From: Amphibalanus amphitrite
Taxonomy: Eukaryota > Arthropoda > Thecostraca > Balanomorpha > Balanidae
Reading direction: 5' to 3'
Assembly: GCF_019059575.1 (NCBI RefSeq)
Contig: NW_024881783.1
Location: 372,001-436,000, forward strand
Length of the DNA: 64,000 bases
The translations under genes and the position numbers were made by a program. Positions within the stretch are counted from its first letter, which is position 1; each line of letters starts with the position of its first letter. A model generated the notes under the pieces. The model did no database searches, was not told where the DNA came from, and was given only the letters and a program-made list of their open reading frames with translations. Below, piece by piece: positions 1 through 64,000 of this stretch.

Positions 1-289
1 ACTCACAAATTATGCATTGTGACACCACACTGGGAGAAAGAACAAACATGAAACGCTTGTAAAAAGAAAACATTTTCCTGAAACGCAGCATTGTAGCATA
101 ATTAAAACGCAACAGCTGTGCGAACACCTCGACGTGATCTATACGGCACCCGGTAAGATCACACAATGCTGAATCTACACAATGTAGCTGCCACAATGCT
201 GAATGTTTTAGCATGCATTTCGGCGTGTGGCCGCCCATGACTTTACTGGGAACTCTTGACATGCTTTCAACGTCCAAAGACCTCGACAT

Positions 290-295
290 TTTATT
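290..295 (-). terminator. Possible polyadenylation signal for NPC2
   Basis: An AATAAA hexamer lies on the minus strand about 530 bases past the NPC2 stop codon. It is the only clear hexamer I noticed between that stop and the window edge. The GC-rich stretch between about 540 and 820 would then be 3' UTR. The hexamer is common by chance, so this is weak. Confidence 0.2.
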
Positions 296-820
296 CGTGG
301 GTTTACCGAATCATCCATATATGTATAGAAGCCTGTTCGCTATAATTTTCACGTGTGCATGCAGCTGCAAGATGACTCTTAGTGACACAAGACAGCCCTG
401 TTGTGGTACATGTTTCTTCAGGATTCGGCTCCCGTCCAGCAGGCTCGTCCTCGCGCACACACTGCTACTCGCCGCTTGTGACATGGTCGCATAGATAGAA
501 TCTCGGAGGCGCGCAGCGGCGTGTAATGACATTCACCATACGAGTACAGCATTCCGGTCAACGGCCGGTGGATCCGTGATCAGATCGCGGCCCGGTTGAC
601 GACAGCAAGGGGAGTCGCTCCGACCTCGCGCACTGCATCAGGGGAGTCCACGTGCAGAGGCTGCGTCCGAACTCCGAACCGGCCCGCGCCGCGCACTGCC
701 GGCTCTGAGCTGACCTCACACTGACCCCTGGCCGTGCCCGTGGAGGGGAGGAGCACCTGTCTCAGTCCCTATGGCTGTCTCAGTCTCCGTAACTGTCTCT
801 GGAGCATCTCCAAACGACAC

Positions 821-907
821 TTAGCGAATTCTCACTCGGATCAGGCTGCAGGCCACCGACTCGTCCGTCTCGGCATCCACCAGGAGGAACTCGACCTTTG
901 CGCTGAT
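821..907 (-). CDS. NPC2: NPC2 exon 4 (terminal exon)
   Basis: The acceptor is CAATTTCAG|ATC. It continues directly from AYPS with ISAKVEFLLVD, the last conserved strands, and the sixth cysteine (residue 153), then stops at TAA (821-823). The sequence VACSLIRVRIR corresponds to the C-W-x-I-P-V strand of the family; here Trp is replaced. Confidence 0.8.
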   Translation of the reverse strand: MSAKVEFLLVDAETDESVACSLIRVRIR

Positions 908-3900
908 CTGAAATTGAGGCACCGAGTTAGGATTTTGAACAGCTCGGGGTGCGTCGATCCCGAGCTAGGCAAGTGAAAATACCTTCCCATTTTGGCTATT
1001 TTGCTTATGCATCGACGCCTTTCATCGACGGGCTCTATCACGTAACACGCATATGTCGTGCCTACTATAGCGGACAATTTGGCGCTCGATATTGCACAGA
1101 CGGTAGGTACGCCAATAATGTTATTTCTTTAGATCGAGTATGTATAGCATTAAAAGGCTGCCATTGGTTACGCCACAGATTTCATGCCCACCAGACAGTT
1201 GTGTCTAACCTGAAAAAAGGCATTTTATAAACTCACGCTGGGGTAGGCCCTGGAGACGGGTACCGTTTACGGTATACTCACGCTGGAGACGGGTACCGTA
1301 TACGGTATACTCACGCTGGGGTAGGCTCTCAAGACGGGGATGCTGTATGTACTCACGCTGGGTAGGCCCTGGAGACGGGTACCGTGTACTCACGCTGGGG
1401 TAGGCCCTGGAGACGGGGATGTCGGCGCGGTAGACGTACTCCTGGCCGGGCTGGACGGGACAGGCGCCCTGCTGGAGGCCGCTGCAGGCGTCCGACGGCA
1501 CCCCGGCGAACGGCACGCGAATGCCGCCCAGAACACCGGTCACCTTGGCCTTCAGACGGTCGTACGGCTTATCTGCGGTCAGCGGCGGGTGGTGAGCGAT
1601 GGACAGCCGGCGCCGCCACTGCACTGGTCAAACAACGGTGTCAGATTGGACGATTCAGATTCATTACGAAGGTTTTTTCAGTGCTTTAGTATTAATGTTT
1701 GACACTCGATAGGTGTCAAGATTAGTGCATGTGGACCTGAAGTGGCCAGGCCATAGGAAGCCGCGTTATTACATATTATCGCAGCTAGAGCAAAGAATGT
1801 GTTTCGAAGCAAATGTTATTTTGTTAGATGCCTGGCGAATTTAATCACTTGATAATAAAACTAATTTACCGAGGAAAAACAAACTAGCGAATTAGGTCAA
1901 GCCAAAGCTGCTTGATCTCGTCATAATCACCGACAGCTCATGATGCCAGCACCCGTCCAGACAAGTCAACTTTCACTTAGGAGTTAGGATGAAGTCCGGG
2001 CGACCTAAAATCACAAATCACACATCACATCACCTAGGACTAATGTTCCCACCCCTCTTGTGTCCAGGGTTGCGGGGTCGATGGATTTTCGGCGACCCCG
2101 ACTCCGACTCCGACTAGGCCCTGCTCCGGCTTTCCCGACTCAGGCTTTCAAAAGCCAACTCCGACTCGGGGCAGAATTTTCGACTCATACCGACTCCAAC
2201 TCCGACTCCGCAGACCTGGCAGGGCTGCGGAGTCGATGGATTTTCGGTGATTCCGACTCCGGCTCCGGTTTCCAAAATCGACTCCGACTCCGACTCCACT
2301 TCGAATGTCTCCGACTCCGACTCCGACTTCGCAGCCCTGCCTGTGTCTATTCCTGGCTGCGACTAGTTACGGCTCAGCCCGACCCCACGACATGCAACTC
2401 ACCTGGCCTGAAGCGGATGGTGATGCCGGTGTTGCCTCCCTTCGGCAGCGTGCACACCTTCCCCGTGCAGTTGTCCACCTTCACATCTGTCAAACAGCAA
2501 AGTCGCATAGTTGAAGAGAGGGAGATGGAGACCAGTCTACTCTTTTTAATCGCAGGCATATCCTGCACTTTTTAAAGCGTACCATTTCGGAGGTTTTTAC
2601 GTCCTAAGGTTTCGCATAGGATTAGGTTTACGGTATGTAGGTATGTTTAATATTTTCCAAACGGCAAACGGCCGGGCCATGTCCTGCCGTTTTTTGCACA
2701 CGATACACTTTTGGCACATATACCCTCAATGTCAGATCAAGTTCGTTCCAACCCAGGTCACCAGGTCACGTCAATTGACCTAACCTCAAGAACAAAAAAA
2801 AATGATCGCATAGCCTTACAGACCGATTACTACGAGCCTGAGCGATTGATAAGAGTGTCGAGACGCATCGTTTTGGTATTTACCTATCATATACGGTGAA
2901 CTGATTTAGCGATATATCCATGATAAGGAAAAACTTAACTGCGTTTCTTTTCGAAAGTATATCATGCTTATCACTAGCGAACATTGTTCAACAGATTAAT
3001 GCGCACTAAATTTGAAAACTGCATCCGGTTAAAACAAAATTTGAGTGGTTAAAACAATTGCTCACAATTCACGTACTCACACGTGTGGACCGATATGCGA
3101 CACTACCTTTAAATCTTATTCAATTCATTGCACTGACCTAAGTAAAACTTAAGTTAACCATAAGTGACCTTTTAACCCTCCACCGTATTAGACGGGGTCG
3201 AACGGACCCCCCTTCGGTTTTTCGCGAATAACTCGCGTAAAAAACGGCCGATCGCGACGAATCTTTCAGTACCCTCGATTTTATCAATTTTACACCTACC
3301 CTGAAAATTTCATGACCCTGACCCAAATACCTAACCTTTGACCTGTGACATATTTTCCGAAGGCATGTTTGGCCAGAAATGCGATTCGGTGTACTAGTTA
3401 TGTCGGCCCGCATTAGACGCACGTTTGCAGTCTTTATGTTTCAAATGTTGAAACATGTGGTATGATACTGGTCCCACACATTGGGTGTCAAGGTCACCTG
3501 AAGGTCGGGCCAGGTCATTGACCTTTGACGACCTCAGTTCACTTTTTTTAGTTTCACATGTTTCTGGGCTAGTTTTCGCAGATGATTTCGAATTTAGCAA
3601 TCATTTGAACATTAACGAAGTAGATTTGGTGCCTTCGTAACATGTTACGAAGGTGTCAGAGGCGGCTGACACCTATTTTGAATACCCGGTAAGACCCCTA
3701 CTTGGTGACCTAACCTGACCTGACCCGACCTGGCCTAAATGCATCAAGACATCATCTGTGCTCAAAACTAACATGAAATTCGTGATCGGCACCCCGAAAA
3801 ACTATAACAGCCTTACATTACGGAGTTCTGACAAGTCCCGATTTCTCCAACTTTGGGGTCATTGACCTGACCTGCAGGCTGCAAGGTCAACCGATGACCT

Positions 3901-6900
3901 AGGAACTTAACCCTCGCCGGCACAGGCCCTTTTACGTCCTTTGACGGCACAAGGGGGAGGGGTGGTACGGCCCCATCCTCGCGTTTGGCCCCTGATCGAG
4001 CTAGAGCTTCGCGGAAAAAGAGCGTGTTGCCCGTGATGAGAGAAAGCTGATGATACCCGATTTGAAGGTCATAGGTCATCGGTTGACCTTCCAGGTAAGG
4101 TCAATGACCCAAAAGTCGGGAAACTCGGGACCTGTTAGAACGTCGAGAAGTGTGGCTGCTACGGGTTTTTTCGGGGTGTTGATCACGAATATCGTGTTAG
4201 TTTTGATCACAGATGATGTCTGTAAGCATTTAGACCAGGTCGGGTCAGGTCAGGTCAGGTCAACCAGTAGGAGTCGTGCCGGATATTCGTAGTACGTGTC
4301 AACCGCCTCTAATAGCCTTGTAACATGTTACGAAAGCACCAAAACTACTTCGTAAATGTTCAAATGGTTGCTTAATTCGAATTCAGCTCCAAAAACTAGC
4401 CTAGAACCATGTAAAACTTGAAAAAGTGAGCCGAAGTCACCAAAGGTCAATGACCTGACCTGACCTTCAGGTGATCTAGACATCCACCCTAATGCATGGG
4501 AGCAATGTCACATGTATGAACGCTTGAAAGCAAGAATAGCTTACAAACGCGTGGCTATAATGCGAGCCGACATAGGTAAGTACGCCGAATCGCGATTCCG
4601 GCCAAACATGGTCTCGGAAAATAGGTCACAGGTCAAAGGTAATTTGGGTCACGGTCATGAAGTTATATGATTAGATGTAAAATTTATCAATGCGAGGGTA
4701 CTGAAAGTTTCGTCGCGATCGGCCGCTTTTTACGCGAGTTATTTGCGAAAAAAAAACCTTAGGGGGTTGCATCACCCCCCCCCCGTGCCGGCGAGGGATA
4801 GAGTAGGGGAAAGTGGGGTAAGACGGACACCTTAACTTTGGAGCCATTTTTCGGCCGGTTAGAAACATCATAGAAACGGGAAACTGAGTGAAAACCTCTT
4901 TTAGACATTTTACTTCCATTTGCCAGAAGATGAGACTTAGACCTGATTCAACAAATAAACTGCAGCTATTTTTGCAAAACCTTGCAAAAACCCGTCTTAC
5001 CCCACCCCATGGGGTAAGACGGTCACATGGGTAGGGCAAGACGGCCAGCTTCTTTCACCGACCAGTACAGCTCGCAACAAATGCCCGAAATTAGCTGCAT
5101 TGATACAGTCGCTCGTTGGTCTCAAGTGCCTCGGAAATGGCAGTATACAAGATTTGTGCAGAAGGCGTATGCTCGTATATAGGCCCTAGATCAGAAGTCA
5201 TGTAGAACCGTTTTTCACATTCATTATTCGAGAATAAACTGTGCCGAAGGAATATTGCTAACATGTCTGTGAGTATCGGAATCGAAGATATTCTTATAAG
5301 AAATGCTTCTTTTTTTCCTACAGCAACAAAAATATTTTCACCATTACAGACCCATTGGATTCATAGTTGCCCGTCTTACCCCTAACTCAATGTAAGAAGT
5401 TCAGCACAATTTTTCTCTGTGGACAATTTGATGCAGACAAAGCAAATCCGCGGTAAATGAACACTGGTGGCATATGAGTGTACCACAAGTGATTGCGAGT
5501 TTTTAGCTGTATAGTGCTGCACACAAAAACTTGCACAATACATTATGGATGTTTTCAATGAAATTAGTGTTTTAAAGAAATCAAAATAAAAGATTATCGA
5601 CTGAACACAAAATCACCAAACTTCAATGGTGGTGTGTAGTGGGAAAGACAATTCTGGTCCTAATTTTTCTCGCTCGTAGCGCTATTGGTTTGGTCTGCAG
5701 AAGGGGTGCCCGTCTTACCTACCCTGACCGTCTTACCCCACTTTCCCCTACTTGCATAGATAATTACAAGATATGAATGTCTTTATGCCTCAAAGATCTG
5801 TTTATGTTAGTGGAAGAGCTTTAAAGGACTTCCGGATCTTTTTTCCTCGTTGTTGAAAGTTCTAGCTCGCGAGTTATGTGCCGATTTTGTTTACAAACGT
5901 CAGAATCTAGAAGAAAAAACATTGCCCTTCAATAGCCTCTGGTGGCCTGTTAACCTTGCCTTCACTTAAAAATGACCGACTACTTTCTTTGTGGCATTTG
6001 GTGACATTTTGAACACTGACAGATAACGAATTTTATCCACGTGACCAGAGAGCTTACGTGAAATGACCATAGTCACATGAACCGGGAGACGGGAGTTGAG
6101 TGCAAGTGTAGGTAACTGCCCCCCCCCCTCCCCCGCCTCGATGTGTTACGATCTGACTACCACCCTGGTGGCCTCGAATGGAACGAATGAGAGTGTGTGC
6201 AATTTGTAACTCGTCCCATATCAGTTTTGATGTCCTGTCCCGTCTTGAGCGTGGTGGTCGGCGGGCGACTGCAGGTTAGGCAACCCGCACTGCACCAATA
6301 ACGGTGGCGGGCACTTCGGGCCGTGCGGATCCCACCGTCTGCTGCCTCTTAGCCTTTGTGTATTCTATTGAGGGATAGGCTGCTTTCCTATCATTACTAG
6401 GAAACTACAGTGCTGAGATTTCATCTGAATACCTGAGTCCTGACCAACCAACAAACTATGATAAACCACGAGTAGTATAAGCTACAAAATGAGTGAGTCA
6501 TGTTTCAGGCATGATAATGCGACTTGATCAATGCATAAACAAAGACGTTTAGACGAAAATCCTCTTTGTGTTCTGCAGGAAATTCTAACGAGCTCAAAGG
6601 ATTCGTTTCCAAGTCAATCCCATGGCCGTGTCTAAACCGTCCTTGTCACGAGCCAACTGAGTCTCTGCGAACATAGATAGTGATATGATATATTTTCTCT
6701 GATAAAGTTATGATATTTTAGGTGAGGATATAATTATATACAGTACCTATAAATTCTTACATTCTTATGGTTTATTTATTGATTGAGGTACAAAAAATAA
6801 CCTACTCAGGATGCTTCTGGCTATCTACGGTTCGCTATCCGCTATTGTTAATCACCTGCACAGCTGAAAAACGGAATGTGGGCGCGGCGTTAGCGAATTC

Positions 6901-9900
6901 TCCACTTATTTTGAGTTGTAATTACTAACTTATAATTAATCAATGGGTTACACACTCATTGAGCTGAAGATTTATCTAAGCTTTATGTAGTAAAAGCTAC
7001 ATAACTCATTTAACAACCATGAATCGTATAAGTCTCAACAGTTTCAGATTAATCATCCTAAGCTCAACATGCTTTAGCTCTGCGTGCCTTCCGATTTAGT
7101 TCTGCGGGCATTCTGATAACAGTCAGCGTGCACAGTGCACAGATTCGTTCAAGAACATCCAGTGCATCCAGCACCGTACTAAATTGACTGAATGGAAATA
7201 CGTCTTGAGGCAAAGTAGTCCGGTCATACGGAGTCAAAATTGACATTCATGCCATCCATATTTTATTGTGTCTGCATCAATACCCTTCGGACGTCGATCC
7301 ATTAAAAGTTGAAAAATAACAATTGATTCATGATGAAACAGCGAGCGAAGCTATACGTCAACAGATGACAAAACCAAATTGTCAACAAAACTCAGAATTT
7401 TTATTATGTCAATTTCTAATCAAGCAGGGTCAGTGAAATCATGGCCAAGGTCAATGTCAGAAGAAGAAGCTTTTAAAAACAGTTTACCGTTTAATGAACG
7501 TATAAATAAACGCTTATTTATACGTCCGTGTTGTAATGCACTGAGATTCAAAAAGTAAAATAAAGAGTTAAAGTGAAGCGTACCAATAAGATTGCTGGAC
7601 GGAGGCCAAGGCGCTAAGATCTGTCATGTCTGGATTATTTCTTTATGAAATGGTGTAATTCGTTCTACTTAACTATCAGAGCCTGGATTTTGTTGAGCCT
7701 CGATTAGTCTCGAGCCTCGAAACTTCTTTAGCATGTAACCTCTAACCGGGAACAACGCCTTGAGTCCTTAGGTGCGTAATATTTTTCTGTCGTAAGCAAG
7801 CATCATAATGACACGTTTTCAAACTACTGTTATGCATCGCTAGACGCGAGCATACCTACCGATCTGACGCTTGCTAGTTCGCCCGGTCGCACTTACGTCA
7901 GCAACAGTCAAAACTACGCAATAGGAAACAAAACGATGTTGCAGGACTTTGTCATTTGCGCAACACAGCGGCAATGAAGAGAGTATTAAGCGGTTGAGGC
8001 GGTACCTAAAGAATCGTACAATATCACACAATGGCAGAAAAACCGCTGTCGTTGGGAAAGGCCAAAAGCTTGTTTTATCCCTGCAGCATGTATGATCTGG
8101 CTTTGGATTATGTTTCTCAACCAAGTGTGTAAGCGGGCTGAAGCCTAGGCAGCGAATAGGACGAAGGACGTTTGGCAGTACAATGCCTTAAATTAGGTAA
8201 CCGCTTAATTATGTTCTGTAACTATGAGGTAATTCTATTTCTGACATCAATCGTCTAACCTGTATCTCACACTTATCGATAGTGGCTCGAATTATGTTTC
8301 TTTCATACCGGCTGTGTTGTGTTACGACAGCTTTGCAAAACTTAGCAGAAACTTAGCTAGCTTAGCATAGCAGTCAATCTTTGGGCGCATTATGTAGCAA
8401 ATTTAGGCACATATCACTTATCAGGCCAGTTAACCGAGCTTTGACGTCGCATGTCAAGTTGTGTTTGGCTAAAATTGGCGGTTTCGATACCTGGGCAAGG
8501 TTACCTGCCTTTTTTGCTGTATGTTTCTGCGTTGCAAGCGAGCTAATTGGTGCTTATTGCTATCCTAGGAACCATGTAAGGTTGCCCGTGGTCAAATTAA
8601 TGCGAGACCATGAATGATCATTGGTTGCGGCCAGTGTAAAACTTTTTTTGGGGTCAATTCTAGCCATTTTAACTCGCTTTAGGCATCCTGAGCCTAATGA
8701 TTATTTTTTCATATCACAACAGGCGTTTATTGATCGCGGTACTGAAGCCTAAGGCTTATTGTTAAGATAGATACGGATGTCAGGTTGATAAACGTCTACA
8801 TTTTTTTTTTTGTAAATGATCCGTCTTCGCGTGCACTTTTCAAGGTCGTTTCAGGTCACTGAGGTCAGTTTTGACATTTTCCCAGCAGAAGCAAACCATT
8901 CTACACCTCTTGATGATTGTATCTGCACAATTCACCCTTTAACCCGGCCGGGCCCGGGGGGTAATCCCAACCACCGCAGCCCGGGGGGGGGGGCGTTTTT
9001 CGCCCCCCCCCCCCTGTCTAACTCCGTAAATAAGGGAGCTACGGAAACAAAAGCGATACCAAACGAAAGGTCCTTACGACACGATTCTAATGCACCTAAA
9101 ATTTTTGACCTCAGGTCAATTTTCAAGGTCAGAGGTCAAGGTCAAAGGCCAAAACCGGCACATGTGTAGTGATCTCAAAGTAAGCCTTCTAGAGGACGGC
9201 AGGCTGCATCAAACCGGCAAAATTGGGTGTCAAACGAAAGAAGAGAATCTGAGGATTCTGAAAATGTGCTCCAAATCAAAGGTCAAGGTCAAGGTCACGC
9301 CCAAAATTGACCTCAAACTTGGCACTTTTTCGCACATCTTGCGTGCTAACTTCCAAGATGTTTTGAAATGTTTTGAGGCTTATCAGTTCCCTATTTGTGG
9401 TTCATCTTACGATACAAAGCTGCTCAAAGGTCAAGGTCACAGAATAGTATCCCTGCTAGAGGCTATTTCACTGATTCAAGTTAGTAATAATAAATAAGAC
9501 AATTTTGCCATCCGGAAGCTCTAAATGAAGGCTTAGAGGAAAATAGATGCCAGATTCGTGATCAGCGGGTACAAATCCATCATAAACGACCTTTCGTGTG
9601 TCAAGGTCAACCAGAGGTCATTCGAGGTCACATGAGGTCAACATGAAACTTGACCTTTTCCGAACAAAATATATATCATTCGACGCGGCTTGACAAGGCG
9701 AATGCGATGGTACCACTGCCGTAGCTCTAGGACCATTTTTGTCGAAGTTATTTGCGAAAAACTAAAACCACATTTCGGGGTCGTTGACCTGACCTCTGAC
9801 CTCAGGTCACCAAAACTATTTTTCTATTTTTCTCTAGGTCAAACGCTACACAGCCGTGCTCGTACTTTGTCTTTATCTCTAAAACTCTATTTTTAGCAGC

Positions 9901-11259
9901 TATTTGAAGTTTGCGTCTGTGACGCCGAAGTTTGCCGTGCAGGGGTCTAGAAAAATGGACCTTGTGACGTCATCAAGGGGGCTAGGTCCAAATTTTTTAC
10001 TTCAGAAGATGTCAAATTGATGGGAGAAAAGGTACTTAAAGTTTTGCCTTCCTATCCCTAAGCGTTCGGGAGTTATCGCAAATATTCGCCAGGGGGGGGC
10101 GAAAAACGCCCCCCCCCGGGCCCGCGAGGGTTAATCAGATATTGACCTATCAAAATGCCTTGTACGGAAATGAGGTATTGAGGATGAAGTAATGAAACCT
10201 TGCCGTTTATAAATCATTCCTCGCACTTGTGGGGTCAGATGAACCCATTTCATTTAACACGAATAGGTACAGTGGATCGCAACGAAACTTTAAAGACATT
10301 CGAGCTGCTCAATTTTATACCGACCTTAAAAAGTGACCCTGACTCAAATGATTTTTGACCTGTAACCGTTTTATCGACAACATGTTATGCCGACTTGGCA
10401 AATTGACTTAAAGCAACGTGCATTCTGTGCGTTTCCAGATTTTTCAAATTAGCACTTGATAATATTCCAACCTGTGCAACATGGTCTATCCCATGGTCCC
10501 AGGTCAAAGTTATTGACCTTTGGTGTTCTCGGCTGACAGTTTTGAGTTTTACGATTTTGTATGGTCGTTTTTTAATCAGATCAATCAGATACCGAACAGG
10601 TTGGGGCTCCGATCGACCCCCCCCCCCCGCTTTATACCTATGCGGCTGTGAATACGTGGAAACGGACAACGGTCAAGATTCTAAGAGGTACGTTATCACT
10701 TAGCTATGTGAAGGTCTAATTTTTATTTATAATAACAAACAGATCACATGCTACATAACTATATATACCTACATACTTGTATCTTCAAAAATATTGTTAC
10801 GAGAAGTTGCGATTGCAGGGCAAAAAAAAAGCAAAAATTGTAAGTTCTGAACTCTCCCATAGCCTTAGCTTGACCCAAAAATTGTTTCGATGAAAACTTT
10901 GTTATGCTTCATGACGAGAGATGTGTACGCGACAGCGAGTTCTCCTGGTACGATATCGATGGAAGTGATAAGATCTGAGTTACAACGGTAAATAAGTCGT
11001 CGCGATAGGATCTTATCAATATCGTATCGACATGATGGTCTGCACTTTTTATCACCCGGTCGAGTCAGCCTCGCTGTGACGTGCGAGGCTGACAAATGGC
11101 ACGCGCATGTCCCACTTTTTTCGTCTGGTCGTCACTGCACGTGTGTCACTGCCCCTGGTCGCCCCGGGTCTCACTTTGACTCTTCCTGCCACAGCGGGCC
11201 TCGGTCAGGCGGGCGGTCACTCCGAGCAGCACGATCAGCAGCAGCACGCGGCACGCCAT
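821..11259 (-). CDS. NPC2: NPC2-type sterol-binding protein (ML domain), complete four-exon gene
   Basis: The model joins 11175-11259, 2403-2486, 1394-1623 and 821-907 on the minus strand and gives 161 aa. Residues 1-21 form a signal peptide (hydrophobic LLLIVLLGV core, ending ...TEA). The mature part has the six cysteines of the NPC2 family at about 23, 35, 40, 103, 111 and 153, spaced as for the family's three disulfides. It also has the family signatures VPF (93-95), CPVQPG (111-116), YVYRADIPV and AYPS (130-133). Junction phases are 1, 1 and 0, every intron is GT-AG, and the frame stays open to TAA at 821-823. In the known family the protein carries cholesterol in lysosomes or is secreted; arthropods have many copies, some used in chemosensation or lipid recognition, so the exact ligand is unknown. 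Length is normal. Intron 1 is about 8.7 kb and rich in MITEs. The 3' end of exon 3 is tandemly duplicated into intron 3. Confidence 0.88.
1229..1428 (-). repeat. Tandem duplication of the NPC2 exon 3 end with its splice donor
   Basis: About five imperfect copies of a 33-46 base unit run from inside exon 3 into intron 3. Each unit contains, on the minus strand, the coding end (CTCCAGGGCCTACCCCAGC or a variant) followed by GTGAGT. Donor-like GTGAGT copies start near 1235, 1281, 1314, 1354 and 1393. The copy nearest the exon body gives the normal protein. Confidence 0.85.
1394..1623 (-). CDS. NPC2: NPC2 exon 3 (core ML domain)
   Basis: The acceptor is TTTGACCAG|TG and the donor is CCCAGC|GTGAGT. 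It encodes KAKVTGVLGGIRVPF, the Cys103-Cys111 loop and the YVYRADIPVSRAYPS segment that identify the family. It enters in phase 1 and leaves in phase 0. The last bases plus the donor are repeated several times into the following intron. Confidence 0.88.
2088..2335. repeat. Degenerate (TCCGAC)n hexamer-rich segment in NPC2 intron 2
   Basis: Repeats of GACTCC/TCCGAC fill this stretch, interrupted by two related copies of a GGGTCGATGGATTTTCGG-like segment (near 2073 and 2228). It creates long open frames rich in Ser/Asp or Leu/Arg that are not genes. The two internal copies suggest spread by duplication of a larger unit. Confidence 0.75.
2403..2486 (-). CDS. NPC2: NPC2 exon 2
   Basis: The acceptor is CTGTTTGACAG|AT and the donor is CCAG|GTGAGT. 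It encodes the first beta strands with the Cys pair of the C-x4-C turn (residues 35 and 40), followed by KGG and the ITIRFRP strand that matches the family's V-x-F-x-P pattern. It enters and leaves in phase 1. Confidence 0.85.
3172..3906. mobile_element. TTAA-flanked MITE, truncated and inverted copy
   Basis: It starts TTAA-CCCTCCACCG and is homologous to the reverse complement of the next element (3907-4799). Shared features include the GATCGCGACGAA and CATGTTTGGCC segments and many TGACCT/AGGTCA words. Its other terminus is missing: homology stops exactly where the next TTAACCCTCGCC begins. No transposase is present, so it is non-autonomous. It lies in NPC2 intron 1. Confidence 0.65.
3907..4799. 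mobile_element. TTAA-flanked MITE (CCCTCGCCGGCAC terminal repeats)
   Basis: The left end is TTAA-CCCTCGCCGGCAC and the right end is GTGCCGGCGAGGG, giving perfect 13-base terminal inverted repeats. The right TTAA is decayed to ATAG. TTAA targets and CCC-starting termini are typical of the piggyBac superfamily, so this is probably a piggyBac-type MITE. A close relative lies at 21435-22136. It contains four direct copies of the GGTCA word near 4245-4262. Confidence 0.72.
4802..5752. mobile_element. MITE with AGTAGGGGAAAGTGGGG terminal repeats
   Basis: Perfect inverted termini of about 25 bases (AGTAGGGGAAAGTGGGGTAA and on to AAGACGG) bound a 0.95-kb AT-rich body without coding capacity. Internal copies of the word CCGTCTTACCCC occur near 4991-5040, 5371 and 5709. 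A 5' fragment of the same family lies at 18816-19050 and a diverged full copy at 53159-54058. Confidence 0.75.
5753..8938. other. Gene-free AT-rich part of NPC2 intron 1
   Basis: I see no supported exon here on either strand. Open frames are short, AT-rich and lack the G/C-ending codons of the real exons. A short GC-rich island lies at about 6235-6350, but it folds into neither a tRNA nor a recognisable coding exon. Confidence 0.5.
8939..10134. mobile_element. TTAA-flanked MITE with GGGGGCG hairpin ends and arrays of TCAAGGTCA
   Basis: TTAA-CCCGGCCGGGCCCGGGGG opens the element and CCCCCCCCGGGCCCGCGAGGG-TTAA closes it. Near both ends there is a GCGTTTTTCGC palindrome flanked by G/C runs. The interior has no gene but many TCAAGGTCA and AGGTCA words (near 9106-9150, 9280-9300, 9424-9440 and 9600-9640). 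It is a non-autonomous, probably piggyBac-type element inside NPC2 intron 1. Confidence 0.72.
10135..11174. other. NPC2 intron 1, 5' part
   Basis: No exon is recognisable. The segment around 10330-10660 has TGACCT/AGGTCA words and a C-run like those of the neighbouring MITEs and is probably a decayed relative. It abuts the donor of NPC2 exon 1. Confidence 0.4.
11175..11259 (-). CDS. NPC2: NPC2 exon 1 (start codon and signal peptide)
   Basis: The exon starts at ATG (11257-11259) in the context GAGACCATGG, with a purine at -3 and G at +4. It encodes the signal peptide plus the first mature residues, including the first conserved Cys of a C-G-x-K motif. It ends in phase 1 at CAAA|GTGAGA. The region just upstream on this strand, to about 11.6 kb, is GC-rich and looks like 5' UTR or promoter. 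Confidence 0.8.
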
Positions 11260-13917
11260 GGTCTCACTGTCAGCGGTCTGTCGACGACTGCCCGCCGCCG
11301 GAGCCGGCGCGCCTTTTACACGCCGGCTCCCGCCGCGGCCGGCCTTCCAAGGTGAGCCGAGAGCGGCGCCATCAGCACTCTGCCAAACAACCCGGGCACC
11401 GGAGAGAAAGGAGGCAGGACGGCCGGCCGGCGCCCTCCACCCTGACCTGACCGGAGCCGGGGCGTGCACGGGTCCCACTGACCTCTGCCGGCGCCGCCAG
11501 TCGGAACTGGACCGCCGCCGACCGACTGCCGATCGACGGCGACGACACAGCGGAAACGGTGGCCGGCGATCGCGCCGACTGTTTTTATCAGATACTCAGC
11601 TGCCGGTCCGTGACGTATGCTGTACTCTCGACACCGACCGCGTGGAGGCTTTGGTCGTGTTAACTGTTGACATGATATTTATCGTACACGACTCCAAACG
11701 TGCTGCTCAATCGCAACGCGTGTAAACTTCAACTAACGAACGCTTTTCGAAGATATCTTTCGAAGAAACGCATGAAAATAAATGGACAGGGAAGGGGGTA
11801 GATAAGAACCTACGGGTTAGAAACGATTAGGTCTAAGATCTAAGCAATAAAGCTCTCGCTTTGCTTGGAATACATGCTTTAGTTTCCGGAAGCACTGAAA
11901 TTTTTATTCTAATCCTAACCCATCTAGCAAAAGCATATCACATCAGTGTAAAAAAATACATTAAAGTTACAAACGCCGCATATTATTTGAAATGATCCGT
12001 AAAAATTAGTTATGCCAATCTCCACTCTAGTCATTCACCTTGCCCAATCCTTATTTCCTTTACCCCTGCCCCTCGCCCCCTTTCCCTACATCAAAGGCTC
12101 TAAGTTGATCCTGCCAGCTTCCAACTATGCGTAGGCATGGCGGGCATAGTTATCGCTTCCTTCTCGACACTCCCTTTGTTCCTAACCGAAGACAATCTAA
12201 CAGTCTTTTCTTTACCACAACTATCCCTCTCCAGCTCACTCAAGGACGGATGTTATATGCGTTACGCACCAACGTGGGAGCCGCGAACGCAGTGTGCGTG
12301 TGAGTGTGCGTGGTCTGCTCGAATCGCTGAGCCATTATTATCGTTCATTTCTAAAACCATGTCCGCCTGTAATTGTGAGAAAAAGAGCGGACGCTGAGCA
12401 TTCGCTGAATTCCAGCTCGTCGCTCAGTCATCGTCTGTCATTAGCCAGGCGATGGAGAGGGGGCACTGACCGCGGCTGCAAACCGTCGCGGTGGACAGGC
12501 TACGGCGGGTGACCGCCGGTCTAAATTAGAATAGACACAGTCACACAATATGGTGATTCCGTAGGCACCTAAAATGATTTTTGACACTTCCTGCAAATAA
12601 ATGAGCAAGTAATTGCGCGTTTAAGAGGTTTTGTTTGCATTGAGCATAGGCCACAGCCCACAGAGCCGTTTGTATACCTAAATGTTTTTTATTTGATCAT
12701 AGATGTGTCCGGACTCTATAGCCCCAAGGATTGAGATGTCCGACTTCTTGGCATTTTATGTTCTTACAGCTTTTATGATTGAAAATCACATGAGAATGCC
12801 TAGGCCTCCAGTCACAAAATGTTACCTGCACACCCAAAACCATACTTTTTATCTCAGCATCTGTAAGGAATCACGCGCTACAAATGCGAAGGTTTTCCCC
12901 AGCTCTCAGCATACAATCTTCAAAGTACTGGAAGTTTTTCACTTCAAATGAATTGCTTCATTGCCCACCGTGCCGGAATCCATATACTGTCCCAATCCAT
13001 TCCTACAATTACGTGGAACTCGTCGTAAACCGACCGGTCATCGCAGTGACATCGCTCGCCACCAAGGTCGCACGCCGGCTCCCGCCTGTTGCCTCACGGG
13101 CTGCCATTGCGGCACCAGTGTCCACTGAACTGACCACAGGGAGGCCGGCCTGGACCCTCCGCCGTCTTATACCTGCTGCATAGTAAAGTAATACTGGTCT
13201 GACCCAAGATTCTTCAAGATAAGGTTGGGGCCGCAGTCACGTGGGTTGTCACGTGGAGCTTTTCAATCCCTGCTCACGATTTCATCAACCTTGATTTACC
13301 TATGCTTGAAACGATTTTGTACGGAGGTGTTTTTAGTTTATTTAAAGAAAAACAATTGAATGGTATTTACAATCAACAAACATATTTTCATTTGTTAACT
13401 CCGACAAAAGGCAAATTTATTCGCTGCTCATCATTTAGCTTGATTGTGTTTGAAATTTTCGGTGGTTAGTCTGACCTGTGTCAGGTGCGATAAGCTGCGG
13501 GTTCGACAGAGCCGTGACCAAATGGCCATACCGTCTACATTGCAGATGAAAACGAGGATTATCAACTACACAATACGTCACCCAAGGCAAGGCCACCCAT
13601 GGCATCCGGGTACTTGCCTATTCATAATACAGAACGGACGGCAGACTGACAGGGATGTCTTTCAGGGGGCATTCCCATGTCGCTGTTTTGACATTGACAT
13701 TGAGATTGCTGGACTTGTAATGCAATGCATGTCAACCATCTACTGATGGATGCATGCAAATTGGCATTGGCAACTTGGCCTTGACTTCTGCTCAGTGAGG
13801 GGCTCAGGTCGCCCGGAAGCGACATATCGTTTGTTCTATAGTGGTTGCACTGGACGGTTGCCAATGGCGGAATTGTTTTGCCTCTGCATTTTATCTGAGA
13901 ACAAAATCCCCTCCCTG
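11260..13917. other. Region upstream of NPC2 without a supported gene
   Basis: 11260-11600 is GC-rich and probably holds the NPC2 5' UTR and promoter; GATAAAAAC on the minus strand near 11572-11580 is a weak TATA-like word. A short GC-rich patch at 13020-13180 has a minus-strand TATAAGAC and an ATG, but no convincing continuation. The rest is AT-rich with nothing recognisable. Confidence 0.35.
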
Positions 13918-15632
13918 TTAACCCATTTATGCCCAGGAATATTGACCATCATGAAAATCGATGAAATCAAAATATGTTATGCTCCTACCAGGACCTTGCA
14001 TGGAATCGAAAATAATTTTTGCCTGCAGCAAAAGTTTTTCGAGAAAAACGTAAAAAACGTGCGTTGCGAAATCGCAACGAAGGGCACACCGGGCGCCATC
14101 AGCGTTGCGAAAACGCAACGACGGGCACATCAGGCGGCCATAAAGTACACTGAACTGCCGTATATGCTAATTTGTTTTGACAAAACATCAATCAAATGTT
14201 GACAACTATTGCTTGAAAATGTGGAACCCACATCCCTCATGCTCTATAACCCGCCTAAAAGCCTCAGTGGGGGAGCATAACTTCAGGATTCGCGAACGGG
14301 GAGATGACAACAAACGGTCATTTTCAACAACAGTTGTCCATTTAAAGTTGTGGTCGACACGTACCCAGGGTGACGCTTTCTTTTTGGATGCTAGACAGAG
14401 CCATTATCCCCACCTATCAGACCCCACACTGAAAACAATTGAACGGAGGTTGGGAGTAAACCAGTGCCTCACGTATACGCGTATCCGCAATGATCGTTAA
14501 CCACCCTCCTAGGAGTAAAGTTAAATTCCATTGCAGGTTAGTCGCACCCACTCTCAGCAAAAAAAAAGAGAAAAAAATGAACCGATCGGGCTTTCACAAA
14601 TTACCCGCGCAAGGCGTAGCGCATCATAACAAATCGCCTCCCAGTTTACCATGTTTACACCTGATCCAAAATTTTCATGGCCCCACTCTCAGTGACCTTC
14701 ACGTGTAACCTCTTTCTCGAGGCAATGCCAGGGCAGAATGGTGATTCGACGCCGTGGCACACTTTCCAACTGTTCCCTGAATACGTCCTTTCCATCTTCA
14801 GGATAGTTAAATCCTTCATCTCCACGCCTCAACCCCTTTTTCCGGGCTAGACGGGCAACTATATATGTACGAGTATAGCATTCGGGCAGCTCACAAAGGA
14901 GCACGCCTGTAGCCGGGTGCAGTGAGTGCTTGGGAGGGGGAGGGGGGCTGGGTCATGGGTGGCCTGCCCACTGGCTGGGCTCAGTCTTGACGATTAACTA
15001 TGCCCGTTCAGACAAATGTCTCCCTTAATTCCAATAATACTGCTAGCTCTAAAATGGTCTGATTCGATAAAAGGCCTATCCCAAGTAAGAAAACAAGCGT
15101 ATACTCCACATCAAGCAGCTTATTAACCTATGCAAGCTATGAATCCTAAAAATGACTATTTTCCCAGATGTCCTCATTACCCCTGCCGAAGGGCTCTCTC
15201 TGCTACCCACAGAAGGGGCCTATCCCACTATTTGCCGACCCTGAGTTATCTTTTCTAACGTAAAGGTTGGTAGTCAGCAGATTGTATCCAGAGAATGGGA
15301 ATGACTATCTGTCGTCTGATACCAGACTACATCCCCGTTATTCATTATATATGCACAATGTATGTACATAGTCGATCCAATTTCCAAATGACCTAATTAT
15401 CTCTCAGGTCCGTCAGCATCGCCGACCGTTTGATACAGGTCCTCTTCCTACCATGCGATTTTCAGATGCATGGGAGGGAACACATTGCTTAGTGAACGAA
15501 CATCCCGATAATCTGTAAGAGAAAAAGAAAGGAGTGTTTGTAGCTGTTTGAGGCAGTAAATGTGAAATATGTCGCAACATTTTTAGTGCAAACGCACCTT
15601 GCACTTAACATACGTCCCTCATGACTACAAAA

Positions 15633-15717
<85 letters not shown>

Positions 15718-16282
15718 AAGAAGGTTGGGGGAACCAAGAAAAGAGGGAGGAAGATGGGGGAGAGAAAGAAAGAACCCACAGCGTATCACGAGTGAAGTCT
15801 ATTGTTGATATTCATACTTCCGCTACCCTATCAATGTGCCCCTCGTTGCGTTTTCGCAACATCGCTGTCTTTCCGATGTGCCCTTCGTTGCGTTTCCGCA
15901 ACGCCACCGTAGTCATATTTGAAAATAGTCACAAACCCTTTTTGCAGCATAATTTCTTAACAAAATGCATATCTAAGCTATTGTAGGGACTCTGCAGAAT
16001 ATGTTTACACAATCTTCATTACGATATCATTGAGCACTTAGCCTATTTATGCTGTTTTTCGTGACGTCATCACTCACAAGACCTTCAACTTCCTTCAGGG
16101 AGCTCTAGGCAGTAACTTACCGACCGCACAGACTTGTAACTGCGTAGCATCATGCGCACAACCATGCTACACACACTGAAACCTGTCTCACCGGTTAGCC
16201 TCCATTACACACTTCTCAAGCTTCGATCACGTCGATGCTTACTTGCGTTGCGAAAACGCAACGAAGGGCGTAAATGGGTTAA
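13918..16282. mobile_element. 2.36-kb TTAA-flanked element with CCCATTTA(T/C)GCCC ends and CGTTGCG hairpins
   Basis: The ends are TTAA-CCCATTTATGCCC and GGGCGTAAATGGG-TTAA. Five copies of the small palindrome CGTTGCG-N4-CGCAACG (or a near match) lie near 14062, 14102, 15848, 15884 and 16246, each usually next to GGGCAC or GTGCCC. A (GA)n tract sits inside. No transposase frame is visible. TTAA target and CCC ends again suggest the piggyBac superfamily. Confidence 0.68.
15634..15713. repeat. (GA)n microsatellite
   Basis: This is a nearly perfect GA dinucleotide run of about 80 bases inside the 13918-16282 element. It generates spurious Arg-Glu and Ser-Leu frames on the two strands. Confidence 0.95.
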
Positions 16283-17156
16283 ATGTCCAGGAAAGCACTG
16301 GACGTACATAAATTTTAATTCATGAGTTGCAATTGTCCATTATAAGTTATAAGTACATATTTAGTTGCATTTTTCGGTACACGCCGCAAGATGATCTAAA
16401 TTGTTATAGGATCCTAGAATAGGGCAGTCGGCCACCTTCACAAGAAATGGTGACCTAATGAACCTTCTACGATCGGGAGCAATACTTTGCTATTGGAATG
16501 TCAATATTAATTTGAACCTAAGACACTTCACACTTATGAACATTAGAATCACCCGAAGAGGAAAAACCGTGTTTGTATTGTAACAAGTGCTTAATGTAAA
16601 TAATCAAGTTATCGGGCTCCCATTTGTCATTCTACCAATTTTATTACGCCGGTATTTCTAACGCATACCTACCCTGTTTATCATAACAACAACGCACCGC
16701 CGCACCACGCACCAGCGTGAGGGCGTTGGCGCCTGGCGGAGTATTATTAGCGCCACTTCCGGCTACCGCAGTGCAATTGTCCCGAGCCGCCGAGCTGCTA
16801 TACCGGCAAGGTCGCGAGGCGGTGCTTCACGCCAACACAAAAAGCGGGCGCGTGGCGGGCTACAGCGACGGCACGTGCCGCTGATGGGGGGGGAAGCTGG
16901 AGCCGCGAGCTAGCGGCAGTCGCGACCGGCGCCGCACCGACGCGCCGGTGCCGATGCCGTCGGGGATAACAAACAAAGGGGGCGCAGGGAGAGGGCGTGA
17001 TGGTAGTTGACCGCGCGATCCGAGTGGCGTGGTGCGACGTGTGGAATGGGCACTGGGGGCTAGATCAAGGCTGCTGGCTGACGCCTTCCGGGATAGGGAA
17101 CGGTGAGACGCCACAGCTGTGATAGGCGGTCAGACGGGTCACCGCTAGTCATAACG

Positions 17157-17246
<90 letters not shown>

Positions 17247-18211
17247 AGTCAGAGCCCAGAGGTCACAATTAGCAATTAGGTAGGAAGTCGCGTTTTGTTT
17301 TCCCTGAGCGATGATGGTTGAAAAATTATTCGTTAATCGTTTTTACCGTACCGATAACATCGTGTGCTTACAATAGGTATTGGGATTTCCTGGGGTTTCC
17401 TTTTATCCGAGTATAGTGACCGAACACATCAATCAATTCAACCATGGTCTGCTGGACGCCGTCAAGGCCTTTATCCTCCTCTTCCCGTCTCCATATGGAA
17501 TCTTGTTATCTCAATGTCAACAAGACGGTCAGACTGCAACGAGTCGCGAAAATGGCATTGCCGATTTCAAGCTGCCGGGAGACTAAGTCTCCCGGCATAG
17601 CTATCGTTTCAGAAATACATAAGCAGAAACTGAATTCAAATAATGTGAGTTGTGTTAAAACACTTATCTATAGGTATTGTATTTCAGGGGCGGTTCGATA
17701 CTGAGAGCTAAAGGGCTGCCCTCCCCTAAAAATTAGATAGTCGGGTCTCTCGATACTCGACCAATTGAACCTATGCATATATGTCCCCCTGAACTTGTTC
17801 CTGCAGCTAGGAGCTAAGTTAGTAAGTACGTAAGAATCTTGGTAAGTACTACGCAAGAGGCCAAGGGCACAATTTGAATTACTGCCAGGGCCGGGGTACC
17901 GCCAGCTATTATGAAGGCATCTATCCTTGAATGCATTCGTAATTACATAGACACCGTATGCAAACACTCTCAATTGCATGTTATGCATACCACGTGACGG
18001 CCGGAACAAGTCGTAGGAATTTTCGAGTCCCGGTGAAAACACCTGATCACTGAAGCGATGAAATAAATGTTTAAAAGCACCGCAGGTTTGGATGATCAAG
18101 TGCACCCTGGCGCAACACTCGCTATTCGCCAACAGGGCCAAGAGCAGCATGATTCATCAGTTCATGACGCGCAGGTTTACGACTCCATTCTCCCCGTCAC
18201 TGTCATAACAG
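16283..18211. other. No supported gene; contains a second (GA)n tract
   Basis: 16680-17130 is GC-rich and holds an 84-codon open minus frame starting at GTG, but there is no splice or family evidence for it. 17159-17240 is a perfect (GA)n run. The rest is AT-rich without recognisable exons. Confidence 0.4.
17159..17240. repeat. (GA)n microsatellite
   Basis: A perfect GA run of about 80 bases is followed by a short G tract. Confidence 0.95.
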
Positions 18212-18424
18212 GAGGCGACCTTGACCTCTTTGTCCGGCACCTACCTCACCCTATTCTGCTCCACGTCTCCGCCGGCCGGAGGAACAGCCGCGGCGGGTCC
18301 GGACGGCGCCGGTCTGCCGTCCTATCGGGAGAGATCACCCCCCCCCCCCCCCAGCCGACTGGGCCGTGTTTACGACCGTCGGGGCCATAGTGACAGTGAA
18401 ATGGTGGTTACTCGGGTGCTGTAA
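18212..18424 (+). CDS. Candidate terminal exon of an unrecognised plus-strand gene
   Basis: A pyrimidine-rich tract ending CACTGTCATAACAG precedes a GC-rich frame of 70 codons that runs to TAA (18422-18424). It includes a hydrophobic stretch (LSGTYLTLFC), Ala/Gly/Pro-rich sequence, an RSPPPPPSRL proline run and the basic/acidic tail DRRGHSDSEMVVTRVL. The last four residues, TRVL, fit a class I PDZ-binding C-terminus. Codon use resembles the real exons. I found no matching upstream exon, the family is unknown, and the proline run comes from a C homopolymer, so this could be chance. Confidence 0.3.
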   Translation, partial: EATLTSLSGTYLTLFCSTSPPAGGTAAAGPDGAGLPSYRERSPPPPPSRLGRVYDRRGHSDSEMVVTRVL

Positions 18425-18815
18425 TTGTTGTCAAAATAACTGCTTATTCGCAAAATACATAAGGTAAGTAAGAAACAACTTAGCTCCGTCTAGCGCAAAA
18501 CAAGCGAACCGCAGAGAAAGTTGGGCGTGGTCCGGACAAACGTTATGTCACATCAATAGTTTTTGTCTCACGACATCGACTGCAGACAAGACAATATCAG
18601 GGCGAACCGTTTCTCGATGCGCCGTTACGAGTCGGCGGCACTTCCTGGCCTAACAGATCAACAAAACGCTTGCAAAGACCTCGTTAGATCTAACGGGTTT
18701 CTGCATATTGGATCGATTCCCCGTCTAAGTAAATCAGCTCCACCTTAGCAATGCATCGACACGCGGTAAGCGGCGTTCAAACTTCAAAGAGCGTAAAATT
18801 TATCACGAAGAAAGT

Positions 18816-19050
18816 AGGCGAAGTGGAGTAAGACGGCCACCCTAACTTTTTAGAGCCATTACGAGTAGTTTTAACTGCATAGAAATAACACAGGAACTAT
18901 GCAACTGCGTGAAAACGTTCTTCGGGCAGACATTTGACTTCTATGTAATTGCCAGACAATGAGATTTCGAAAGCTGATGTAGCAATTGCATTGTAACTAT
19001 TTCGCAAACCATTGAAAAACTTCTTACCCCACCCCATGGGATTAAGCGGC
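18816..19050. mobile_element. 5' fragment of the GGGGTAAGACGG MITE family
   Basis: It begins GTGGAGTAAGACGGCCACC and stays alignable to 4812-5040 through the GAGCCATT, CATAGAAA, GAAAACG and CTTACCCCACCCCATGGG words. The right end is missing. Confidence 0.65.
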
Positions 19051-19086
19051 CATGTTAAATAGGGTAGGTATAGGTACCTAATAGGT

Positions 19087-19955
19087 TTAAAGGTAGTGTG
19101 CCACCTTTGAAAGATTTCCCATTTTATTTTTCCTAGGATAAGAAGCTTCTGTTTTTACCTAATATCGCAAAAAAAAATCAAAAATGGGCCTGGAATAGTG
19201 CCTTTTTCGCCTAAAAGTTTTTCGGTTTTTAGATATGTATAACAACTGTAGTGGGCTCACCTGCAAACAGGCGTCGGGCAACAATCGCGAATGCGGCGCA
19301 CTTGTGACAATAAGCAAAGGTCATTATAGTGTTACGACCATACGACGTACGGGAATGAGTTATCAGCTGTCTAATCGTAGACAACACAATGTCGAGCCTT
19401 AAACTGTAAGCCGGTATTGGTATTGTTTCTTTTATTTGGCTGTCGAACATTATTTATGGTTTGAAAGATGATTTTATGTAAAATAATTGATATGAAAAAG
19501 CCGTCTTATAAGTTATGACCCCATTTCACCACACGCAAGTGGCAGAAATGACAATGATCAGCTGACGCATTTTTCTTGGCCGAAGTCAGAGCGCGCCGCC
19601 CGACGCACCACGCGTATTTGGAAATTCCGACCTCGACGAGCATCAGAAGCCACCTAACAGGCGTGTTCGAAACCGCAGGAGATGATGATGAACGGGTTTA
19701 TCGAAACTTGATTGGATGAGCATATCGGTAATAGTGATTTCAGTGTGTGCATTTATTGTTCATAGTGGTGTGAAATGTGGTTGGGGTACGACCGACAACC
19801 CGTCGGGGCGAATTTCGCACTGGAGTACTCAAAATTTGAAGAATTTAAGACGTTTCCATGAGTTTTGAAGGTATGGACAAGTTCTAAAAATCCGGTTCTC
19901 CTTATCTGGGCCATTAACTCCATACGGTCCAAGAAATCTGGCACACTACCTTTAA
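19087..19955. mobile_element. MITE with TTAA-AGGTAGTGTGCCA ends
   Basis: TTAAAGGTAGTGTGCCA at 19087-19103 is repeated as its exact reverse complement at 19939-19955, so the element is 869 bases with TTAA at both borders. No coding capacity is seen. Confidence 0.75.
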
Positions 19956-20106
19956 GAAGAAGGCCAACATTGGCACAACTCGCCAGTGCTCGGCCGTCCA
20001 CCCGGGGAAGTCCGCGTGTAGGTACGGCTCTCGCGTCTTTTACATTACCGGTTAGGTAGGTATATATCGGAAATTAATCCATCTACGATGAAGACATTTT
20101 TCAAAA

Positions 20107-21240
20107 GGCTTGGGGTGCCACGGAATGGCTCAGGCTGTGGATTATGTATGTCTCAGCCTCTAGTGTGTGCAAGTTTCAGCTTGATCGGAGGTGTCCCGAT
20201 TCTGGGCTGAATCCGGGCTGCGACGCATTGAGTGTCGTTTATTTGTACATTTTGCGTTGCCGAGGTCAAACGGGGTTACATATCGAGAAGCGGTTTTTAA
20301 GGAAAGTTACTACGGCCTATGGGCTACTCGATGATGTGTTTGATTTGGAATTCGGTTTATCTCTCTACTCGACAACTGCTGTGCAAGTGTATTTTCGACA
20401 TAGCCCACAAATGACCTTAGGTCATCGCATGACCTTGAAAGGTCAAATGGGAATTGGGAAAGTAAGATTAGATGCTGCAGCATCTAATCTTACTTTTAAT
20501 TTCAGGGGGAGCTCGAGCACCCCCAAACCCCCTAATACTTTTTTATAAATTTTGTCCGAACTTTTTGATAGGAAGGATTCACAAGGACAGAGCCACCGCT
20601 AAGCGAAGCTTGTTGCGGTTTAACGTGCGTTTATAGCCGTTATAGTTTATATGCGTTAAGTAACGTGTGCACATAGCCACGCATGGCCGGTCCCGGCTCA
20701 CTGACTTCGCCTGGCTACGGCCTGCCACCAACTGCAACCATACCTGTCAGGAGGCTCATAAATGTCAAGCGCCCGCCGCGCTTCGAACCCGGACTGTTAT
20801 AACCGGGAACGCCCGTGCGGGACCGGCGAATTCTCCACCCCTGTACAGAGGTCACCGAAGGTCACTTGACGAAAATCTGCACAGCGGATTGTGGCCCACC
20901 CAGCAGAGCTAGAGCGATCAAAACGACACCAAACGACTCGCCAGCATCTAATGTTACTTGCCCTCAGGCGATTTGACCTCTCAAGGTCATGTGATGGCCT
21001 AAGGTCTAAGTTGGTACTTGGTTGACGTGACATTTGCTGACCTCTGCAGGTCAAACGGCTGGGGGTGCCACTGAATGTCTCGGGCTGTGGATTATGTATG
21101 CCACGGCCATAGCCTAAATGTGCAAGTTTTAGCTTAATCTGAGGTGTCCCGAATCGGGACTGAGTCCGGACTGCGACAATATCGTTTATTTGTTCATTTT
21201 GTGCTCCCGAGACCCGAGGTCAAACGGGGATCACATTCAC
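20107..21240. repeat. Dispersed repeat, copies 1 and 2 (GGGGTGCCAC...CTGTGGATTATGTATG)
   Basis: Two direct copies at about 20107-20290 and 21055-21240 share GGGGTGCCAC, GGCTGTGGATTATGTATG, GTGCAAGTTT, GAGGTGTCCCGA and TCGTTTATTTGT in order. A third copy lies at about 23310-23500. Flanking AGGTCA/TGACCT words match the local MITEs. The segment between them (20875-20965) is repeated in reverse at 22995-23090. Confidence 0.7.
20459..20496. repeat. Perfect 38-base palindrome
   Basis: AAAGTAAGATTAGATGCTG is followed immediately by its exact reverse complement. The half sequence GATTAGATGCTG recurs at 23007 and, in reverse and slightly altered, near 20944. This suggests a head-to-head junction of the repeat family around it. 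Confidence 0.9.
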
Positions 21241-21434
21241 TTACCTATCGAGATTCTGTTTTCAGGAAAAGTTACTGCGGTTTATGAGCTACCCGATGCT
21301 CTGCTTTGATTTGGAATTGAGGATTTAACCGATCCTTATAGTCAAGAACCGCTGGGGAAGTGTACCTATTTCAGAGCCTATTTTAAGGGAATTTGACTGG
21401 GGGGGCAACCTGGAAAATTGTCTTTAATAATCCA

Positions 21435-22136
21435 TTAACCCTCGCCCGTATTGGTGTTTCCAGTAGCGAGCGTATAGGGGGGGGGGGTCCGTTGGACCCT
21501 CCCCCTTGCCGTTTCGCCCCTGATCGAGTTAGAGCTTCGCGGAAAAAACGACCGTGTTGCCCGTGATGAAAGGAAGCCGATTACACCCAATTTTAAGGTC
21601 CTAGGTCATCGGTTGACCTTCCAGGTCAGGTCATTGACCCAAAAGTCGGGAAAATCGGGACCTGTTAGAGCGTCGTAAAGAGTGGCTGCTATGGTTTTTC
21701 GGGGTGCTGATCACGAATATCATGTTAGTTATGATCATAGATGATGTCTTCATGCATTTAGGCCAGGTCAGGTCAGGTCAGGTCAACCAGTAAGGGTTTT
21801 GCCGGGTATTCGTAGTAGGTGGCAACCGCCTCTGACAGCTTCGTAACATGTTACGAAGGCACCAAAACTACTTCGTAAATGGTCAAATGGTTGCTTAATT
21901 CGAATTCAGCTCCAAAAACTAGCCTAGAAACATATAAAACTCGAAAATGTGAACCGAGGTCATCAAAGGTAAATGATCTGTCATCTGACCTGACCTTCCG
22001 GTGATCTTGACACCCACCCTAATGCATGGGAGCAACATCATATCCCATGTTTGAACGTTTGAAACCACGAAAAGACTGCAAACGCGCGGCTAATGCGAGG
22101 CGACATACGCCGAATCGCGACCTCGGCCAAACATGG
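21435..22136. mobile_element. TTAA-CCCTCGCC MITE, truncated copy
   Basis: It starts TTAA-CCCTCGCCCGTA and is collinear with 3907-4620 over about 700 bases, including GTGTTGCCCGTGATGA, the (AGGTC)n run and GTAACATGTTACGAAGGC. The right terminus is missing, replaced by the minisatellite that follows. Confidence 0.72.
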
Positions 22137-22705
22137 TGCCATGGTGCTAGGCCGCCGGTGCATCTGAAAGAACTGTGGTGCCCCTGACAAGCCTGAAGTT
22201 CCAACGACAGGCCCGTGGTGCCCCTGACAGGCCCATGATGCCTTTGCGAGGCCGGTGGTGTCCACGTGAGGCCGGTGGTGCCCCTGGGCCCTGACCCTGA
22301 CTGTGGTGCTCCTGACAAGTCTGGAGTGTCCCCGACAGGCACGTGGTGCCACTAACAGGCCCAAGGTGTCCCAGTCCCTGCGAGGCCGGTGGTGTCCCTG
22401 CCAGGCATGTGGTGTCCATACTAGGCCTCTGGTGCCCCTGACAGGTCCGTGGCGCCCTTGCTAGGCCTATGGTGCCTTTGGCAGGCCTATGGTGCCCCTG
22501 GCGGGCCTGTGGTGGTACCCCTGACAGGCCCAAGATGGTGCCCCTGCGAGGCCGGTGGGGCCCCTGGCAGGTCTGTGGTGCCCCTGGCAGACCTATGGTG
22601 CTCTTGCTAGGTTGATGGTGCTCCCAACAGGCCTGTGGTGCCCCTGACAGGCCGATGGTGCCCCTGGCAGGCCTGTGGTGTCCCCGGGCCCCAAGAGGGT
22701 GGGGG
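22137..22705. repeat. G/C-rich minisatellite, about 20-base unit
   Basis: The array repeats GGTGCCCCTGACAGGCCTGT and variants, roughly 25 or more degenerate units with occasional 30-base units. Because stops are rare it leaves a 187-codon minus frame (His/Arg/Gly/Pro-rich) that is a repeat artefact. Confidence 0.85.
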
Positions 22706-23309
22706 GTCATGACCCATATGACCCACCCTTAGATACACCACTGGTCATTACTTACAGACTGACTCATTTGACATCCAATGCAAAACAAGTCACAGTAGTT
22801 ACGTAGTATGTTTGTCACCCTGTTCCTTTATGCCCATTTTTATAGTGGGCAAATCTCGACGACTAGGGGGGCAATTCTGTTGAGTGCGGGGGCATTTGCC
22901 CCCCCAGTTAACATGTTAAAATAGGCCCTGACCTATTTTTGACATAACCCACAAGTGACCTTAGATCATCGCATGCCCTTAACAGGTCAAATTGCTCGAA
23001 GGTAAGTAAGATTAGATGCTGGCGAGTCGTTTGGTGCCGTTTTTATCGCTCCAGCTCTGCTGGGTGGGCCACAATCCGCTGTGCAGTTTTGGGTTACGTG
23101 ACCTTTGCTGACCTCTGCAGGGCCGTTTCACAGCACGACGCTGCAGCGCGCTACGCGTGCGGTGTATTGGATTTGGATTTCCATGGAAACATCAATAAAC
23201 TCGAACGCTCGCAACGCTGAAGCGTCGAGGCGAATTCGTCTAAAACGCTGCACCAATGACGTAGCGCAGCATAGCGCCACTGTAGTGTAGTGCCGTGAAC
23301 CAGTGCCCA

Positions 23310-23500
23310 GGTCAAACGGCTGGGGATGCCACCCTTTACCTCGGGCGGATTCTTACCAAAGATAGGTAAGAACTTAAGAAGCAACGGAAGCAGGATGTTT
23401 ATATGATGAATTGTGTATGTCTCGGCCTCTATTGTGTGCAAGTTTCAGCCTGAGGTGTCCCGAATCTCGGCTGAATCTGGGCTGAATATGGGTAGTCTGA
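23310..23500. repeat. Dispersed repeat, copy 3
   Basis: It shares GGGGATGCCACC, TGTGTATGTCTCGGCC, GTGTGCAAGTTTCAGC and GAGGTGTCCCGAATC with the copies at 20107 and 21055. A short insert splits it near 23340-23400. Confidence 0.65.
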
Positions 23501-25452
23501 CATCGCTGATATTTGACCGGCGCCAGGCTGGCTGGTGGTCAACGATCGGCACGCCTCCAGTGGCGGTTACGGCAACTACTGGTGAGCTCAAAGGGCACCA
23601 GTGTGCTACCAAATGTTGTGCTTTCCAAGGCCGTGCTTTCCATTTCACGGCCCTTTGCCCACATTTCACTATATATGGCCTTATTCACGGCAGTCGACGA
23701 TCTATATTCACAGCAATACTTAGTTCACGCAGTCTTATGAAGAGGATGTGAATATCCACGGTGACATTTCAATTTTCTTTGTCATACTCATTTTAGTGAC
23801 TGTCATCAGACATGGTTTACTAGCATATGTAGTAAGGATTTCAAATGACCTTTTCCAACACTGCGTACTATTTCTTCATGGTTTACTAGCCTTAGGAATC
23901 GGCTTACTATTCCATAAAATAGCCACTGGCCCACTGTGCAAATATATAAAATAGCTGCAGTTCAAATTTTTGTAACGTACTAGAAATATATACCACTTTC
24001 TACTACAAATATGGAAGCAGCTTTCAAAAATAGACAACTTCAACGCAGCAACTGCAATTAGTTTTCTGTAAGCTGCTCACCTTTGGCATACGCTGCTGTG
24101 GGTGGATAACTTTAGAACAATTGGTTGGTTGAAATTTACAGAGTTTGAGAATGAGCAGGGTTTGTAAGTATTTTGTAACACATTTTTTAGTACGGCTGAT
24201 GAGGCTTAGGTTACGGCATATGTTGAATGATAAGAGAAGGAAAGGTTTGGGTTGTTTCATATTTCTGGCTTCCAAGTTCCACTTCAGCTTGTTTATCATT
24301 ATGCTTCATCCCGCTGTCTCAGTCTTGCTGAAAATCCGGTGGGTTCGGGAAACGTAAGCTGTTATTGAAATTATTTTGGATTGCTCTCCATAACCTAGCG
24401 GTAGCCCTCCCCCCATAGGTTCAGCAATACCTGAAGTTAATGCATTAGGTAGTTCATCTGGATATTTGTAAAGTTACTGGCAAGTAGTAAATATCAAAGT
24501 AAGGTGGTAACCCAACATTCTGATGGAGTATGTCAATGTATCTACATGCTGTGCAAGTTCCGTGATTTTGTTAGCTGTTTCATTTTGGGGTGTGCATGGT
24601 AGGTATAAGGTAGGTACTTTAATATCCCCCAAAACTCACAAATTCATATTAGTTTAAATGCAGGCTTTTGATTATAATGTTGCCTGGGTATCCTGATTGA
24701 TTAGAAGATTATACATTTGCTAATTTAGTTTCTCCTTTAACTTTGACACCTCTAGTCTACTAATGCTTTGCTAGAATTCAGATTTCAGAATGTAGATGAA
24801 TACAGTAAATTTGATAAACATATACACTGAATTATGGGTATCAATAGCACAGATGTCATATGAATGACTGGCACTCAACTGCTTGAAGAAATTTTATGAA
24901 AAAGTTTTATGATGTTTATAACATTGCCAGAAGCATGTGCTTTGTAGCAAAGGCCTGTTCAGGAAAGGAATTATATAGGACATGTTTTCATCAAAGTAAA
25001 TATGTCAAATTTAACAGAAAAACAGCACTATCTAACCTGACCTTACTTATGCTAACGGACCACTCCTAACCTAACCTAACCTAAACTCAAACTTACCTAA
25101 CCAAGCCGCACACAAAGTTTACTACATTGCCTAACCTATGATTCTTGTACCTACACATACCTAACTGTGACAAGTGATCAGGGATAGCTCTTAGGCAAGA
25201 GGTGAAGCAAATATTTCAGGGTAAGATGAAGATATTAGTTGTTTTGCACCATTTAATAGTTGTAGGTGATTGCAATTGCTTTAGGGTCTTGAATGAAATG
25301 ACATTGCCAGCAATAAGCAATGATTGACATCTCTAATGAGATGAGACTGGTGTACAGTTTGTCCTTGCCTGACAACATTTTCCATATTCCAGGTTGATAA
25401 AATGAAGTCATTCACATGCATGGATGCACAGTGAAGAAACATATTATTAGCA
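23501..25452. other. AT-rich region upstream of the NLR gene
   Basis: There are no supported exons. It holds an interstitial run of about four CCTAA units at 25062-25085. The promoter of the NLR gene is expected here, but no clear TATA box or initiator was found. Confidence 0.4.
25062..25085. repeat. Interstitial arthropod-type telomeric repeat
   Basis: Tandem CCTAA units (TTAGG on the other strand) occur here, and shorter runs lie near 28981 and 31535-31553. TTAGG is the usual arthropod telomere unit. Confidence 0.6.
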
Positions 25453-25504
25453 ATGGACATTCCTTTTATTGATCATGAAGAATCTGATATACCTATCCAG
25501 GTAG
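25453..25504 (+). CDS. Probable NLR exon 1 (start codon)
   Basis: ATG in the context GCAATGG opens a 17-codon frame (MDIPFIDHEESDIPIQ...). Two overlapping donors follow. CAG|GTAGGT is the stronger, but only GTAG|GTAATG (ending at 25504, phase 1) matches the phase of the next exon. The following intron would be 152 bases. The true first exon could lie further upstream. Confidence 0.4.
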
Positions 25505-28500
25505 GTAATGATTACTGGTAATTTACCCCTTGAGACTCCCATTATATATCATTTATAATTTAAATATAGACAGGTAAATTGCATTGATGTGTAGATATGT
25601 ATTTATTTTGCATCTATTGGCTTCTCCATCCTCATCATTTCTTTAAGTGTATTTAGACCACCAATGTGGACTGTGCAGTGGGCTGGAGGTGGCGGCACCG
25701 ACTGACGGCGGCGCCGGTCAGCGGCCGGCGCCCGTGTTTCCCGCCCCGATCCGCCTCCACAGCTGGTACTCGGAGACAGAGGACGAGGACGATAGCGGCG
25801 AGGCGCCGGTGACCGCCGCGCGGCCCCTGCCCGACGAGATCAGCGTCAACAACCTCCTGGACGACGTGGCCAGCTGGTCGGCCGACGAGACGGACGTCGA
25901 CGGGCCGCCGCCGCTGCTGCCGGAGACGGCGCCGCCAGAGGGGGAGCCGACCCGCGGCCAGACCCCGGACACCGCCGGCACCCCCGCCAGTCCCGATCGG
26001 AGCAGTCAGGTGGGTCCCGGTATTGGATTTATAGGGGTGGGGCTGGTTGGGGGATGGGTCGGACTGGGTGGGAAGACTGAGAACTGAATGATACTTTTTA
26101 GAACGCGGTCGGTCGGTCAGCGACGACCGACTGCACTTAGTGGGATGGTGGGGACTGGGTAGAGTTGTGCGGAACAGTGTACATACAGCAGGTAGTATCG
26201 AACTACCAGGCACTGGTCTGCTTAGTGTATCAGCTCATCTCATGGGCTTGCTGGATCGCTTAAAGGTTCTACCTATATGTTCAGTAATTATGTCATGTAA
26301 GGTTAATAATGGGGAAAACCGGCATTCGATTTTCGAAAGTTCTAATGCAAAAGTTCGATCTCCATCATTTAATTGTACGAGGATGTAGGTGCTAATTTAC
26401 AAACGGTGTCAGTATGGCTAACCTTCTAGTTCGACTTACTTTACAAAATTTCGTCTTATTTGAACATGGCTTTGACCTATGTGAATGATTTAGCCCATCC
26501 AAATCAGGCAACGTATTTCATATGTCATGCTCTGTCTCGCCAAATATTATCCATCCCTTCATCATCGCTCTAATCTCCCATCGCACCGTGCCAGCCGCTA
26601 TGTTTTTGGATCCAGTTTTGCAGCGTAGTTTAAATCTCATACTGATACCGCTGCGACTATGATCTCAGTGTCGCCGTGAGAAACTCGGTCGCTGCGTGAT
26701 GCCATCACGACGGCACTCGCCGCTATCAGCTGGCTGGTCGGGCTGTGGGAACGGGTGTTGCTCGGTCCACTCGGCGTGCTCCAGTGCAGCCCGATTGGTT
26801 TCGGCCATCTGGTGCTGCCAGTAAATCGGCCGGGCTCCTGGAACCGGCTGTGATGTCGTCACTGCTGTTAGTGGTGAACAGATGGTGGTGTTGATGTTGA
26901 GTGTCAACACCAAGGTGACACAGAGTGTCAACATTCCGTGGCATCAGAGAATGGGCCGCGCAGCAGCACGGTGTAACGGTGTGTGGTTGGTCACACATCA
27001 TTGGCTATTAGTGAAACAGGTTTCTCACGGTAATCCGTTAACGTCAATTCAAGCATGACCCAAAACACCTATCAATTACTCACCATCGATTCTGCTAGCG
27101 ATCTATCGACGGCTGGTTTCTCATCTGCTCCGAACATCTCCCGTCTCCTGACATAATTGCGACTGTTGTTTAAGATTCGCCGTGCAACATAAGCCATCTG
27201 AGCCTGATCAGGTGCAAGGCACCACTTTCTGCGCGCCATCCGCCGTGATATCCGACGCTACAAAGACATTCTCGGAGGTGGTGGCCCGTGTTGACGCCTC
27301 TTTGCCTGGCCGGCCGGCGGCTGTTTGGTCTCGGAGAGGCTCCAGAGGCGCGCGGAGAGATCGGCGTGCAGTCGTGCTCCGCGTCAATCCTTCCGATCGG
27401 GACGATAAACCCGTCACGAGTCGAGAACTGGAGCCAAAGCGGCATACATACGTGTCCTGTTGATGTCCCGGGGCATGGCTAGGCTACACGTTGTTAGATA
27501 ATGACAAGCGTGTTATCGAGGTGTTAAAGGACCTTGTTTGCTGACCTAAGCCACCTTAAGCCTCGTGATAGCATTATTTCCACTGTTCGATAGGATAGGC
27601 CTAGTGGCGCTATACATGACCTGTGTGTTATATAATAATTGGGTGAAGAAGAACGGCCGCGTGGCGGTCTTGGTCACGCTTGCATGTTTTTTTTTTTTCT
27701 AAGGGCCTGTGAGCTGGCGTATGATGGACATAGCTCGCGTCCAAAAAGGCAGTAGGTAGGTAGGTACCGATAGTTCTCCTCAATCTACAGATACTTATTT
27801 CTAGTTGCGTAGCTGAGCGGGCTGGCAATTCTATCGGTGGATATATGACAAAGCAAACACATGTGGTGGTGCTGTGACTGCTCACAGGAGAGCAGGCTGT
27901 ATGCTTTTCTTCGTATCGCCGATCCAGTTGCAAGCATGCTGCTAACTTGCTAGTATGTTCGATGTTCATCGATCCAAAAACAATCACGCACCCCCTTCGC
28001 CAACCCGTGAGCTACAGCTCAGCTTACACCTCCCGTCTCTCCCGTTCACAGGCTCCGGATAGCGGTTACAGTGACGGTAGCAGCAGCGTGCCAACGCTGT
28101 CTCGACAACGGGCGGCACTCGCCGATGGCTACCCGGGTAGCGTTGGACGTACAAACTGCTACCCTGGCAGCGGCGGTACAAATTGCTACCCGGGTAGCGG
28201 GGGTACAACCGGCTACCCAGGCAGCGGAGGTGGAGGCACAAATTGCTACCCAGGTAGCGTTGGACGCACAACCGGCTACCCAGGCAGCGGAGGTGGAGGC
28301 ACAAATTGCTACCCAGGTAGCGTTGGTCGCACAATCGGCTACCCTGGCGGCGGTGGCGGCGGCGGCGGCGGCTCGGACGGCGGCGGAGAGCTGGCCGGCC
28401 TGCTGCGCGGAGTGCTCGACTCGGTCGGCCGGCCGCGACTCTCTGGCTCTGTCAGTGTCGCCAGCAGCAAGGATGTCGTTATCGGAAATGTCATCCACCT

Positions 28501-31500
28501 GCACACGGACGGCTTGATGAGCTCGCCACCGGCACCCAGTCCCAGACAGGTGCGTACGAAGGGGAACGGGGACGGGGAAGGGCCGTTTACAGGACAATTT
28601 GCCGAACTGCATTTTGCCGAATGCTTATTCGCCGAATGCCAATATGTCGAATGCATTTTGCCGACGTGTCTTTTTGCCGACGTGTCAAAAGGGCGAAGTG
28701 CTAAAAGTCGAAATGCAATTTGCCGACATGCCTTTAACTTTTTTGCCGACGTGCAATTTGCCGAAAAGTCAATTAGTCGAAATGTCAATTCACCGAAATG
28801 CTTATTTGCCGAAATGCTAATTAGTCGAAATGTAAATTTGCCGAAATGTCAATTTGCCGAAATGTCAATTTGCCGAAATGTCAATTTGCCGAAATGTCAA
28901 TTATTCGCCAAAATGCTAATTTGCCGAAATGCTAATTAGTCGAAATGTCAATTTGCCGAAATGCCAATTAGTCGAAATTAATCTAACCTAACCTGACCCG
29001 TAAGTATTAACTTTAGGACCGACTCGCTTTTCAAAGTTAGAAACCCACTTACATGTCACCAAAGTATAAGAAAAACATAACTAAACCTTACCTTACCTGA
29101 CGTACTGATTTTTGCCTACCCGTGGATAAGGAAGAAGATACATTAACCCGCGAGTTGCTGGGGGGGGGGCGTTAAACGCCCCCACTTTTTTCGCCGGGCC
29201 ATAGCGCCGCAGGCGCTATGGCCCGGCAAAAAACGGCGCGCCGCAGGCGCGCCAAATTTTGGGTACCTGTAGAGAATTAATTGAAGTTTATTTTGACAAA
29301 GTTTCAAAAAAATCGGTCGGAAAATTTTTGAGATATCGAGGTTTTAGTGACGTCATGATTTCTGAGTTTTCGACCAAAAACGGCATATGTTCAAAAAATC
29401 ATATAAAATCACATAATAGACATACAGACATGCCATAAACGCCATTAGACTGCCAATACCATGAGCAATCAAATGGCTATCTTCAATTATTGATTATCGT
29501 TCCGCATTTTCCAAAATCCTGAACTGAATCTTGGCAATTTTTCGTGACCATGATAAATGAATTTCTTAAATTGAACTTTTTGAGCCAAACACGTACACAT
29601 ATGACAAAATGAATGTCACCATCGTGTTCTACGCCCCAAATTACCTATAAAACATGTGTCACAGGCTGCGAATATCAGTTTTTATTTTCGGGGATATGTG
29701 CCTACCCGGTTGACCTGACCTTGACCCTGACCTATGCTTGACTGACCCCTATATGGGGCTGACACTCTTGTAGGCCTTATAAGATGGATTGTGCACCGTT
29801 TTGACAGAGTTTATGGCGAGAGGCGCCCATTGCGAAGTCCTGAAGTCCATGCTACTGAAAGCCCGATTTCAGGTGTTTGACCTGACCTTGACCCGACCTG
29901 TGACCTCAAAATTTAACTTTAAAGTACTCATCTGAAGCGTCTCGTCGCGCTCTTTCTTTGCCGCCTCGTGCGTTTCGCTGCGCCTATTGGTTCTCGAGCT
30001 ATCGGCTGGGGGCGTTTAACGCCCCCCCCCCCCAGCAAACGGTGGGTGGCGAAATACCCCAGCAACTGCCGGGTTAATAGATTGCAGACAATGATAAGTC
30101 AATTATTTTTAGGTTAAGTGGTTGTGCATCAGGCTTCAGGCTACACAACAATTTAACCCTCACCGGACCTATTGGTTTTCTACATACGCGCCGGCCGAGG
30201 TGGTAATTGCTGAAAGGCGATTTGCCGAATGCATTTCGCCGAATGTCATTTTGCCGAAGTGCTTTTTGCCGACCTGTCAAAAAGTCGAAATGACATTTGC
30301 CGAAATGCTTATTAGTCGTTTCGCCCCTGATGGAGCTGGCGCGTCGCGGAAAAAACGAGCGTGTGCGCCGTTACGAGACGCAGAGATTGATACCCGATTT
30401 TAAGGTCCTACGTCAACCGGTGACCTCTGAGGTCAGGTCAAGTGCCCCAAGGTACGGTTCAGTTTTTGGCGAATAACTTCGCCACAAAGGGCCGCAGGGC
30501 CGCGATTTTGGCAGCATCGTGTTTGCCTTGCTTAGGCGCGTCAAATGATATAATTTTTAATTGGGTCAGGTCAACTTAGGGTGTTGACCTCAGGTCACGG
30601 TCAGGTCAGCACCCCCAGGTCATGAAGTTGGTGGAAAGAGGTCATGTCGCATATCATTCGATTCGGCAGGTATTCTCGAGTCCATTGGTGGCTTTCCCGA
30701 CTCGCTAGCTCAATTTGATCGGGAGTTATTGACGAAAAACGAATGTGACCTTGATGACGTCATAAATGACGTCACGCAAGGTCAACATTGCAAAAGTTAC
30801 GCATCTAACCTTGCAAGGAGTGCGTCAAATCACGATTCTGTGTGCTTGAGATAGTTAGAGGTCGTTCCCGGCGCCAGAATAGCAGTTTTCATTTTTCTTC
30901 TTGACTTAGATGTAATGGTGATTGGTGGGGTCACGAAAATGACCTGACCTCGTCCTCAAATAACCTTTAGGAAAATCTGAGATATACAAGCTGTGAGACT
31001 CGTAATGGATATTAGGTCCTGCAAGTTTCATTTCCCTGTGAAAGCTCCTCTGGCCGTGAGGGCGTTGCGAAGTTGCGACATCTGAAGACCGTGCAGAGGT
31101 TCTTTTATGACGTCATAGGTCGGTGACCTGACCTGACCCGAAAATGCGGTTGATGTAAAAAGATCCGGCTTGAATCAAAGGTCAGCTATGCAAAGTTTCA
31201 GCTCTATCGCCAGCGTGTTCGGAGCTATCGCGAAAAAAACCTATGGGGGTGTGGCACCCGCACCCCCCTCGGCCGGCGAGGGTTAACCTAAAAATATTTG
31301 ACTTACCTTTGCCTGTAATCTCTCCCAAGGCATTGCCTTCGGCACTGCACTGCTTCGCCACGAGCAATTTGATGTTTATTTCCACATGGTATTGGTGCTT
31401 TTAAACTTGCTTGTGCCATGAATAATTATTAGTTATGGAATCAGGAGGTCAAAGGATATCATGTGATTTGCTTCTTACTTGGGGATTGCACCAAAAGTAA

Positions 31501-34500
31501 ATTGGTGATCGGTCCTAAGTAAATAAACACCACCTAAACTAACCTAACCTAACCAAGGTTCGCAGATTGACATTTCGGCAAAGTTATATTTCAACTAATT
31601 GACATTTCGGCAAACTGCCAATTCGGCAGATTGACATTTCGGCAAATTGACATTTCGGCAAATTGACATTTCGGCAAATTGACATTTCGGCAAATTGACA
31701 TATCGACTAATTTACATTTCGACTAATCGACATTTTGGCAAATCGCATTTCGGCAAATTTACATTTCGACTAATAGGCATTTCGGCAAATTGGCACTTCG
31801 GCAAAAAGGCATGTCGGCAAATGGCATTTGGACTTTTAGCATTTCGACTTTTTGACACGTCGGCAAAAAGCACATCGGCAAAATGACATTCGGCGAAATG
31901 CATTCGGCAAAATGACATTCGGTAAATCGCCTTTCGGCAATTTGTCCGGACACCGAAGGGCCGGGTGGCGGCCTTTTGATATGTGAGAGCTGCTTTGGTA
32001 TATTGTGGGTAGTGTGCAGTATTATATAATACTGAACGAGGCCGGTGTAAATAAATTTTCAAGACCGAGGTCCTTACTGGATTTTTGAACGAGGCCGAAG
32101 GCCGAGTTCAAAAATCAGTAAGGACTGAGGTCTTGAAAATTTATCACCGGCCGAGTTTGGTATGTATTTTACTGTATGCCAACGATGCCAACGATAAATT
32201 TATTTTCTGGACCGAAGCTCTTAGCCGACTTAGGAACGAGAACATCCCAAAATGTTGGCTTAAGTGCATTCTGGTAATGCATTTTTGACCGTGGTCAATT
32301 TGCTTACACCAGTTATTACCACACCCCTCTGGCTAATGTATTTGAATAGACCAGGCATACAGTAAAATAAAACATCGCACCTTCAACAGGCTTGTGAATG
32401 CGTGCATGGTGTAAGTTGTAACACAATATCCTTAATTTAGTGGGTAGTCTCCGATGAATGATTTTCTCAACATCGCCGCATGGTATATTTGGCTGCCTAC
32501 TGAACGCTTACATAGGTATATCGTCCTATTCTATGTTTACGTTCATGCCACGCTGCGACCACGCTTTGCAGTCTGCATCTTCAGTAAACATTCGTCGGTA
32601 GCCCGACGACCCCTCCCCCAATCTGCTCTCTCTAGCCCCTCTGCCCCTCCCGCAGCCTCCCGCGGTGGACGAGTCAACCCCTCTGCCGGAGTCCACGGCG
32701 CGTACTGTGGCGTACCTGCGCTCTCGGTGGCTGGACACACTGACCCGACTGCAGCCGATCCCGTGGTGTCCCGAGTTCAGACTGCCGCTCCAGGAGTACT
32801 ACATCGCTCTGTCGCTGCTGGTTAATGACATGCACGGCGACCGGCTGCGGCAGCCGGTGGAAATGGACCAGCTGCTGGCGCCGCTCACGGTAAGGGAACA
32901 GGTGTTTATCCTGCTCACGGTACGGCACTGTAATAGGACGTCGCACCCTGGCTGGAGCGATATTATATTGCTAGTATCTGAGATGTCTTACGGCTTACGC
33001 TTACCGCTGCTTTCTGCTGCTGAGGTGCTACTGTCTGAGAATGCGGTGTGACGAGGGAGACTGACGGGGTTCACGCGTTGCGTGTCCGGGATCTCGCCAG
33101 CGCCGCGGTCGGAACGGGCGCGCTTGGCACCCGGGGGCGAGTGTAAACATGGCTGAAAGTGAACCGTGAAGTCACCAAACGTGGGGAGAGCTCGTTAAAG
33201 TCAGTGCACCGTTATGTCGGACGTTTATAGCTCTAGGTACGGAAATCAGACGGACTTGTGGGCTAGCATTGGCGGATAATGAAGGCCCTTCTGGTACGAA
33301 CTGCACCCTGAATCCTGGCTTCTTGTGTTATGGTGCTGGCGATTCCCAATGATAACACCTAGCACGTTTCGTGTGTATTGTTAGGACTTTTGGCGAGCGC
33401 TTCAGCCCATGTAGTCAATCAATCGCTCTGATACCTACCTATCTTGCAAAGTGTCGACGTGAATACCAAAGTATACCTACGCAACAAAATCGACTTACGA
33501 AGTCGACGTGAATACTGGGGCAGTTTTGTATTTTATTGACGAAACAGGCAACTCCGCCGCAGTGCACCTTGGCTATTCTGTGTTTTAACCGTGATGGTAG
33601 AGGCTTCAGAGGCTATTCGTGACATGACAAGTTCGATATCAGGGCGTCGGCGCTCGTTTCCCTGACGTTGGTCTGCGTGTTATCGCCCCCACCAGCCGGG
33701 GGAGACGGGTCTACCCGGCGCCCGGCCGCGCCGCATCCTGGTCGAGGGTGAACCCGGCTTCGGCAAGAGCACGCTGATGCTCAAACTGCTGCACGACTGG
33801 GCGTGCGACGACGCGCCGCAGTATCTGCGCTACTTCCATGTGAGTATCGACTATCGTGGGGGGGGGGGGGCTGATTTCTCATTTAAAGACCATGGGCGCT
33901 GGTTTTGGCGTATTCTTCATTTCGCGGTAACGTTGTTGCTCAGTTTCACTCACTATGTCGTTCACTTGATATACAGACTACGTCTTCATGTAACATTTAC
34001 CGAAACTATCAATGTAATGTATCATGGGACATTGATGGACCCTATCAACTGCTTTTTGTTACTGTGCTATCTGTGCATGCTGCGCTGAATTCAACTGCTG
34101 ATACCTGGCTCCTCCCTCCCTTTTGCTCGGCAGTTCGCCTTTCTGATTCCGCTGTGGGAGTTCAACGGCTCTCTGTACAACTTCCTGCACCGGGAGCTGC
34201 TGCCGCGGCACATTGTCGGCCGTGAGCGTATGGAGCAGCTGTGGCAGTACCTGGTCGAGCACGAGGAGCGCGTGCTCTTCCTGCTGGACGGCCTGGACGA
34301 ACTGCGCGACGAGCAGCGGCCGGCCGTCACCGAACTGCTCGCCGGAAAGATGTTCCTCAACAGTACCGTGGTGGTTACATCGCGACCCAGCCACGTGGCC
34401 GAGGCGCTGCCCTGGGTGCACCGGCGGCTGGTTATACAGGGCTTCGAGCGGCCCAGCGTGGGCCGCTACGTGCGCCAATACTTCAGCTGTGTGCGCCGGC

Positions 34501-37500
34501 CGGACGGGGTGGCCGGCCTGGAGGAGCAACTGCGCCGGCGGCCGGCGCTGGCCGAGCTGGCGCGCTGTCCGCTCCTCTGCCTGCTGCTCTGTGTCGTGTA
34601 CGAGGAGTGTGACGCGGCGTTCCCGGCCAGCGAGGCGCTGCTCTACCGGTCGCTGTTCGAGTGTCTGATCCGGCGCAGTCTGCTGCGGCGCGGCCAGCGC
34701 CTGGAGGAGGACGGCGCCCTGCCGGCCCGCTGTCTGCGCCTGCTGCGCCAGTTCGGCCGGCTGGCCGTCCAGCTGTGCCTGGAGGAGCGCGTGTGCTACA
34801 GCCTGCAGGAAATCACCAACCACGTCTCCGACCGGGAGCTACTCGAGTGGGGATTCCTGACGCGCGTAGTCAGCGTCTCAAAAGTGCAGAAGCGCGAGCT
34901 GTACCAACCGCTGCACCGGACCTTCACCGACTTTCTGGCGGCGTTCTTCCTGTCCTCGCTGCCGGACCAGCGCGCGCTGCGGCACGAGATGGCACCTGTG
35001 CTAGTGCGTCTGGAAAGGCTGGACGGCCAGCCCAAAGCGTCACATGGGGTGATGGTGATGCTGCGTTATCTGGTGGCACTACTCAACGACGGCCAGCGGC
35101 GCGCCTACCAGGCGCTCGAGCTGCTGGCGCCGCTGTGTCTCGCGCCGCGCGCTCTTTTCACACTGCTCCGTGAGGCCGGCGACGAGCCGCTCGCCCAGAA
35201 GGCGGCTGCGCTCTGTCTGGCCGGCCAGCAGCACGTGATGGTGCAGACGGACCAGGCGGCCGAGCTGCGCGGCTGGACGGCCGTGCTGCGCAACAGCGCG
35301 CACCAGGAGAGCCTGGAGGTGGTTTTCCGGCCGGGTGGCGTGGTGCCGGCGCTCGAGCCGCTGCTGCGCGCCGCCGCCTCCCGGCTGCGCGCCGTCAAAC
35401 TCTGCACCCTGCTCGGTACGGACATGACCAGTGAGGAACTGACAGCGATGGGCCGGTACGTGGCACAGCTGCTCGAACCCGACGCCAAGGCGCGCTATCG
35501 ACTCAGCGAGCTGGAGATCGTGCTGCAGAACCTGGACGACAGCGACTTCGGCCGGTTCCAGCCGCTCGTGTCGGCGCTGTGCGACGCGCTGCCGCAGGTG
35601 CCCCGCTCGGCTCGCCTGAAGCTGGTGCTCGATCTGGACATGTCGGCCGAGCAGATGGCGCAGCTGTCGGCGGCGGTGCGGCGCGCGCCGGCCGTGGCTG
35701 TGCTGAGCATCTCACACCTTGTCTCGTTCGACGGCTCGATGCAGGCACTGGCCGAGCTGGTGCGCGCCGCGCCGCTCTCCGCGCTCACACTCTGCTCCGT
35801 GTGGCGACCCGACACGCACGCCACCAGTGCGCTCGACTTTTTCCGCTCGGAGCACGCGCTGCACGCGGCCGGCGGCAGCGCCACCAGTCTGAGCCGGCCG
35901 GACGCCAGTCTGCGGCGCAACTACAGCCTGGGCCGCGGCTCGGCCGGCGGCGCCGCCGGACTGCAGTTGGCGCACCGACTGCGGCTCGGCCGCGAGCCCA
36001 TCTGCGACCCGGCGGCGCACGGCGGCGGCTTCCACCGGCTATTCTGCGCGCTGCGCACGCCCGGCTGTCTGCTGACCTCGCTGCGGCTGACGCGCTGCCG
36101 GCTCACCGGCTCCGACCTGGCCTGTCTGGGCGAGAGCCTGCGCGCCACCACGCACCTCACCAACCTGACGGTGCAGGACGTGTCGCAGGCCACCGACCTG
36201 GTGCCGCTGCTGTTCGCGCTGCAGGAGAACAGCCGGCTGCAGCTGCTCGACCTGGACTCCAGCACCATGGTCATCGAGGACGCCGAGTTCATCCTGCTCT
36301 GCGAGTCGCTCGTCTGCTGCACCAGCCTGATGCTGCTCGACCTCTCACATTGGACCTTCAGACTGGAGGTCAGTGGCTAGGATCTGTGAATCTTCATCAG
36401 GTACTGATCAACTCGGCTATCTAAAAATATTTTTATCCCGAATTCTAGCATGCGTATTCTTCCACGGCGTATGCCATGTTACTCAAGTTCCATACCCAGC
36501 TGAACCCAGCTTTACGCTTTGTTTTTGCCAGTTCCCCCGTCTCACACCATATCTCTCTCATGTATGCCGCCCTGTCGCGTCCGTCCGACACCCGTTTCCG
36601 TTCGTGTTTACCTTCTCCCTGTCTGTTCGTTCGCCCTCCCGTCTTCTCTGGCGCGACGCCCCGTGTCCCTGCAGTCGCTTTGTCCGTCTTTTTGTCCGCC
36701 TTTATGTGGGACGGAGCTTGTCCGCCTTTATGTCTGACGCTCCGTCCCTTATTCCGGCAGTGGGAGCAGTCGCTGCTGGCGGCCGTGCAGCTGCTGCAGC
36801 AGACCGGGCTGATGCAGCTCGAACTGGACGGCTGCTCGGTGTCGGTGACGCTGCCCGACGGCCGGCAGCCGACGGTGGCGCAGCTGGTGCGCCGCGTGCC
36901 GGCCGCCCGCTCCCGGCTCACCACGCTCGGCCTGCGCTGCGTCTCGGTGACCGTGAACGAGGGCCGGCCGCTGACGGGCGCCGAGCTGATGCCGCTCGTG
37001 CAGCGCCTCTTCCCGCGCGTCTCTGAGCTCAACCTGGCGGTGAAGGTGGGCGGCGCGCCGCTCGGCGACGCCGCCCTGCTGCGCTTCTTCCAGCAGTGCG
37101 CCGAGAGCGGCCAGCTGCGACAGCTGCGACTCAGCAGCTGGCAGCTGCAGGTGGCCGCGCCGCGCGCCACGCTCGAGGCCAAGCTGCGGCCGCTGCTGCG
37201 CCGGCTGACGCTCGGGCAGATCTACCTGAGTGGCGTGAAGGCGACGGACGCCACGGAGGCGCGCTGCGAGCACCTGCTGGCCGTCTCGGTGATCGCCCAC
37301 TCGCGGTGTCTGCGGCTGCTCAGTCTGGGCGGCATGACGTCCCTGCAGCCGAGTCAGGCCACCGCCATCGGCCAGGGTATCCGGGACCGGTTCGCCGGCG
37401 AGCAGCTGATGCTCTACACCAGCGGATGGCCGTACGCGGCGCTGCGCGCTCTTCGCTCCGTCGTGGAGGAGAGTGACCGGCTGATGGCCTCCTATGCCGG

Positions 37501-37558
37501 CGGACTGACCGGGCTTTACGTCATCACACGCACAGACAAACCAGGGAAGGGCGCGTAG
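25453..37558 (+). CDS. NACHT-LRR (NLR-type) receptor with a possible RHIM-like motif
   Basis: The model joins 25453-25504, 25657-26009, 28052-28549, 32656-32889, 33696-33839, 34134-36368 and 36761-37558, giving about 1,437 aa. Residues 19-135 are acidic and disordered; about 145-215 are Gly/Tyr/Cys repeats. VVIGNVIHLH (277-286) resembles the RHIM amyloid core. Residues 302-379 are helical pre-NACHT sequence. NACHT follows, with Walker A GEPGFGKST (397-405), Walker B VLFLLDGLDE (474-483) and the VVVTSRPS sensor strand (about 505-512). From about 870 to the C-terminus there are degenerate leucine-rich repeats. Every junction from exon 2 on is phase 0 with GT-AG borders, so the assembly is firm; the first exon is less certain. 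Known NACHT proteins are ATP-dependent oligomerising cytosolic sensors in immunity or cell death. No transmembrane segment is seen. The ligand is unknown. Insects largely lack such receptors. Confidence 0.85.
25657..26009 (+). CDS. NLR exon 2, acidic N-terminal region
   Basis: A strong pyrimidine tract ending GTGTATTTAG precedes the exon, and the donor is AGTCAG|GTGGGT. It encodes a Pro/Ala/Asp-rich region with the acidic run SETEDEDDSGE and the sequence ADETDVDG, whose DETD (25884-25895) fits an executioner-caspase-type site. There is no in-frame ATG, so an upstream exon is required. Confidence 0.75.
26665..26934 (-). CDS. Small antisense open frame with a signal-peptide-like start
   Basis: An 89-codon ATG-to-TGA frame runs antisense within the second intron of the NLR gene. 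It begins MLTLCVTLVLTLNI...CS, which could be a signal peptide, and continues with a hydrophilic Pro/Gln/Glu-rich region. No homology is recognised, and the ATG overlaps a short GTGTCAACA duplication. It may be a small secreted protein gene or chance. Confidence 0.22.
   Translation of the reverse strand: MLTLCVTLVLTLNINTTICSPLTAVTTSQPVPGARPIYWQHQMAETNRAALEHAEWTEQHPFPQPDQPADSGECRRDGITQRPSFSRRH
28052..28549 (+). CDS. NLR exon 3, Gly-rich repeats and RHIM-like motif
   Basis: The acceptor is CTCCCGTTCACAG|GCT and the donor is CCCAGACAG|GTGCGT. The first half encodes seven to eight copies of an (N/T)(C/G)YPGS(V/G)G-type unit followed by a Gly run. The second half contains LAGLLRGVLDSV and then SSKDVVIGNVIHLHTDG (motif bases 28475-28504), just before a proline-rich end. 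The exon is phase 0 at both ends, 166 codons. Confidence 0.78.
28583..28985. repeat. Left arm of an inverted array (TTGCCGAAATGTCAA unit)
   Basis: Irregular tandem copies of TTGCCGAAATGTCAA/TTAGTCGAAATGCTA begin 34 bases after the donor of NLR exon 3. The same words in reverse complement form the array at 31560-31945, and a short piece sits at 30215-30320. The pair looks like the arms of a foldback-type element. Confidence 0.75.
29143..30077. mobile_element. TTAA-flanked MITE (CCCGCGAGTTGCTGGGGG ends)
   Basis: It runs from TTAA-CCCGCGAGTTGCTGGGG to CCCCAGCAACTGCCGGG-TTAA, 935 bases. Subterminal GCGTTAAACGC palindromes lie in G/C runs at both ends, and two perfect hairpins lie at 29196-29251. 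It carries TGACCT-rich sequence and no gene, and lies in the third NLR intron. Confidence 0.75.
29196..29251. repeat. Two adjacent perfect hairpins
   Basis: GCCGGGCCATAGCGCC pairs with its exact complement across a GCA loop, and GGCGCGCC pairs with GGCGCGCC across a second GCA loop. They are subterminal in the MITE. Confidence 0.85.
30153..31286. mobile_element. TTAA-flanked MITE (CCCTC(A/G)CCGG ends)
   Basis: It runs from TTAA-CCCTCACCGG to CCGGCGAGGG-TTAA, about 1.13 kb. It shares TTTCGCCCCTGA(T)(C/G)GAG, the GACGTCAT pairs and many TGACCT/AGGTCA words with the copies at 3907 and 21435. A GCCGAATG array piece (30215-30320) is embedded near its left end. No coding capacity; it lies in the third NLR intron. 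Confidence 0.7.
31560..31945. repeat. Right arm of the inverted array (TTGACATTTCGGCAA unit)
   Basis: Tandem TTGACATTTCGGCAAA units are the reverse complement of the unit at 28583-28985. Between the arms lie two complete TTAA MITEs. Short open frames across it are artefacts. Confidence 0.78.
32034..32157. mobile_element. Small hairpin MITE upstream of NLR exon 4
   Basis: An imperfect inverted repeat of about 60 bases per arm folds around GAGGCCGAAGGCC; the arms contain AAATTTTCAAGACC and GTCCTTACTG. There is no coding capacity. It lies about 500 bases before the exon 4 acceptor. Confidence 0.65.
32656..32889 (+). CDS. NLR exon 4, pre-NACHT helical segment
   Basis: The acceptor CCCCTCCCGCAG|CCT follows a long C/T tract and the donor is CTCACG|GTAAGG. 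It encodes TVAYLRSRWLDTLTRL, then PIPWCPEFRLPLQEYYI and a further helix. This matches the helical linker (YL...L..L..PW......Y) found just before NACHT in many invertebrate NLRs. Phase 0, 78 codons. Confidence 0.78.
33696..33839 (+). CDS. NLR exon 5, NACHT Walker A (P-loop)
   Basis: The acceptor is CGCCCCCACCAG|CCG and the donor is TTCCAT|GTGAGT. It encodes RRILVEGEPGFGKSTLM, a full NACHT P-loop with the invariant Lys and Ser/Thr, then LKLLHDWA and the strand LRYFH. Phase 0, 48 codons. Confidence 0.88.
34134..36368 (+). CDS. NLR exon 6, rest of NACHT, winged-helix region and first leucine-rich repeats
   Basis: The acceptor is TTTTGCTCGGCAG|TTC and the donor is CTGGAG|GTCAGT. This 745-codon exon encodes FAFLIPLWEFNGSLYNF, the Walker B strand LFLLDGLDEL, VVVTSRPSHV, the NACHT-associated helices (ARCPLLCLLLCVVY; HRTFTDFLAAFFLSSL, as in the family's F-x-E-F/L-x-A-x-F motif) and the start of the leucine-rich repeats (LTSLRLTRCRLTGSDL; LLDLDSSTM). 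Base composition is strongly G/C-biased, like the other genes here. Confidence 0.9.
36761..37558 (+). CDS. NLR exon 7, terminal leucine-rich repeats
   Basis: The acceptor is CTTATTCCGGCAG|TGG, in phase 0. It continues the repeats (LMQLELDGCSV, LTTLGLRCVSV, LRQLRLSSWQL, LRLLSLGGM) and ends at TAG (37556-37558) after a basic tail TDKPGKGA. Confidence 0.85.
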   Translation, partial: WEQSLLAAVQLLQQTGLMQLELDGCSVSVTLPDGRQPTVAQLVRRVPAARSRLTTLGLRCVSVTVNEGRPLTGAELMPLVQRLFPRVSELNLAVKVGGAPLGDAALLRFFQQCAESGQLRQLRLSSWQLQVAAPRATLEAKLRPLLRRLTLGQIYLSGVKATDATEARCEHLLAVSVIAHSRCLRLLSLGGMTSLQPSQATAIGQGIRDRFAGEQLMLYTSGWPYAALRALRSVVEESDRLMASYAGGLTGLYVITRTDKPGKGA

Positions 37559-40500
37559 CTCCCGTGGTGAGACGTCTGGACGAAGTGAAACAGCATCTGT
37601 GAGCCGGTCGTGCAGCCTACGCGACTGGGTTTTAGATTGGGTAGGTGGCGCCTACGTTCCAGATCCGGTGAGTACTCACGTGCGCTCGCCGCCTGAAGCG
37701 GGGTACGCCGTTAGGTACATCGGTACTCCACGGTGCGCTGCTGTGTATGATGGCTTTAATGGTCGCCGATTTTCCTGTTTTGGACCGGCTAGGTGTCTCA
37801 TTTCCATTGTCGCACCTAACTGCGTGTCTCTTACCCCGTGCTGTTCGTCTCATTCCTGACTCGCGTTAGCGCTCATTGGCTAGTAACCGTTCTACGGTTT
37901 CATTCATCTCATTACCGCTACAAGATCTGATTAAGTATAGTTACTGCATAAAGCAGTCGTCAGCTTTCCTGCAACTAATAGCCGGACCATTCCGATTCAA
38001 TATTGCCATTGTTGTTCGTCTAAATGTTTAGAACGAATAGCAGTTATCTATGTCTGTATTACTTATAACAAATATTTCCTATTTATTTTGCGCCGAACAA
38101 ATTTATATTTAATTGTAATGCTGCTATTGTTTGTTAGAGTCACGCCTTTAGCTTGAGAATGGTAATGGATCATTGCATCTGTGCCCGTCAGTGCGCTTTC
38201 AGACAAAGCATTATATTGTTACATTTCCAGTCCCTATCGAAATATCACCGTAAGAAAACTGCGAAGGCAGTTCCAATGCGGAAACTAAGATCCAATACTT
38301 TCAGTTCCTTAGCTAATCCTGCTCTCTGCAAACAATCATGACATTGCCAAGTTTGAGATAGATTGATTCGAAGACTGAATTCTTAGCTCGATTATCATGA
38401 ACTCCGCCGACTTTTATTTTAATGACATGGAAATGCCCAGCTATTTCTCCATACGGTATGCTAAGTTCGTTTCAGAACACAATATCGTATGGAGTGATTC
38501 CATGTTTGTTAGCGCTATTGTTATTGTGATGCTCAGGTGAACGAGGCTCTAGTTGTTGCTTTATCGCGTCTTATTCGGGTGCAATGAAGTAATTGACCCT
38601 CTAGACAAGTGTACTTATAATTGTTGTTGTTATTGACAAGTGCGCACATTCATTGCTCACTCGCTACTGACGAAGCTTACCCGATAAACGCCTTGCCGCT
38701 AAGTATTGTCCGAGGCGTTGTGCGGAGATTTTCGATAGCTGTTGGGCGCCGTTGCCGCCCTGTTGGAAATGGTCGTGCCGTCGAGCTGTGTCCGCGCTGT
38801 GCGCTCCGTAGTTCGCTAGACGTGCTCTGAAGACTGACCGGCTGTGCCGTCGGGTTTTGTCGGTACGGCCGGCGCTATCGTGCAGTAGTTTAGGCTCGGA
38901 GGCCGGCTGTTGCTGTTACCAGCCGCCTTGGGATAGGCTGGGCCAGCTCTGCCTCCGCCGTCTGCACTGTCCTACGGAGGACGATGGAGAGAGGATGTCC
39001 AGTTTTGTGCGACACAGGCTGTCTTGCAGTAGCCGCCGGGCCGTCCTTGCCTTCCCAACTGTGGTTTGTGGGCGATTGAGAAGGGAAACTTGGGAGACGC
39101 CTGCATTTTTGCAATGTCTATTTCAGTGTCAGAAAGTAGTTTACTTACTAGACGCTAGGCATGGACTTTGTAGTTGAAAGACTATTTATGTGCCATTTTA
39201 TGGCCAGGTACAGCAGAAGAAGATTGCTAACTTCGCTAGTGCATATGACTAAAGCCATCGGCATCGGTTTATACTCGTATGTGTGGATGTTTATCGTTCC
39301 ATGTGATAAGCATTGTGAAAACGTGCTTGTGTTAACTTTTTGACGTAGCTTGGCGGTAAGTCATGCCAAGACTTCAACCGACTCGTGCCTTCCTATGGCG
39401 GCCAAAATCGTTTCGTCAGTATTTACGTACAACCAAAATGTGCCTGACTTTTAACTAGAACAACTTCCAGACATTGCGTCTCTTTGACGGCCCGCTGTGA
39501 TAAAATGTGCCAATGTCGCCCACCTGTGTATTGTTTGCCTGGCCTTTTGAAGCGTTTTAACGACTCGACATGCAGTGATGCTGTGTAATGCGAGGTCACA
39601 TGCGTGTCTGATCCACCGTTGGACGTCGCTTAGTTTTGATTTTTGCACTTCGTTACTTGTTGTCGTTAAGTTAATATTCCGAATACTGCTTCAAATAATT
39701 GTGACGAGTTTCGCTTTGTGAACTGAAATGATGCGATTATATACCACGAAATGTGAAATCATTGAAGTGTCCGGTATGATTAGTGTGGTGTGCGACTGTA
39801 ATGTAATGGAACGGATACCATTCGTAATAGGAAGACAACTGGAACTTAAAAAGCAAAGCTATTGATGCAGAACAAGGACCACCTCCGCTCCGTGCTACTT
39901 TCCCGACCCTCGCATCTCGGCTGTTCGCACTAATTCGAGACAGGCATACCACGGTACACCTGTGGTATACCTGTGGTATACCCGTATACGAGACAGGTAT
40001 ACCACACACCACAGGGCCGGGAGCATTGTAAACGGTTACACACCATCGTAGGTGGTTGCGAATTCACACAACTGTATTTTCTCAACGGCTCCGACGCATG
40101 AGCTCCCTAAACTCTGATTTCGCTACGACACGGCCGGCGAAAAGGCTGTGAAATAATCATGTTCAGAATATCTTTGGAAGAGCCCTAGGGTTACCACTAT
40201 ACGGGCGGCACCTAATTCTACCGCTATCAGGCAGCGTCTTAGACACGCTGCTCTACCATATCGCAAATGATGCACTGCCGATGATATGCTTCGTGGTTGT
40301 AGCGGCGCCTGTCGCCGCTCGCGGCGTTGCCCCGGCTGACGCCATTGTTCGTGTGCAGCCGTCAGTGCCTTCGTTGGCTGGACTGACCGGCTTTGGCGTC
40401 TCAGAGATCGGAATTGGTCTGAAGTCCGTGGCCAGAGATGGTGGATGTCTGGAATACCAAAAGCTTTAGCTGTGACGGGTACGGGGACAAAATCCCTAGC

Positions 40501-40770
40501 ACCTAGTCTTTTCGAATGACATGGCACAAAATGCATCGACATTTTTTCATGGTTGGCCATAAAAGAACTAGTCTTGCAGTTGCAACGCATTTTTATAACC
40601 TTCGCCACATCGCGTATGACTTGTGCTATGGCCATGCCAGCGGCCGGACCCTGGAAATCCAAACCCAGTCGGTCGTTTCCCGCACCGGCTACTTCTGTTT
40701 TTCCCACGGGCTCAATTTACGTCCCTTCACCCAGATCTGTGTGTAAGCGGGGCTCTGTGCTGTTCCTCAC
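37559..40770. other. Gap between NLR stop and the unknown minus-strand gene
   Basis: The first part is probably NLR 3' UTR; no clear AATAAA was found close by. Codon-poor T/G-rich sequence follows to 39.6 kb. A short imperfect repeat of GGTATACCACAGGTG lies at 39935-40012. No exon could be supported. Confidence 0.4.
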
Positions 40771-41030
40771 CTAGCTCTGTGTGAGGTCGGAGCGCTGTCC
40801 TGCCGCTCGACTCGTCTCCGCCGCCGCCCGGCTAACCAGTACCACGGCCCGGGAGTGGTGTCCGTCGCCGGTCGGCCAGCGGCCGCGCCGGAACACCAGT
40901 CGCCGGGCCGCGGCGGCCGGGTCGGGTCGCCAGCGCAGGTAGCGGCCCGCCGGGGCCGGCGTGGTGGCCGCCGCCGAGAACCGAGAGTGCGCCACCAGGC
41001 CGGCCAGAGCCGCCGTGTACGGGATGCGGT
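40771..41030 (-). CDS. Unknown secreted protein, exon 4 (terminal)
   Basis: The acceptor is TGCTCCGTTTCAG|AC, entering in phase 1, and the stop is TAG at 40771-40773. It encodes RIPYTAALAGLVAHSRF, then an Ala/Arg/Pro-rich tail with RYLRWRPD and VFRRGRWPTGDG. Codon use is strongly G/C-ended, as in the other real exons. Confidence 0.6.
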
Positions 41031-43491
41031 CTGAAACGGAGCACATGTTCTCAGTCACCGCATTAGGTATACAAATAAAGGTACACCTGTCTATTGTCAG
41101 CCTTCGAGTTAGGCAGTTTCTGACCTATAGCGACCAACACGGCTGTCAGCTGTGCTGCACTCTAACAGTCTCGTCCGATCCAGTAAGGTGCCATTATGGA
41201 TAGTGCTGAAAATAAAACAGCGTGTCGTGGGGCCCCCCGAAGCCCAAATTCGACGTGTTGCGTTGGTAACAGCTCCCAAGGTACGACTTGCTTCTCGACA
41301 GGGTGGCTGTCTATTTGTGAAGTCTGGCAGTACCAAATCACTGAATATATGGCCTCAGTAAATTAGAACAGACGGCAACTGGCATCCAAGGAGCAATTCG
41401 GCCAAAGCTAACGGCCGGTGGCCCACATTTTACGCCACTATAAAGCATTTCACAGCTATCTCGGGAGCAATTATTTGCACTGCAGACGGATCGTCATCTT
41501 TCAAATGTTCTACAAGGAATCCTGACGCATTGTGGGCAAAATTACCGCCTCAGATGTGTGCATGCCAAACTTGCCAACAGATGACGCTAGAGTCGAGCGC
41601 CTGAAGTTATGCTGTGCCGGCGAGCAGTTTCTCAACAAACCACATCGACCAATGGGATGGGAAGGATTAAAGGCCGATGCGAAGACAGCTAGATTATGCA
41701 CATTGCCAGTTGCCCTGAGCCCCCCCCCCCCCTGGATGGTTCGACTAAAGCCGTGCCAGTTGCCTCTAACCCACACGGGTCGCTTTTCTCTCCAGTCGCC
41801 CATTCTGGGAGCGAGCGACCCGTGACGTTTCCCGGTGGCGACAGCCGGGGCTCCGCAGATGTCACCGGCTAAATCGAGGCAGCCCAGTGCGACTCTAATG
41901 AAGGTGTGGTGTGACACGGCGCTCCTGCGTCCAGGACAGGTTGAGTTATCGACCGGGCCGGACAACGGGCGGCGGCGAGACTGATTGGGGCGCCCGGGCC
42001 CGGCGGCCGCTCTTCGAGATCGGACGAGCCCCGGCGGTCGGCCCGGCCGGGCTCCGGACCACGGCGGCCCGGCTGGGAGAGCGGACCAGAGCGGCTGAGC
42101 TAAAATACCAGAACACCCGGGCTGAAATACCAGAGCAGCCGGGCTAAAATACCAGAACAGCCGGGCTGAAATACCAGAAGAGCCGGGCTAAAATACCAGA
42201 ACACCCGGGCTGAAGATCAAAACATTCCGACTCGAGGCCTGAAGGGCCGAAGACCTCAAACTTACAAATGTGGCTGTTTGACTCACCTCATTGAACAACT
42301 CCTGCCTACGAGTACTTCCTGCATGGGCAGAGATTGCTGATGCATAGCACGTGAATTGGTGGTTACTGGACACCGGCGGAGATCAGCGTTAGGCGTGCTT
42401 GCCATTCGACTGCCACAAACTGCGCTAAGCACCAGTCCGGACGCTAATCGCGGACTCAAACGTCCAGATAATTGTATTTATATCCCGGCACGGGACGGCG
42501 CCAAGATGGTAACAACGCCAGACCCGCACAACAACAAGCCACTCCAGTGCTTCGAAAATCCAGTTATTCGCCAACTTAGCCAGCCCTTGGAAGCCGCGCA
42601 CCAAAAACGACGACGGCGGCGCTCGGCTTTATAAGAGACGAAGGCGAACAAAGTGACCCTGTCACCGTGAACAAAGTAAATAGACTCACCACTCACTCGG
42701 AGACCTGAGCAAAGCGCGGCTTTGTCTCATATGTCGCCGCCGGTGGACGCCAGCGAACGATTTAATCAAGCTATCCGGCGCAGATATGAACGCCGCTTCC
42801 CCCATAATGGAGAGATCATTCAGATCTATGGTCATCTGATATGAAGCGTTAAGGAAATCATCCAGCGGCGATCCTCTCTGGTATAGCAATAGCTGTATCA
42901 CAGGACTGCGGTATTACGTACAGGGTCGATTGCTGCTTTGACTATCAGATCAGATCAGATGGCTGTTGGGTGGCGAACACGGTTTTGGTATTCACGGTTT
43001 TCGGATTCCGTCCTACAGTAAAAGTCACAGAACAATATGTTACGTCATTACGACCATTTGGCATTTACAGCACATGTTGTGGCCCGTGATGGAGGAGCTT
43101 ATCTTGTTTCAGCGGCGAGCCCACTTACTGAGAGTCTGTTTGAGTCGCTCCCACTGGGTAGGGTTGTGCACCAGCTGGATGAGGAGTTTCATCGAGGAGT
43201 CGTCCACGGACAGCTCCCCAGAGCCGGACGACTGAAATGACACACAGAGACCGGGAGGGAATGTTAGAAAACAGAGCACGCACAGCCACACGGAGAGGGA
43301 CTACAGTTACACAGTGTTTAGGTACTGGTTAAACGGTAAAATCTGATCGCAGTGGCAAAAAGTGGTAAAGATGTAGTCAAGTCACTAGGTTGATTGAACG
43401 CTTTTGTGGAAAGGCAGGGAGGGAGAGAAAGGGAGAGGAGAGAGAGGGAGAGAGAGAGAGGGAGAAGAGAAGAGAGAGATAGAGGGAGAGA

Positions 43492-43555
<64 letters not shown>

Positions 43556-46500
43556 GAACGGCGTCTGCTCCCCAAAAGTAATCAGTGGTCGTCGTTGCGG
43601 GCCTTTCAGCCGTGCCAGTGCGGTGGCAATTTTTGCCGGTCTTTAATCAGCCGGCCGTGTAGGGGCGGTGACGAGAACTGGGGAGAGGGCCCGAGTGCTG
43701 GGAGGGTGCTGCCACCGCCACCGACGCGCCGTGGGCGATAGAACACCGGAACTGATCGGAGGTGGCCTGTCGCCGTCAGCGACGAGCGTCAATGGTCTGA
43801 CGTCTGACGTTGAGGGCGACAGGCGCATGCTGTCAGACGCTAAGGGGTCAGTATTCTACCGCAATCTGCAGAAACATGGGCACGACTAAGCGGTACCGTC
43901 ACTCACTCGGTCTTGAGACTTGAGGGATTGCGGGTTGAAACTATTTTGTATCACCCTATCAAATAATCCCTTCACACCTGGGATGTAAAAAATAAACGGT
44001 TTCAGGCGCTTTGCGCAAAGTATTTTGATCGGACTTCTAACCACGCCTTAGTTGGCGTTATTACGTTGCATGTAGGGGCATAAATAAAACGTGTCGGAGC
44101 AAATGACACAATCCCCGAGAGACGCCGCCGGTTGCAGCATCACTGACGGGGATCTCTCAGATCGTTTCTGGAGCCGCCAGGCCTCAGCCAGCTGCAAAAG
44201 GCTGCGTGACTCAGTAGCCGGGTCATGAGCCCTCCCACTGAGGTCTGCGATAGATGCAGAAGATTACCGCACACAGTATATCCCTCAGATCACGAATCCC
44301 TTCCACTGACCGCTGCCTGGACCACGGCTCCGGCGCCCGTGTCGCAGTGTGGCGCTGCACACTCGCTGTCCGGCGACACTCTGGGCTCTGGGACGTCGGG
44401 CTGCATCCTGAGTCGACCCACGCCGGCGTCCTCCTCCGACCAGCGGCCATCGGCTGAAACAGGTCACACGGTCACACCGATAACACGGGATGGCTCGGGA
44501 AGCTGCTGGTGCCATCGAGCCCCTATACCAGCCCGCATACATACACTGAAGGCTGTCAGGCTCCCACGCCCACTGCACATGCTGGGTAGCAAAGATCCGG
44601 TCGGTCACGTTTAGCAAAGATCCGGTTTTTGAAGTCACCTGAGCTGTTGGTTTATTTCTGCCTAGTGGGTCATTATTCCAAGCATGAGACTTCTGCCGTA
44701 CACCAGGTGTACAGAGGCCTATGCTCCAAGCAATACGGCAAATTATGGCATAATAGGCCCTATTATGCCATAATTTGCCGTAATGATTGGAGTAATAACG
44801 CACCAGGTAGAAGTAAACCAACAGCTCAGGTATTAGGCACATTAGGCATATCACGCAGTCCCGTAGCGTTTCCTGTTACCAAGACGATCTGTCAAGACAG
44901 TTTCATAAGATTCATCCGTAAGTATTATTGCGTCTCACAAGCGATTAGCGAAGCTAGAAAACGAGCCACTCATTTATATTTGAGCCATAAATCATCAGCA
45001 GGATCCGACTTAGCAAGAAAGCCGAGGCTCCATCCCTCAAGCCAGTAGTTTCTGAAAATAATCGGTAGCGAGGGCAAAATACATCCGTGCCTACCGTTTA
45101 TTACGTTACCCGCCGTCAATGCTTAATTAGCTTAGTAGGTATGAACTTAAAACGGACGCTCAAGCCTCACAATAACATACCACGGGCGTTAATACCCGTC
45201 GAATACCAACGGGAGACCTTTCTGGCTGACATTGAGCCCTCAGAGCTAGGCCGGCGTAGCCCGTAGGCCCCCAGAGGGCCACAGCCCCTCACTTTTCTAT
45301 GCACATGTAAGTTGTAACTATCCGTAAGTGACCTATAGGTATGACTTGAACATGATAGACGTAAATCCCAAAAAGTAATTCATGTACAATTGCATGATGC
45401 GGGTGAAATCCACTACGGTAGGCGTAAACATCTGTAATGTCAAATGTGTGTGTCCTTTATGCTATAGAGATAGATAGGTATCTTAAACACGCGGAATGGA
45501 AGTTGACCCCGTCCGTCTCTGCGGCCGGGTCCTATTTGCTGGCTCAGGCGCCCGTCCCCAGGGAAACACAGGAGACATTTTCCGTCATCAGAGGAGGAAA
45601 CCTAATCCGTCCCTTGGGCAACAAACATTACACATAGTCAGCTCAGCCAGAGTGGTCAGGGGATCTGCTCGGAGTGTAACCGAAATTAGTAGTAATGCAA
45701 TAATTAGTTACATAACTGCATTTAGGTGTGACTTATGCAGTCGACCAACACTTCCCTACAAGTTATAGCGCCACCGCAAATAGACGGTTCACGAGGACGA
45801 TGAAAGTGGCGTATACATAGAACGCTTGGACGCCATCGTTTTGCCAAATGTGACGGTGCATGTGAGAATAATTGGAAACTGCCTTTCAGTTACGATCAAC
45901 AGCATTGGAAGTCAAGCTGTAGACAACACTGAAACATATCCGCTTTGACCGGTGCAATCCGATGCGATGACCCAACGCTGACAACACAAACCTGCATTCG
46001 CTACCGGTTATTTTTAGCAAATGCCTACTGACCCAATCCAACGATGACCCAACGCTGACAACACAACACTGTCCCGAATCGGAATAACACGGTTCACCAT
46101 GCCGACCGACCGGCGGCCCCCTCCCGAGGCGTGGCTCAGTTTGTGGGCCAGCTGGCCAGCTCTGCTGGAGCGCCACCGAACGTGACTCTCCTCATTTGCA
46201 GTGGAACGAGTCGCATTCAGGCCAGCTGAATACGACAATTTGTGCCGCTGCTCGAGGGGAAACTCCAACCGGGCGTTCGCCAGAACTTGCCGCCAATCTA
46301 TGGACGATGATTTCATACCTTATACCTACATGAAAAATCCTTAAAAGGCCTGAAAATGACTTCAATGTCAAACAATGGAAAGCGACCTCAACGAGCAGTT
46401 TAAATAATGAAAATTCGCCAGAATGCATCTTCTCTCCACATGTGGTAAGAAGGTATAGGTATACCTACTCTTATGCATACCGTTCTCAAATACACCTGTC

Positions 46501-49500
46501 TATATCAAATGTACCTATCTATATCTTTAAAAGTCTTAAGACGGTCATCTGTCAAATAAACGGCCCAAACGCATAGGCGGCGGAACGGGGAGGGCACCGG
46601 GGCACCGTGCCCCGCTCCCTTTGATTTCGACATTTTAACATTAGCCCTATGGGCGTTGAATGGAAAGAATGGGACCAAAAGTCGGCAGTGCCCCCCCCCC
46701 CCCCGCCGCTACTGCCCAAAAGTCCGGATGGTGCTTTTGATAAATAATTGACAGAAATTGTTGTGGAGACATTAGTTTGGCATCGTTGCGTTTTTTGACA
46801 GTCGCGTAAAATGATAAACGTTTTTGTTAGACAAAGGTAAAATTGGTATTGACAAGCTCAGGTCACGGTCAGGTCTAACCCAGCAAGGTAGGGAAACTGT
46901 TGGGGTAAAGGTCATGCTGTATAACATTTGATTTAGGCCGAACACATTTTAAGTTATTGGTCTATTTTTCGACTCACTTATCTACTCACTTTGGTCGGAG
47001 TTATTGACCGAAAAAAAATATGATGACCTCACAGTCACATACCTAACCGCATTGACAAAATCAAAAAGAGACTAGAGTACCTACCTAAGTTATGAAATGA
47101 AGACTCAGAGAGCTTGAAGTAGGGCATTACGTCATCTCACGCTACAAATAAGCACGGTTTCTGTTTCATATCCCGCGCCCTGCCGCGCTTGTCGAACGTG
47201 TCCTGCTTGGGGTCGGAATCACCAAAGACCACCCCAAAACGGCTATTGAATAGAATATGTGCGACACGTAGACACTGGTGACTGGGTTACGCCGGCCCGC
47301 CAGGCGTCCGCTAAACTACATATAAGCCCAAGGCCCTTGTACGGCCGGGCATGGCATAATTCCTAGCCACTGGCGGTGCATAATTATGATGAAGGAAATT
47401 TCTCTTTGACTACCAAATTAAATTTGGAAGCAATAAGCTACAACGAAGGCTGCGCAGTTTCGACATTTACGGTGAGAAACATCATGCTCAAGCTCGCGTG
47501 ACACCAATCGGTTACCTAGCAACCCGCTGTTATAGGCGGAAACCAAGCATGGCGTTTATGCTGGCGGTAGTCCCACGTTGCTGCGCAACTTGCGTGAGAA
47601 ACTTCTGATTGGTATGTCGAACACCATTTTACTCCTTTGCTGCACTTTGATGGACAGAGCTGTGTAAGGGGCCTGCAGTTGCACTAGTGCGAAGTAAAAG
47701 CAAGATCAAAATTATATCTCATTTGGTCAGTAATCTGCAGTTCAGGACTTGCTGCTGCAAATAACAGATAGCCCGCTGTGATATGCATTTTGTGCCTAGT
47801 TGCCCCTGTTAGTTCTCACTATGTTATCTACCTACCTACTTTGCTAGCCTTTGAAGCTGTATTTTCGGCTTTTTCCACCCTGAGTTTCCAGATATTCAAT
47901 TGCAATGTATCCTCCTAGGTTTTCTGTATTTGTAGAGCAGACGTCACACAAAGGCTATCCAACCGAGGAGAGGTGCTGTTGGTTTGTAGGTTGTAGTGTA
48001 GGTTCGTAGGTTTGTAGGTTGTAGGTTATTAGGTTGTATGTTATTCAGTTGTAGGCTAGGTCAGGTCAGGTTAGGTTTAAGTTTAGGTTGTTAGAAAGAA
48101 GCTCCTTTGGGTATAGCATTAGATTAGTGCCTCTCCTTGGTTGGAAAACCTTCGTGTGATGTCTGTTCTACTATTACCGGTTTTCCTCAGCATCTCCAGA
48201 ACTGCAATCACTGTTACGATTAGAGGAAGCGTGATTTGGAATAGAATTGGGCTTCAAAAGCTTCTTTGGCTTGGCCAAAATAACAGTTGCTGAAGAACAG
48301 CAGCTTTTACATCTATCATACCATGCTCCACAATTGAAGATAATCAAAACATTCCTCGAGAATCAGAATTTGAGAATTCTGTAACAGTTATGGGAGTTTT
48401 AGTTGACTAGTATGATGCCTATAGTGCTGGGTGCTGTTCTGTAGTTGCTAATTTTCATCAGCAATCAGCATGCTGGAGATTTTCTGATATGAGAAAGTGC
48501 ATATGTGGCATTTCTTGGCCTCTCATTGGTGAACTGCACAGACTATATGATTTTGACCAATGAGAAGCTAAAAAGTAACAGCAGCTTGCTGATAAAATGT
48601 AACAACCAAGCAGAGTCCTCGCTTCCAAAACCCTGATCTGCCATGTTACCACTAAATTATGTTGGTTACCACTAAATTATGTTGGTGTCCTAAACCTCTG
48701 ATTACCTACTACAGCATATCAAAAAAATAAATAAGTTATTAAATACCTAACCTTGCAATGCAAGACACAAGCAGCCAGGTCAAAGTCATAAAATGAACTA
48801 TTTCCCATCGACATTCAAGCTACCTCATTTTTCACGACCAAATCACTGAAACCCCCGTCCTCCGGTAAAAAATGAGCTACTTTCTATCCCTATTCCCTAT
48901 TCCTTGTCCTCTGTTCAAGGGTAGTCCGGCAGTGGGCGATAGAAGCTTAGACACCCCCCCCCCCCCATCCCCGGAGTCGCCGGGGCCGCGGCGCTGCTCG
49001 GTTCGACACCTGATATCGGCTCCGACCTGCACCTGGCTGGGCTCGTTAGGCGGCAACTCATCACCACTCGCAGCCGGCGCCGCGCTCTCCAATCAGCACC
49101 GCTTAGCGCATCGATCTCGCTAATGGCCGCAGCGAGCGCAGATGTCACACCAGATGTCCGTCCCGCCCCGTGATGCCGGCAGGTCCGTGCTGCAGGCTGT
49201 CAGACGAGGACGGGAACCCGACTGACGCTGCTGGAGGCCGGGCTGCTGGGGGACAGAGCTAGGGATCCTTACTGGCCACTGAGCTGTTATCAGTGGAAGA
49301 CGTTTATAGATCCTCATCTTTCCGCTGTGATCTGACGCCATGTGGTGGCTGCTGTGGCCGGCGGTGGCGGCGGTGGCGCTGCTGCTCGCCGGGACACTGC
49401 TGGGCCGCCTGCTGCCGCGGAGGCACACAGCGCTGGCCGGCCGGCACGTGCTCGTCACCGGCGGCTCCAGCGGCATCGGCCGCAGCCTGGCCGTGCTCTG

Positions 49501-52500
49501 CGCCAAACAGGGCGCGCACGTCACTATCGTGGCGCGGGACGAGGCGCGCCTGGAGGAGACCAAGCGCGAGATCCAGGCGGCGGTGGAGGGCGCGCGCGTC
49601 CAGTGTCTGTCCCTGGACGTGGCCAAGGACGCGGCGGCGGTCAGGGACGCCATATTCCGCGCCGAACAGGAGCTGGGCCCGCTCTACTTTGTCGCCTGCT
49701 GCGCTGGATTCGCGCTGGCGCAGCGCTGCGAGGAGATGCCGATTGCCACGCATCGGCGGCTGATGGAGGTCAACTACTTCGGGGTGCTGAACGTGCTGCA
49801 CGCGGCCGTGCCCGGTCTGAAGGCGCGCCGGGAGGGCCGTATCGCCGTGGTGACCTCACTGGGCGGCGTGGTCGGCCTGTGGGGCTTCACCGGCTACTGC
49901 GCCTCTAAGTATGCGCTGGTGGGCCTGTCGCACACGCTGCTGCAGGAGCTGAAGCCATACGGCGTGGGCGTGACGCTGTGCTACCCGCCCGACACGGACA
50001 CACCCGGCTTCGAGCAGGAGAACCGCACCAAGCCAGAGGAGACGCGGCTCATCTGCGAGACCGCCGGCCTCTTCCCGCCCGAGAAGGTGGCCCAGAAGCT
50101 GCTGGACGACGTCATGGCCGGCACCATCAACAGCACGGTGGGCACTGAGGGCATGCTGATGACGACTGTCGGCCTCGGCATGGGCCCCGTGGGCTCGGCC
50201 GGCCAGCTGGCGCGCGAAGTGCTGCTGATGCCCGTCTTCAGGCTGGTCGTCGCCTTCTTCCACAGGTCCTGGGACGGCATCGTCAGAGACTGCATGCGCA
50301 AGAGGGATGAGAGCAAGAAGAGCGAGTGATATGGGGCCTTGATGGGTGTGTAGTTAATCAAACGGTACATAATGAGGCGCTTGCAGTTGCACTGCGGGGG
50401 ATGCGCTTTTGCGTTTCGTTATCACGCCTTCGGAGGGCATGGTTGATAACTATTTTGGTGCCGTTGTTGCCATAATCTTACTCAGTGGGTACGCTTTGTG
50501 GTTATGCTTAAGTGATATTTGTATGCATAATGGATCCTATTTTGTTGTACTTACGTAGAAAGCGGTAATCGGTTTTGATATAACCTCTGGTCTGGGGTTG
50601 GAATAAAGACGCACTGGCCTGCTGGCAGTTATCCACCTGAAGTGCTTGTGTTTCGAGTGATGTATGTAGATGAATGACTATTATGATCAGGGACATTTCA
50701 TATTGTTCGGCATTGCCACTGCTAAGTCAACAGAAATTATTTATGACAATCTTACACAATCAGATTACAGCCTGTCGATCCTTTTCTCCAGTGTGGTTAG
50801 GAAAATCAAATCATGCCCATGGGCATTGGGTAATGGGTAGCAACCTGTCCATCGTCCCTGACCCTTTCACTGTGAAAGTCCTCCAACGATCGCGCGGCCC
50901 GAAACCGACAGAGCACAATTACCGTGAAGCCGGGACGATCATCGTTACGCTGCGGGCGGTGCCACCTCAGGACCTAGGGATTTTTACACGGGAGCCCGGC
51001 TCGTTACGGGGATTTCGCGAGGATGGGACAGTAATACGCCGCAGTTAGGAGTAAGAACGTCGGAGCCGCAATCGTCGCCGACGCCGCCGTCGGATGCGGG
51101 AAACTGAGCGGTCTGGGAGATTGCGGTCGACGCTAACCGCTGAAGCAGGGAGGTTGTTTCAAAAATACAATGTGTGCACTGTGCATTGTGCAAGCATTTC
51201 TGCGTTCTCAGTAGATTGAACGGACCGCGTCTTCATATGTGTTGACACATATCAGAATAATGCCGAAGACGGTGCACAATGCATGTTACGCCACATGGAT
51301 AACAGTACGAAAAACCGTTTTTGTCAATTTCATTTTCCGTTCCTTATCCAGCTGAAGGACTACAAAACGACCTTGGTCTTGAAAATTCGTCTCTCTAACG
51401 CTATCATTAACAGGAAACCGACTGAAGATTGAGCTTCAGTGGCGCAAACCACGAAAGGCCTGTTCACTGTTCATTCTTCAAATCTAATCCACATCAAGGA
51501 AGGTCGGTATCGCTAATTTTCCGCTAAATTAGAAGGCTAATTTCCTTGCGCCAAAGATCTTGAAATAAGATAATTACGTACCGCTATGCCTATTAGATAC
51601 AGGTAATTGGCTTTCCGTGGAGTTGATCAGTGATGGCGAGAAGCCCGAGTTACAGGAGCCCCCTCGTTCTTGTCCATCAGGTCAAACGTCGTAGGACGGT
51701 TTGAGTTTTTTTTTTTGTCTGGGCATTTTATCCGAGTATGCCAAGGATGTACTAACTGAACTTTTTCGTAAAAGGTATAACTTATTAGCCACTAAGGTGA
51801 TTATCATAAAAAATGACGTAGAGCCCGTCCCCGTTGCCTTGCGTAGTGCACATTGCAGTTGCACACATTGTTTGTTTTGTTGGGAGCAAGCTTTTTCGGT
51901 CCATTGCAGAGCAAACGAGCAGGGATGTAGGAATGATAGGATACGGCGTAGACATTGAGCTGTGCGGGACACTGACCGTGAGCCGCGGAGGCGAGACCGT
52001 CCGGTGGGACCCGACCTCATCCACCGGTTGCCAGGTGGGGTGACCACCAGCCCAGAGAGGGAGCGTTAGGGGGACGTTGATAGGTTTGTCCTGGGGATGG
52101 CGAGGACGGACGATGGTCGTGCGCACTATGCGCCCAGCCTTTAGTCGGACAGCCTGCGCGTCGCCGCGTCCGCTATATGGCATAATTATAAACGCCCGGC
52201 CCCGGACTGGTATGCTGTACCACACAGCCGCAAGGTTTTGCCGCTCTCGCTAGATGGCAGTGGTAGTAAGCGCCTGGACCGGTATGCTGTGCCGTACTAC
52301 CGCGAGCTTATACCACTCCCGCTAGATGGCAGGGCTAGTATGCGCCTGGACTGATATGCTGTGCCGCATAGCAGCAAGCTTATACCGCTCCCGCTAGATG
52401 GCGGCGGTGATAAGCGCCTGGACTGGTATGCTGTGCCGTACTACCGCGAGCTTATACCGCTCCCGCTAGATGGCAGGGCTATTATGCGCCTGGACTGATA

Positions 52501-55152
52501 TGCTGTACCGCATAGCAGCAAGCTTATACCGCTCCCGCTAGATGGCAGCGGTGATAAGCGCCTGGACTGGTATGCTGTGCCGCACAGCAGTAAGCTTATA
52601 CCGCTCCCGCTAGATGGCAGCGGTGATAAGCGCCTGGACTGGTATGCTGTGCCGCACAGCAGTAAGCCTATATCGCTCCCGCTAGATGGCAGTGGGGGTG
52701 AACGCCTGGACTGGTATGTTGTGCCGGCTGTGCCGCACAGCAGTAAGCTTAATTCGCTCCCGCTAGATGGCAGTGGGGGTGAACGCCTGGACTGGTATGT
52801 TGTGCCGCACAGCAGTAAGCTTATATCGCTCCCGCTAGATGGCAGTGGGGGTGAACGCCTGGACTGGTATGTTGTGCCGCACAGCAGTAAGCTTATATCG
52901 CTCCCGCTAGATGGCAGTGGGGGTGAACGCCTGGACTGGTATGCTGTGCCGCACAGCAGCAAGCTTATACCGCTCCCGCTAGATGGCAGTGGTAGTACGC
53001 GCCTGGACTGGTATGCTGTGCCGCGCAGCCTGGCGAACGCCCGCCCGGTCCACACAAGCGTGGCACTTGGCGACCCTCATGGGAGAGACGCAAGTAGAAT
53101 ATACATTTATATACAGAATATACATACATCATTGTAGTTGAGCATTTTGGCGGTAGAGTAGGGGAGAGTGGGGCAAAGCGGCCACCCTAACGCTTCTCAC
53201 GATGCCAACGCTTGATTTTTAAACTTGGAAAGATTCTTTCTATACCAATGTGATCCCTATTAAGTTGCCTTTTAGTTCAACTGCGTTTCATTTCCAAAGG
53301 CGTTCACATATGAAAGATATTAACAAAACTTTAAACCTATGCATATTGGCCACTTTGCCCCATACCCTGGGGCAAAGCGGCCACCAGCGTCTTCTCAAGC
53401 CCCGATATGAGAAACAAAATAGTTGCCTCGTGTACGACTAGGGTATTTGATGGTGACAAGGTTAAGCGAGGGTGGATGTTTACTTTATCATCTTCCACCT
53501 GTAGGTAAACAAAGAAAGGGTTTTCATGAAAATAAACATTTAATTGCATTATTTGGTAACTCATGCAACTGAAAAGTGGCCAAGATGAATGCATGACGAC
53601 ACATTTGAATACAAATAATGTTTTTTATCCAGATGGAAGCAACCTATGGCCAATTGGGGGGTGGCCACTTTGCCCCGGCCACTTTGCCCCGCGCATACCG
53701 TCCGAGACAAAAATATTCCAGCTTAGCTATTAGTGGGGTAAAAAACATTAAAATTGGTAGAATACATGTACGATAACCATGCAATGCATGGACAAGAACG
53801 CTTATAAAAATTCCAAACGGTTATGGAATAACATAACATTTAAAAATTGTAAACATAGTTGATAACCTGGCAAGAAATGCTTTTCCGTGTTTCATAGAAC
53901 AATGGTGATTGGCCTGAAACCCCGGTCTGGCTCATTCGAACGACCGTGGAGAGAAGTATAATTGGAAACCATAAATTGGAACTGACGCCAGCTATGAAGG
54001 GCTAAAACGATGGGTGGCCGCTTTGCCCCGGGTGGCCGCTTTGCCCCACTCTCCCCTATAAAGCACAAATCTTTCCGATTTTCACAATTCCGTTCATAAT
54101 ACCGTTTCGGTAACAACTTATAGGATTATTCGCTAGACTTACCTATTGCAGGTGCACAAGTCATTTGTTTTGCTAGAATAGGCTCTTTCAATAGGTACAA
54201 GATCACTGAACAGCCATAGGATATAGGGATTAGGGAAGACTGAATACATTGAAATTATGCATCATAAGCCCGCCGGTTGGTGGGCCCCGTCGCAGCTGAT
54301 CCCGTCCCGAGGAACAGGCCACCTTGGTTTAGAATCCCTGCTAACGTACAGACGTTGTTTGCGTGACAATGCGTCTTCACTGAGCCGCCGCCGCTGTCTC
54401 AGTAGGAGCGCCGTTTCCGCCCAGACGGACACCAGTATCGGTCTCCGTCTATCCCGGCTCCCTGCACTGTCTGCGGAGACAGGCGCCGATCACGTGACTC
54501 GGCAGACTGATGGGCCCGTCAGCGATGGAGGGGGTGTGGGAAGGGCAGCCCCGAATCGAGCGACTCGACTGGCACATGCTCCCTATGCTCGTTGTCCGAC
54601 CGACCTACCGATCAGAGTGCGGGTGCTAATGGTGCTATGGTAGTCATTGCACCACTCGCATCAGATACTTAGTGCCAATAAATGAAACGAGCTCATACGA
54701 AAAATGGACACAAGACATGAATCTCGCCCAAACACATCGCATCATCATGCAACCACCGGCACTGACAGTTTCACGGTACGGAGGGATATGATAATGTGCC
54801 ATGCGATCCGGAGGTCAAGCTGCCTGTTCAACGTCTCCGCCCCTCCCCTCAAAAAAACTGCCGAACATAACAGACGTTTTGTCTGACGTCCTGATCAGCT
54901 GGCAGTCGACTGTCCGACCGCTCTCAGCATGCCTTTTTTATTTGCTGTCGATTATTGAATAACTTTCCGTGGTAATCTCCTTCACAGCGGCACGCGCCGC
55001 TGGATCCGCCAGTGGCGGCGCGGCATATAAGGCCTTGGGCGGCGCCCCCACTCACCGAGAGGAGGGTCGGGTATCCCCCTGTCCCCTGTCGCAGCAGCTG
55101 CGGCCACCGCCAGCAGCGGCAGCAGCCTGCTGAGAGGACCCGGCCGCGGCAT
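40771..55152 (-). CDS. Unrecognised secreted protein, four-exon model
   Basis: The join is 55056-55152, 44311-44453, 43129-43231 and 40771-41030 on the minus strand, giving 200 aa. Residues 1-24 are a clear signal peptide (Leu/Ala-rich, ending AAAAAT). Residues 34-80 are acidic with one Cys pair (CAAPHC). Residues 81-135 include SVDDSSMKLLIQLVHN, WERLKQTL and RIPYTAALAGLVAHSRF. The C-terminus is Arg-rich. Each exon has good GT-AG borders, and phases 1, 0 and 1 join without conflict, which supports one gene although the exons are up to 10 kb apart. There are no transmembrane segments after the signal. I do not recognise the family; a peptide precursor or small secreted factor is possible. KDSR and a candidate exon lie on the opposite strand in intron 1. 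Exons could instead belong to two genes. Confidence 0.5.
41031..43128. other. Intron of the unknown secreted gene
   Basis: It contains a 22-base tandem repeat (42099-42215) and otherwise no supported exon. An open minus-strand frame at 42686-42901 lacks a good acceptor and has AT-rich codons. Confidence 0.4.
42099..42215. repeat. 22-base tandem repeat, about five copies
   Basis: The unit is GGGCTAAAATACCAGAACAG plus two more bases (CC), with alternating AAAAT/GAAAT and CAGCC/CACCC variants. Confidence 0.9.
43129..43231 (-). CDS. Unknown secreted protein, exon 3
   Basis: The acceptor is GTGTGTCATTTCAG|TCG and the donor is ACTCTCA|GTAAGT, both strong. It encodes GELSVDDSSMKLLIQLVHN and PTQWERLKQTL, an amphipathic helical pattern. 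Phase 0 in, phase 1 out. Confidence 0.62.
43417..43552. repeat. GA-rich microsatellite
   Basis: Interrupted GGAGAGA sequence becomes a perfect GA run from about 43498 to 43552. Confidence 0.95.
44311..44453 (-). CDS. Unknown secreted protein, exon 2
   Basis: The acceptor is GTGACCTGTTTCAG|CC and the donor is GCAGCG|GTCAGT. The chosen frame (DGRWSEEDAGVGRL...) enters in phase 1 and leaves in phase 0. Another open frame exists, but it is Arg-rich and does not fit the neighbouring phases. Confidence 0.5.
44639..44829. mobile_element. Hairpin MITE with CTGAGCTGTTGGTTTA ends
   Basis: The outer arms are CTGAGCTGTTGGTTTATTTC and a close reverse complement ending AACCAACAGCTCAG. The core (44734-44782) is a near-perfect palindrome: 24-base arms starting TACGGCAAATTATGGC separated by one base. 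Such elements move with help from a full-length relative. No coding capacity. Confidence 0.75.
46855..47045. mobile_element. Decayed fragment of the 30153-31286 MITE family
   Basis: In order it shares GCTCAGGTCACGGTCAGGTC, GGTCATG, CATTTGATT, GACTCACT, GGAGTTATTGACCGAAAAA and TGATGACCTCA with 30590-30760. No ends are preserved. Confidence 0.5.
47984..48090. repeat. Low-complexity GTAGGTT repeat
   Basis: Irregular GTAGGTT/TTAGGTTG units merge into AGGTCAGGTTAGG words. This may be a degenerate relative of the TTAGG telomere unit. Confidence 0.6.
48920..49123 (+). CDS. Candidate terminal exon upstream of KDSR
   Basis: A very strong pyrimidine tract (48880-48915) ends CTGTTCAAG and is followed in phase 0 by 67 GC-biased codons up to TAA (49121-49123). 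The sequence is Pro/Ser-rich, then RRCSVRHLISAPTCTWLG and an Ala-rich end. No family is recognised and no upstream exon was found. It could be the 3' end of a plus-strand gene ending 217 bases before KDSR, or KDSR promoter-proximal sequence. Confidence 0.3.
   Translation, partial: GSPAVGDRSLDTPPPPSPESPGPRRCSVRHLISAPTCTWLGSLGGNSSPLAAGAALSNQHRLAHRSR
49340..50329 (+). CDS. KDSR: 3-ketodihydrosphingosine reductase, intronless
   Basis: 329 aa in a single exon, ATG to TGA. A short-chain dehydrogenase/reductase that reduces 3-ketodihydrosphingosine to dihydrosphingosine with NADPH, the second step of sphingolipid synthesis, on the cytosolic face of the ER. Residues 4-25 form an N-terminal membrane anchor. 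TGGSSGIG (40-47) is the cofactor loop; Asn145, Ser173, Tyr186 and Lys190 (YCASK) form the catalytic set. PPDTDTPGF (216-224) and ENRTKPEETRLI are diagnostic of KDSR rather than other SDRs. A hydrophobic C-terminal segment (about 292-305) and a basic tail follow. Length is normal (human about 332). The usual N-C-A-G motif reads C-C-A-G (120-123), an Asn-to-Cys change. The gene lies antisense within intron 1 of the unknown secreted gene; codons are strongly G/C-ended. Confidence 0.93.
   Translation: MWWLLWPAVAAVALLLAGTLLGRLLPRRHTALAGRHVLVTGGSSGIGRSLAVLCAKQGAHVTIVARDEARLEETKREIQAAVEGARVQCLSLDVAKDAAAVRDAIFRAEQELGPLYFVACCAGFALAQRCEEMPIATHRRLMEVNYFGVLNVLHAAVPGLKARREGRIAVVTSLGGVVGLWGFTGYCASKYALVGLSHTLLQELKPYGVGVTLCYPPDTDTPGFEQENRTKPEETRLICETAGLFPPEKVAQKLLDDVMAGTINSTVGTEGMLMTTVGLGMGPVGSAGQLAREVLLMPVFRLVVAFFHRSWDGIVRDCMRKRDESKKSE
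50602..50607 (+). terminator. Probable KDSR polyadenylation signal
   Basis: AATAAA lies 273 bases after the KDSR stop codon, followed within about 40 bases by T/G-rich sequence. This is a normal arrangement for a short animal 3' UTR. Confidence 0.5.
50608..52207. other. No supported gene
   Basis: Open frames here are short and unbiased. The stretch between 50860 and 51120 is slightly GC-rich, without splice or family signals. Confidence 0.4.
52208..53030. repeat. 72-base satellite, about eleven copies, with a CTCF-like site per unit
   Basis: The unit contains GGTATGCTGTGCCGCACAGC, AGTAAGCTTATACCGCTCCC, then GCTAGATGGCAG and CGCCTGGACT. Because 72 is divisible by 3 it leaves long open frames on both strands (186 and 204 codons), which are artefacts. 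Nearly every unit carries CCCGCTAGATGGCAG, close to the CTCF consensus CCASYAGRKGGCRS (one mismatch). Neighbouring units are 90-100 percent alike by eye, which indicates recent amplification. Confidence 0.9.
53159..54058. mobile_element. MITE with TAGGGGAGAGTGGGGCAAAG ends
   Basis: The left end TAGGGGAGAGTGGGGCAAAG extends to CGGCCACC, and its exact reverse complement (GGTGGCCG...CCCCTA) closes the element. The word GGCCACTTTGCCCC recurs inside (near 53349 and 53666-53690). It is a diverged relative of 4802-5752, with CAAAGCGG in place of TAAGACGG. No coding capacity. Confidence 0.78.
54059..55055. other. No supported exon
   Basis: This is the start of intron 1 of the unknown secreted gene on the minus strand. 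A GC-richer patch at 54270-54640 has an open plus frame but no splice or family evidence. Confidence 0.35.
55056..55152 (-). CDS. Unknown secreted protein, exon 1 (signal peptide)
   Basis: ATG in the context GGTGCCATGCC opens MPRPGPLSRLLPLLAVAAAA, a typical signal peptide, and the exon ends in phase 1 at CTCTCG|GTGAGT. The next exon in the model begins with two bases that restore the frame. Confidence 0.6.
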
Positions 55153-57868
55153 GGCACCGACTGACCGCCGGTCGTACCGCGTCCCGCCGCTGCGGCCAGC
55201 ACGCACGCGCCGGAAGACGGGGAGAGGGGGAGATACGGCGACCTCAGACAACATTGGTGGGCCGGACGGCGCCGCCGGGGTCGGACGGACACGGTCTTCG
55301 CTTCGCTTCTAGCCTTTTCCTCTATTATGTCTTCTGAGCTTCTCTTCAATTTCCAGTCCGGTAGTGAGCTGTGTTGTCCTGTCCTCCATCCTGTGTGCTG
55401 ATCGAAAGTGATCCGAACTGCTATCTGAAGCGCTGGTTAGGTCGTACGGCAGGCGCTGGTACTCTGCTGCTCTGGCATTTGGGTCAGAGACGTAAGTACA
55501 GATGCATTCATGATGCATGGAGTTAGGAGTGATATGCAATGGACAGCGAGAGTGAAGTCGCTTAAAAATATGCCGTCCAAAAATTCGCAAAATGCAAATA
55601 TCGATTTAATTTAGATACGGTCTCTCGACTCTTCAGCTCCATATATAAAAAGTTACGTAGCATTCGATTCTCGAATTTAGACTTACATTGTGCGTTTAAC
55701 TCAATGCAAAATAAAGTTCAAAGTTCGGGTAACTTGACTGACAAGTCCAGAAGAGCCAGCGAGATGGAAAACTAGCCACCACTCGGCGGACAGCTCTAGC
55801 TGAATTATCGCAAATCGCGATGTTCCATCCACATGGGTCACTGCATCGCTTTAGTTACGCTACCCCGTTGTTATAGGCCCGAGTCAAGCCTCTTCTTGCT
55901 TCCGCCCCAACTTCTACCGCTAAATTTACGCAAAACCACCCGAATCGGATATCACCGGGCAACGAATATGCAGCGCTGCCGGATTGCGATCGTCCGCTGC
56001 CATACGGCGCCTATTGTTCCATGCCCTCGCGGTCCGGCTGACTGCCGCCCTCACCCGATAGCCCGAATTGGAACGCTCGCCCGGTCCCCAGTCTCATCCG
56101 CTCGACCGGCGCTTTATAATCTGACCGGCGACGCGGCGACCGCAGAGCGGCGATCGGTAGCGCAGAGCCGATGGACGCCGGCCTCTGATGGACTATCGAC
56201 CGCACCGCCCTGTCCTCTCCGGCAACGCGACGTTATTTATTATCCATCTGAACCGTCCCGTTCACAAGGTGTCGCGAGTCGCGACGGTCTCTTCATTTCG
56301 GTCCCCCACAAAAACGCTTCATTTCCTCGCGACGATGTTCAGAGTTCTTCTGTCGAGCTGGTGCTAAACTGTCTTGTTCAAAGAACTCGAAAAACGGGGC
56401 AGATACGACATGTGACGATCTGTGTCAGTTTTCACCAGGGGCTGGGGAGGACTTTGACTTTATCCGTTGGGGAGAACGAAAGATGCCGCCGAAGCTGTAG
56501 TCAAGGACAATATTTTCCTCACATTAGGAAGGCTATTTAGAGCGGGCGCCGAAAAAGGGGCCAACGTGTTTACTTTTGAATGACAGCCAGGCACGCCAAA
56601 GAATACGCTTAGCGATACGTATAAGAGATAAGAACTATGGAAACCTAGAAGGTCAACCAACGACCTAAGACTTCAGCTCGATCAAGGGTCAAACAAATCG
56701 GCTATACGTTAGCCGATGTGAAAATGGGCGAATATTAAAATAAGAATAGCCATGGAGTCCGCTCAACCGTGCTTCAGCAGCCAAACAGAGTTTTGCCACA
56801 CAAAATGTATTTATACGCATCCACAGCGCAGTCGAGAATAAGCGATTCGACGAAAACAAGCACATTTGCCAAAATGGTTTCAGGACGTTGCAGAAGCAGC
56901 CAGCAGGTGGGTAATATCGCTCGACTTTCACAGAAATCACACTCTCGACACAAAAAGATACCGCGATTCCGTGATTCTGAAAAGGTGTATTGCCAGACTG
57001 TATTTTTACATGAAATCGTCTCTAGGCAGTGTCCAATTCAACCCGATAATGAACGCGACAGAATGACATTTCATCATTGTGCCACACTTGGTGACAGTTT
57101 CATTTCATGCAGGTGCTCACGACCTGTCCAGCCGCTGGATACAACCAGCGTGAAAAGGTGTGCACACAACACCGAAAAGACTGACAAATCTGAAACCGTG
57201 ACATGTATTCCATGGCGGGCCGTACAGTGCGACAATTCGTGCTAACTGCTGAGCATAACCACCACCCTCGGAGGCCGGAGGCGGCTGGCCCGACCAGGCA
57301 GCGCCGCTCATGGCTGTATCGAGGGCTAGCGGGGCACACCAGTTTGTCACAAACACCGCACCTCGCGACAATGATAGAGGAGGTCGTCACGCGGGTCTCG
57401 ACCGCTCGAGCACACCTGCAGTGTCGCGACGTTCACTAGGCCGTGTCGTCCACGGGGTTTCTGCAGACCCCGCACCAGAACACTCACTTCCCGCAGTCAC
57501 TAGCCGCACTGTGGGGTAGGAACGCCCGGCCGCCGACCAAGCTATTTACACTGACGGTCTCACTGCAGCACTGTTTGGAAACGGCCCGCGGTGTGTGCCT
57601 ACGGAAGTGGCCCGCGATAGAGGCCGCACCGCCGGGGTAAACCACTGCTCAGATGAGACTAAAATGGCTCCACTGCCACTGCTTTCACCAGTGGCATATG
57701 CCAGTCTTCCGTCCCAGCGCGGCCGCGGCACACAGCTCAGCACAGCCACTGCACATCCGAGGTCAGCGATTGGGCGCAGTCGCCTCCCAACTGAGCCGCT
57801 GGCAGCACCATTCCCTGCGTTTATCATGTCCTGATCGAGTCTCAAGTCACAGCGCGTCCCTCCAATGA
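55153..57868. other. Upstream region of the unknown secreted gene; no supported exon
   Basis: 55153-55300 is probably 5' UTR. A 235-codon plus-strand frame at 55833-56540 has no recognisable features. 57240-57860 is GC-balanced with several competing frames, none supported. Confidence 0.35.
56112..56118 (-). promoter_or_regulatory. Possible TATA box (TATAAAG), minus strand
   Basis: TATAAAGCGCC lies in a GC-rich stretch about 960 bases upstream of the ATG of the unknown secreted gene, in the right orientation. A start site would be expected near 56085-56090. A 5' UTR intron would be needed or the leader would be long, so this is weak. Confidence 0.2.
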
Positions 57869-58193
57869 CTTCTGAGTGGCGTCGATTCTCGCCACTCCCG
57901 AGCGAGCTGCGAGGTCTCCAAAGTGCCGGACCCACACGGCGCGATCCGCGCACCCTCGCTGCCGGTGCCGAAGAATATGAAGAAGATGGACGCTCAAGGC
58001 GCGGTGCTCCGGCCAGAGCAGAGCAGGCCGACAGAAGATGGCGTCCCGCCTGCCGCGGAACCTGAGCGCGATTGCCAAAACACCACTGCGGTCAGAGGTC
58101 GGCCGTTGCTGCCAGACCGCCGCACCGCATCGTCTGACATCGTTCAGGCGGCGTCACCTCCCTGCCTGGAGAAAGGCACGGAGGTCCAAAAAT
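57869..58193 (+). CDS. Candidate coding exon, frame uncertain
   Basis: Two overlapping GC-biased plus frames compete. One is open from 57869 to TAA (58191-58193), Pro/Arg/Glu-rich (PDPHGAIRAPSLPVPKNMKK...). The other starts at AGAAGATGGCG (ATG 58038) and reads MASRLPRNLSAIAKTPLRSE, like a mitochondrial targeting sequence. The first frame's stop overlaps AATAAA (58191-58196). No homology is recognised and neither frame can be chosen with confidence. Confidence 0.22.
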
Positions 58194-58199
58194 AAAGAC

Positions 58200-60291
58200 C
58201 CGCCATATGGGAATGGCGGATTTAGTTTTGGTTTTGAAACTTATCATAAAAGATGGCCAACTCAAATAAAATCGCTGCACATAGCAATACTTCATTATTG
58301 TTTGGCATATTTTTTCACAAGAACGCCTTAACAAAATAATTGTTAGAAGGTGTCGTCTTAATACAACGATCCTTTGTGAGATGAAAATGAGCTGATTTCA
58401 AATATTGTCATTACATTTATCTAAAGCAACCAATTTATATATTTTTTTAGATCATTGTCACTATGTATTGTGTCCCAAATAATATTACATATAACGATTG
58501 ACATAAACCTGAAAATGCATACCAGTCAAAGCAAAACATCACGCAGGTTAACAGAACACTGACAAGTCACAGAACGAACATTGTGAAGAACATGTGCTGT
58601 TCTACTCCGCGGGCGCAGTTAGCACCGGATCAGCGGAAGGAGAAAAAATAACATAACAATGCGATCAAACATTGCATTATCAAAATAGCATCATTGCAAT
58701 GTCACTCAGAACAGATACAAGAATAATATTTTGGACGGTAAGCCCACTGACATCAAATATATTATAGGCTTACTGTCCGAACAAAATACAAGATCCAGTG
58801 CCTGAGAAGGGACAACTATCTGCACAGTGCACACGTAACGCCTGAACACAATACAGCAGCAATGAACCTAAGACCGGTGATCTCAAAGGATATGAAACCA
58901 TGGTACCCTATTAAAATCACCTCTTCAATTTTAGGGACAACCCACCTAAACTGCTTTTCTTTATTTAAACGATTCCTCAATAATGAAGACACCTCAAAAC
59001 ATTTTAACCCGTTTAGCTCCACGTAACTTTAATGTCAAAATGGGCCTGGAAATCCACAGAGCATCCACGCATTCACTGCCGCCGATTTATGTCGAGCAAT
59101 GAATGACAGTAAATGAATGGGATGAATAGCTGAATGGGCTGAGGTGTATTATGTGGCCGGTCGGGAGAAAATGGATAAAACAATGGCGCCGAAAAGGTCG
59201 CCCGGTGATGCCAAAGCTCGTGTGGGCGTGATTACCAGCTGGGCGCAGCCCTGCCCCTCCATTCTCCTCGGCTGCTCTGAGGGGAGACATGTGCCACTGG
59301 TAGGGAAATACGTGTATCACCTGCGGTACTATCGAGAAAACAACGGACACGTTGAATGATTGTATTGATAGTGTAATGCACTACACAACTGCGATAATTG
59401 AACAAATTTATTCAATACGACAAAGCGTTTTGACTTTCAATACGACTTTCAATTCAATACGACTCTCGCTTTTAGTTATCATCAATCTTAGGTAAGTTTC
59501 GTATTCCAAAGAAACGTAAAACCTACGTTACTTCGATAGAATGTCCCTTTTCAGCCTAAAATAAAACATAAATGTACCAACTATGTTGCTTACCCACTTA
59601 TTTAGACCACAAGTCCAGGGACTATACCTTCCCATACTATTGTGGAAACCAATTCCGATAGGACCACCTGATTCCCGAACTCACAACCCGGTCCTAAAAT
59701 GGTGTTTGCAATGCAGATGACTGATATGATATATGTGCGTGTGACACAGCAGAGACTAAGAAGCGCTTACTTATAACCATTAAAACCATTACCTGAAGGC
59801 AGCGGTCAGACCCGAGTTGATTTATTATCACTACATCACAGCCTCATGCCGCGCACCTGACAGCACACTCATTTATACATTACCTCTGAGTGGAGGCTAG
59901 CAGGTCTGCACCATTACCTCTTACCTCACCGCAGCAGACTAATTCCAGTCGCCTGAGCTCAGAAGTCAGAACTGCCGCATACCACCTTAGCCCGGGTGGT
60001 TTATGAACTCACCTAAGCCCCATCCGGGGTGGAAGTCCTACCTTACTGACCTGGCCTAATGACCGAACACCAGTCCTTGAGCTGCTCTCCAGGGCAGCCG
60101 TCCTACCTGAGCCCGGCCCTCTCACAGCAGTCTGCCGTCGCCCCAGCTCCCACCAAGTCAGCCAACCTACCTGGACCCCACCCCAGCAGCAGTCTCCCGT
60201 CGCCTCAGCTATCACCTTAGGTCAGCTGTCCTACCTGAGCCCCACCTTCTGCCCCCTCGTCTCCCGTCGCCCAAGCGGCGGATATCTCACC
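58200..60291. other. 3' flank of the zinc-finger gene
   Basis: AT-rich sequence without exons. AATAAA on the minus strand at 59821-59826 (466 bases after the zinc-finger gene stop) and at 59405-59410 could be its polyadenylation signals. 59960-60290 holds a degenerate GC-rich tandem repeat. Confidence 0.4.
59821..59826 (-). terminator. Possible polyadenylation signal of the zinc-finger gene
   Basis: AATAAA on the minus strand, 466 bases downstream of the TAA stop at 60292-60294. Confidence 0.3.
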
Positions 60292-60300
60292 TTAGGGCGG
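59985..60300. repeat. Degenerate tandem repeat containing CACCTTAGG (stop plus splice donor on the minus strand)
   Basis: Units of roughly 60-70 bases share CCTACCTGAGCCC, AGCAGTCT(G/C)CCGTCGCC and (TA)TCACCTTAGG. The CACCTTAGG word at 60289-60296 covers the stop and following donor of the zinc-finger gene, so the repeat begins at that exon end and extends downstream. Confidence 0.6.
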
Positions 60301-61305
60301 CGGTCGGGTGGCCGGCAGCTGCTGCGCTGCCACATCCTCGTCACAGATGCCCAGCATCTTCAGCTCGTCGGCGTCGGCGCGTTCGTCGGCGTCCGGCAGG
60401 TCGATGTCCAGCAGGTCGAGCACATCGGATACCGGGTTCTCGTCGTCGCTGATGGCTTCCGTCTGCGGCGGCGCGAGCAGAACAGCGGGAGCGGTGGGGG
60501 TGGGGGCAGGGGCGGCGGCGGGGGCGGGGGTAGTACCCGGTGGCGGACAGGCCGGCCGAGGGATGGTCGCCAGGACCTCTTTTCTGTTGGCCAGCTCCAG
60601 AGTGGCCAGCTCAGACTTGGACAGCTGGCCGGGAGGCTGCGGCGGCTCGGCAGCCGGCTTCGCGGGCTCCGGCTTCTTGACACGCAGCTTTGGCAGCTTG
60701 CCGACGATGGGGACGGCCTTCTTTTTTACGGCAGCGGCGCCGGCCGCCGGCTTCTGGGACAGTTTCTCGGGCAGGGTGATCTTCACCTTGGCCGCTGCGG
60801 CCGCCTCCGCCTCTGGCAGGTTACTGACCGTCGGCACCGGACCCTCGGGCGCCTTCTCAACCTTCCCCTTCCGCGCCTCAGCCTCTTTCTCCTTCTTGGT
60901 CGCCGCCTGTTTGACCTCCTTCTCGGCCGTCTCCACCTTCGCCTTCTTGGACTCCTGTTCGGCGGCCAGGTTGGCCTGCACCTTCCGCTTCAGCTGGCCC
61001 ATCTCGTCGGGCGCTGGTGCCGACGAGGTCAGCAGGTTCAGCTTGATGCCGGCCTTCTTGGTGACGGCCGGCGGTGTGACGGCCACCGCGGCACCGGCAG
61101 CGGCGCCCACCTCGTCAGTCACGTCCTGCACGGCGCCCTCGCTCTGGCGGCGCATCCGCTCGTTGAGCCGGTCGCCGCGCTTCTGTGCCTCCTCCTCGCG
61201 CCGCTGGCGGATGCGCTGCTCCTGTTCCTCGGCACACCGGACCAGGAGCCGGCTGCGCGTCTCGCCCACCACAGCGTGGTAGCTCGGGTTGTTCTCCAGG
61301 TACTC
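60292..61305 (-). CDS. Zinc-finger gene, terminal coding exon
   Basis: The acceptor is CCCTCGCTCGGCAG|GAG. It has 337 codons to TAA: EYLENNPSYHAVVGETRSRL, a charged coiled region, Ala/Lys/Glu-rich and Pro/Ala-rich low complexity, and an acidic end with DDENPVSDVLDLLDIDL. The stop is followed at once by AAG|GTGAGA-like sequence, a possible 3' UTR donor. Confidence 0.75.
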   Translation of the reverse strand, partial: EYLENNPSYHAVVGETRSRLLVRCAEEQEQRIRQRREEEAQKRGDRLNERMRRQSEGAVQDVTDEVGAAAGAAVAVTPPAVTKKAGIKLNLLTSSAPAPDEMGQLKRKVQANLAAEQESKKAKVETAEKEVKQAATKKEKEAEARKGKVEKAPEGPVPTVSNLPEAEAAAAAKVKITLPEKLSQKPAAGAAAVKKKAVPIVGKLPKLRVKKPEPAKPAAEPPQPPGQLSKSELATLELANRKEVLATIPRPACPPPGTTPAPAAAPAPTPTAPAVLLAPPQTEAISDDENPVSDVLDLLDIDLPDADERADADELKMLGICDEDVAAQQLPATRPPP

Positions 61306-64000
61306 CTGCCGAGCGAGGGACAGAGTGGCGGCACGGCACACCGTCCGACCGGTCAGAGAGCAACAGGCGCGGGCTGATCCGTGGGGCACCTCTGTACGAC
61401 CCTTTCACCGAGAGACTCACCGCAAATCAGAACCAACTTCTGGAACGATGCTAGTGACAATCATCAGTAGTAGTAAAAAAAATTACATAGGTAATAAGAA
61501 ATGTCTGAAAAAAATAATTTACGATCTGAATTACAATCAACATTGTGTGCATATCTGCACGTCTTTATGACACTGCTTCGTAAATGTATTAAGTTCTAAT
61601 ATGTACAATAAAGATATCATATCACCCTGCCAAGGTGATAGACATCGCACACTTACATCATACTTGGCGTTGTGTCTGCGGGACTTGAGATGGGACGAGG
61701 CGCAGCGGAGGTCACCCACGAACATCTCACAAACCTTGCAGTACCAGCACTCGACACGGATGAACATATCCAGTCCTGCGGCCACGCAATCAGAACCCCA
61801 ATCAGCGCAAATGAGTCGATCGGGACGGAATCAGGCGGCCGGACGTCCGCTCGGTCAGCGGTCAGCGATTGGTCAGAGGGATTCAGCGGTCAGCGATCAG
61901 CGATTGGTCAGCGGTCAGCGATTGGTCAGAGGTATTCAGCGATCGGTCAGCGATCGGGACGGAATCAGGCGGTCGGACGTTTGATCAGTCAGCGGCCGTA
62001 GTCGCGGAATGGGGAGTAATTTCGGTGATACATATCGAACCAGACGCGCAGGGGTTGTTCAGGGTTACAATCGAACATATCGCTCCCGCGGGTGCTCGAA
62101 TGCACAACTCGATAACTCGATGACTTAGCAACAACTGAAGCTTTGGACGCCTATACGAATGGTACGATCAACACTGATGACGAAATCGCTTATGTTGTAA
62201 CGTTTGGTTGCTCAGTAATTCACATATTTTGAAACAGCTAATGAATAAACAAAGGACTGACTGTAGGGCAAATACTTGCCTTTGATAGGTTTCGATTCGG
62301 CATTCTTCTTTTTCTTCTCAATGGGAGGAATGTCTTTCCGCCATGGGGTTTCAGGAACGTTTTGTAGAGCGGTCTGGTAACCAATATAATAAGTCAGTGA
62401 CACGAAAATACTAATGCAAATGTAAAATGTAGCCAAGCTAGACATGTCCAAGCTTCGATGCTTCTTCGACAGACTTTCTTTTTTACTTTGACACCGAAAG
62501 ACGACTTATTATGAGTCATGTAAAGGTGGGCTCTCGAATTTGTGAAAATCAAATTTTCTGTCGTTCAGCTCCAATTTGACCATCACACCTTGTTCGTATC
62601 AAATAGTTCATCGATTTAAAAAAAAAACGAAGCTTTCTCAAGCGCAATTTCTTCCAAATCTAGACCCGATAATACGGTGACAAGTCGCCGTTCCCAAACA
62701 TGACTGACCAGGTACTGTTTTCTGTGCTCCTCCGACTTGAGGTGCTCCAGGTAGGTTTTGGCGTTGAGGAATATCTTCGTGCAGTGCAGACAGACGTGGT
62801 CGGCAGGGTCGCGGAAAAACACACTCGGATCCTCGGCGTTCAGGTTCACCTGTGCGCGAGATTGCAACGTGGTTTAGTAAGCAGTAAGGATGATAAAAAA
62901 GAAGCACAAAGTGTTTGAGAGTCGGCACTCGGCAACAATAGATGACATTGCTTATGATGTGCGGTGCGCCCTACGCCTTCGACGTCCCTTCGCACTTCCG
63001 GTAGCACCCTCATACTAGATTGCCCACTGAGAAAAGGTATAGCGCACGTCACCACTGGACCGTATCAAAGATAATGGGACAACCTGCTAGTATCCGACAA
63101 GCTTGCTGCAACATCCTTTTTCGCACCACTGTGCGTAACCCCAGCCCTCTACTAAAACCACGCTATTCTGTCCCTCCAGGCCTGGTAGTTTGGAGCGCTG
63201 TTTGGCTGTCCTTTTTATCAGCATTATGGTGGTCTTATCTTATATTGAAGTTACTCCCTGGACACTTTCTCGACCTCTCGTTAGTGTACCGCACACCCTA
63301 CGTGAATTTCATCAATGAGATGTCCAGAAATGTCAGTAGTAACATGGCAGCATACTGATAAAAATGACGCCCGAACACCGCTCGGGTTTCGGACGCCCGG
63401 ACTGCGGGGATTATCAGTATCTCCCAGACGGCCGTACCGGCTCCTCCGCCTCCTTTGGCATCTGGTCAGCGCCGATCGGCCGGTCCTTCAGCTTGGTGAT
63501 GAGCGCGGCTACGGCGCCGAGTCCGGCCGCCTCGTCTCCTGCCAGCCGCCCGCGCAGACCGTCCAGCAGGTCCTGCAGCTTCTCTGAGGCGTCCTTCAGC
63601 GAGTCCAGCTCGTTGGCGTCACTCGAGTCGGCCGTGGAGGGCAGCCGGACCGGCTTCGGCAGCTGGCGGGGTGACACAGGCATACGTTCAGAACGGGTGG
63701 CCAGCAACGTCCGAGACATGCCACCGCAGTGTAGTGATACAAAAAAAAAAAAATGTAGTGATAACATACCCGAAGCGGAAGACTTGAATACAGAGGGAAG
63801 GGAAACCTTGCTGCTTATGGGAGCACAATATGGATACTTTATACAGCCAACCTAGAACGTAAGTGGAGGCAGAGCGTTTGATACCATTCACAACGCGGGC
63901 TAACCGTCATGTTTCGGGACAGTGCAGTCTCTCCTCACCTTCTGTTCGCACTTTTCGATGACCAGTCGCAGTGTGTCGTACAGATCGAGCGTGAGGCCGC
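60292..64000 (-). CDS. Zinc-finger nuclear protein, ZNF318-like, 3' six exons (5' end outside window)
   Basis: The join is 63939-64000 (cut by the window edge), 63438-63662, 62709-62849, 62280-62373, 61657-61775 and 60292-61305, giving about 550 C-terminal residues. Order: LTLDLYDTLRLVIEKCEQK; a helical Ser/Asp/Leu region; first C2H2 finger CLHCTKIF...YLEHLKSEEH; a basic linker (EKKKKN); second finger CWYCKVCEMF...ASSHLKSRRH; then EYLENNPSYHAVV, an Arg/Glu coiled region, a Lys/Ala/Glu-rich part with nuclear-localisation-like KKAK and RVKK, and an acidic tail. Phases 0,0,0,1,0 all agree. The paired fingers (short C-x2-C...H-x5-H, JAZ/matrin type, RNA- or chromatin-associated) plus the following EYL block resemble ZNF318; the family call is an inference. 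One intron uses a GC donor. Confidence 0.72.
61657..61775 (-). CDS. Zinc-finger gene, second finger exon
   Basis: The acceptor is GCGTGGCCGCAG|GA and the donor is TATGAT|GTAAGT. It encodes ECWYCKVCEMFVGDL, then ASSHLKSRRHNAKYD: a second finger of the same type. Phase 1 in, phase 0 out. Confidence 0.75.
61795..61990. repeat. CAGCGATTGGT/CAGCGGT tandem repeat in a zinc-finger gene intron
   Basis: Imperfect short units (GGTCAGCGATTGGTCAGCGG) lie between two copies of GATCGGGACGGAATCAGGCG (near 61820 and 61955). It begins directly upstream of the second finger exon's acceptor. Confidence 0.75.
62280..62373 (-). CDS. Zinc-finger gene, linker exon with GC splice donor
   Basis: The acceptor is TTGGTTACCAG|ACC and the donor is ATCAAAG|GCAAGT, the standard context of GC-AG introns. 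It encodes VPETPWRKDIPPIEKKKKN. The 94-base length (phase 0 in, phase 1 out) is exactly what is needed to join the two finger exons, which supports it strongly. Confidence 0.68.
62709..62849 (-). CDS. Zinc-finger gene, first finger exon
   Basis: The acceptor is CTCGCGCACAG|GTG and the donor is TACCTG|GTCAGT. It encodes DPADHVCLHCTKIFLNAKTY, then LEHLKSEEHRKQYL: a C-x2-C...H-x5-H finger. Phase 0, 47 codons. Confidence 0.75.
63438..63662 (-). CDS. Zinc-finger gene, helical exon
   Basis: The acceptor is CACCCCGCCAG|CTG; the donor GAGCCG|GTACGG is weak but keeps the phase. It encodes LPKPVRLPSTADSSDANELD then a Leu-rich amphipathic region (ASEKLQDLLDGLRGRLAG, AALITKLKDRPIG). 75 codons. Confidence 0.6.
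63939..64000 (-). CDS. Zinc-finger gene, partial exon at the window edge
   Basis: It encodes LTLDLYDTLRLVIEKCEQK, a helical segment, and ends at CAGAAG|GTGAGG in phase 0. The exon continues beyond the window. Confidence 0.6.

Follow-up and report, generated by a model that had tools for sequence, protein, structure and literature searches.

The RHIM of RIPK1, RIPK3, ZBP1 and TRIF (Pfam family PF12721) is built around a hydrophobic-x-hydrophobic-Gly core. In insects, cryptic versions (cRHIMs) with a [VI]-x-[IV]-G tetrad lacking the usual Gln lie in the N-terminal region of immune receptors of the PGRP class; they can do without the Gln while the V and the G stay, and mosquito PGRP-LE and IMD carry VHIG (PMC9531809). 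Fungal NLRs use RHIM-like PP motifs (PMC7885112, PMC9815663), and in the PNT1/HELLP receptors of this group a short amyloid-like motif stands N-terminal to the nucleotide-binding domain. A 2022 survey describes NLR-associated amyloid signalling as seemingly specific to fungi and bacteria (PMC9815663). Our own search of the full-text literature by titles and abstract openings, a body of text that leaves most subscription papers outside its scope, yielded no animal NLR with a RHIM. The crustaceans studied so far retain Imd, most of them without PGRPs, and a yet unknown protein has been posited upstream of IMD, where the partner in PGRP-less crustaceans is described as open (PMC4833078, PMC5437397); PMC5437397 also expects chelicerates to be without IMD. 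By description, the nearest receptor is LvNLRC of Litopenaeus vannamei, likewise an arthropod NLR of the NLRC type, in which a long N-terminal region without known domain is followed by a NACHT from near residue 350 and by LRRs; it is 1,485 amino acids long and is reported to work through its NACHT and LRR parts, and the words RHIM and amyloid are absent from the main text (PMC12370184).

A similar layout is predicted for a gene in the window analysed here, a stretch of 64,000 nucleotides from the genome of Amphibalanus amphitrite. Six exons on the forward strand (exons 2 to 7), whose phases are compatible, would together encode at least 1,412 amino acids, counted from exon 2, with the NACHT starting after residue 354 on this count. 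Exon 2 (25679..26009; 110 full codons, start phase 2, end phase 0) is acidic and has a codon log-odds score of 0.65 per codon, a good donor and a weak acceptor (69th percentile), and its true 5' border is uncertain. A codon-bias scan of the window revealed neither exon 1 nor the start codon, and an N-terminal signalling domain could sit in that exon. Exon 3 (28052..28549; 166 codons, phase 0-0) carries low-complexity repeats and the motif of interest, and exon 4 (32656..32889; 78 codons), recognised by its splice sites and its homology to an exon of a paralogous gene, encodes the pre-NACHT region. The NACHT P-loop is encoded by exon 5 (33696..33839), and the remainder of the NACHT, a helical region and the first repeats by exon 6 (34134..36368); the C-terminal repeats and the stop lie in exon 7 (36761..37558), which is open to a TAG, matches in phase and has a high codon bias.

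That this gene encodes an arthropod NACHT receptor of the NLR type, as the first-pass annotation had proposed, is borne out by several searches. The Pfam NACHT family (PF05729) scores above its cut-off in both exon 5 (8.6e-07) and exon 6 (8.1e-15), and a sequence search of the PDB with exon 6 returned NLRC4 (2.7e-09). The structural model of exon 6 is poor (mean pLDDT 42.6) and has an alternating helix/strand pattern; in a Foldseek search with it NLR folds lead the list, with TM-scores of 0.34 or lower among the listed matches. Pfam recognised no LRR in the gene. Relatives of exon 6 were also sought in viral and prokaryotic collections, where none of the 3 (viral_contigs) and 19 (genome_contigs) stretches fitting the pattern was confirmed.

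Exon 3 is probably spliced to the NACHT exons, to judge from its sequence. It fits them in phase, and its acceptor and donor rank at the 99.5 and 99.6 percentile among all AG and GT dinucleotides of the window under a simple matrix; the donor (CAG|gtgcgt, 28549/28550) scores 9.2, against at most 4.8 for any GT within the exon. The possibility that exon 3 is skipped, or lies outside the NACHT transcript altogether, draws on its weak codon bias, scored at -0.27 per codon where exons 2, 4 and 5 reach 0.52-0.65 and exons 6 and 7, on which the score was trained, 0.89-0.95, and on the intron that follows it, which is 4.1 kb long and contains a foldback-like element; skipping would preserve the frame, since exons 2 and 4 would likewise join in phase 0. 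We consider it very unlikely, however, given the strong splice sites and the pattern of differences among the repeat units of the exon. Codon pairs with a single difference are synonymous in 39 and non-synonymous in 31 cases in the frame used, compared with ratios of 3:40 and 18:44 when the frame is shifted, and this preference for synonymous changes supports the reading frame. Two further observations speak against skipping: the genome holds a near-identical second copy of the gene, probably the allelic copy of the other haplotype, whose exon 3 on contig C1053 is identical (498 of 498 bases), and in the paralogue the corresponding position is also occupied by an exon of YPGS repeats.

Ahead of the NACHT, the protein has a low-complexity arm whose segments are acidic, Gly/Tyr/Pro-rich or Pro-rich, and in which no death-fold domain was recognised from exon 2 onward. 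Pro, Gly and Ser account for 51% of exon 3, and its YPGS/Gly-rich tandem repeats (28128..28353, forward strand; period 63, 3.7 copies according to Tandem Repeats Finder) comprise eight YPG units with Tyr codons at 28130-28340, seven of them YPGS. Composition analysis agrees with the earlier placement of the motif in such an arm, whereas the disorder ascribed to the region holds for exon 2 (charge-hydropathy score -0.14) and not for exons 3 and 4, which fall on the other side (+0.11 and +0.13). CIITA is an NLR transactivator in which an acidic region and then a Pro/Ser/Thr-rich region precede the NACHT-LRR part. By analogy, the arm might serve in transcription activation or in the control of degradation, with the VVIG tetrad being incidental. 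The strong acidity of exon 2 (net charge -17 in 110 amino acids), with its Leu/Trp patch NNLLDDVASW, would suit such a role, as would the beginning of exon 3, APDSGYSDGSSS, which we take to resemble a phosphodegron of the IkappaB type. We regard this possibility as quite unlikely.

The RHIM-like peptide itself, SSKDVVIGNVIHLHTDG, is encoded at 28463-28513 (forward strand) in exon 3, which is open and has good splice sites, C-terminal to the eight YPG units and ahead of a Ser/Pro stretch that runs to the donor, much as first described; the interval originally given, 28448-28515, contains the peptide and begins five codons before it (SVSVA). Its tetrad VVIG shares the hydrophobic-x-hydrophobic-Gly core of PF12721 but lacks the Gln and a Pfam match, and an Asn stands immediately after the Gly, a position that presumably differs from that of the Asn in the canonical RHIM. 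Like the insect cRHIMs, the tetrad has no Gln and belongs to the N-terminal part of an immune receptor; the receptor here is, however, an NLR instead of a PGRP, the second tetrad position is Val and not His, and the likeness is one of sequence within the tetrad. The fungal PNT1/HELLP receptors share the placement of a short motif before the nucleotide-binding domain, but their PP core NxGxQxGxN is missing from our gene.

How much weight the tetrad can bear depends on its frequency. [VI]x[VI]G occurs twice in the 1,412 residues, against a mean of 0.83 in shuffled sequences (0.34 in the arm), and is by itself therefore no better than chance; when exon 3 is shuffled on its own, a tetrad turns up in 26% of cases. 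The V and G of the core that characterise Gln-less insect cRHIMs are present in V-V-I-G, yet this trait alone is likewise at chance level. Open six-frame stretches of at least 30 residues contained 60 tetrads in 78,872 residues, and since the tetrad is this frequent we did not count its occurrences near Death-domain loci as evidence. The tetrad with the following Asn was found in 1.1% of 2,000 shuffles, an extension picked after the motif had been seen; one other [VI]x[VI]GN site was present in the six frames of the window, in a frame of 44 amino acids, and no neighbouring gene was seen to share the motif. [VI]Q[VI]G is absent from all 1,412 residues. The VVIG stretch has the best beta-propensity of any 10-mer of the arm and the third best among 1,403 in the protein, and it is one of five aggregation hot spots of the arm, albeit not the strongest. 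A model of the exon 3 tail (mean pLDDT 63, low confidence), which is uninformative on fibrils, consists of a helix and, at VVI, a short strand.

These features could reflect a cryptic RHIM, in which case oligomerisation of the NACHT would gather the arms, and VVIGNVIHLH, or VHVG in the paralogue, would form a cross-beta seed templating the cRHIM of IMD or of another adaptor, with the NLR taking the place of PGRP-LC and PGRP-LE. In its favour stand the dispensable Gln, the VHIG of mosquitoes and the fungal precedent. The beta-prone character of the stretch and the rarity of the tetrad followed by Asn tell against the reading that we favour below. The frequency of the tetrad and the profile and genome searches speak against it. 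No Pfam family matched exon 3 or its last 36 amino acids at E up to 10 in a search whose HMMER filters drop many weak matches, and the RHIM profile was among those that failed to match the exon 3 translation. Over the genome the RHIM profile had two matches, both outside this gene: one (22.9 bits, E 0.09) lies just above the curated cut-off in a 14-amino-acid frame with a stop, in a repeated sequence, and the other (E 6) falls within a further copy of that repeat. A genome search with the VVIG stretch gave four matches at E up to 10, two of which are the gene and its second copy; the others (E 4.6 and 5.2) have no tetrad within the aligned part, so that no second protein carrying the stretch, and no recognisable partner motif, was found in the genome. 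The match at E 5.2, SGAVAVASTRDNLLGSLLH on contig C23, lies in 3.1 kb with no further NLR match better than E 0.79. A sequence search of the PDB with the motif-bearing part of exon 3 yielded two chance-like matches (E up to 10, the better at 0.41), and for this part none of 217 stretches fitting the pattern in the viral collection (viral_contigs) was confirmed.

The genome contains one true paralogue, which brings the NLRC-type NLR genes found in it to two. Exon 4 aligns with the corresponding paralogue exon with a score of 41, which 1 of 2,000 shuffles reached, and a YPGS-repeat exon directly precedes the pre-NACHT exon in both genes. The equivalent paralogue exon has exactly one tetrad, VHVG, downstream of the repeats; this shared arrangement, together with the closeness of VHVG to the mosquito VHIG ([VI]H[VI]G occurs in 0.6% of shuffles of that exon, a pattern chosen after VHVG had been seen), argues for a cryptic RHIM. 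Against it, the alignment of the two tetrad stretches does not exceed what shuffling gives (it scores 19, the shuffle mean is 22.5, and 1,746 of 2,000 shuffles reach 19), and VHVG is no aggregation hot spot. A PDB search by sequence with the paralogue tail gave three chance-like matches (best 0.81); a match to this tail on contig C99 (E 0.34) led to no RHIM-like protein.

The loose likeness to a RHIM is real, and the RHIM or cRHIM identity proposed in the first-pass annotation gained no support from Pfam, tetrad frequency, the genome or the unalignable paralogue region. A cryptic RHIM appears to us unlikely. We favour, with some confidence, an NLRC-type NACHT-LRR receptor whose low-complexity arm contains VVIG as a beta-prone and perhaps incidental stretch. 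LRRs sense ligands and the NACHT oligomerises in the NLR family, and by this precedent the LRR region would be the ligand sensor and the NACHT would drive assembly; VVIGNVIHLH would then provide a weak contact to a partner or a linker, and most likely would not template amyloid.

The standing of the IMD pathway in this species bears on the cryptic RHIM as well. No Amidase_2 (PGRP) domain was matched across the 807.55 Mb genome, so that the usual IMD receptor may be missing if the pathway is present, in line with the Imd-bearing, mostly PGRP-less crustaceans and their posited upstream protein; these points favour a cryptic RHIM. Opposed to this, IMD was not recognised among the 19 Death-domain matches in the genome, which we take to resemble UNC5-type, Pelle/MyD88-like and other proteins. 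That both NLRs are the missing IMD receptors of a PGRP-less arthropod, signalling through cryptic RHIMs by amyloid templating, strikes us as highly doubtful; if true, it would constitute an animal NLR-amyloid pathway like those of fungi and bacteria. Even without a RHIM, the genome offers a simple test case, with two NLRs, no PGRP found and VVIG and VHVG as candidate peptides.

The peptide SSKDVVIGNVIHLHTDG, which contains the tetrad VVIG (VVIGNVIHLH), is real and is encoded in frame on the plus strand (28463-28513), as the first-pass annotation had reported. It lies in exon 3 (28052-28549) of a NACHT receptor gene, an exon of 166 codons that follows the acceptor ...cccgttcacag, ends at the donor CAG/gtgcgt and has phase 0 at both ends. 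Exons 2 (25679-26009), 4 (32656-32889), 5 (33696-33839), 6 (34134-36368) and 7 (36761-37558), all on the plus strand, are in phase with it. Joined, exons 2 to 7 encode 1,412 residues and a stop codon, a count that begins at exon 2 and for which neither start codon nor exon 1 was identified. We infer that exon 3 is spliced to the NACHT exons. Under a simple matrix, its splice sites rank in the top 0.5% for the window. When its eight YPG units are compared in pairs, most of the differences are at third positions (52 of 99). Synonymous to non-synonymous differences stand at 39:31 in the exon 3 frame versus 3:40 and 18:44 in the shifted frames, in a comparison whose units are non-independent, given the longer, 63-base period of the array. 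That exon 3 is absent from the transcript we regard as highly unlikely. Codon bias is weak in exon 3. The exon 2 acceptor is a weak one (69th percentile of all AG). Exon 3 opens with APDSGYSDGSSS (28052-28087), which we take to resemble an IkappaB-type phosphodegron.

Exons 5 and 6 match the Pfam NACHT family above its curated cut-off; exon 6 also has a sequence match to NLRC4 (2.7e-09). Even a single-sequence model of exon 6 that is poor in quality (mean pLDDT 42.6) has NLRC4, NLRP-containing complexes and NOD2 at the head of its structural matches; TM-scores are at most 0.34 among the matches listed. The gene had been described as an arthropod NACHT-LRR receptor; Pfam bears out the NACHT part of this description and gave no match for LRR. 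The genome is an arthropod's, since the cuticle family Chitin_bind_4 has 150 scored matches in it and none in 14 control genomes. A search of the whole genome with exon 6 returned exon 6 itself, a near-identical copy on contig C1053 and one paralogue on contig C259 (30% identity over residues 2-543, 38% over 621-745); this puts the number of NLRs of this type found at two. Six matches came from a genome search with the NACHT family; for those on contigs C463, C26 and C52, the surrounding 3.4 kb or so had no tblastn similarity to the protein (E 0.001).

On C1053, exons 3, 5 and 6 are identical to the window copy (498 of 498 bases for exon 3); differing bases number 5 in exon 2, 1 in exon 4 and 13 in exon 7. 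Because the two copies share 99.2% identity over 7.2 kb and 98.6% over 6.7 kb, introns included, and further contigs seem paired too (e.g., C8 and C391), we read C1053 as the other haplotype, and it is therefore uninformative on conservation. Its intron 3 is longer by about 1 kb. In the window, a foldback-like element spanning some 3.35 kb of this intron (28592-31947) has inverted arrays of the 15/16-base unit TTTGCCGAAATGTCAA as its ends.

The observation of the peptide stands; its identity as a RHIM does not follow from it. Pfam RHIM had no match in exon 3 at E up to 10, and [VI]x[VI]G occurs near shuffle expectation (two in the protein, shuffle mean 0.83; mean 0.34 in the N-terminal 354 residues), with 26% of the shuffles of exon 3 alone holding one. 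Asn has a canonical place in the RHIM, and [VI]x[VI]G with Asn after the Gly is found in 1.1% of shuffles of the protein, the Asn having been added post hoc and without a reference cryptic RHIM (cRHIM) alignment. Neither [VI]Q[VI]G nor [VI]x[VI]GxxN nor the fungal NxGxQxGxN occurs in the protein, and the genome has no further recognisable copy of the motif. A genome scan with Pfam RHIM gave two matches, which we rejected as chance: the first, barely above the curated cut-off, lies in a frame of 14 aa that contains a stop, and the second in another copy of that repeated stretch. By beta propensity, the motif stretch is the top 10-mer of the arm (the N-terminal low-complexity part, exons 2-4) and number three among the 1,403 of the protein. 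The arm has five aggregation hot spots; this stretch is one of them, and exon 4 holds a stronger one. Its proposed setting in a disordered region agrees with the composition of exon 3 (51% Pro, Gly and Ser) but not with the charge-hydropathy score, which puts exon 3 (+0.11) and its post-repeat part (+0.25) outside the disordered range and only exon 2 within it. The reading that we favor, and hold to be somewhat probable, is an ordinary NLRC-type receptor whose arm holds a beta-prone but incidental stretch. A CIITA-like activation arm, with which the strongly acidic exon 2 would agree, appears decidedly unlikely.

In the C259 paralogue (locus L009, minus strand), two exons precede the NACHT exon (6550-4781). 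One is homologous to exon 4 (alignment score reached by 1 of 2,000 shuffles); the other is long (about 8919-7799) and carries three YPGS units, then MQAHVQNSNHVHVGPKVFDQRQIHVDRV, then an Asn/His/Gln-rich tail of about 80 residues. The long exon aligns with exon 3 through low-complexity repeats only (score reached by 43 of 2,000 shuffles). VHVG is its sole [VI]x[VI]G, a pattern present in 15% of its shuffles; [VI]H[VI]G, picked post hoc, is present in 0.6%. Mosquito IMD and PGRP-LE carry VHIG (PMC9531809). Amidase_2, the PGRP family, had no match at E 0.1 or better in the 807.55 Mb genome, in a search that recovers short exons of other families but that an intron-split PGRP could escape. This fits reports of missing PGRPs and retained Imd in Daphnia and most malacostracans examined, for which an unknown protein upstream of Imd has been posited (PMC4833078, PMC5437397). 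None of 19 Death-domain matches in the genome (E up to 1) was assignable to IMD, and none lay on C286, C1053 or C259. A working cRHIM draws on the tetrad common to both NLRs and on the missing PGRPs, so that the amyloid reading merits a bench test, not a claim; we nevertheless consider it unlikely. Two results we counted against homology of the motif and VHVG stretches: their best local alignment scores below the shuffle mean (19 versus 22.5; reached by 1,746 of 2,000), and VHVG does not figure among the aggregation hot spots.

As an amyloid candidate, the unusual Asn/His/Gln-rich tail before the paralogue NACHT (VHVGPKVFDQRQIHVDRV...NIRIDRIENKTEHIQWNNTEILHNTGGAIYANRLIL; L009:7799-8160, minus) may surpass the window motif. 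Searches with this tail gave nothing below E 0.3 in the rest of the genome and nothing in Pfam, where the whole long exon gave one sub-threshold match (AflR, E 0.93).

Elsewhere in the window, an apparently intronless short-chain dehydrogenase gene (49331-50329; Pfam adh_short, 7.1e-44) is, we presume, possibly a 3-ketodihydrosphingosine reductase. A long, Ala/Lys/Pro-rich open frame with strong codon bias (60292-61404, minus) had no Pfam match at E 0.01, and a tandem array of 11 copies of a 72-base unit (24 codons; 52204-53029) carries long open frames on both strands.
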